64,000 nucleotides of DNA from Pycnopodia helianthoides (taxonomy: Eukaryota > Echinodermata > Asteroidea > Forcipulatida > Asteriidae): NCBI GenBank assembly GCA_032158295.1, contig CM063244.1, positions 21,082,815-21,146,814 of the forward strand, written 5' to 3'. Positions 1 to 64,000 of this stretch are shown here, piece after piece (position 1 is the first letter of the stretch; each line of letters begins with the position of its first letter). The position numbers and the translations under genes are program-made. Below the pieces are notes generated by a model. It was not told where the DNA came from, searched no databases, and saw only the letters and a program-made list of their open reading frames with translations.

Positions 1-125
1 ATTTACACCATTTAAACATGAGGTTAAAGAGTTGTACCCCCCCCCCCACTTCTAGGAGGGTTCTATATATTGGAAAAATGAGTACATCACCAAATTGAAA
101 TTTGACCTTGTTAGTTCCTCTTTAA
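1..125. mobile_element. Right end of a TIR element (family G), cut by the window edge
   Basis: The sequence up to 125 matches the right ends of fuller copies at 3271-4049 and 7227-7862, ending in GTTAGTTCCTCTTTAAA. The inverted counterpart TTTAAAGAGGAACTAAC is the left terminus of those copies. No coding capacity is seen. Confidence 0.6.
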
Positions 126-1180
126 ATGATAGTCTAGCAGCCTATCTTATTGTACATGCCTGAAACTTCAAAGATCACTGGAGGCAATAGACTGTGTAAC
201 TCTCTTGAGTAAACGAAAATGAGGAACTTAAAACAAAACTGATTTGATGTGAAATCAAATCTTCTGTTTAAGTTCTGTTTATACACAATTCTAAAAAAAA
301 ATAAAAAAATACCCTTATGCTAAAAGAAACCCATTGCTTGTATAATACAACAAATTTGTTGAAACTAACATTGAAAAAACAACAACTTTGGGACCAAGGG
401 TGATTAGTTTTTTAAGACCCGATTTGCAAATCACAGCAGAATTTGTGTAACAATTGTATAGGTTTATTGATAACATGAATTTAATTTGGGCAAAATGTTG
501 AAATGAGGAGCAACTGGAAACGAAGATCAAGTCTTATTCTCTGGTTTTATTTGTTGTTCTGTTAAATTTATTTAACTTTTATATTATTTCCTGGTTAGAT
601 TTTACTTTCCCAACAAAATAATGAATTTTTTTAAGCCATAACAGGCCTTGTGCTAAATTATTTTGTAAAGTAACCCACCATTTATGTAAACTCTGCGTTT
701 TACTTGCCCCCAGGAAGTTTCAGTATTGTCATAAATTTGTCTTGTGATGTATTAATAGTAGCAATCACAACCAGTTTAATGGTCAAATGAAGTTACATTC
801 ACACACTCATAAATAAATTTGCAAATTTCTAAAGTTTGTTTTTCACTTGTGAAAAGTAAGAAATATGAGCATTTTAAACCAGTAGGATGCACAGTCTTTA
901 GTTTTAAGTGGTTCATCCAATCCATCTTGGGAAACCAAGTACAGTTCAAAATGAATCACGTCGTACTGTAGTTTGCATGTAACTCTTTCGAAATCAGCAG
1001 GCCATGATGGTTACTGATGTTGTTTGAACTTGGATTTAACCCAGAATCCTTTGCGCGCCGATCATTTCTTATCATGCTTTTTGGGACATGCATATGGACT
1101 ATTGCAAGGGTAGTATTTCACACCAAAACATGTCTCTGGATAATTGGTGTTCGTGTTAACTTTTTCAATCAGTGATTATT
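126..1180 (+). other. Upstream flank of receptor copy 1, no gene
   Basis: This AT-rich stretch is repeated in units 2 and 3 and again in part near 11300-13200. Small ORFs here are AT-rich and not supported. It probably carries distal regulatory sequence for the receptor gene, but no specific site stands out. Confidence 0.6.
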
Positions 1181-1183
1181 CCC

Positions 1184-1193
1184 CTATAAAAGG
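1184..1193 (+). promoter_or_regulatory. Candidate TATA box, receptor copy 1
   Basis: CTATAAAAGG lies about 840 bp before the copy 1 ATG. It is retained at the same relative place in unit 2 and degraded to TTATTAAAGG in unit 3. If real, the 5' leader is long or contains an intron. An ATGTAAGT at 1315-1322 could be a donor. No direct evidence of transcription. Confidence 0.3.
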
Positions 1194-1906
1194 AGGAAGA
1201 AAAAGTCAATTATGGATTCTCATTACCCTGTACAAAATGAAGTACAAGAGCCACTCTATTTATTCTAACAAAGTGACATTTCTTGTTTATTATAATTGTT
1301 TCTTCAGAGGACAAATGTAAGTAAAAGTAAATACATTTGAACATTGGTAACATTGTCATTTGTACTGCAAAATATTGTCATTGATTGATATATTTCAATC
1401 TCAAGAAGAATTTTGTGGTAACTTTATTTGAGATTGTCAAGTTTTGAGATTGTCAAGTTCTCCGATTGTCAAGTTCTCCTCAGTAGCCAATTTGACTGTT
1501 TGACGTAATTGCTTCTTCAATAATAAGTTTTCAAACAAGGTTCTAATATTTATTGATAAGTTACATTGGTCCTGTCATGCCTGTGTGGAAAATAATTGGC
1601 AGGTTGAGCGAGCTGAAACTAAGCCCATGTAGATATCTATGAATATGAGGGAAGCCATAGTGAAATAATATCAAACAACGACATTTTAGATATATGGCCA
1701 TTCAGTGTGGTGAAGTAGTAGAGAAATGAACCTCTTCGAGTTTCATTTAATGATTGATATTAAAGCTACGAGTTCACTTTCTTGAGCATTTGATTTTATC
1801 AAAGTTATTTGGATTTTTGTTTCTTTTTTCTTCTTCATATTACTCACCAGCGTTTGAGGAAAAAATACCGAAAAGGATATTTGCTTCACGATATGAAAAG
1901 ACTGAA

Positions 1907-1927
1907 ATGGAGAACAAAATGCTGTAA
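1907..1927 (+). promoter_or_regulatory. Conserved short upstream ORF, copy 1
   Basis: ATG to TAA encodes MENKML. Its start context ACTGAAATGGAG is the same as that of the receptor ATG at 2029, as if the start region had been duplicated. It lies 101 bp before the main ATG, and the spacing is identical in copies 2 and 3. It could lower translation of the receptor; that is inference. Confidence 0.4.
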
Positions 1928-2028
1928 GCAGAAAGTCCAAGTTCAGTTTGGTTGACTGTGATAGCTCTTAATAGTGTTGGAGGGAAAATAACTCTGTTCT
2001 TTGTTTTACTGAAAATAAAAAGACTGAA

Positions 2029-3037
2029 ATGGAGACGACAACGTCACTTCCTTCTACAACTGAAAGTTCAAATGCATTGGGCTCATTTGTTGCTGTTTTG
2101 TGTATAGTGGGTGGAGTAGCAACAATTCTGGTCTACCTTTGGATTGTAGTCTGCATTGCAGTCACTGAAAGACTTCACACCATATCCAACTATTTCCTTG
2201 CTAGTCTCTGCGCATCTGAGATTTGTGTTGGGATAGGCTGCATCTGGGGGAGCAATGTCGCCCAGACGTTCTTTCAGAAGCATTCAGTGCTGTACTATGC
2301 CTCAGTTATATCTTACATTTTTGTGTACAGGTTCCAGCTATCTAATGAATTCAGTTTTGATAGCAGCAGATCGCTACATGAAGATTGCCCGGCCACTACA
2401 ATATCTCAGTCTCATGTCGGACAGACGATGTGTTCAGCTCATCACAGCAGTCTGGATTATTTGGCTGATCCTTGTTCTGAGTGTTTTTGTGTATATCTTG
2501 AAAAGCTTTGAAGCTGATGAAATTTTCATGGAAGAAATAATTAGCAACAATCGCGTAAAAATACCTATGACTGTCATCGTAAATGTAACCGTGTTCCTGC
2601 TCGTTGTATGTGTCGCTTGGTTCATTGTTGCTCTTGTGCGCATCGCCAGGAAACAGAAACGTAGAATTCAAACAGAGATGCAGATGTTAGGGCACATCCG
2701 TCACAATGATGCACAACAAAAAGATGGGGTCGATTGTAGAGTATCAGAACCAGTTCAGCTGCAAGCCAGGGGCAGTAACAAAACCACTGTGTACTTTATT
2801 GTCCACTTTACTGCATATGTTACTGCATGGGTTCCATCTATTGTCACATTGAACATATATTCATTTAGTTCCATTCCATTGGAATACAAGTTCATAACAT
2901 TTTCCGGGGGTTTGATTTTAGGTCTAGCTCAACTGTTGCTCGGAACCTTGTTTCTGGTTTATACGCAAATTGAACATCGACAAAGTTGTAGGACAACATG
3001 GCAGAAACTTTTGGCATTCTTTCAAAATGATCATTAG
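2029..3037 (+). pseudogene. Rhodopsin-like GPCR, copy 1, single frameshift
   Basis: This is a close paralogue of the intact 335-residue receptor at 5986-6993. The frame from ATG 2029 is open through TM1, TM2 and the start of TM3. Near 2320-2336 it shifts: the copy reads TTTTTGTGTACAGGTTCC where copy 2 reads TTTTTTGTACAGTTTCC, a net gain of one base. The rest, including the DRY motif, a long basic third intracellular loop, TM6 and TM7, is open in the other frame to the stop at 3037. With one lesion only, it is a very young pseudogene, an assembly error or a polymorphic allele. The same lesion is found in copy 4, which argues against a random sequencing error. An AATAAA follows at 3120. Confidence 0.85.
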
Positions 3038-3119
3038 AATCATTTTGCAAGAATATAAGATTTTCAGTCATAATGAGTTAAATAACTGGTTTAAATAACT
3101 GGTTTATTTCTTGTACATA

Positions 3120-3125
3120 AATAAA
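3120..3125 (+). terminator. Poly(A) signal AATAAA, receptor copy 1
   Basis: AATAAA lies 83 bp after the stop codon. The equivalent hexamer is kept in copy 2 (7076-7081) and lost in copy 3. Confidence 0.5.
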
Positions 3126-3270
3126 AAATTTCAAGTGGCCCAGAAGTCAAAAGTGATTCAATGAACAGCAAGGTTTTTTAACTATTAAAGATGAAAATAC
3201 ATCATCATTAAAATCATCAAGTAAACATTTTTTTAAATGCATTATATCTTGCTCCTTGCCACCATGTCTA

Positions 3271-4049
3271 TTTAAAGAGGAACTAACAAGGTCAAATTCA
3301 TTGTTCTCTTGCACTAGTTTTCCAAAAGCTTGAGTCCTGAAATGAGTGGGGAAAAAAATTACAATTTCTTACCTCACAATAAACTGGAGTAAAGGGCAAC
3401 TATAAATATAAATATAAATATGAATTGTAAACTTGCGGGTACAACCATGTGTGAAATCTCTTTTTAGGGAGTGTTGGCTCTGAAAAGAGCCGGTTTGGTC
3501 TCGACGTTTCGAACAGTATACTCTGCTCGTCTTCAGGAGAAACTGGAGTAAACTGCCATTGTATATACGATACCCCATCAATGCGAAGTTTGTCAACATC
3601 CAAAACATCCGATGACATCACTCTGGTGTATATGGGTGTGTACATTTCTGTACGTGAAATTGTTGGTTGATTCCTGACTTTTTCAGAGCAAAATTTGAAA
3701 CATGAAGTCATTGGATTTCAGCAACTAATGGGTCTGTACATTCCAAGGAGGAATTTTTTGTCAGTCAAAAGGTCAATTTCACAAGGCTGATTTGATCGAA
3801 TATCATCGAAAGTCAGGAATAAACCAAACCATTCCCGTACAAAGAAGTACGGACCCATTTATATCAAAAAGGTGTCATCGGATGTTGACAAATTTCACAG
3901 CGGAATGGTACAGAATACATTGGCAATTTACACCATTTAAACATGAGGTTAAAGAGTTGTACCCCCCCCCCACTTCTAGGGGGGTTCTATATATTGGAAA
4001 AATGAGTACATCACAAAATTGAAATTTGACCGTGTGAGTTCCTCTTTAA
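3271..4049. mobile_element. TIR element, family G, between receptor copies 1 and 2
   Basis: The termini TTTAAAGAGGAACTAAC and its near inverse at 4030-4049 bound a non-coding element. Related copies are at 7227-7862 and, outside the array, at 30159-30955. A piece of the left end is at 38093-38205 inside a WASHC4 intron. The copy outside the array shows it is a dispersed transposon and not just array sequence. It is interrupted by a 146-bp insertion (3394-3539). Confidence 0.65.
3394..3539 (-). mobile_element. 146-bp retroposon insertion with target duplication
   Basis: The segment is flanked by the 13-bp direct repeat AAACTGGAGTAAA (3381-3393 and 3540-3552). The matching place in unit 2 (about 7335-7348) has one similar copy of this motif and no insert, so it is an empty site. 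One end has ATAAAT repeats, like a reversed simple-repeat tail. The inner part resembles the arms of the hairpin at 36608-36738. Confidence 0.6.
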
Positions 4050-5161
4050 ATGATAGTCTAGCAGCCTATCTTATTGTACATGCCTGAAACTTCAAAGGGC
4101 ACTGGAGGCAATAGACTGTGTAACTCTCTTGAGTAAACGAAAATGAGGAACTTAAAACAAAACTGATTTGTTGTGAAATCAAATCTGCTGTTTAAGTTCT
4201 GTTTATACACAATTCTAAAAAAAAAAAAAAAAAAATACCCTTATGCTAAAAGAAACCCCATTGCTTGTATAATACAACAAATTTGTTGAAACTAACATTG
4301 AAAAAACAACAACTTTGGGACCAAGGGTGATTAGTTTTTGAAGACCCGATTTGCAAATCACAGCAGAATTTGTGTAACAATTGTATAGGTTTATTGATAA
4401 CATGAATTTAATTTGGGCAAAATGTTGAAATGAGGAGCAACTGGAAACGAAGATCAAGTCTTATTCTCTGGTTTTATTTGTTGTTCTGTTGAATTTATTT
4501 AACTTGTATATTATTTCCTGGTTAGATTTTACATTCCCAACAAAATAATAAATTTTTTTAAGCCATAACAGGCCTTGTGCTAAATTATTTTGTAAAGTAA
4601 CCCACCATTTATGTAAACTCTTCGTATTACATGCCCCAAGAAGTTTCAGTATTGTCATAAATTTGTCTTTCTGATGTATTAATGGTAGCTATCACAACCA
4701 GTTTAATGGTCAAATGAAGTAACATTCACACACTCATAAATAAATGAACACATGTTTAAAGTTTGTTATTCACATGTGAAAAGTAAGAAATATGAGCATT
4801 TTAAACCAGTAGGATGCACAGTCTTTAGTTTTAAGTGGTTCATCCAATCCATCTTGGGAAACCAAGTACAGTTTAAAATGAATCAAGTGGCCAAGATGGA
4901 CGTCGTACTGTAGTTTACATTGTAACTATGCCAGGTTTTACTTGTTGATGTACACCACATTGTTTCAAAATCAGCAGGCCATGATGGTTACTGATGTTGT
5001 TTGAACTTGGATTTAACCCAGAATCCTTTGCGCGCCGATCATTTCTTATCATGCTTTTTGGGACATGCATATGGACTATTGCAAGGGTAGTATTTCACAC
5101 CAAAACATGTCTCTGGATAATTGGTGTTCGTGTTAACTTTTTCAATCAGTGATTATTCCCC

Positions 5162-5169
5162 TATAAAAG
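5162..5169 (+). promoter_or_regulatory. Candidate TATA box, receptor copy 2
   Basis: TATAAAAG sits at the position equivalent to the copy 1 box, about 820 bp before the ATG. Confidence 0.3.
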
Positions 5170-5863
5170 GAAGAAGAAAAAGTCAATTATGGATTCTCAT
5201 TACCCTGTACAAAATGAAGTACAAGAGCCACTTTATTTCTTGTTTATTATAATTGTTTCTTCAGAGGACAAATGTAAGTAAAAGTAAATACATTTGAACA
5301 TTGGTAACATTGTCATTTGTACTGCAAAATATTGTCATTGATTGATATATTTCAATCTCAAGAAGAATTTTGTGGTAACTTTATTTGAGATTGTCAAGTT
5401 TTGAGATTGTCAAGTTCTCCGATTGTCAAGTTCTCCTCAGTACCTAATTTGACTGTTTGATGTAATTGCTTCTTCAATAATAAGTTTTCAAACAAGGTTC
5501 TAATATTTATTGATAAGTTACATTGGCCCTGTCATGCCTGTGTGGAAAATAATTGGCAGGTTGAGCGAGCTGAAACTAAGCCCATGCAGATATCTATGAA
5601 TATGAGGGAAGCCATAGTGAAATAATATCAAACAACGACATTTTAGATATATGGCCATTCAGTGTGGTGAAGTAGTAGAGAAATGAACCTCTTTGAGTTT
5701 CATTTAATGATTGATATTGAAGCTACAAGTTCACTTTCTTGAGCATTTGATTTTATCAAAGTTATTTGGATTTTTGTTTCTTTTTTCTTCTTCATATTAC
5801 TCACCAGCGTTTGAGGAAAAAATACCGAAAAGGATATTTGCTTCACGATATGAAAAGACTGAA

Positions 5864-5884
5864 ATGGAGAACAAAATGCTGTAA
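5864..5884 (+). promoter_or_regulatory. Conserved short upstream ORF, copy 2
   Basis: It encodes MENKML, has the same start context as the receptor ATG, and ends 101 bp before it. Confidence 0.4.
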
Positions 5885-5985
5885 GCAGAAAGTCCAAGTT
5901 CAGTTTGGTTGACTGTGATAGCTCTTAATAGTGTTGGAGGGAAAATAACTGTGTTCTTTGTTTTACTGAAAATAAAAAGACTGAA

Positions 5986-6993
5986 ATGGAGACGACAACG
6001 TCACTTCCTTCTACAACTGAAAGTTCAAATGCATTGGGCTCATTTGTTGCTGTTTCGGGTACAGTGGTTGGAGTAGCAACAATTCTGATCCACCTTTGGA
6101 TTGTAGTCTGCATTGCAGTCACTGAAAGACTTCACACCATATCCAACTATTTCCTTGCTAGTCTCTGCGCATCTGAGATTTGTGTTGGGATAGGCTGCAT
6201 CTTGGGGAGCAATGTAGCCCAGACGTTCTCTCAGAAGCATTTAGTGCTGTACTATGCCTCAGTTATATCTTACATTTTTTGTACAGTTTCCAGCTATCTA
6301 CTGAATTCAGTTTTGATAGCAGCAGATCGCTACATGAAGATTGCCCGGCCACTACAATATCTTAGTCTCATGTCCGACAAAAGATGTGTTCAGCTCATCA
6401 CAGCAGTCTGGATTATTTGGCTGATCCTTGGTCCGACTGTTTTTGTGTATGTCTTGACAAGCTTTGAAGACGATGAAATTTTCGTCGAAGAAATAATTAG
6501 CAACAATCGTGTAAAAATACCTATGACTGTCATTTCAAATGTAACCGTGTTCCTGCTCGTTGTTTGTGTTGCTTGGTTCATCGTTGCTCTTGTGCGCATC
6601 GCTAGGAAACAGAAACGTAGAATTCAAACAGAGATGCAGATGTTAGGGCACATCCGTCACAATGATGCACAACAAAAAGATGGTGTCGATTGTAGAGTAT
6701 CAGAACCAGTTCAGCTGCAAGCCAGGGGCAGTAACAAAACCACTGTGTACTTTATTGTCCACTTTACTGCATATGTTACTGCATGGATTCCAGCTATTGT
6801 CACATTGAACATATATTCATTTAGTTCCATTCCATTGGAACACAAGTTCATAACATTTTCCGGGGGTTTGTTTTTAGGTCTAGTTCAACTGTTGCTCGGA
6901 ACCTTGTTTCTGGTTTATATGCAAATTGAACATCGACAAAGTTGTAGGACAACATGGCAGAAACTTTTGGCATTCTTTCAAAATTATCATTAG
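5986..6993 (+). CDS. Rhodopsin-like (class A) GPCR, copy 2, intact
   Basis: This is a single-exon, 335-residue, seven-helix receptor for the plasma membrane; the ligand is unknown. Helices lie near residues 20-45, 52-74, 90-113, 135-157, 181-205, 253-276 and 288-312. Class A marks are DRY at 114-116, Trp in TM4 (WIIW) and a proline in TM6 (AWIP, in place of CWxP). Odd points are a Glu (SEI) where TM2 normally has Asp, no TM1 Asn, no NPxxY in TM7 (GTLFLVY instead), and no obvious TM3/loop-2 cysteine pair. The N-terminus is short and Ser/Thr-rich. The start ATG is conserved in copies 1 to 4 with context GAAATGG. A lineage-specific chemosensory or peptide receptor expansion is plausible but not shown. 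Confidence 0.9.
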   Translation: METTTSLPSTTESSNALGSFVAVSGTVVGVATILIHLWIVVCIAVTERLHTISNYFLASLCASEICVGIGCILGSNVAQTFSQKHLVLYYASVISYIFCTVSSYLLNSVLIAADRYMKIARPLQYLSLMSDKRCVQLITAVWIIWLILGPTVFVYVLTSFEDDEIFVEEIISNNRVKIPMTVISNVTVFLLVVCVAWFIVALVRIARKQKRRIQTEMQMLGHIRHNDAQQKDGVDCRVSEPVQLQARGSNKTTVYFIVHFTAYVTAWIPAIVTLNIYSFSSIPLEHKFITFSGGLFLGLVQLLLGTLFLVYMQIEHRQSCRTTWQKLLAFFQNYH

Positions 6994-7075
6994 AATCATT
7001 TTGCAAGGGTATAAGATTTTCAGTCATAATGAACTAAATAACTGGTTTAAATAACTGGTTTATTTCATGTACATA

Positions 7076-7081
7076 AATAAA
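7076..7081 (+). terminator. Poly(A) signal AATAAA, receptor copy 2
   Basis: AATAAA lies 83 bp after the stop, conserved with copy 1. Confidence 0.5.
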
Positions 7082-7226
7082 AAAAATTCAAGTGGCCCAG
7101 AGGTCAAAAGTGATTCAATGAACAGCAAGGATTTGTAACTATTAAAGATAAAAATACATCAAGTTTAAAATCATCAAGAAAACATTTTTAAAACTCATTA
7201 TATCTTGCTCCTTGCCACCTTTTCTA

Positions 7227-7862
7227 TTTAAAGAGGAACTAACGAGGTCAAATTCATTTTTGTCTTGCACTAGTTTTCCAAAAGCTTGAGTCCTCAAATG
7301 AGTGGGGAAAAAATTACAAATCTCTAACCTCACGTTAAACTGGTGTAAATTGTCATTGTATTCAATACCCCACCAGTGCTAAATTGGTCAACATCCAAAA
7401 CATCCGATGACATCACTCTGGTGTATATGGGTGTGTACATTTCTGTAAGTGAAATTGTTGGTTGATTCCTGACTTTTTTCAGAGCAAAATTTGAAACATG
7501 ATGTCATTGGATTTCAAGAACTAAAGGGTCTTTACATTCCAAGGAGGACATTTTTGTCAGTCAAAAGGTCAAATTCAAGGCTGTTTTGATTGAATATTGT
7601 TGAAAGTCAGGAAGAACCCAAATCATTCCCGTACATAAAGATGTACAGACCCATTTATACCAGAAAGATGTAATCGGATGTTTTTGGTGTTGATAAATTT
7701 CACAGTGAAATGGTTTAGGATACAATGACAATTTACACCATTTAAACATGAGGTTAAAGAGTTGTACCCCCCCCCCCCCCCCCCGCTTCTATGATGGTTC
7801 TATATATTGTTAAAATGAGTACGTCACAAAATTGAATTTGACTTTGTTAGTTTCTCTTTAAA
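7227..7862. mobile_element. TIR element, family G, between receptor copies 2 and 3
   Basis: This copy matches the element at 3271-4049 without the 146-bp insert. It ends in TTAGTTTCTCTTTAAA, the near inverse of its left terminus. It contains the long poly-C tract at 7767-7784. Confidence 0.6.
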
Positions 7863-9600
7863 CGTATAGTCTAGCAGCCTATCTTATTGTACAGGCACTG
7901 GAGGCAATAGACTGTGTAACTCTCTTGAGTAAAGGAAAATGAGGAAATTAGAAAGAATTGTTTTTTTTTGACTAAATCAAATCTTCTGTTTAAGATCTAT
8001 TTATACACAATTCCTAAAAGTACAAATTACCCATACATGTATAAATAAAAGATACCAATTGTTTGTATAATACAAACAATTTGTTAAAATTAACATTGAA
8101 AAAACAAAAAAAACTTTGGGACGAGGGTGATTAGTTTCTGAAAACTTGATTTGCAAATCACAGCAGAATTTGTGCAACCATTGTAAAGGTTTATTGATAA
8201 CATGAATGTCATTTGGGCAAAATGTTTAAATGATTTGTAACCGGAAACAGAGATCAAGTCTTATTCTCTGGTTTTATTTGTTGTTCTGTTCAATTTATTT
8301 AACTTTTATATTATTTCAATGTTGAATTTTACTTTCCTAACAATATAACATAATTGTTTAAAGCCATAACAGGCCTTGTGTTTAATTTTTTTTGTAAAGT
8401 AGCCCACTGGTCTTGTAAACTCTGCATTTTACTTGCCCAAGGAAGTTTTAGAATTGTCACTTATTTGTCTTTCTGATTTAATAATAGTAGCAATCACAAC
8501 TTACGGTCAAATGAAGTTAGTTACATTCACACACTGAAAAATAAATTAGTACATTTTCAAGGTTTGTTATTCACATGTGAGAAGTAAAAAATATGAGCAT
8601 TTTAAACCAGTAGATTGCACAGCTTTTAGTCGCCCTCATGGCAAGTTGTGAAGTGCTGCATCCAATCTTTCTTGGGAAACCATGTGCAGTTCAAATTAAA
8701 TCAAGTTGCCAAGATGGACGCTGTACTGTAGTTTACATGTAACTATGCCAGGTTTTACTCGTTGGGCACTGCATTGCTTTAAAATCAGCAGGCCTTGATG
8801 GATGCCGGTGTTGTTTGGACTCAGATTTAACCCAGAATCCATTGCGCGCCTATCAGTTCCAATCATGCTCATTGGGTAGTATTTCAGACCAAACAACTCC
8901 CTGAAGAATTGGTCTTGGTTTAAAGTTTTTAATCAGTGATAATTCCCTTATTAAAGGAGGGAAAAAATTCAATTATGGATTCTAAATAGGCTGTACAAAA
9001 TGAAGTACAAACGCCACTCTATTTATTCTAACAAAGGGACATTTTTGTTTATTATGATTGTTCTCCAGAGGAATAAGTAAAAGTAAATAGATGTGAACGT
9101 TGATAACATTGTCATTCGTACTGCAAAATATTGTCATTGATTGATAGATTTAAATCTCAAGAAGAATGTTGTGGTAACTTTACTTGAGATTGTCAAGTTC
9201 TCCTCAGTAGCCAATTTGACTGTTCGATGTAATTGCTTCTTCAATAATAATTTTTCAAACAATGTTCTAATATTTATTGATAAGTTACATTGGCCCTGTC
9301 ATGCCTGTGTGGAAAATAATTGGCAGGTTGAGTGAGCTGAAACTAAGCCCATGCAGATATAATCTATGAATGTGATGTCATACATTTTCAGATATTTGCC
9401 ATTCTGTGTGGTGCAGTAGTAGAGAAATGAACCTCTTTGAGTTTCATTTAATGAGTAATTATTGAAGCCACAAGTTCAATTTCTTTAGCATCTGATTTTA
9501 TCAAAGTTCATGTTGGATCATATTTCTTTTTTTCTTTGTATTACTCATATTATTACATTTGAGGAAAAAATACTGTAAAGGATATTTGCTTCACCATATG
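7863..9600 (+). other. Upstream flank of receptor copy 3, no gene
   Basis: It is homologous to 126-1900 and 4050-5860 but more diverged. The TATA-like box is degraded (8948-8957). No gene is seen. Confidence 0.55.
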
Positions 9601-9611
9601 AAGAGACTGAA

Positions 9612-9632
9612 ATGGAGACCAAAATGTTGTAA
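9612..9632 (+). promoter_or_regulatory. Conserved short upstream ORF, copy 3
   Basis: It encodes METKML, a single-residue change from copies 1 and 2. Its start context and its 101-bp spacing to the receptor ATG are unchanged even though the surrounding flank has diverged. Confidence 0.4.
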
Positions 9633-9733
9633 GCAGAAAGTCCAAGTTCAATGTGGTTGACTGTGATAGCTCTTAATAGTGTTGGAGGGAAAATAACTCA
9701 GATTTTGGTTAGACTGAAATCAGAAAGACTGAA

Positions 9734-10741
9734 ATGGAGACGACAACGCCACTCCCTTCTACAACTGAAAGTTCAAATGCATTGTGCCTGACTGTTGCTG
9801 TTTTGATTGTAGTGGCTGGAGTAGCAACAATTCTGATCCACCTTTGGATTGTAGTCTGCATTGCAGTCACTGAAAGACTTCACACCATATCCAACTATTT
9901 CCTTGCTAGTCTCTGCGTATCTGAGATTTGTCTTGGGATAGGTTACATCTCGGGGTGCCATCACGCCCAGACGTTCTTTGAGAAGCATTCAGTGCTGTCT
10001 TATGCCTCAATTTTTTCCCTCAGTGTTTGTACAGTTTCCAGCTATCTACTGAATTCAGTTTTGATAGCAGCAGATCGCTACATGAAGATTGCCCGGCCAC
10101 TACAATATCTCAGTCTCATGTCCGACAGACGATGTGTTCAGCTCATCACAGCAGTCTGGATTATTTGGCTGATTCCAGGTCTGAACCTTTTTGTGTTTAT
10201 GTTGACAAACTTTGAAGCTGATGAAGTTTTCATTGAAGAACTAATCAGCAACAATCAGTTCAACATATTCCTATGTGTCAGCGCAGATGTAACAATGTTC
10301 CCCCTCATTGTATGTGTCACTTGGTTCATCGTTGCTCTTGTGCGCATTGCCAGGAAACAGAAACGTAGAATTCAAACAGAGATGCAGATGTTAGGGCACA
10401 TCCGTCACAATGATGCACAACAAAAAGATGGGGTTGATTGTAGAGTATCAGAGCCAGTTCAGCTGCAAGCCAGGGGCAGTAACAAAACCACTGTGTATAT
10501 TATTGTCCACTTTACTGTATATGTTACTGCATGGGTTCCAGCTATTATCACATTGAACATAGTTTTGTTTAGTTACTTTCCATTGGAACACAAACTCATT
10601 GCATTTTTCGTGGCTATGTTTTTAGCCATATCTCAACTGTTTTTTGGAACCTTGTTTCTGGTTTATATGCAAATTGAACATCGACAAAGTTCTAGGACAA
10701 CATGGCAGAAACTTTTGGCACTCTTTCAAAATTATCATTAG
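9734..10741 (+). CDS. Rhodopsin-like (class A) GPCR, copy 3, intact
   Basis: This 335-residue, single-exon receptor is collinear with copy 2 (5986-6993), without gaps. DRY is at 114-116, and the TM2 Glu and the missing NPxxY are shared. The N-terminal tail, TM2-TM3 loop, extracellular loop 2, TM5 and the TM6-TM7 region differ a lot from copy 2 (for example SNNQFNIF against SNNRVKIP, and NIVLFSYFPLEHK against NIYSFSSIPLEHK). By contrast the third intracellular loop, about residues 203-252, is identical in protein and almost identical in DNA. This suggests a shared G-protein interface with diversified ligand-facing parts, or gene conversion of the loop. The copy 1/2 poly(A) hexamer is not retained here. 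Confidence 0.9.
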   Translation: METTTPLPSTTESSNALCLTVAVLIVVAGVATILIHLWIVVCIAVTERLHTISNYFLASLCVSEICLGIGYISGCHHAQTFFEKHSVLSYASIFSLSVCTVSSYLLNSVLIAADRYMKIARPLQYLSLMSDRRCVQLITAVWIIWLIPGLNLFVFMLTNFEADEVFIEELISNNQFNIFLCVSADVTMFPLIVCVTWFIVALVRIARKQKRRIQTEMQMLGHIRHNDAQQKDGVDCRVSEPVQLQARGSNKTTVYIIVHFTVYVTAWVPAIITLNIVLFSYFPLEHKLIAFFVAMFLAISQLFFGTLFLVYMQIEHRQSSRTTWQKLLALFQNYH

Positions 10742-10951
10742 AATCATTTTGCAAGAATAGAAGATTTTTAGTCATAATGTGTTAAACAAACGGTTGAAAT
10801 AACTGGTTTATTTCATGTACATCATTAAGCAGTTTCAAGTGTCCCAGTGGTCAAAAGTGATTCAATGTACAGCAAGGTTTTGTAACTGTTAAAGATGAAA
10901 GAGCATCAAGTTTAAAATCATCAAGTAAACATTTTTAAAATGCATTATGTC

Positions 10952-11292
10952 TTAAAGGCACGGACACTATTGGTAATTACTCAAAATAATTTTTAGCATA
11001 AAAACTTATTGGTAACGAGCAATGGAGAGCTGTTGATAGTATAAAACATTGTGAGAAACGGCTCCCTCTGAAGTAACATTTTTTTGAGAAAGAAGTAATT
11101 CCAGTAAAATTAATATTTGAAAAGCACACAACTTTGTGTGACAAGGGTGTTTTTTCTTCCATTATTATCTCGCAACTCCGATGACCAATTGAGTTCAAAT
11201 TTTCACAGGTTTGTTATTTTGTGCATATGTTGAGATACACCAAGTGAGAAGACTGGTCTTTGACAATTACCAAAGGTGTCCAGTGTCTTTAA
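10952..11292. mobile_element. MITE, family 1, in the 3' flank of copy 3
   Basis: The left end, TTAAAGGCACGGACAC, and the inverted right end, GTGTCCAGTGTCTTTAA, bound about 340 bp of non-coding sequence. Close copies are at 22273-22681 and 58168-58554. It interrupts sequence that is continuous in units 1 and 2. Confidence 0.75.
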
Positions 11293-12192
11293 CAGTGCCT
11301 TTTTTGTCTATTCAAACTATATAGAGGCATAGGAGGCAACAGACTGTAACTCTTTTGAGTAAAGAAAATGTGAACATTAGAACAGAAGACTTTTTCTAAT
11401 TCTATTTATACCAACTTCTCTTAATAGTTAAAAATACCAATACAACTATGTATAATAAAAAAAGAGAGCATTGTTTGTATAATACAAGTAATTTGTTAAA
11501 ACTAATATTGAAACCAAATTAAACTTTGGGAAGAGGGTAATTAGTTTGTGAAAACCCAATATGCAAATCACAGCCGAATTTGTGCAACAATTGCATAGGT
11601 TTTCTAATAACATATTATTGTTTGACTAAAATTTTGAAATGATTAGTAACAGAAAATGGAGGTCAAATTGTTAGGTTTTAATTGTCGTTCTGTTAAATTC
11701 AAAAAACTTTCAAATTATTTCACCGTAAAATTTTATTTCCCAACAATATAACATAATTTTTGAAGCCATAATAGGCCGTGCTTTTAAGTTTTTTGTAAAG
11801 TAGCGCAACAATTCTAGTAAACTCTGCATTTTACCTGCCCCCAGGAAGTTTTAGTAGCCCAGGCATTTAAACATGTATTATCATAAATTTGTCTTTGTGA
11901 TGTATTAGTGGTAGCAATCACAACCAGTTTAATGGTCAAATGAAGTTACATTCACACACTTAAAATAAATTTGCAAATTTTAAAAGTTTGTTATTCACTT
12001 GTGAAAAGTAAGAAATATGAGCATTTTAAACAAGTAGTTTGCACAGTTTTTAGACTCTCATGGCAAGTTGAGAAGTGATGCTTACTAGCCCGTAGCAGCT
12101 TTTACTAGACAATGTACAGGAGGCTAGTGTTCAGGGCGAGCGGAAGTATTAGAAGAAACAGAATCGCACACATTGAAAACTCAGACCCCCCC
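11293..12192 (+). other. First part of broken unit 4 flank, no gene
   Basis: It matches the upstream flank of the other units, for example the TAATGGTCAAATGAAGTTAC stretch near 11930 (also at about 779 and 4707). Homology fades after about 12080. Confidence 0.55.
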
Positions 12193-12864
12193 AAAAAAGG
12201 GTTGTGTTTCCGGTTCCCCGACCGACCCTAGTTTTTATGTCGCGACCCTAAACTTTTTATTCGGGCCTTTAAAAAAAAATGGGGAAACGGACAAAAAGGG
12301 GAAAAAAAAACGAAAAAACAAAAACAAAAACCTATTTTACCTGGAAGAAAATGTCTGACTTTTACCAATTTACCATGTTTTAGGCAACATTTGAAATAAA
12401 AACCAAAACATATCAAGAAGATTTTACAGATATCTCCGTGATTTGAGCCTGTGATGTCCAAAGACTCGACTACGAGCAAAAAATACCCACAATGCAATGC
12501 GCAGCGCGCACGTGTGTACACGGTGCTTTGTGAAGCGCATTCCACGGGTTTGCGCAATTTACAGATTGCGCACATTTTTGCAAAATCGGCCGCTTGAACT
12601 GCCAATCTAAGGAGTGCAAACTGAAGATTGCGCACAATTAGCAAGGTCGGGCAGATTAACTGCCAAATCTGCAGAGCGCAAACTGCAGTTTGCCGCAATT
12701 TTGCCTAATTCATTGTGCAAATCCGTTGATTGCGCTCAACACATGAACGATCGTGGACGTATCGTCAATCGTATCGAATAAAAAAAAAAACAAAATAAAA
12801 AAACTTTCCGACCTACCGACCCTATTTTTAAATGACATGTAATCGGAAACAGAGCCCTTTTTTT
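12193..12864. mobile_element. TIR element of about 670 bp inserted in unit 4
   Basis: AAAAAAGGGTTGTGTTTCC at the left is mirrored by GGAAACAGAGCCCTTTTTTT at the right. The inner region is rich in TGCGCA-type motifs. A 156-residue ORF on the minus strand has no recognisable protein features. Unit homology resumes near 12930. Confidence 0.55.
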
Positions 12865-12929
12865 GTTTGGCCTCAATGTTGTTTGGACCATCTTGGTCCA
12901 GGAATTACAAAACACATGCCATCATAACA

Positions 12930-13260
12930 TATAGGGCAATCCATCTCGGGAAACCAAGTACAGTTCAAAATAAATCAAGTGGCCAAGATGGACGCAGTAC
13001 TATAGTTTACATTGTAACTATGCCAGGTTTTACTTGTTGTGCACCGCATTGCTTCAAAATCAGCCGGCCATGATGGTTGCCGATGTTGTTTGGACTAGAA
13101 TTTAACCCAGAATCCTTTGTGCGCCAATCATTTCTGATCATGCTCATTGGGACATGCATATGGACTTTTGCCTGGATAGGATTTCAGACCAAAACATTTG
13201 TCTGAAGAATTTGTACTGACATGTCAACTTTTTAATCAACGAGCCATTAGATTAAAACTG
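12930..13260 (+). other. Second part of broken unit 4 flank
   Basis: It aligns with 4848-5160 of unit 2, starting with the GGGAAACCAAGTACAGTT stretch. Unit homology then stops and resumes near 18040, so a block of about 4.8 kb is inserted in this unit. Confidence 0.6.
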
Positions 13261-13370
13261 ATCATGTTTTCCTCTTGTTACCAATTCTGTACTTGGTTTG
13301 AATTAGAACAATTTGACACTCACTGGCGTGATCATATGTTGGGGTTTTAAGGAGGTGTAACGATTTTATT

Positions 13371-14790
13371 TTACTACAAATGTTTTATTTTGTTTTGTGG
13401 GATGATAAACACTACAAATGTTTTATTTTGTTTTGTATGATGACAAACACTACAAATGTTTTATTTTGTTTTGTAGGATGACAAACACTACAAATGTTTT
13501 ATTTTGTTTTGTAGGATGACAAACACTACAAATGTTTTATTTTGTTTTGTATGATGACAAACACTACAAATGTTTTATTTTGTTTTGTAGGATGACAAAC
13601 ACTACAAATGTTTTATTTTGTTTTGTAGGATGACAAACACTACAAATGTTTTATTTTGTTTTGTATGATGACAAACACTACAAATGTTTTATTTTGTTTT
13701 GTAGGATGACAAACACTACAAATGTTTTATTTTGTTTTGTAGGATGACAAACACTACAAATGTTTTATTTTGTTTTGTAGGATGACAAACACTACAAATG
13801 TTTTATTTTGTTTTGTAGGATGACAAACACTACAAATGTTTTATTTTGTTTTGTATGATGACAAACACTACAAATGTTTTATTTTGTTTTGTAGGATGAC
13901 AAACACTACAAATGTTTTATTTTGTTTTGTAGGATGACAAACACTACAAATGTTTTATTTTGTTTTGTAGGATGACAAACACTACAAATGTTTTATTTTC
14001 TTTGTATGATGACAAACACTACAAATGTTTTATTTTGTTTTGTAGGATGACAAACACTACAAATGTTTTATTTTGTTTTGTGGGATGACAAACACTACAA
14101 ATGTTTTATTTTGTTTTGTAGGATGACAAACACTACAAATGTTTTATTTTGTTTTGTAGGATGACAAACACTACAAATGTTTTATTTTGTTTTGTATGAT
14201 GACAAACACTACAAATTAATGATTTATTTTGTTTTGTATGATGACAAACACTACAAATGTTTTATTTTGTTTTGTATGATGACAAACACTACAAATGTTT
14301 TATTTTGTTTTGTATGATGACAAACACTACAAATGTTTTATTTTGTTTTGTGGGATGACAAACACTACAAATTAATGATTTATTTTGTTTTGTATGATGA
14401 CAAACACTACAAATGTTTTATTTTGTTTTGTATGATGACAAACACTACAAATGTTTTATTTTGTTTTGTATGATGACAAACACTACAAATGTTTTATTTT
14501 GTTTTGTATGATGACAAACACTACAAATGTTTTATTTTGTTTTGTATGATGACAAACACTACAAATGTTTTATTTTGTTTTGTGGGATGACAAACACTAC
14601 AAATGTTTTATTTTGTTTTGTATGATGACAAACACTACAAATTAATGTTTTATTTTGTTTTGTATGATGACAAACACTACAAATGTTTTATATTGTTTTG
14701 TGGGATGACAAACACTACAAATGTTTTATATTGTTTTGTGGGATGACAAACACTACAAATGTTTTATTTTGTTTTTTGGGGATGACAAAA
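13371..14790 (+). repeat. 38-bp satellite, about 37 copies
   Basis: The unit begins GATGACAAACACTACAAATG and continues with TTTTATTTTG and TTTTGTAG. A variable spot reads TAGGA, TATGA or TGGGA, and several copies have ATTAATGATT in place of ATGTT. The variants fall in mixed blocks, as expected from unequal exchange. There are no unique spacers and no coding sense. Confidence 0.95.
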
Positions 14791-15145
14791 ACTAGAAATG
14801 TAGGTGTTAAGGAATTCACATTATTATTATTTATTATTATTATTATTATTTTATTTGCCATAACAGTACAAAACAAAATACAAGACGATATTACCCCGAG
14901 ATGGGCAAGGGACAACAAAAGCAAATACATACTATGATCCGTAGATCTGTTGCCCCAAATCTGGGGTACACAATGAAATAAAAATAGATTTAAACATATA
15001 ATATAGATTATAGTACACAGTAGCAATAAAAAAGCAGATAATTATACAAAACCAAAGTAAATAATAATATCTAATTTATAAAACGAGAATAAATAAGTAA
15101 AATAACAGTAAAAGTAAAGACAAACAAAGAAGTAATATACATGTA

Positions 15146-15176
<31 letters not shown>

Positions 15177-15588
15177 ACTTGTTAACAAATAAAAACGATT
15201 TAAATAAAAATGATATAAAATATTGCACAAGTGAATGGGCTAAAGTAGGCTATTAAAAGGGTTGATAAAAAAATTTCCCCCGGAGAATTATACATGTAAA
15301 ATAAATAAATAAAAACAAGAACAAATAAAATAGTACAAAATTTACAAGTAAGAAAGAGTAATACACAAATACGGACAGAAAACCCTGCCCACACTGAAGA
15401 ATTAATAATAAAAACTATTCAAGTTGATTCATGAGATTGGCAGACGGAATATCTAAGTGATTTGAGGAAGCTGTGGAAGGGCAATAGCAGTAGGGAATTA
15501 CGAATGTTTAAAGAGTCAGTAAACATCAAAATGTTAAAAGGCTTCTCTCAAATTGGCTGTTATTGTGACTGTCCAATTCACGGTAGGG
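14791..15588. repeat. AT-rich region with simple repeats, no gene
   Basis: It starts with (ATT)n at 14820-14850, followed by a stretch resembling a reversed non-LTR or SINE tail. An (AAAT)n tract lies at about 15145-15178. Nothing coding is recognisable. Confidence 0.5.
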
Positions 15589-15937
15589 TGTCATGGCCGA
15601 GCGGTGTAGAGCATCGGATTCTAGTTCTGGTGGTTGAGTCATCGGGGTGTGGGTTCCAATCCCGATCGTGACACTTGTGTCCATGAGCAAGATGCTTTAC
15701 TATAATTGCTTCTCTTCACCCAGGGGTATAAATGGGTACCCGCGAGGGTAGAGGTTGATATTGTGCTTGAAAGGGCCTTTGGAGCGCCACGGCAGCACAG
15801 GGCTGTATACTCCCCAGGGAACTGAGAAAGATTATAGGAATGCTATTGGTCCAATGACCAGGGCACTATTGTAAAGCGCATTGATATGTTATTGTAAAAT
15901 GCACTATACATGTATAAGAACTAGTTATTATTATTAC
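15589..15937 (+). mobile_element. tRNA-derived SINE, family A (best copy)
   Basis: Bases 15589-15673 can fold as a class II (Ser/Leu-like) tRNA: TGTCATG pairs with CGTGACA, the A box region reads TGGCCGAGCGG, the B box reads GGTTCCAATCC, and the variable arm is long. A tRNA-unrelated body follows and ends in ATT repeats. Related copies appear in six other places in the window, so it is a SINE and not a tRNA gene. Confidence 0.75.
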
Positions 15938-16034
15938 AATGTTTTTCAAATATCAAGTAATAAACCACGAAAAAGCAATAGTCCTGTGGTTTAATACTTC
16001 ATATTTGAAATAAAAAAGTTGCATCCCCTTTAAG

Positions 16035-16250
16035 GTGATCCCCTGGCTGCCGCTTCCCAGGTTGTATCATAAGTTTGGGTGTGATCCCTGGCTATACGGC
16101 AGTTACAGGCTGTAACATTGACTGGCACCCCGAACAAAGATATTGACAAAATAGGAAGACCGCTAACATAGGGCGAGGTAGCTCAGTTGGTTGACCGCCG
16201 GCTTGTTAATCCAGAGATGGCAGGTTCAAGTCCTGCTGTAGTAAAAATTG
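16035..16250 (+). mobile_element. SINE, family B, tRNA-Asn-like module
   Basis: A GGTAGCTCAGTTGGT A box and a GGTTCAAGTCC B box flank a GTTAATC anticodon region. The same composite, with a GTTGTATC body on one side, recurs at 34768-35020, 45224-45355 and 62445-62640. No paired acceptor stem is seen. Confidence 0.6.
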
Positions 16251-16424
16251 TTTTGTTCAAACCAAAATTGTTTTATATATATATTAATATTTTAAATATC
16301 GGTTTTCACACGAAGCAAGGTCAAATCAGATCATCACTCTACATAATATACAGCATGCATGAAATCTTCAATGATGCAACGATTTAATTTCTATGAGCTG
16401 TTGTTCTTTAGATATGAATTTATT

Positions 16425-16761
16425 TTAAAGGTATTGTACACTTTTGGTAACAGCTCAAAATCAGTGTCCACATTTTGTGAGATTAAACATATGCATGAAC
16501 AAACAAACCTGTGAAAGTTTGAGCTCAATTGGTCATCGAGGTCACGAGAAAATAGTGAAAAGAGATCTTATGTGTTTTCTGTTTTTTTCAAATTATCGCG
16601 CACGATAATTACTATTGTTTTACTTCAGAAACGATAGCATTTTAGGCAGAAATATTTTAAGGAACCCTTTCTACCATTACTTACTTGAAATCATGTAAGT
16701 TCAGTGTGAATCTGTGAACATTGTGTTTTTCGATCTTACCAATAGTGTACAGGGCCTTTAA
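16425..16761. mobile_element. Diverged MITE related to family 1
   Basis: The left end, TTAAAGGTATTGTACAC, and the inverted right end, GTGTACAGGGCCTTTAA, bound it. The inner part keeps the family core (a CTGTGAAAGTTTGAGCTC-type stretch). Confidence 0.6.
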
Positions 16762-17019
16762 ATAGTTTACTTTGAATTGAATTTATTTTTTTGGTACCAC
16801 AACAAAGTTTTCATTTTATGTCATGTTCTAACTATTTATAATGTTCAAATAATATGTGAGCTTTGCAAGCATGTTTTTATTTTGGGAAGAATAAGGAAGA
16901 CGAAGATAATTTTAGTGGTAGACTTGTTATTGGGTTTCCTTTCTTCTGCATGATGCGAATGCCAACATCATGCTTAACATGCAGAGGGTAATTTTACCAG
17001 CAGTACCAACTGTACTGTC

Positions 17020-17200
17020 GATCAGGCCTTTATGCTTCGTTCTAGAAAGGGAAAGGGCACCAAGGCATTCTCCCTGGTAAAGGGCACCCTATGGGAAATT
17101 GTAAATTTCTATGGGAGCATTTCAAGGGGCACCAAGGCAATGACCAGGGGGCATCGAGGCAATCGCCTCTGTTGCCTTGTGAAGTATCAGGCCTGGGTCG
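17020..17200. repeat. Inverted-repeat arm 1 (pairs with 20456-20634)
   Basis: This is about 180 bp containing AAAGGGCACCAAGGCATTC. It recurs in reverse complement at 20456-20634, beyond the receptor pseudogene, and in part at 60865-60930. It is likely a dispersed repeat that landed twice in opposite directions. Confidence 0.7.
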
Positions 17201-18030
17201 ATTATTTTATGTGGTATCTACTGCTGTAGGATGTTAAAGAAGTATGGATCAGCAATTTTTAGGCAATGGTGGGACACCCGGCAATATTATGGAAATGGGG
17301 AGGTGGTTTTTGAGGGGGGGTCTCTTTATACAACCGTTCTATTGGTCTCAACGGAAAAGTCTAAGCTCCAATCATGTGCCCCAATTACTTTGAAGGCACT
17401 CTTGAATAAGTGTTTATTTCATTCCACATCCACAGCGCAAGCGCCAATAACAGGATGGTGAAATGGGAAATGAGAAGCAATGTTCAGTTATAGATGTAGG
17501 AGGAAAACCCCAAATGGGGGATAACCCACGCATGAGGGTAGGGACTGTCAACCCAATCCCATGCAAGGCACGAGGTCTGAGGTGGGATTCGAACTGGGGT
17601 CACCAGAGGCCAAAGGCAGGGAAAGACAATACTGGGAAGAGCCAAGACTGATGCCTGTTACAGTCCTCATTTGATTAAATTACAGGTCTGTTTGATTGAT
17701 GATAAGGGCCCAAATGTACAAAGCGCTAGTGCAGGCCTGGAATTACATGGAGGTTAGGAGGGGGGGGGGAGGCTTTTATGAAATTTGTCTGGGTATCCTG
17801 TCAATGGGCTATGTGCTCTTTGATGCCACTGTGGAACCAAAACACTAAGTTTCTGGCTGCCGCTGTGCGAATACATCAAAGCTTGGCATAAACCGGGTCA
17901 CGGGTAGAATGGCCTTTGAGTTTATGTGATCTTTGATGTCACTCCATAACTAACAGAGGGTGGTTAGCCGTTAACAAAGAGGAACCCTATTAATGTAATG
18001 GTGCGGTAAGGAAATTACATGGGAGGAGGT
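17201..18030. other. No gene recognised
   Basis: A short stretch near 17580-17610 (GGATTCGAACTGGGG) looks like a SINE tRNA-type B box in reverse. There is a G-rich run at 17758-17772. No ORF here has support. Confidence 0.4.
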
Positions 18031-18039
18031 TTTATTGTC

Positions 18040-18606
18040 AAAGTGCTCTTCATCAACACCAATATTACAGTACCAAGCAGTTTGTGTGCGATGATAATTA
18101 TTCAAACAAGGTTGTTTATTGATAGATGCATTGGCCATGAGTGGAAGATGATTGGCAGGTTGAAGTACGCTGAAACTAAAGCCCATGTAATTCCCTATGA
18201 TTGTTAAGGAAGCCATAGTGCAGATGATAGTGGTGTAGGAAATAATATCGTCTATCAGACATTTTAGATATTCGGCCATTCTGTGTGGTGTCGTGGCGGA
18301 GAAATGAATTTCTTTGACTTTATTTAATGAGTGATATTGAGGCCACTAATTCACTTTCTTTGGCTGCCGATTTTATCAAAAGTTCAACTGGGTTTATTGT
18401 TGTTTTTTATCCATATTACTCATCATTTATTGAGGAAAAAATACCGTAAAGGATATTTGCTTCAATGTATGAAGAGACTGAAATGGAGACCAAAAGCTGT
18501 AAACAGAAGGTCCAAGTTCAGTGTGGTTGACTGTGATAGCCCTTAATAGTGTTGGAGGGAAAATAACTCTGATTTTTGTCAAGTGACTGAAATTAAAAAG
18601 ACTGAA
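18040..18606 (+). other. 5' flank of receptor copy 4, unit 4 resumed
   Basis: It aligns with about 1490-2028 of unit 1. The upstream ORF equivalent (ATG near 18484) has lost a base in its fifth codon and no longer ends at the conserved TAA. Confidence 0.65.
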
Positions 18607-19193
18607 ATGGAGACGACAACAGCACTTCCTTCTTCAACTGAAAGTTCAATGCATTGGGCTTGATTGTTGCTGTTTTGGGTGTAGTGATTGGAGTAGCAAC
18701 AATTCTGGTCTACCTTTGGATTGTAGTCTGCATTGCAGTCACTGAAAGACTCCACACCTCATCCAACTATTTCCTTGCTAGTCTCTGCGCATCTGAGATT
18801 TGTGTTGGGATAGGCTGCATCTAGGGGAGCAATGTCGCCCAGACGTTCTTTCAGAAGCATTTAGTGCTGTACTATGCCTCAGTTATATCTTACATTTTTG
18901 TGTACAGGTTCCAGCTATCTACTGAATTCAGTTTTGATAGCAGCAGATCGCTACATGAAGATTGCCCGGCCACTACAATATCTCAGTCTCATGTCTGACA
19001 GACGATGTGTTCAGCTCATCACAGCAGTCTGGATTATTTGGCTGAAATCAAATTCATAGCACTTTTCGTCTGGATTTCTTTAGCCTTATTTGAAATGTTG
19101 ATCGGGACATTGCCCCTGGTTTATGTGCAACTTAAATATCAACATAGTTCTAGGGCAACATGGCAGAAAATGTGGAAATGTTTTCAAAAATAA
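18607..19193 (+). pseudogene. Rhodopsin-like GPCR, copy 4, decayed
   Basis: The ATG and METTT start are kept, but a base is missing in codon 13 (TTCAATGC against TTCAAATGC) and a TAG has formed at 18822-18824. The TM3 frameshift TTTTTGTGTACAGGTTCC is the same as in copy 1. Just after TM4 (GGCTGA, about 19044) the sequence jumps to the start of TM7, losing about 425 bp that hold extracellular loop 2, TM5, the third intracellular loop and TM6. The TM7 and tail portion is diverged and ends at 19193. It cannot make a seven-helix receptor. Confidence 0.9.
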
Positions 19194-20280
19194 TGTGAAA
19201 CACATGTTTTCTTTTTCTTTCAAGTGAAGGGCTATGCAGTTGACATTTTAGGACTCATTTGATTTTCTTGAAAAGCAGAATGATTCACTCAAATTTTTTT
19301 ACAGTGAACAAATAACATGCTGATAATACAAACTCAGTACACGTTTGCGTTTTGCCCCTATTGGTTCATAAGTGATTGTAAAGGCTTTGCATGGTGTGGA
19401 TAATAGACCTCTGTATGGTGCGGCCATCTTGGTTTCCGCCCATTCAAATCAATGTCACCAAACTGAGGCTGAAAGGAGAAGTAATCTGGTTCCTTTTTGT
19501 ACAATGAATGTTAGCATGCATTTCTGTTACTGGATACAAGGAGCATGGTCAAGATGCTGACTGCATGATATTAGTCTAAACATGTTTGAAATTCTGATGA
19601 GAGGAGCGTTGGCTCTGAAAGGCATTCAGATTATTCTCCTGGAAATGAGCTGAGTATATAAAAATCAAGACCATGCCAATGACTCCTTTAAGAGCTAATA
19701 TTCCTCTGCCCAACTTTTTTTTTTTGGGGGGGGGGGGCGGGGCCTGATTGCACAGCTTTCCTGCAAAGATTTGCCATGATGATAATCTTGAAATATGTTA
19801 TTTTGTGTATTATGAGGTACCTCTGCAAATCCAGAACTCATAGTTTAGATAGCAAGAGTTCATTTGTGGAAATTTAATTGAATTTTGATCTAGTTACCGA
19901 GGCTCAAATTTGAAGAGCATCTTTTTTCGCGCTGGAAAACTGTTTCCTAATTCACATAAGCGATCAAATCCAGTCTCTAACATTATATGGTAGTGTTTCT
20001 ACTGAGCAATAAGGAGCAAGTTCGGGTGCTAACCTCTAGTCAGTTTGCCATGTATATCACTCATGCGTGATCTATGTTTCACTAGAACGAGTTTAGTTAA
20101 TTGATTCGTCAAATATAGCAACCTGACAAAGTGACGACGTATCGAAAAAACTGTATTGGCCCATAAAAAATTAACTTGCACAATATCGTGCAATAAACAT
20201 TATTATCTTAATAATTGATATGGGGGGGGGGGAGAGTAGTGAACTTGTTTTTCAGTTTAAGATCAAAATATACAGGACCA
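19194..20280. other. No gene recognised
   Basis: It contains a G-rich tract (19725-19741) and AT-rich unique-looking sequence. A segment near 19598-19640 (GCGTTGGCTCTGAAA) resembles the core of the retroposon at 3394-3539. Confidence 0.4.
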
Positions 20281-20281
20281 G

Positions 20282-20453
20282 CAGCCGATTTCACGAAGTG
20301 CTAGGATTAATCCTATCTCGAGTTAGGATGAGTAACTCGTCCTAACTTAGGATGGGTTCAATGTGTCCTAACGTCTATGGATACGGAACTTAACTCGTCC
20401 TAAGTCCTAAGAATAATCCTAAGTTAGGATGAGCTTGGTGAAATCGACGGCAG
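20282..20453. repeat. Foldback element
   Basis: The two ends, CGATTTCACGAAGTGCTAGG and its near inverse ending GGTGAAATCG, enclose repeated CTTAGGAT/ATCCTAAG motifs. It is related to the stronger hairpin at 40858-41019. Confidence 0.6.
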
Positions 20454-20455
20454 GC

Positions 20456-20634
20456 CTGATACTTCACAAAGGCAACGGAGGCGATTGCCTCGATGCCCCC
20501 TGGTCATTGCCTTGGTGCCCTTGAAATGCTCCTATAGAAATTTACAATTTCCTCATAGGGTGCCCTTTACCGAGGAGAGAATGCCTTGGTGCCCTTTCCC
20601 TTTCTAGAATGAAGCATACAGGCCTGCAGGAGCT
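20456..20634. repeat. Inverted-repeat arm 2 (pairs with 17020-17200)
   Basis: It is the reverse complement of 17020-17200 with modest divergence. The two arms enclose receptor pseudogene 4. Confidence 0.7.
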
Positions 20635-20898
20635 ATATAGGTTCAATGAAGACAGTGTTTAATCTAAAATCACTCTTGTTTTTAAAGTAATTATTTTAAT
20701 TTAGAAGCATACACGAGTGTGTATTCACAAATTTGTGTGCATTTTCATGTGAGCTAAACATAAAAAGCACTCAGATTAGTATCTTCAAGCAAACTACCTC
20801 AATTCCGATTGGTCGATCCATAGGAACGAGAGTGTGATATTAACCTACATTGCATGGCCTATATCAAAACCTGTTCAAATTTGCTGGTCTAACTCTGC

Positions 20899-21271
20899 AT
20901 AAAGGAACACTACAGAATTGGTTTTTGCTAACAAAACAGTTGCTTGCAGTGTTAGCACTTTATGTAATCCACCATATACATAAACTGACAAACCTGTAGA
21001 AGTTTGAGATCGATGCCATCTGGGTCACGAGAAAATAGTGCAAAACTGATTACAGATTTGCATGTGTTATACAATGCATGAATAAAATGCTCATGAGCGA
21101 TAAACTCCAATCGGAAATTAGTTTGATTTATTTCTCATCAAATATGGCATTTCAGACAGAAATATTTCTAGGGATGTTTTCTACTGTCATCATCATTAGA
21201 CCGTTTAAGTTTTATGTAAATCTGTGATCTTAAAGAAATTTTTACTTACCAATTCTGTAACGTTCCTTTAA
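20899..21271. mobile_element. MITE, family 2
   Basis: The ends AAAGGAACACTACAGAATTGG and, inverted, CCAATTCTGTAACGTTCCTTT bound about 370 bp. Better copies are at 42195-42578 and 53753-54144. Confidence 0.7.
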
Positions 21272-21289
21272 GCTACACGTCCAGTTTGC

Positions 21290-21785
21290 TTGAAGATAAA
21301 TTCGTTATCACTTTTGCTTTCATGGATTAAGGCAAAATACAGCCTCTGTGTATGGGACGCAGAAGCGCTATATTTTTCCTTACTCCGCTCACGCTTGTGT
21401 GATAACTAATATTATCTTCCAGTACGCGCTAATCCTCCAATCAGATGCTCGAACCGGAGTGTGATATCAGACGATAACCTACTCCTAGTTTTTATATTTC
21501 ACTCTGCGTATTGTGAGTGTCAATGCGTCTTGCTCCGCATACGGTCAGTGCACAAATTACATTCTAAACTTTGCGCGTGGAAAACCAAAAACAAAAACAT
21601 AACCTAACCTCATTGACTTAATGAGGCTGGAAGATAAATTTGTTATCACACTCGCGCTCGTGGAATACGGAAAAATATAGCGCGTCTGCGTCCCATATCC
21701 AACGAGTTGGATATGGGACGCGATATATGCGATATATTTTTTCTTATTCCACTCGCGCTTGTGTGATAACTTATAATATGTCTAG
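21290..21785. repeat. Foldback region with perfect 15-bp hairpin
   Basis: Two related inverted-repeat blocks (about 21300-21420 and 21635-21785) both contain GATAA...GTTATCAC and TGGGACGC motifs. At the centre of the second, CGTCCCATATCCAAC is followed after two bases by its exact inverse (21689-21720). Confidence 0.6.
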
Positions 21786-22272
21786 CCAATGACAAGGGTA
21801 ACTATAAATTGGATGGGGAAGCATTTTTGCTGTGAATACATGTACAGTTTGAAAAATGTGTATGGATTGCACACTAGTGGCTGGTGTGCCATTGCTCACT
21901 GTATCAAAGGCTGAAGGTTCGATAGATGATGTAAACTGTCATCGGGGATAAAGAATATTATTTGTGTTTTACCCATACACAGATACGTGTTGAAGCACTG
22001 TATACTCAGGTATTTTCCTAGAGTCCTGTGGGGAAACAAAATTCCTCATGCATAATGATATGATCAGGGATGATTTTCATCCGGCAAATAAGTTGTTTGA
22101 TTTGTGAAGATCAGGGAAGCGTTATAGAGTAATCAAGTGCAATACAGAAAGATTCAGGCAAAGTTTTTATCCAACTGCACTCAGGGGACTGAATAATACT
22201 GGGTAATCAATCTGTCAGACTTTATTGGAGAGTTATCTCTTCTTCTTTTTAAAATTTTTATATGTGTCATTA

Positions 22273-22681
22273 TTAAAGGCACTGGACACTATTGGTAATT
22301 ACTCAAAATAAATGTTAGCATAAAAACTTACTTGGTAATGAGCAATGGAGAGCTGTTGATAGTATAAAACATTGTGAGAAACGGCTCCCTCTGAAGTAAC
22401 GTAGTTTTTGAGAAAGAAGTAATTTCTCAGTAAAATATTTGAATTGATTTTGAGACCTCACGCGTGAGGTCTCGACCCCCCCTCGACCTCACGCGTGAGG
22501 TCTCGAAATCAAGCATCTGAAAGCACACAACTTCGTGTGACAAGGGTGTTTTTTCTTCCATTATTATCTCGCAACTTTGACGTTCAAATTTTCACAGGTT
22601 TGTTATTTTGTGCATATGTTGAGATACATCAAGTGAGAAGACTGGTCTTTGACAATTACCAAAGGTGTCCAGTGTCTTTAA
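22273..22681. mobile_element. MITE, family 1, with doubled palindrome
   Basis: The termini are TTAAAGGCACTGGACAC and its inverse. Inside, at 22453-22474, is a perfect 22-bp palindrome centred on ACGCGT, and a second copy lies at 22484-22505. The 58168-58554 copy carries one slightly imperfect copy of this palindrome and the 10952-11292 copy has none. Confidence 0.8.
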
Positions 22682-22945
22682 GTATTCCGTTTGTAATTTT
22701 AGATTTTTAACTAATTTCCTCTTATGCCTTAATATTTGTATTTCTTAAACTTTACTTTTTATTGTACTTTAATGGGTTTTTTAAGCACGAGAGCCAAGGC
22801 AATTTCTATTGTATACTAGCAATAAACCAAATCTAATCTAATCTAATCTAATTAATCGGGTGGGGTTCAAACCACCAACCCTTTTTCATTCTAGAACAAA
22901 AATGTCATACCACTCGACCTCCGAGCTTGCCCTAGCTAGAGAAAG
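22682..22945. other. No gene; SINE-like tail with TCTAA repeats
   Basis: (AATCT)n occurs at 22829-22850, followed by a stretch resembling a reversed tRNA-like head (GGTTCAAACCACCAACCC). Confidence 0.4.
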
Positions 22946-22949
22946 TTTG

Positions 22950-23346
22950 ATTCCTATATATTAGCAGCGAGTACCGCTAAATGATGTGTAATGATATATT
23001 TTTTATGTATTGATCCATTGCACCAACGTCACACGCGGCTACGGTTTGCTCTGCTTCTATTTCGAGAGTAAAATTCCACCAATTGTTTTGTTTTATTCCT
23101 ATATATTAGCAGCGGGAACCGCTAAATGCTGTGTAACAATTTTTTAAAGTTGTATTGATCCATTGCACGGATGTCACACGCGTCTACGCTTTGCGCCGCT
23201 TCTATTTCGGGAGTAAAATTTCACAAACAATTTTTTATTCCTATATATTAGCAGCGGGTACCGCTAAATGCTGTGTAACAATTTGGGGGGGGGAGGGCTA
23301 TATGGTTTGTGCCACTTCTATTTCGGGAGTCAATTGCACGAAGAAA
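22950..23346 (+). repeat. Tandem repeat, about 130-140 bp, 2.7 copies
   Basis: Each copy starts CCTATATATTAGCAGCG and runs through a CCATTGCAC, GTCACACGCG and CTTCTATTTCG core. Copies start near 22954, 23097 and 23240, and the third lacks the middle part. A related single piece lies at 55805-55890. Confidence 0.75.
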
Positions 23347-23970
23347 GTATTTAGCAAGCGTGTAAAATGAGGACTATACTGTACACCACACAAAGACATT
23401 GGCTCTCATTAGACCTTTCTATTGCAATGTCACAGCCCATGTTTTTGCCAACCAATGTTGGAAAACTACAGGAAGCTTATGTAAAGCCAAAAACAGATAG
23501 CCACAGTTTGTGACAATGTTACACAAATACTACCCCCCAAAAATAGTGTTGAATTTGTTGAAAACAAACCAATTATGGGATGTACTTTTGTTTGTATGAA
23601 AGTTCACAGAAGTGTTGAATTTGGTCATAATTATTATCTGTTAACATGATTGGATATGTTGTTAACATTCGGCCGTCCATGCCAACTAGCGCGGTTTGTT
23701 TATCAAGAATGGAAAGGTCTATATGGGGCAACTGACTCAAGTGACACTTTTTTTTTTGCAATAAGAATAACTCAAAATGTATACTATTGTATATAGCATT
23801 CGAGAAGCAATGTAAAAAAAAACTACAATCTAACTGTAAGCAGATTATTAGAGTAAAATGCTGTTGAAGCAACAGTTTATGGTACCGACAGAATTGCAGT
23901 GTTGTATGATTTTTTTTTACAAGTTCTCTTGCCTATGAACATTTATGCTGCCATAATCCAATATTCCGCT
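23347..23970. other. No gene recognised
   Basis: AT-rich sequence. A 99-residue minus-strand ORF (23573-23872) has no protein-family features and a codon make-up like its surroundings. Confidence 0.4.
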
Positions 23971-23973
23971 TCG

Positions 23974-24202
23974 TTAACCCTCCAACTGTCAGTGACTCTT
24001 GGCAACATTTTCCAGTGAGTTGACCAACCATTTGAAACCATTCGACTGCCAAGGTTGTGTACCGTGGCACAACTGTGCACAGAACTAACTGAGTACTGTG
24101 TACATGCATTCCCTCATGGTATCATATTTCAGGCTGGCATAGTTTATCTATCATTCAAAACCACTTGAATGGTATTGAATGGTCAGACAGCAAGAGGGTT
24201 AA
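23974..24202. mobile_element. TTAA-flanked MITE
   Basis: It begins TTAACCCTC and ends GAGGGTTAA, as a 229-bp element. A near-identical copy lies in reverse orientation at 43233-43461. TTAA at both ends fits a piggyBac-type non-autonomous element. Confidence 0.75.
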
Positions 24203-24534
24203 GCCCCGCCCATCATATCCACTGCTTAATGGTGACATAAGACATGCGTGTCTCTCTCTGCAAAGAAGCTCTATGCGCCGCTTTACAGTAATAATAATAC
24301 CAGACATTTATAAAGCGCATAATGCAGGAGCCTCTATGCGCAACACAAATATGAAAACAAACAAAAACAATGAAATGAAATAATAAAGCAATTGTTACAA
24401 AAATAAAGATTCGAATATGAAGGGGTAAGTCATTCATAACAAAAATGCAATGAACTGGGAGGTTCTTTGACCATAGAATTTAGTGAAAATAATAGGATAA
24501 TACAGTGAGAATGGCCTCAACTTGTTTGCTTTTT

Positions 24535-24900
24535 TAAAGTAAGCTTTTAAATGTATTATACAGGATTGGTAGAGCTGATAAAATAGTTCATGTTTTGTGT
24601 GATTAACTATATACATGAAATAATAGACTTGTGAAAATTTGGGCTTAATTCGTTGTGTGAGTCAGAAGAAAATAGTGAAGAACCATGAACAATTTTCAGC
24701 ATGTAAACACATTGTCCTGAAATCAGCTGTTGTATATTTTTAGGTTTTCAGATACAGTTTTCTCGAATATGACTTCATTTCAGAGAGAAATCTTTCACAG
24801 AAAAAAATGGGTCTTGTATCAACTTCATAATCAGTAAGCTTTCAGACTAAAACTTAACAATAACAATTTTTTTTCCTTACCAATCCTGTATAATACCTCC
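24535..24900. mobile_element. Diverged MITE related to families 1 and 2
   Basis: TATTATACAGGATTGGTA near the left is mirrored by TACCAATCCTGTATAATA at the right. The inner GTGAAAATTTGGGCTTAATT stretch matches the core of the family. Confidence 0.6.
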
Positions 24901-25653
24901 GGTCAGACTTTTTGACAAGCATTCATGTTTGAATGATTGGCCTGAAGGGACAGAATTTAAAGAGTTGTTTTTTTACGTGGTATTCACGGGTGATTTTAAG
25001 TGAGGCTGCCTCATAAATAGCCCCCCCCCCTCCCTGCTCCCTCCCCCTCCCCCCTGTGGCTAACATTGGTGAAAACTACCACTAGTCTGATGATGGCTAG
25101 TAAGGTTTGTGGTAACACCATCAAAATATTCTCTCTTGAGTTGTGGTGGCCCTGAAAAGAAACTTTGGGGGCAACAACTTGAAATGAAGATGATCAGGCA
25201 ATGCCCATATCGGCTGTAAATGGCTGCAAAAGATCTGACCCATTTACTCTGGAACACACCCCCCAAAAAAGTGTGTCAAAAACTTGACAATATTTGCCAA
25301 GACGAATGGTCTCTAAAGGGTTAAAGTGGAAAAAGTTTCATGACCATGGATATCTGCCCTCATGGTGAACTTACCAGCCAAAGATTTGCAAAACATTTGA
25401 TTTTGTCAGCTGGAACCATTTTTAGATGCCTTCCCCCCCTCCCTCTTTCTCTTTCTTTAGGGAGACAAGTTAACAAAAGAAAGTTGTTACAAAAAGAACA
25501 TTAAAGCCATTGCAAGGGGAAGGTGGATGTTTTACAGGACCCCTAGCCTGCGGTTTTGGGATCTCTTGTATTGTATTCTAATTATATTTTAATTATCAGT
25601 TTAAAAACAATTAACACGTCTTTTTAATTCTCTTTTTGATATTTGTTGTTTAG
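24901..25653. other. No gene seen; sequence upstream of the first visible WASHC4 exon
   Basis: It contains C-rich tracts (25021-25060). I looked for the preceding WASHC4 exon here and found no matching reading frame with splice sites. Confidence 0.4.
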
Positions 25654-43894
<18,241 letters not shown>

Positions 43895-44670
43895 GTGCAC
43901 CAGGAGAACTCATGGACGCTGCAGAATATCTGGGATTTAAGCTGAGAAAGTTGCCAGATTCAGAGATCGAAAATGATATCAGTCTTAGAAACGGGGGAAA
44001 TTAAAATGTATAAATGCTTGTGGCAACTGTACACTAGGGGGCCGAATTGAAAAGAGCTGCTTAAGTGCACACATTTTGTGAATCATTAAAAACATTTCGC
44101 TGAGCAGAGAAAAGGTTACCAGCCAAAACACTACAGCATGTGTATCGAGTGCGACTTGGTAACCCAGTCATTTTTAATGAGCAGTGACGATCTTTGTTAA
44201 GCACCATTTTCTGCTGCTAAGTAACTCTTTTGGGCCAAGCTAGTTGTCCTGTGTTATAATGGAGGATCCTGTGGGAGTAGAAGGGATGGAGTATGCCCTT
44301 TGGTTATTTTTGGCAGAACTGTTTCTTGCAAGGCATGTGTGTACTAGGATGTTGCACTTATGAAAGGGACTCTAGATTTTGACAACATGAGTTTTCTGGA
44401 AAAATTATACTGGAAATCTTAAAATGGAGAAAAGGTTTTACTTACAAAACAAAACAAATGTGGAAACATTTCTGTGGTGATCTTTGATGCTTTATAACAG
44501 TGGTGCCGTATTCAAATATAAAAAAGATACAAAAAAGTAAATTGGCTACCTCAAACGTCAGCAATAGAGTTGAAATAAACTAAAATGTTTAGATTTTCAG
44601 GAAAGTGTGAAACTGGTTGTAGATGATGATTCCAGACAAAAGAAGACCACTATATACATTTTAAAATAAA
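43895..44670 (+). other. WASHC4: WASHC4 3' UTR with embedded MITE-3
   Basis: Probable 3' UTR. A diverged family 3 MITE lies at 44037-44236. The best poly(A) signal is AATAAA at 44665-44670. Confidence 0.5.
44665..44670 (+). terminator. Candidate poly(A) signal, WASHC4
   Basis: AATAAA lies about 770 bp after the stop. Another hexamer lies near 44574. Confidence 0.4.
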
Positions 44671-44924
44671 ATGAAATGTATGAAAAAGTATGAGCGTCTC
44701 ATCTTTTACATGTAAAGTTTGACTTTATTATTTTAGGGGTCAAGAGAATGAATGTCGGCTGTTTTGTCCAGACGATAGACAAATGAGCTTCGGACGAATT
44801 GTCCATTTGTCCATCCACGTTCTGCCTGATCTGTCACCCATTTCGATCGCACTAGAATCATACTTTTGCGGCCTGGGTCAGACTCCAATTTGGGGGAAAC
44901 CAGTGGCCAGAGGCTCTTGATCAA

Positions 44925-45215
44925 TTCTGACGATTGAGATTCGTGCTGTTATCTACGACCGTTTTTTCTTTCTTTCGTGGTCTCGAAGCAATGATCAGAC
45001 TGTAGCTTTCTATTTTGTGCAAACACAGTCCGCTGTCATTGACCTCTGCAAGATCTCCTGAGCTGCATGTGTTTGGCAGTAGTGGATAGATGAGGCAGTG
45101 CTCCATGGTACGGTCAGCTTCTCTGCACTCACAGTTGATTTGTCTGGTCTTGTAGCCCCATTCCACGAGTGCAGCTTTTCGATCACCTGTTTTTGTACAG
45201 TGAAATCTTAATAGT
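44925..45215 (-). mobile_element. Non-LTR retrotransposon remnant, C-terminal end
   Basis: A minus-strand ORF reads LLRFHCTKTGDRKAALVEWG, CECREADRTMEHCL and then a DL...VND stretch. This is the pattern seen at the C-terminus of many LINE polyproteins (CxCG-E-QTMDHLL-CPL). No upstream reverse transcriptase core is present, so it is a dead 3' fragment. Confidence 0.6.
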
Positions 45216-45223
45216 ATGGGGTT

Positions 45224-45355
45224 GAACAAAGAAAAATTGACTAGAGCGGGATTTGAACCAACGACCTCCGGATTAACGTACGGCGCTCTACCAGCTGAGC
45301 TATCTAGCCCTATATTGGCGGTCTCCCTATTTTGTCAATATCTTTGTTCAGGGGT
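45224..45355 (-). mobile_element. SINE, family B, reversed, good tRNA-like module
   Basis: On the minus strand GGGCTAGATAGCTCAGC, then GGTAGAGCGCCGTACGTTAA, then a GGTTCAAATCCC B box. Other copies are in the window and no paired acceptor stem is seen, so it is not called as a tRNA gene. Confidence 0.65.
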
Positions 45356-46140
45356 TTGAAATCTTAAGTAATCAATTTACAGTATTAATGAAAGATGCAT
45401 GCTACGAGGCCACTACAACTCTGCATGCAAACTTATTAAGGGGCTTGTGAGACATTTTAATTGCACTTATCAGAAATAAAATTTAACTAGAAGAGAAACT
45501 AAACATTCGCTGAATTGCCACCAACTGAAGATTTAAGTTAAACCAAAGTTGAGCTTTATAGTTCACCAATTTTATAAGCTGATATCAAGGCATCCATATA
45601 TATATATATGTATCCAGAAAAATAGTTCTATAAAATTGTTTTGGATTTCTAATCAAAAGCAGCTAAGTATATCTAAAAACCAAAAGTTTAAAAATATGCT
45701 GGAGGATAAATGAACAGCTTGTTATTCAGCCTGTTTATGATGTGTTTAAAACTTGCCAATTTAAGTCTTAACAAAATCAAACCTTTTCAAATTTTAATGA
45801 TTTCTAAAAAAAAATATATTATTGTTTAATTGTTAATCGTTCGTTGTTGTTTTAGAAAGGCTGTTTCTTTACTGAGGTACGACCCTGCTTAAACTTTGTT
45901 TGGACTCACTTTTTTCATTAAAGGTGTGAATCAGAAACCTACTTTTGTTCCCCCTTTTTGCACCTCTGTTGGACTATTAAAAGGTTAACTCAAAAGGAAT
46001 GTACAACTGGGGATTGTACTCCGATTTCAATAAACGACAACAAATACACAGATGTTGTGAGTTAATGCCACAGTCGAAATCAACTGTTTTTATTTTGTGC
46101 TGGATACAGAATGTTTGTGCATACCGGACACTGAACACAA
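45356..46140. other. No gene; AT-rich intergenic
   Basis: A (TA)n tract lies at 45597-45609. No supported ORF. Confidence 0.5.
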
Positions 46141-46179
46141 AACCGGCGAGTACACCAGACCCCAGAAATTGGATTTACC

Positions 46180-46600
46180 AGACCCTAACAGGGGAGGGGT
46201 ACACCATACCCTAACAGAGGAGGGGGAACAACATACTATAACAGGGGGGGTACACCATACTATAACAGGGAGGGGTACACCATACTATAACAGGGGAGGG
46301 GTACACCATACTATAACAGGGGAGGGGGTACACCATACTATAACAGGGGAGGGGTACACCATACTATAACAGGGGAGGGGGTACACCATACTATAACAGG
46401 GGAGGGGTACACCATACTATAACAGGGGAGGGGGTACACCATACTATAACAGGGGAGGGGTACACCATACTATAACAGGGAGGGGGTACACCATACTATA
46501 CCAGGGGAGGGGGTACACCATACTATAACAGGGGAGGGGTACACCATACCCTAACAGAGGAGGGGAGGGGTACACCAGACCCCCAAATTGGGTTCACCAG
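46180..46600 (+). repeat. 26-bp G-rich minisatellite, about 15 copies
   Basis: The unit is ACACCATACTATAACAGG plus GGAGGGGT, with one-base length variants in the G runs. Edge copies carry CCCTAACAGAGG. The repeated GGGGAGGGG runs on the + strand could form G-quadruplexes. Confidence 0.9.
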
Positions 46601-46639
46601 ACCCTAACCAGAGGTAAACCAGACCCCAAAAACCTCTAA

Positions 46640-48320
46640 GGTGATAAAAAGAACTGTCTAACTATTGTATTGAGAAGTGCTTATCCTCATTTTAACTTAA
46701 CCCTCACCCATAAGTTCCATGTTGATGACCTTCCACAAAACGAAGGTGGTTTCTGACTGGCAAACTTGAGTCAACATCTTGTATCTGTCAGGATAGGGGA
46801 ACAAAAATCTATCTAGCTAGGATTGTAGTTAGTAAACTCAAATTGGTTTATTTCTGTGTATGTATTTCTTTTTTGAAATAATTTCATGAAAGCTGAACTT
46901 TGTTTTATAAGTTGCTTATTAAAGTAGGTCGGTATTTTAATAACTAAGTTTTGGATTGTATTGAACTGATTTATGCGTCATGTCATGTTGCCATGGTAAC
47001 TGTTTTACTGTGGTTACCGATCACATCATTCCTTTCATCACATGATCTATTACAATGTGTAATTTGTTTATATAATACACGTTTTATAGAATGTCCACAA
47101 AGCCTTAAAAGTAACACAATGGATTACATAACTATTGAGATTGGTAATCTGAATAAATATATTTCAATTCCAGTCAATCAAGAAGTTTTTGTTTTATTGT
47201 TTACCAGTGGTATAGCATTGTTTACATTATATCACTTCAAGACTATATATCTTGATTTTGTATTGAAGCAAAAAAGGAATAAAAATCTTTGTCCGCTTCT
47301 CAATTTTTGGACCAATCATTTTGCAGTATCCATAATGATTAATCCATGTTGGTCAATGGTTTGTTGTCTGCGATTTAAAATAAAACAAACTATTCTCATG
47401 ACTGTTTACTTTTTTGAGACGACTGTACCCTTGCCGCACTGACACAAAATTGTTGCAATCGAGTGATGATTTCTAATTCAAAACCCGAGTTTCACAAGGA
47501 TGTTGTAGGCTTACTACAGTTTCATTGTCAATAAAAAAAAGTTCTATACTTTCGAAACGTTGTACAAGAATTATTATTAGCTTCCATTTTTTTTTCGGAG
47601 CTTGAAAACTTGTGTTTCCCAAAAGGAAAAACCTGGATATTTTTGAAACAGTCACCGGAATTACAAAGTTTCTTTCTTTCTTTCCCAAGCCTGAAAACCT
47701 GTGTTTTGCAAAGAACCTTGTTTATTTTCCTAGAGGACAAACCTGGATATTATTCGAAACGGCACACTGGCAAAAAAATTACGTGAATCACCCATTAAAA
47801 ACAGACCCGAGTTTGCCTACGACAAACTCGGGTTGGTACTCAACGGTTTGGGGTGTGAGCAGTTTTCAACACGATCTTTCTTATCTGATAAAAAGTTCAT
47901 GAGACGTAAACATGTGGTTTAGGGTGCCGCTGCCGGTGAGCTTACTGACACAAATAGCTACAAAATTTCACAAGTTTTTTGGTTATAATGTGAAGTATTG
48001 GGAAACATTTTTAATTGTCATCATCAAAGCAACTTTGAATCGTAAAATTCGACGAAATAAATCTTGAGAAATCGAATAAGAAACAGTCAGGCTTTCGCTC
48101 TGCAGCATTTCGGTCATTAGACTTCAGCAGTATGCTTGATAGGTCAGGATCACTGGCCTTTGGGAAGTGGGTTCCAGGGTGAATGTTTGTATTACAACTA
48201 CTTTACTGATAACAGAGTCACACGGTAAACCCCACATAACTTTTTTTGTTATACAAATAAAATGAATGGGAAAAATCTAATGATATTTTGCTTTTGAAGA
48301 CTCGTCCCTCGGAGTGCCTT
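46640..48320. other. No supported gene
   Basis: The 163-residue ORF at 46951-47442 has no recognisable features. A diverged direct duplication around GAAAACTTGTGTTT (47604) and GAAAACCTGTGTTT (47693), each followed by an ACCTGGATATT stretch, lies at 47600-47765. Confidence 0.45.
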
Positions 48321-48328
48321 GCTCTCAT

Positions 48329-48359
48329 CATAGAGTAAGGACTATGTCCTTACTCTATG
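48329..48359. repeat. Perfect hairpin, 14-bp arms, 3-base loop
   Basis: CATAGAGTAAGGAC, TAT, then its exact inverse. The direct repeat GCTCTCATCAT overlaps or abuts it on both sides. Confidence 0.8.
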
Positions 48360-48959
48360 CTCTCATCATGGTCATTCGTCATTGCCCCCCACAGAGAGCC
48401 ACAGACCAGGTGGCTATAGGAGACTTAACCTATGTACTAACTTGCAATTTTCTGGACATTATTTGCAAGTATATTTTTTGGTGTAGGGGAGCCGATAATT
48501 ATTCCAATCTTGGCAGCACTTGCATCAACAATTTGTCCTCTGTGTTTCTTAAAAAAGAAGAAAAGTTAGATAAATTACAGATGCTTTGTGGTCAAGAAAC
48601 TGGAAGACTTGGTGGAGGGGGAATTAATGTGGGCGGATGTATTTTTAAAGACAGGGTGGAAACTTGGGGGACTCTGTGAGGTACTTGCTATGCGGGAGGG
48701 TGTTTATGAGTTGGGGAAAACTTAGAGAGACTAAATGGGGAAATTCTGTGGGCGGAGGTGAGCCTTAAAACTTTGAGAGCGGGATTTTGATGGACTCAGT
48801 TGGCTAGCCACAGACACTGGTGACCCCCTTCTTTTATTTAAGAAAATGGTCGAGCGCCCCCTAGTGACAGCTGCTTTTAATTTTATTTACAACTCGTCAA
48901 TCACAGGTTCTCTCTCGTTTGCACGATTAGGAACTTTCTTCTTCCCGGCAAAACTAAAA

Positions 48960-49499
48960 ATGTTTTACCGTCGTCTTTCAGTCGGTTTAAGGCAGGCAAC
49001 AGCATGTGCCACCAAAGTATTTCTGTTCAACACAAGGCAAACTAAACATCTGAGTTTGAACCAGAGGTTTTATGCAAGTGCATCAACGGGACGAATCTCA
49101 CTGAATCCTCGACCCGTTAGTATTCAACATGGTGGAGGCAGTTGTGCATCTAAAAGTAAAACTGCATCCAGGTCGAGTTTATTTGCTCGGAGACTATCAT
49201 CATCAGGGCCAGCTTGCGGTAAGGAAGAAGAACCCAAAGCAAGCAAACCGCTGCTGGGCCTCCAACCAAACGACTTTGTCGACTTCATGAAAGAGAAGAA
49301 AATCCGGCGAGGTTTTATCGTGTACGATAGGGAAGCCGGCGAAGTTCGGGTGTCCCACCCGGAGCTGGCAGAGCTGGGGGATTTTGCTCGCGACGACCGG
49401 GTGGATTATGACAAGCACGAGGCGGTGTTCCTGGAGATCGGAGAGCGGTCGGGTTGCTTACTGGGTGCGTTCGTCTGGAGGACCAACAGGGGGCAAGCT
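48960..49499 (+). CDS. Dehydrogenase exon 1 (presequence and N-domain start)
   Basis: It has 180 codons ending RTNRGQA before donor GTAAGG. Residues 1 to about 85 are basic and Ser-rich with no family match (targeting region). Residues 95-180 match the start of the catalytic domain (HEAVFLEIGE...GAFVWRTNRG). GC content is higher than in the flanks. Confidence 0.85.
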
Positions 49500-52400
49500 G
49501 TAAGGAACTGCACACCTTCCATGAGATTTTTTCATGAGAATGTGTTTTTTCACCACTTAATCCAAATAATATAATACAAGAATAAAGTTCTATCCCAAGG
49601 ACTAGGATTAAGAAGGAGGCCTAACCTAGTTTAAGCCAGTCATACTCAAAGGTCACCCTTGCTGGTTTTCCACCATAAACTTTCAGCTGATCATGACTGG
49701 CTTGATAAGAACAAGGACCTTGCATTTATTTTTTACATTAGTCATGATGATTTGTCAGGGTTTTGATAATCACAGTGAGCTTAGTCCAGGTTGAACTCAT
49801 CCGTTGGAAGTGCATTTCCTTAGAAATTTGTCTAGTGCGGAAGGAGCTTAAACCAACATTAGATCTCAAGAACACCAAATATGAACAACTTCATTAAAAC
49901 TAATAATCCATTATGCCTTGTTAAGGATATTTGATTAGCCTTCCCAATCCAACCAACTATCAAAATTGGCGCAACCCATTTAAAATTTGCAAGGAAGTAC
50001 ATGGAAAATTAAAATCTTTGTGATTTGTCCTCACACTTCTGAGGATTTTCCCATTGACCTAGCCCTAGCATTTATAGCTTTATTACTCCGAAATTTGTAG
50101 CAGTTCATAACAGATGTGTGGGGAAGGGAGGGGGCACACGGTTGTACAGGGTTTGCCCTTAACCTTTTTAGTGACTGGCCAGCAGGACCAGTTAGCTTGT
50201 CATTTCAGTAGTTCATGAGCTTTTTCACTAGTCCGTATTTCAAGAAATAGGGATGTTTTTCAAAACTGAACTAGCCAGCCGGACCAATTGGAGTGAATTT
50301 GGACTGGTCCACAAGTGGTTTTATCTGGCATTTGGCCAACGGTCCACTGTTAAGGGAGGATGCTGATTGTACAATGTACCTTCCCGTCCCCATGAAACTG
50401 TGGGGGGGGGAGGATAGATACTAACAGGAACTATTCATTTGCATGGCAAAATATTTTGACAGAACAGATTTTGTGCACACAGAATGCTAGTATTGAGAAG
50501 CAAATATGATAATTTGTGAGTAGCAACTGGGTTTGCTATACAAGGGAAATCGTTCACTGATATTTGTTCTTACTTAATAATAATAATAATAATGCATTTA
50601 TAATGCGCCATCTATCTAGTGTACGAGACCCTATTCCGAGGTGCAGAACAAAAAACAAAAACATATAGGCCTAAGCAGCAAAAGAGAAATATAGAATACA
50701 AAGACAATTATACAGATGAATAATCTAAGACTTGACTAGATCTTGGCCCAATGTCATAGCTCTGCTTACTTTAGGCAAAAAATTGGTGCTTACGGAAGCA
50801 GGGAATTCCGTGCTTACGTCGAGCGTATTTTACAGGTTAGCAAGGAAAGTCCACATTACTAGGCATTCTTCTCTTACAGAGCTTGTGCTCTGAAATTCGG
50901 GGTCGCCTCCTAAATGAAGAATGGTGGTCGCAAGCGTAGAATTCGGCAGTAAGCAGAGCCATGAAATTGTGCCCTGTTCTGCTGAAATTGAGACCGTTTG
51001 GACAGGATATGGAGTTCTAGATAAACTAATGATGTGTTATTTATTCCTCTGAATCTCTCCTCCCTTGTCAACCAGTGCGGTGGTATCCGGCTATGGGACT
51101 ACACAACCATGGAGCAGTACTTGAGGGACGGACTGCGGCTTGGCCAGGGAATGGGAGTCAAGTCAGCTCTGGCTGGTTTATGGTAATATCTGTTAACCCT
51201 TACCGCCATGATAATCATTTAATTATTTTACTAAAATAATTACTATAATGAGTTTTTAGGCACCCTGCTAAATGCATCAAAATGCAGTACGGTTAGATAA
51301 AAGTCCTGCTAAATGTAGCAAAATGGCAACAAAGGATTCTGTACCATTTTTGAAGCACAAAATTTAGCTAGGTTACCAGCCAAATATCATTCAACATGTA
51401 CCACGTGTGACTGGTTTCCTACTAACTTTTGCTCAGCAGAAAAAAGTTAAGCACAATTTTCTGCTTATAAAGCAGCTCTATACAGGGCCTAATTTCATAA
51501 TGCTAGCTGAAGAAACTGCTTAGAAAATTTCTTTGCTAAGCAAAAAATGAGTGAGGCACCAGTCATGACAGTGTACAGTTTATGGAATTTTGACTGGTAA
51601 CCTGTTTCTGCTGAGCAATATTTGTCTGTACTTGTCAAGTATTTGTGCTTACAGGCTTTATGAAATTGGACCCAGGTTCAAACAAGCCTTGCAATTTGTA
51701 CCTGTGCAGCACCAATATGCATTGGAAGATTGCTGGGGGACGAGGGGGGATACCCTGCTGTGCACACAATGCAGCAGATTATTATAGCCTGCCCGATATG
51801 GGGCAGAGGGTCCCCCCCCCCCCCAACGTTCCCATACTTTAACACACTATTTTCCTTTTGTATAGAACTCCCCCCAAAAATCCTCAAAAGAGTTCCTGAG
51901 ATTCCAAGCACACAATAAAGACACAATAGGGGGGGGGGGGTACCCTCTGCCCCATATCGAGCACCAATTGTAGATTATTGGTATTGAGTTGACTGCTAAA
52001 TGCAACACAATACATAACCTTTTTTCCCAAAAGTCAGATCGAGCTGCAGTTTACTTCAAATTTGCAATCTCTACCAACATGTTAGGAATAGATTAGAAGA
52101 ATGAGTATTTCTACTGTATCAAAGTGACACCCCCCCCCTGTGTGTCCTTCTTAAATTGCATAAATTTACAAACTGTATACAATGTATTGACAACCACTGA
52201 CACGCATCACAGAAGTTGTACTGACCCTTCACACCATTGTTATGTTCTGACCTTTTTTGTGAGAGCTACCCACATTAATCCAGTTGAAGATGAGGGAGGG
52301 GGGATGGAGTCTGCATTGCGACCTTTCCCATACAAGCATTTCATTTCAATCCAGCTCATTGGTTCTCAACGCATTCTGATGTTTATAGAGACCCCATGGA

Positions 52401-55400
52401 TGTATCCATTTTCCATTGTGCCCAACCATTCAGGCGTTGAGATATTGGTAAATGTTCAACCATGTTCATTCTGTCAAAAAAAGTGGATCATAACTCTTTT
52501 TTAAATTTCTTTGTTTTGTTCAGCACCTAAATTCTTCATTTTTTGTACGACCAGATGTGCCTTCAAATAAGCCTCAACTGTACATTTCACATTATCAGGC
52601 CATTTAGGATAACTATACTCCTGCGGCCCCAAAATTCTCAGGTGTTAAAAACAAAATAGTGGATACATTCAGGCCACTTTGGCCTTCAATAGATGCAAAG
52701 TTTGAAGGGCACTGCAGTTAAGCTGTTAAATACATTAATTAATTTCATGCGGCATGTCCTGGCCGAGTGGTTAAGAGCACAGAACTCAAGCTCTGGTGTT
52801 TCTGATCAGCAGAGTGTGGGTTCAAGTCCCGGTCGTGGCACTTTGTGTCCTTGAGCAAGATACTTTACCATACTTGCTTTGTCCTTTGGATGGGACATTC
52901 AGCCGTGGGTCCCATGTACGATGGTTGGTAGTGCCTGTAGAAGAATCCAGAACACTGATCACGGAAGAGTAGGTGTTTCTGGTTCACATAGCAAGCACCC
53001 TTGTTTACAGGTTTCCTCAGGCTTGCGAGCTACAGTGATTAAGTTCACTTATGAGGCACTAGTAATATATATAGTAGTAATGAATGCTTGCTCAATTTAT
53101 CCAAATTATTGCTGGAAAGGGGGAAAAAAGCTTGGCTCTTGTTTTAGAAATAGAAAATCTGTAGCGAGAAAAGACCAGTTGTCCTCCAGATTCTATTAAC
53201 CCTCCTACATTTTTGAGTTATTGAGTTGACCAACCATATAAAACCATTCTGCACTGGTTGTGTGTGGTAGAACACTGTGGACAGCCATAATTAGTCAGCC
53301 GAATCAGACAGCGAAATCAGTCGACCAAATCAGCCAGCCGAATCAGCTAAGTGTAGCTGCAATCTGCATGGCAATAGCTAACTTGTAACACACTGTATCT
53401 GCAGGCTTGTGATTTCCTAAAAAGTTCTTTGAGCTTAAATTTTTTTAGAAGAAGTAAAGCAGTCACCAAAGGGAGAAAGAAATAGTCCGTGTTGTGTGTA
53501 AACCTGTTTTTTGTGGTATTTCTGGAGATGCACAGAGCCTTTAAAGCCTTTAAACTCCCGATTGTGACATCTTGGAGGTTCTGGGCTTAGAATAAGGGGG
53601 AACCCAGGCCCGCAAGCCATGTATCAGGAATTCTCACATTTTGTCAAATCTTAACCCAGAATCTGAAAATTATGGTCTCTGAACTTCTCAAGGCTTAAAC
53701 CCGTCTTGTAGGGGAAGTAGTTACTGCTTAGATTTAGGAAATATTTACAGGTTTAAAGGAACATTACAGAATTGGTAAGAAAAAAACTTGTAAAATATAC
53801 TTTTTATCACAGATTTACATAAAAACTTACACGGTCTAATGATGATGGTAGTAGAAAACATCCCTTGAAATATTTCTGTCTGAAATGCCATATTTGATGA
53901 GAAATGAACAAACTAATTTTCCGATTGGAGTTTATCGCTCAGTGAGCGTTTTTTCATTGTTGAACCTATATGATTTCATGCAAATGTGTAATCGGTTTTT
54001 CACTATTTTCTTGTGACCACGATGGCTGATCGATCTCAAACTTCTACAGGTTTGTCAGTTTATGTATATGGTGGATTACATAAAGTGCTTACACTGCCAG
54101 CAACTGTTTTGTTAGCAAAAACCAATTCTGTAATGTTCCTTTAAGTAATGAATAATTTCTTTACTACTTTGAGCTCACGCTTTCCAGACACGAGTCTTCA
54201 AAAAATCATGCTTTTGTGCTGAGCAAAATGTTGTGGAAGGATACCTGTAGCATTCACACATTCTATTTCATTTCATTAAAAAAAAATAATTAAAAAAATG
54301 GAAAACTTAACCCAGAGGATGATTACTTGCAACACAACTTTAATATTTATTTTTGCTAAACACATTTTTCATTTGAGTTATTTAACAGAGTTGAACCTTT
54401 TCTTTTCGAAGCATTTCATCAAGTCCCATGCGTTTTTTGTTTCTTTTGTTTTCGTTTTTTTCTTTTGTTCCACATTTGGCAACCATTTTTTGACATCTCC
54501 ATCCTCACAGGGCCGGTGGAGGGAAAGGGGTCGTTCAGCAACCTCGTCTAGGGGAACATCTGGATCCAAACACCCGCTCAAAGATACTCTTTGATTACGG
54601 GAACTTTCTGTCCTCTTTAAATGGTTGCTATGGTATGACAACTTCACACGTTTTTCTGAAACTGCCCTGTTGACAAGAAGTGGGGGATAAATGTAGTTTA
54701 AAGACTGTTTATGCTTGTGATGTGCACACTGTCTGTAGAGACCACCGTTTGACAACATTTTAGGGTGTCAGAGCTAGACTGACACTGGCAGTACAGTAAC
54801 TGCATTTTGCACACTTGTTAAGTATAATTTGTGGCTTAACCAGGTGTGGCGGATCCAAGCATGGAGAAGTGTGTTGCATAGCGTGGCATATGAAACAGAT
54901 GGTTTGAATCGGTGTCATGGTATGCCATTATGATCAGTCTATACTAAATACATAATAAATAATGGTAATATATTAATTATGTACATGTACATTATCATAA
55001 CACTGGTAATAGACCTTATGCATGGACGTCGTCCAGCCGCCATCTTAGAGGTGACCCAATGTTGAAACAAAGAAAAGACGCGCAGACTTGTTTGCGAGGC
55101 GCACATCATTGGCCAATGAACAACCTCCTTTTGACCTCTGAGCGAGGGCCCCCTATCAGTCATGTGCATAAGGTCTATGCCGGCCAGCTTGCAATGTACG
55201 CAATTACACAGAAGTGTGATGACTGTACACATCTGGTGATAGAATTGAATAATGGTATTGAATGCACGCCATTGTTAACATCTGCACTGCATTGATCAAG
55301 TGTACTGTGTCCATGGGCAATATTACCTTGAACGCTTCACTTCACCAAATGTGGGATCATAAACCTTTAAAGCTGACACTGTTGTCCCAACAAAATTTCT

Positions 55401-58400
55401 CTACAAAACAATCTTGTAGTGCCAATTGTAGTGCCATCTTAAAAAAGTGGTTTTAATTGACGGTATTTTTGACCACATGAGGGCGCTGATCTCCTCGCAT
55501 CACAATTACAGTTTTATCTTATTTTGACTGCCGGTAGGTTGTTTTCTTGTATCAATGGGCAAATAAATAATAATAATAATAGCAATAATGGTAAAACCAG
55601 TTTGTTTGACTTGTTTTCCATTCTGTAAATTTTGTTCACACATGTCCTCAAGTGGTCAAAATTACCGCGAATTGTCCGAACATTTTTTAGTTTCCTACCC
55701 AAGAGGTTGTTTGATTGACTGTTTTCTAATATGACTCACAAAAAAATAGTCTGATTCCGTCCACAAACGTTTCTGTAAAAATTTACTCAGTGCGAATGCT
55801 TGTAGTGACCCATTGCACAACGTGCAGCACACTCACACACGCCTATCCGGGCTGCCATTTCAGGAGTCAAAATGTACACAAAGGAATTGACTACCAAAAT
55901 GGTGGATGCACATTGTGCGGTGTGTTTTCGCACCGTGCAAGGGGTCAATATATACAGTGCCTTTTAGATGCATTTTTTAACAATGGTGATGTGTTCGCTG
56001 CTATCATTTGGTTTTGTTTGTCCTTTGTTTTAATAAATGTTTGTCTTTCACTTCATCATCTCCCCCCTTTTTCTTATTTGTTCACTTTCTTGTATTTTCA
56101 AATAATTACCTTATCTTTTTCTTTGCGTGCCCCTCTTCTTCACCCCATCTTTACCTCCAATATAACTTTCCAATCTTATTTTCAACTCCTTACTTTTTTT
56201 TAAATTACCATTTCATCTTGTCTGCACACTTTGCTACTGCTTTATTTTCCATTTTCAGTTGCTGCCTCCATTCCTTTACTCTTATCAATGCATCCTTTTA
56301 TTTATTCACTCACCTGAACCCTATTTTTACTCGCCTTCCCCTCTTTTCATTCTCACTCCTATCCCATTTTCTCTTTCCACCCCAAATTGAATCCGTTCTC
56401 TTGCATCAAACCAAATTACATTCCTTCTCTTGCATCAACCCCAAATTGCATCCCTTCTCTTGCATCAACCCCAAATTGCATCCCTTCTCTTGCGTCAACC
56501 CAAATTGCATCCCTTCTCTTGATCAACCCCAATTGCATCCCTTCCTTTGCATCAACCCAAATTGCATCCCTTCATTTGCCCCCCTGCTTTGTTTTCATCC
56601 AATCTGTTCTCTCTAACTTCCTCTTTTCATTGTGACCAATTGGACCCGCTATCCATTCTCTTCTTAACCCCTGCCGCCCTCCCCTAACCCCTGCCCCCTC
56701 CCCTAACCCCTTCCCCCTCCCCTAACCCCTGCCACCCTCCCCTAACCCCTGCCCCCTCCCCTAACCCTGCCACCCTCCCCTAACCCCTGCCACCCTCCCC
56801 TAACCCCTGCCACCCTCCCCTAACCCCTGCCACCCTCCCCTAACCCCTGCCACCCTCCCCTAACCCCTGCCACCCTCCCCTAACCCTGCCACCCTCCCCT
56901 AACCCCTGCCACCCTCCCCTAACCCCTGCCACCCTCCCCTAACCCCTGCCACCCTCCCCTAACCCTGCACCCTCCCCTACCCCTGCCACCCTCCCCTATC
57001 CCCTGCCACCCTCCCTAACCCCTGCCCCCCCTCCCCTAACCCCTGCCACCCTCCCTAACCCCTGCCACCCTCCCCTAACCCCTGCCACCCTCACCCTAAC
57101 CCCTGCCACCCTCCCCAACCCCTGCCACCTCCTCCCCTGCCCCTCCAACCCCTGCACCTTCCACCCAACCTATCTCACCCTTCTTTCCTCCCTCTATCTC
57201 CTCCTTCCATTTGAAGGGCTGGTGGTGGCGTGGTTGTAGTGTGCGAGCCGAGGGAGCGACTTCTCTCTGACCTACGCTCATCTCTTCTGGCAGACTGCGG
57301 TTGCTTTCTGACCAGCCTGAACGGATGCCTTGGTATGGGGCTTGGCTGAATAAAAAATAATCAGTTACAAGAAATTCAAAAGTGTTTTTTTTTTAATTTT
57401 TGTCCACATAAAAAAAATTCATTTCAAAATTATATATATATATTTTTTACAATAGAAAACCCCCAAAACATTCCCCTAAATTCGAACAGAGTTTGAACAT
57501 CTGTGTTTTTTCCCATTTTTTCTTCTTCTTTGGTTTGTTTTCTTTTGATATTTCCTTTACTCACACATTTATTTTGGGACAAACTGATAAACTATAATGC
57601 ACATTAAAATAGTTCACTCCTTGGAAAATTACTCGATAGCATTCCCCCCTCCAATAATTTCCTGAGTGTGCGACCAACAAATAAATAATTTAAGGTTCAG
57701 TATACACACAACGTCCATTTAAACATAATTTATACTTATAAAGTGGGCATAAGGGTAAAGTGGGTAATATTTTAACAGTTATAGAATATGCTGATTCTTG
57801 CACTGTAAGTATTATTTTTATTGTGGAGTGGCATGGTTCTTGCTTATTTTATTCCTTTGCATAATTACACTCTTTATAGAACTAACAGTGTCCTGTGTTA
57901 GTTTTGTTCGCACACTACTCCTATTTTCCTGCACACTGTGTTTGGTTTGAAGCTTTGATGTGATGTGCTACAACCAAAGTTGTCAATAGTGGAACACTTG
58001 CATGTAAAATGATTTAAAAAAAACCAATAATAGTTAGAATCCCCAGTTTTGCTCTTTTTGATTGAATGTTTTATTTCTGCTAGCGATACCATACATATAT
58101 AGTAAACTGCTGCACGCAAAAAATATTGAAATGCAGAATCAGTTATTCATAATTAAAATATACTTTCTTAAAGGCACTGGACACTATTTGTAATTACTCA
58201 AAATAATTGTTAGCATAAAAACTTACATGGTAACGAGCAATGGAGAGCTGTTGATAGTATAAAACATTGTGAGAAACGGCTCCCGCTGAAGTAACATAGT
58301 TTTTGAGAAAGAAGTAATTTCTCAGTAAAATTTTGAATTTATTTTGAGACCTTACGCGTGAGGTCTCGAAATCAGGCATCTGAAAGCACACAACTTCGTG

Positions 58401-61400
58401 TGACAAGGTGTTTTTTCTTCCATTATTATCTCGCAACTTCGACGACCAATTGATTTCAAATTTTCACAGGTTTGTTATTTTGTGCATATGTTGAGATATA
58501 TCTAGTGAGAAAGACTGGTCTTTGAAAATGACCAAAGGTGTCCAGTGTCTTTAAATTTGATACTGCATTTCTTACAAAACTGAAGAATTGTTTCCTGCAG
58601 TGCACCATTCCATCAGCGGAGTTTACTGAAAGATTTGCAGGCACTGGGGAATTGAGTGTTCCATTATACTTGGCTGTGATTGTAGCATTAATAACAGTAC
58701 ATTGCTGGTATGCATGGCTACCTGTAGAGTCTAGACTCACCAAAGTTGGCAAAAAATAACCTTACAGACTGTGCAAGTCTCTTGAACTCCAAAGTTAGAA
58801 TTTTTGTTGCTTTCACGATGCAACGGGAGATTTTTAAACGCTAGATGGCAGCAGACATACCAGGTAAATTTCCACTATTTATCTAGTTCTAAGCATGCAC
58901 ACAATGCAGAGAACAATGGATATGCCTGGTAAGTCTGCTGCCATCTAGCATTCCAAAAGTATCCCATTGGGAACCCAAGGTTCTTAAAAAGGTTCCAATA
59001 CGGGATACCCGCTAGACTTGCACAGGCTAATTGCAAACTATAACAAGATTGTCATTTACATTAGTATTAGCAGTTTGGCATAATCTTTTTCTTTTGTAAT
59101 ACTTCACTCTCGTGCACCAAGGCTAGGATATTTGTTTTCAACATAACGCCAAATATTTCAAACTAGATAAAACAGTGTGTGTCATTACTCTGCTCTAGAA
59201 CGTGAAGACATGGTATAGTTCTGGTGATTACTGGAAACAAATGGACAGCTCATTCTAATTGCATAGACCAATGCAAGGAGTTTATTTCAAACAAAAACTT
59301 GAAATAAAAATTGATTCTTGGTAGCACCAATCAACTTTAATGGCATTGTTATTCCAGCTGGAAAAATGTAATCCTTGGGAAAACTTGTATTTGAATCCGA
59401 TCTTATTGACTTGCACGGCAAGACATAGGTATCATTCATGTAACAAAACACCACATTGTTTTTCTAAAAAAACCAGACCGCCTATCTTCAGTGAAATTTA
59501 CACAAGTCAGATTTTTATGTTTTTAGAATCCAGAGGGTTTGAATAAATGATTCTCTGCACAAATCATCTATGTAATTATTTGATTTCGACAAAACGTACG
59601 TTTCAGTAAGCGAAAACAGTTCCGGATGCTTAAAAAGAGAATGTCATTTATAACCCATGCATAATATTATAAAAAAACTAAAATTGTTTTTTGCATTTTG
59701 TTGTCAGTTCTTTTTTTTCCTTGCTGCTTTTTTTCCCCTGTGTTCCCCCTTCCAATTTCCTGTGTTTTTTAAAACTAAATTTGATTTGAATTATAATTTG
59801 TTTGCAGTTGCAGCAGAGGATGTTGGGCTCAACGTGATAGACCTGGACAATGTTCACATGTTCACCCGCTACACGACTTGCATCTCCGAGGAAAAGGGTG
59901 GTTCTGGAAACCCCTCTGTGGCCACCGGCAAAGGTAGGCTTCGTCCTTCTCAACAATATCATGTCAACCAGGCTCTGCGTACCGCCCAATTCTGCGCTTG
60001 CGATCACCATTCTTTGCTTACAGGGCAAGCACCAAATTTCTGCGCTAGCCGTGTAAGCAGAGAATGCCTAGTAATGTGTAGTACGCACCTGCACAGGCGA
60101 GCATTCCCTGCTAACCCGCGAAATACGGTCGACGTAAGCGTGGAATTCCCTGCTTCCGTATTAGGCGCCAATTCTTTGCTTCTGGTAAGTAAAGCCATGA
60201 AATTTGGGCCCAGGACTTTTAAAGACACATTATTTTGGCCATCTTGAATGTGTGAATACAGGGCAGGGAATGATTCCTACTAGCAATTTTACATAGACAA
60301 ATATTTTGAAAACATTTCTTGTGCACACTGAATGCTAACATCAAGTAGCAAAGCGTGATTTTTCAGTAGCGACTGATGCATTTTGATCGGCAATTTTCTA
60401 ATGCTATATAAGGAAATCGTTCACTGCAGGATCCCATATTACCATTATTATGATAACAGTGCTTGTGTTTAAGGCATCTGGGCCCAGTTTTATGGCTTAC
60501 CGCAGAATTCTGCATTTACAGCTCGTAGAATTATGTGCTTAAGCACCAAAAGCGCAGAAATCTGCAGTAAGCAGAGCGATGAAATTGAAATTTTCATTCA
60601 AGTTTTAACAGAATGATATAATAATGTATTTATTGAAAAAAATAAAATTTTACTCTTAAAAAAAAAAATAATAATAATCAAACCAAAAAAAAAAAAGGTT
60701 CCCCACTCATGTCCCTTTTCATTAATTCTGGATGGAGGTAACCAACGCAGTGGAAGAAGAAATATTTTTGGAGAATATCTGGCCTGATTCTTTGTTCTTG
60801 TAAGGGCAAAGTTTTAGTGAAGGTCACCACGATGAAGGAAATTTCATTTCTGCTGGAACATTTTAAGGGGCACCAAGGCAATGACCAGGGGCATAATAGA
60901 GGCATTGTCTCTGTGACATATCAGGCATGGAATAGGTGTTCTGCTTGATGTACGGCATGTCGTGGCTGAGCGAATAAGAGCGCCGGACTTGGGCTCTGGT
61001 GTTTCTGTTCGGCATAGTGTGGGTTTGAGCCTGGTCGTGACACTTGTGTCCTAAAGCAAGACACTTAGCCATTATTGCTTCGTCCTTCGGATGGTCCTGT
61101 GTGTTGTGTAATGCATGTAAAATACCAAGTGCACTTATCGAAAAGAGAAGGGGTTCGCCCCGGTGTTCCTGGTTTGATTGGCTGCATATTGCGCCACAGC
61201 ATCGTGCAAACATTACATGGTGCTATGTAAAGGAATAGGTCTCATACTTCAAAAACATAGCTCCATATTACCTTGCAGGAAAATACTTCTTTTGCTTAGC
61301 GCCTCGGAATAGGCAACTAGAATGATGGCGCTCTACAAATGTCTCATGATGATTATGTACTGATGAAGTGTCCCTTTTCATCTCTTCTTGACAGGTGTGA

Positions 61401-62963
61401 TCTGTGCAATGGAAGGAGCTCTTGACTTCTTACACATGGGTACTCTGGTAGGAAAGAGAATCGGCATACAGGGAGCTGGAAATGTCTGTAGGTTCACCTC
61501 ATAATTATTCCTGTGATTGAACTGTATTTTCTGTACCAGTTTTGGTTTCAGATTCAACCCATTAGACACCATAGCATCAGCAAGTGGCTTGAACAAAATG
61601 CTCATAATGGGCCCAAGCAGCTTGTACCAAAATGCCATAGTGGGATCAAGCAGCTTGTACCAAAATGCCCATAGGTGGGCCGCAAGCAACTTGTACAAAA
61701 ATGCCCACAGCGGCAGCAAGCTACTTTTACTAAAATGCACATAGCGGCTTCAAACGGCCGTAAGATTTGACCTACTTCCACTCAACACAAAAAGGTCATA
61801 GTAAAGGTCATGTCATATAAATTGATATTTTCCATTAACTCGTAATAGAATTTTAGAATTCCGCGCGGTTTGTACGGAATTAATTATTGGACGTCGCCAT
61901 CTAATGTGTCAATATTACCTTTGGCGCGATGGAAAGCCAAAGGCAGCAACTCAAAGCCGCTGCAACTAGGGTCAGAGGTCATCCAGATGGCAATACAGCA
62001 TAAATTATGTAAAAAGGCACACGTCATGGGGATGCCCCGCGTATCTACAGTGACGTCAACGAGCCGCTGTGAGCGGCTTTCCGTAGGGAACGGGACATTT
62101 CTGTGAGCCGCTGTGAACGGCTCGCCGTAGCGAAAGAGTTAAATCCCATGTTGGCATGCTAATTACATTTTCTAAAATAAAGCAAATTTTCTGTTTCGCA
62201 TCATTATTCCAGACACTTTTTTCTTAAAAAATCCTGTCAAAAAATCATCAATATTATCAATGTCTTGGCATATGTTGATGATAATAAAGAAAGAAATGGT
62301 CTCTAAAAGGTTAAACAATCAATGTCTGAATTAAACGGAGCAAAACTGTAAAGAACAAATCCTTTTAGGAAACTTTCCCGATTGAGGGGGTTTCATTTTT
62401 AATTGGTATATTTCAGGCATTGATCTGACAATGCTGCTGCTTCCCAGGTTGTATCGTAAACTTGGGTGTGATACCTGGCTACACAGCAGTTAACGGTTGC
62501 AGGGCTTCTGACTGGCACCCCCGAACAAAGATATTGACAAAATAGGGAGACCGCCACCATAGGGCTAGATAGCTCAGTTGGTAAGAGGTACGTTGGTTAA
62601 AATCCCGCTCTAGTCAATTTTTCTTTGTTCAACTCCAAACCATTTGAAATTTACCCAGTCAGTTTCCCTTGTGGTTCATTACTTGACAAGAAATTATTTT
62701 CTGTGTGGCGTTTAAAGAAAAGTAACATACTTTGCTTCACCCTCTGTTTTAAAGTTTGCACCATAACTCGCAAGCCTTTTTGGTCTTGAACCTCCGTTTC
62801 CTTTATGCGTTTTTCTGCGGTTGACTTAATTGCAATTGTCTTATTCTCCGTGTGAGCAGCCACTGTCATCGTCCAGGAGCTTTTGAAGAAAGAGGTGTCC
62901 CACATCTTTGTGACTGACTGTCACATGAACAGGGTGACAGACATGAGGAATAGATTCCCAGGG
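48960..62963 (+). CDS. Glu/Leu/Phe/Val dehydrogenase, leucine dehydrogenase type, 5' part
   Basis: The family oxidatively deaminates amino acids with NAD. Visible exons are 48960-49499, 51076-51182, one of 54511-54632 (A) or 57217-57332 (B), 59808-59933, 61395-61487 and 62860-62963; the gene continues past the window. The N-terminus MFYRRLSVGLRQ with many Arg and Ser and no acids looks like a mitochondrial presequence. Family marks are GGIR, GMGVK with substrate Lys 209, GGGK with catalytic Lys 221 (12 apart, as in bacterial leucine dehydrogenase), AAEDVG with Asp 261, GNPSVATGKG and the Rossmann GIQGAGNV with an acidic VTDC strand end, which fits NAD. ATG 48960 is preferred for the presequence; an in-frame ATG at 48846 is possible. 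Substrate is unknown. Confidence 0.85.
49500..51075. other. Dehydrogenase intron 1 with MITE-3 variant
   Basis: (AAT)n at 50576-50593. A family 3 variant lies at about 50742-50976, with ends GGCCCAATGTCATAGCTCTG and an inverse. A related copy lies near 59985-60212 in intron 4. No other gene is seen. Confidence 0.5.
51076..51182 (+). CDS. Dehydrogenase exon 2 (substrate-lysine exon)
   Basis: The acceptor is AACCAG and the donor GTAATA. It reads CGGIRLWDYTTMEQY to GMGVKSALAGL plus the two bases TG of a split Trp codon. GGIR and GMGVK are core family motifs. Confidence 0.93.
51485..51675. mobile_element. MITE, family 3, in intron 2
   Basis: GGGCCTAATTTCATAATGC and the inverse ending ATGAAATTGGACCC form the ends. 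Confidence 0.55.
51800..52740. other. Intron sequence, no gene
   Basis: An inverted pair, GATATGGGGCAGAGGGT then CCCs (51798-51826) and GGGs then ACCCTCTGCCCCATATCG (51932-51959), could form a stem of about 30 bp. Nothing coding is recognised. Confidence 0.5.
52751..53045 (+). mobile_element. SINE, family A, in intron 2
   Basis: The head GGCATGTCCTGGCCGAGTGG and the B box GGTTCAAGTCC are followed by a body like that at 60954-61352. Confidence 0.65.
53753..54144. mobile_element. MITE, family 2, complete copy in intron 2
   Basis: TTAAAGGAACATTACAG and its inverse form the ends. It is almost identical to 42195-42578. Confidence 0.8.
54511..54632 (+). CDS. Dehydrogenase exon 3A (with catalytic lysine)
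   Basis: The acceptor is CCTCACAG and the donor G|GTATGA. The first G completes the Trp codon of exon 2, and 40 codons follow: AGGGKGVVQQPR to NFLSSLNGCY, plus one G of a Val codon. GGGK carries the catalytic Lys of the family. An earlier donor-like GT at 54624 would lose the NGC residues that match exon B and is less likely. It shares about 20 of 38 aligned residues with exon 3B. Confidence 0.88.
56387..56580 (+). repeat. Tandem repeat, about 30 bp, 6 copies
   Basis: The unit is CAAATTGCATCCCTTCTCTT plus GCATCAACCC. It lies in a pyrimidine-rich region running from about 56040 to the acceptor of exon 3B. Confidence 0.85.
56668..57135 (+). repeat. 20-bp C-rich minisatellite, about 23 copies
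   Basis: The unit is CCCTAACCCCTGCCACCCTC with small losses of C. It ends some 80 bp before exon 3B. The template strand carries repeated GGGGTTAGGGG runs, which can form G-quadruplexes. It is not a telomere repeat, because the CCCTAA is always followed by CCCCTGCC. Confidence 0.92.
57217..57332 (+). CDS. Dehydrogenase exon 3B (diverged duplicate, no catalytic lysine)
   Basis: A long pyrimidine tract and TTTGAAG acceptor and a donor G|GTATGG bound an open frame with the same phases as exon 3A (2 in, 1 out). It encodes AGGGVVVVCEPR to CFLTSLNGCL, 38 codons. Compared with 3A it is ungapped, except for two residues missing at the KG of GGGKG, so the catalytic Lys is absent. LxSLNGC is kept and joins to VAAEDVG in the next exon just as 3A does. 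Either a mutually exclusive exon making a non-canonical isoform or a decaying copy. The open frame with intact splice sites favours use. Confidence 0.7.
57333..58167. other. Intron sequence, no gene
   Basis: AT-rich, with (TA)n at 57431-57444. No recognisable coding or mobile element. Confidence 0.5.
58168..58554. mobile_element. MITE, family 1, in dehydrogenase intron
   Basis: TTAAAGGCACTGGACAC and its inverse form the ends. It contains one copy of the ACGCGT-centred palindrome near 58346-58367. Confidence 0.8.
58813..58978. repeat. Short inverted repeat around CTAGATGGCAGCAGAC
   Basis: GGGAGATTTTTAAACGCTAGATGGCAGC at the left is mirrored near 58939-58975. A related piece lies in WASHC4 intron 3 (28256-28400). 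This is a small foldback or MITE family. Confidence 0.55.
59808..59933 (+). CDS. Dehydrogenase exon 4
   Basis: The acceptor is TTTGCAG and the donor GTAGGC. It reads VAAEDVGLNVIDLDNVH to GSGNPSVATGK, with the first Val codon shared with exon 3A or 3B. AEDVG and SGNPS are family motifs. Confidence 0.93.
59985..60212. mobile_element. MITE, family 3 variant, in intron 4
   Basis: It ends CCATGAAATTTGGGCCC and carries TTCTTTGCTTAC and GCAAGC motifs shared with 50742-50976. A shorter relative lies at 60480-60590. Confidence 0.5.
60954..61352 (+). mobile_element. SINE, family A, in intron 4
   Basis: The head CGGCATGTCGTGGCTGAGCG and a weak B box GGTTTGAGCC are followed by the GGGGTTCGCCCC body motif shared with the reversed copy at 31728-32235. 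Confidence 0.65.
61395..61487 (+). CDS. Dehydrogenase exon 5 (Rossmann start)
   Basis: The acceptor is TTGACAG and the donor GTAGGT. It reads VICAMEGALDFLHMGT to RIGIQGAGNV plus one base. GIQGAGNV is the NAD-binding glycine-rich turn. Confidence 0.93.
61575..61760 (+). repeat. Tandem repeat, about 40 bp, 4-5 copies
   Basis: The unit is based on AGCAGCTTGTACCAAAATGC plus CATAGTGGG. It starts about 90 bp after the exon 5 donor. Confidence 0.8.
61890..62145. repeat. Intron repeat with GAGCCGCTGTGA doublet
   Basis: GAGCCGCTGTGAGCGGCT and GAGCCGCTGTGAACGGCT, each palindromic, lie about 45 bp apart at 62061 and 62105. GC-rich compared with flanks. Confidence 0.55.
62445..62640 (+). mobile_element. 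SINE, family B, in intron 5
   Basis: The GTTGTATCGTAAACTTGG body, then AGGGAGACCGCC, then GGGCTAGATAGCTCAGTTGG, with a shortened tRNA-like module and no complete anticodon arm. Confidence 0.6.
62860..62963 (+). CDS. Dehydrogenase exon 6 (Rossmann continued)
   Basis: The acceptor is GAGCAG and the donor GTAAGC. It reads STVIVQELLKKEVSH to MRNRFPG and ends in phase 0. VTDC gives the acidic residue at the end of the second strand that binds the NAD ribose. Confidence 0.9.
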
Positions 62964-64000
62964 GTAAGCTGACAATCGAAGTATCTGTTCTCGGAAAGCT
63001 TAAATTAATTAGGTGTTCGGGCACTCTGCCTGGAAAATAGCATAGCTAAAGAACCACTTATAATTTAGTCAAACCTTTTACATGAACTTGAAACATCACA
63101 AATAGTGAGCTATTTATTAGTAGATGAAACTGCTGCAATGGCGTCGTCAGGTGTCAAAGTTGGCTTGATCAAAGTTTCTTATTTAAAAAACGCAAATCTT
63201 TAGAATCACAACTAACTTAACGTTTAGTACAAAGACATGTTTACAAAATTGTCTCTTTACTTATCACCAGCTTTGCTAATTTATTGGACATATTTACCGA
63301 ACACCAAGTTTTTGTTTCAAAAAAAATTTAAGTCTAGTTCTTATTATTCCATTTCAGAACAAAATATTAGTCCAGATAAATTAATCCACTGGGCATTCGG
63401 TGAGTGCAATAGCATTGCTAAGATTGAAAACATAAATGTTCACAGATTTACACATAGCTCACACGTTACAAAGACGTTCGTTGCGGGAAGCTTCACTTGA
63501 AATATACTCCTGCCTGAAATGCTATATTCCTTGAGAAATAAGTACAGAAATTAGTTTTGTTCTTGCGAGTCCGAAAATTCAAACATTTGAAAACAGTGAT
63601 GGTGTTTTTCACTATTTTCTTTCACAGGCTGTTATCTCATTGATAATGTTGGGTCACAGAAAGCGCGGATACTGGTCTTTGACAATGACCAATGTTGCCC
63701 ACGTGCTTTAAATTCAGGCATCTGATTTCACAGGATTTTTTCAAAATTTCAGGATTTCTCAAAACCTCCTTGAGCCCTCCAATTTGAGCAATGAAAGCAA
63801 TCATCAGAGAGAGAGAAAGAAATCATCTTCATTGTGTCCAAACCTGTAGTTTTGTATTTCTGGTGATGCACAGAGTCTGTAAACCTCCTGAATTGTAACA
63901 TAATAGGAAGTTCTGGGTCTAGAATAAGGGGAACTTAGGCCCAAACGCTTTATTTTGAGGAATTTTCAAATTTTTTTCCAATCTCATCACTGTATTCCAT
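62964..64000. other. Dehydrogenase intron, no further exon seen
   Basis: A diverged MITE-like stretch runs from about 63390 to 63712, ending in CCCACGTGCTTTAA. 63725-63990 resembles 53455-53645. The rest of the catalytic domain must lie past the window end. Confidence 0.5.

What the first reader, a model, noticed from the sequence alone, without database searches (positions are those of the whole stretch)
54511..57332. Mutually exclusive duplicate exons in an animal leucine-dehydrogenase-type gene
Exons 3A (54511-54632) and 3B (57217-57332) encode the same protein segment, have identical phases (2 in, 1 out) and the same donor start G|GTATG. About 20 of 38 residues match, so the duplication is old, yet both frames are open. 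I traced the joins. Exon 2 to A to exon 4 and exon 2 to B to exon 4 are both in frame. Using both A and B gives a TAG within eight codons of B. Skipping both shifts the frame and reaches a TGA in exon 5. The gene structure therefore enforces a choice of exactly one. I know of no description of this for this enzyme family, but I cannot search.
Basis: partly seen in the sequence, partly recalled or inferred. Interest (0 to 1): 0.88.

Follow-up and report, generated by a model that had tools for sequence, protein, structure and literature searches.

The report
Exon swap removes catalytic lysine
A starfish leucine-dehydrogenase-type gene carries two interchangeable versions of one exon, one with and one without the enzyme's key catalytic lysine, and lysine-less versions also appear in brittle-star and feather-star gene models, so splicing may switch this enzyme between an active form and a conserved, probably inactive one.

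Summary
Exons 3A (54511-54632) and 3B (57217-57332) are homologous (22 of 38 aligned residues identical; 0 of 20,000 shuffles score as high), have equal phases, and only single use keeps the frame.

Exon-B-type isoforms stand in public models of four other echinoderms (two starfish, a brittle star, a feather star), all without the lysine (V, V, I, M), while 113 of 120 listed proteins have it. Between starfish orders B is about as conserved as A (30/38 against 33/40), so B looks selected as coding sequence.

Best reading: a mutually exclusive exon pair toggles a single-locus amino-acid dehydrogenase between an active subunit and a lysine-less, probably inactive, regulatory one. Exclusive use in RNA, inactivity and co-assembly are inferred. 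One or several origins of B is unresolved: 40 columns do not settle it. Exon 3B's acceptor ends a 956-nt AG-free tract, a candidate control element or merely a repeat.

The parts
48960..49499 (+). Exon 1 (540 nt, ATG at 48960): N-terminal leader and start of the N-terminal domain; donor taken at 49499 (49496 also keeps the frame)
   Evidence: Open frame, GT donors; 82% identical to Asterias amurensis protein P0001
51076..51182 (+). Exon 2 (107 nt): encodes MGVKSA, the lysine equivalent to LeuDH Lys68
54511..54632 (+). Exon 3A (122 nt, phase 2 in, 1 out): segment AGGGKGVVQQPRLGEHLDPNTRSKILFDYGNFLSSLNGCY
   Evidence: 80% to Patiria miniata isoform X1
54524..54526 (+). AAA codon of the lysine equivalent to LeuDH Lys80 (present in 3A)
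   Evidence: Alignment to PDB 1leh; column count
56259..57214 (+). 956-nt AG-free, pyrimidine-rich tract ending at the exon 3B acceptor; the longest AG-free stretch in the window on either strand; 20 CTAAC motifs counted in 56640-57216
56665..57129 (+). Minisatellite, 20-bp unit TAACCCCTGCCACCCTCCCC x 23.7; an exact two-unit pattern was found nowhere else in the own assembly
57217..57332 (+). Exon 3B (116 nt, phase 2 in, 1 out): segment AGGGVVVVCEPRERLLSDLRSSLLADCGCFLTSLNGCL
   Evidence: 90% to Asterias amurensis isoform X2
57230..57232 (+). GTG (Val) codon at the Lys80 position in 3B
59808..59933 (+). Exon 4 (126 nt): encodes VAAEDVG, the aspartate equivalent to LeuDH Asp115
61395..61487 (+). 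Exon 5 (93 nt): start of the PF00208 domain (IQGAGNV)
62860..62963 (+). Exon 6 (104 nt); exons 7-10 follow past the window end (64080-64175, 64875-65018, 66306-66395, 66916-67095 in continued coordinates)

Best explanation
This is a real, old, mutually exclusive exon pair in a single-locus echinoderm amino-acid dehydrogenase of the LeuDH/PheDH/TrpDH branch. Exon 3A supplies the active-site segment with the general-base lysine; exon 3B supplies a homologous segment that keeps most of the near-invariant residues but lacks that lysine. One gene thus can make a normal enzyme (A) and a full-length isoform (B) identical except in that segment. Shown: gene anatomy, homology, protein-level conservation of B, loss of the lysine. 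Inferred: that B is made as protein; that B cannot do normal LeuDH chemistry; that B works mainly as a non-catalytic subunit, most simply by joining A in mixed oligomers so that splicing sets amino-acid deamination. Double inclusion or double skipping yields stop codons, so such transcripts would be unproductive. The choice is perhaps set by regulated use of the exon 3B acceptor, which closes a 956-nt AG-free pyrimidine-rich tract with many branch-point-like CTAAC motifs (inferred, the weakest step).
For: Anatomy and frames. A/B homology, 22/38, 0 of 20,000 shuffles; codon-position differences 16/12/27 of 38, third positions near saturation while amino acids are kept (Fisher third against second p = 0.0012, third against first p = 0.020). 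B-type isoforms in four other echinoderms of three classes (classes: Asterias recalled). B about as constrained as A between starfish orders: window B-Acanthaster B 30/38, window A-Patiria A 33/40 (both Valvatida). Window B and Asterias B: 33/38, with a length difference of two whole codons. Of 9 segment positions at 95% or more in the 113 lysine-bearing proteins (a set chosen by the lysine), the four B forms and window B all keep 7; the exceptions are the lysine and the next glycine. Lys80 column: 113 of 120 K; all four echinoderm B forms non-K while keeping the K68 and D115 equivalents. Lys80 as general base: Lys80 mutants given as 1.5% of wild-type deamination (passage in PMC12018205; the cited primary paper not read). 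Single locus; the one other PF00208 hit, on contig C19, is ordinary glutamate dehydrogenase.
Against: No RNA reads were available; the B isoforms in other species are gene models from public records. In no other species did I see both an A and a B protein: the database shows one protein per 90%-identity cluster. Age and origin are unsettled: the B grouping of starfish plus brittle star has support 80/92, only 68/84 with the lysine column masked; the feather-star B is closer to a feather-star A (25/40) than to window B (17/38); and a tree with starfish A and B together, i.e. a starfish-only duplication, is not formally rejected (p-AU 0.07; 0.115 masked). No structure could be predicted and no activity or oligomer tested. 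The lysine is also missing in three ecdysozoan proteins, and Asp115 in a few other animal proteins, so loss of catalytic residues in this family is not special to the exon swap. The AG-free tract is about half minisatellite (465 of 956 nt) and may be incidental to splicing.
Confidence: 0.6

Rival explanations
1. Exon B makes an active enzyme with a different substrate or reaction rather than an inactive subunit, as COQ-2a/COQ-2e do by swapping part of the enzyme core.
For: B keeps 7 of 9 near-invariant segment positions and the shared K68/D115 equivalents. In COQ-2 a mutually exclusive exon changes substrate choice. Ammonia partly rescues Lys80 mutants of LeuDH, so lysine-less forms are not absolutely dead.
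Against: The lost residue is the general base itself, replaced by V, V, I and M in the four other B forms and V in the window, side chains that cannot act as a base; the rescue used 1 M ammonia.
Confidence: 0.2
2. The B exons of starfish, brittle star and feather star are not one lineage: lysine-less twin exons arose at least twice in echinoderms. (A rival about origin; it can be true together with the main reading of function.)
For: Anneissia B is 25/40 identical to Antedon A but 17/38 to window B; the free tree places it among A exons; trees with all B exons on one side of a branch are 52% of 200 bootstrap trees, 26% with the lysine column masked; a starfish-only duplication is not rejected (p-AU 0.07 and 0.115).
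Against: One origin is not rejected either (p-AU 0.40, or 0.317 masked). All five B segments lack both the lysine and the residue usual at segment position 9, Q or A (C, C, C, S, P). Only 40 columns.
Confidence: 0.4
3. Exon B is a relic or a poison exon used only to lower expression.
For: Double inclusion gives an early stop; exon B's upstream intron holds a large minisatellite.
Against: B alone keeps the frame and full protein; its amino acids are conserved between starfish about as well as A's; third codon positions differ most between A and B; it appears in full-length isoform models of four species.
Confidence: 0.07
4. A and B belong to two gene copies collapsed or mis-joined in the assembly.
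For: Only one assembly was examined.
Against: All exons lie in order on one contig, with A and B 2584 nt apart; the P0001 and P0002 searches find no second locus apart from one weak hit (E 0.757). B-type segments sit in otherwise full-length proteins of four further species.
Confidence: 0.03

Closest known systems
coq-2 exons 6a/6e of helminths, annelids and molluscs (COQ-2a/COQ-2e; eLife 2020;9:e56376, abstract and passages seen)
   Same: Mutually exclusive internal exons that swap part of the core of a metabolic enzyme; found in several phyla; one exon limited to some lineages
   Different: There the swap changes substrate choice of an active enzyme; here the swapped-in exon lacks the general-base residue. 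Different enzyme. The coq-2 exons are 134 nt each; these are 122 and 116 nt.
Leucine/phenylalanine/tryptophan dehydrogenases (PDB 6acf, 1leh, 1bw9, 5b37)
   Same: Pfam PF02812 + PF00208; GGGK, the K68 equivalent and AEDVG all present in the A form
   Different: Longer animal N-terminus; the B form lacks Lys80; substrate untested; the relatives scanned (P0001, P0002, P0006, P0052) are below the NCBIfam cut-offs of every family listed for them
Lysine-less dehydrogenase-like proteins of Nymphon (P0036/P0059) and Priapulus (P0052)
   Same: Lack the Lys80 equivalent (N, N, S)
   Different: They have also lost another catalytic residue (D115 to G in Nymphon, K68 to T in Priapulus), so the change is not confined to one swapped segment; whether Priapulus 'isoform X2' has an alternative exon is unknown
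Exons with distant branch points and large AG exclusion zones (Genome Biol 2006;7:R1, abstract and passages seen)
   Same: Large AG-free zone upstream of an alternative exon's acceptor
   Different: 956 nt here and about half a minisatellite; that paper gives a repeat-made zone as a case apparently unrelated to splicing; no branch point mapped here

Membership tests
Mutually exclusive exon pair | Neighbouring homologous exons of the same phase | tested here: met
Mutually exclusive exon pair | Each alone keeps the frame; both or neither gives a stop | tested here: met
Mutually exclusive exon pair | Transcripts with exactly one of the two | tested here: inconclusive
   B-only isoform models in four species and A-only proteins in others; both forms seen in no one other species; no reads available
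Mutually exclusive exon pair enforced by steric hindrance or U2/U12 incompatibility | Very short intron between the exons, or incompatible splice-site classes | tested here: not met
   Intron of 2584 nt; both donors GTATG-type; the U12 consensus used for comparison is recalled
LeuDH-type amino-acid dehydrogenase (A form) | ELFV dehydrogenase domains; K68, K80 and D115 equivalents | tested here: met
LeuDH-type amino-acid dehydrogenase (B form) | Lys80 general base | tested here: not met
   V in the window, Asterias and Acanthaster, I in Amphiura, M in Anneissia
Named dehydrogenase equivalog (NCBIfam, bacterial and archaeal models) | Score above a curated cut-off | tested here: not met
   Best Trp_DH_ScyB at 160-195 bits against a cut-off of 600 for P0001, P0002, P0006, P0052; the window's own protein was not scanned there
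Pseudoenzyme (B form) | Conserved sequence without the catalytic residue | tested here: met
Pseudoenzyme (B form) | Folds but lacks activity | not testable with these tools
   Structure prediction not available; no assay possible
Distant-branch-point exon (3B) | AG exclusion zone of 150 nt or more | tested here: met
   956 nt; the other nine acceptors of the gene have 1-98 nt
Distant-branch-point exon (3B) | AG absence due to splicing rather than a repeat | tested here: inconclusive
   0 AG against 8.95 expected by composition (0 of 2000 shuffles); with repeat arrays collapsed 0 against 3.28, about 2% of 2000 shuffles at zero

The most novel reading that the evidence does not exclude
Echinoderms have carried, since before feather stars split from the other living classes, a splicing switch that swaps the catalytic-lysine exon of a single-copy amino-acid dehydrogenase for a lysine-less twin. 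The result is a splice-encoded pseudoenzyme that co-assembles with the active form and tunes amino-acid breakdown: the job usually done by a separate dead paralog is done here by one exon. (Probability lowered from 0.30 to 0.27 on rechecking, because the masked tree and the test of a starfish-only duplication weaken the single old origin.)
Probability: 0.27. Interest if true: 0.85.

Novelty: new variant of a known kind. Interest (0 to 1): 0.72.

Why it matters
Mutually exclusive exons that retune channels and receptors are well known (recalled), and one example (coq-2) retunes an enzyme's substrate. A conserved exon pair that puts in or takes out an enzyme's general base would be a clean on/off case. 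It gives a natural pair of proteins differing only in the active-site segment, with B-type segments in three echinoderm classes, and makes the question of what pseudoenzymes are for directly testable within one gene. It also shows that 'isoform X2' gene models can hide a functional switch: four species already carry it in public records, and none of the literature listings I saw describes it.

Tried and rejected
Considered and rejected: that B is chance similarity; a second gene copy (with the other family hit on C19 being glutamate dehydrogenase); a decayed relic; steric hindrance or U12 incompatibility as the cause of exclusion. Inverted repeats in 51183-59807 gave 7 pairs. Only one (I6, 51427-51443 with 54212-54228) joins distant places, both in the intron before 3A, and none links the introns beside A and B, so a competing-RNA-structure mechanism has no support here at that sensitivity (arms of 16 nt or more, seed 11).

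Led nowhere: exon-only protein searches with Asterias B found Asterias and Acanthaster B (2 of 10 candidates), with Anneissia B only itself (1 candidate); they did not even find the Amphiura B form, so sensitivity is low and absence elsewhere is not shown. Papers: ten searches, one of them about the lysine. Six returned 0 (15: leucine dehydrogenase + mutually exclusive exons; 16: + sea urchin; 51: + echinoderm; 23: mutually exclusive exons + pseudoenzyme; 53 and 54: exon duplication with two further terms). Searches (7 papers; 16 papers) were seen as listings, with passages read only of PMC8659336. One search was badly posed (any two of six terms, 1,605 papers) and none of its ten listed rows held leucine dehydrogenase. 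The library lacks most subscription journals and bioRxiv.
Full report
WHAT IS THERE. The window holds the first part of a + strand gene for a protein of the Glu/Leu/Phe/Val dehydrogenase family: Pfam PF02812 and PF00208 both pass their cut-offs in the A and B forms, and the best solved relatives are mostly leucine dehydrogenases. The window is bases 21082815-21146814 of contig C2 in a 479,350,823-base assembly. Its closest protein relative is from the starfish Asterias amurensis (87% for A and 90% for B over 539 aligned positions with P0001, itself a B form); I did not identify the species. Exons 1-6 are at 48960-49499, 51076-51182, 54511-54632 (3A) or 57217-57332 (3B), 59808-59933, 61395-61487 and 62860-62963. 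Four more exons past the window complete proteins of 533 (A) and 531 (B) residues. Searches of the whole assembly with an A-type protein (12 matches) and a B-type protein (11 matches) give the eleven exons of this gene and, in the first, one weak hit elsewhere (E 0.757). A Pfam PF00208 search found one match, on contig C19; its DNA encodes ordinary mitochondrial glutamate dehydrogenase. That the protein is mitochondrial is a guess from its arginine-rich start, not tested.

CHECK OF THE OBSERVATION. Exons 3A and 3B enter in phase 2 and leave in phase 1. A alone or B alone keeps the frame; A+B meets TAG at the eighth codon, counting the codon that spans the junction; skipping both meets a stop in exon 5. 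The two segments (40 and 38 codons) share 22 of 38 aligned residues, local score 88, against a maximum of 44 in 20,000 shuffles. Nucleotide differences by codon position are 16, 12 and 27 of 38: third positions are near saturation while first and second are not (third against second p = 0.0012, third against first p = 0.020). That is the mark of two coding sequences kept by selection since an old duplication.

Counting along the alignment to leucine dehydrogenase 1leh, the lysine of GGGK in exon 3A falls on residue 80 of that chain; exon 2 carries the residue-68 lysine and exon 4 the residue-115 aspartate. Lys80 is described as the general base: a review passage gives Lys80-mutant deamination as 1.5% of wild type, raised to 20% by 1 M ammonia (PMC12018205, passages seen; the primary paper, Sekimoto 1993, was seen only in reference lists). 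Exon 3B has valine there. The exon swap therefore removes one of three catalytic residues and leaves the others, which lie in shared exons. That Asp115 is catalytic is recalled.

OTHER SPECIES. Among the 120 proteins listed of 388 found, 113 have lysine in this column and 7 do not. Four of the seven are echinoderm proteins with a B-type segment: Asterias amurensis isoform X2 (V), Acanthaster planci isoform X2 (V), Amphiura filiformis isoform X2, a brittle star (I), and Anneissia japonica isoform X2, a feather star (M) (classes). The other three are Nymphon (P0036 and P0059, identical outside one insert, and so presumably one gene) and Priapulus (P0052), which have lost another catalytic residue too. 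Loss of Asp115 also occurs in P0053 and P0062, with a gap in P0104, so decay of single catalytic residues is not confined to the B exon. A-type segments are seen in Patiria miniata isoform X1, Antedon mediterranea and Holothuria leucospilota. The database shows one protein per 90%-identity cluster, so in no other species did I see both forms; that the partner isoforms are hidden in the same clusters is an inference from the isoform labels and member counts. That such isoform models usually rest on transcript evidence is recalled, not tested.

SELECTION ON B. Across the split between the window species and Valvatida, B shows 30/38 identity (window-Acanthaster) and A 33/40 (window-Patiria) (orders). 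Window B and Asterias B share 33/38 and differ in length by exactly two codons. Of nine segment positions that are 95% or more uniform in the 113 lysine-bearing proteins, all four B forms and window B keep seven; the exceptions are the lysine and, in some of them, the glycine after it. Further away the window B shares 20/38 with the brittle star and 17/38 with the feather star. dN/dS of B between species could not be computed, because no DNA of other echinoderms was available.

ORIGIN. A tree of 20 rows and 40 columns (5 further candidates dropped because their segment has 39 residues) joins the three starfish B exons (99/97), then the brittle-star B (80/92; 68/84 with the lysine column masked); the feather-star B falls among A exons, but a single origin of all five is not rejected (p-AU 0.40; 0.317 masked). 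Nor is a starfish-only duplication, holding starfish A and B together, formally rejected (p-AU 0.07; 0.115 masked). Feather-star B is closer to feather-star A (25/40) than to window B (17/38). So either B predates the split of the living classes, or lysine-less twin exons arose more than once; both are notable and the data do not decide.

HOW IT PROBABLY WORKS. Productive messages contain A or B, not both, because both or neither gives a stop (shown from sequence; decay of such messages is inferred). Steric hindrance is unlikely (intron of 2584 nt) and the donors are of the same ordinary class. The exon 3B acceptor ends a 956-nt stretch without any AG, the longest in the window on either strand (next 634), while the other nine acceptors of this gene have 1-98 nt. 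The tract is rich in C and T, contains a 20-bp minisatellite of 23.7 copies over 465 nt and a further array at 56379-56573. An exact two-unit pattern of the 20-bp repeat was found nowhere else in the assembly (6 overlapping hits, all here), and 20 CTAAC motifs lie in 56640-57216. Composition alone predicts 8.95 AGs (0 of 2000 shuffles reach zero); with arrays collapsed it predicts 3.28 (about 2% reach zero). In human genes large AG-free zones go with distant branch points and alternative exons, but the same paper describes an AG-poor repeat producing one without any apparent role (PMC1431707, passages seen). So this is a candidate control element only.

WHAT B DOES. The best guess is a full-length, folded, non-catalytic isoform that joins the A form; bacterial leucine dehydrogenases are oligomers (recalled), and splicing would then set the share of dead subunits. 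The main rival is an active enzyme with other chemistry, on the model of COQ-2a/COQ-2e, where mutually exclusive exons change substrate choice (eLife 2020;9:e56376, abstract and passages; PMC8659336, passages). I could not fold either form or test activity.

NOVELTY. The kind (mutually exclusive exons altering an enzyme's core) is known. A conserved pair that adds or removes the general base of an amino-acid dehydrogenase was not seen in the listings of ten searches of the held papers (six returned nothing), which do not cover most subscription journals or preprints. The isoforms themselves are already in public databases, so the sequences are not new; the reading of them is.

Noticed in passing
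window 1975-10741 (+): Three tandem, very similar single-exon receptor-like open frames; 5932-6993 and 9713-10741 match rhodopsin-family 7tm_1 (E 1.3e-20 and 6.1e-19), while the first (1975-3037) is split over two frames.
   Followed up: partly
P0036 and P0059 (Nymphon striatum), P0052 (Priapulus caudatus isoform X2): Animal dehydrogenase-like proteins that have lost the catalytic lysine and a second catalytic residue, perhaps inactive homologues in ecdysozoans.
   Followed up: partly
P0062 (Sinanodonta woodiana) and P0053 (Potamilus streckersoni): Two relatives that keep the Lys80 equivalent but have T at the Asp115 column; P0062 also has R at the Lys68 column.
   Followed up: no
window 13373-14801 and 46186-46565: Long minisatellites: 38-bp unit x 37.3 and 26-bp unit x 14.5.
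   Followed up: no
P0070 (Centruroides vittatus isoform X2): This model keeps GGGK but lacks the later part of the same segment (runs FYDYVTAMDIG), which suggests alternative or mis-predicted splicing in the same region.
   Followed up: no
proteins: None of the named proteins among the 120 listed is from a sea urchin, although starfish, brittle star, feather star and sea cucumber are; the gene may be absent there or hidden by the listing.
   Followed up: no
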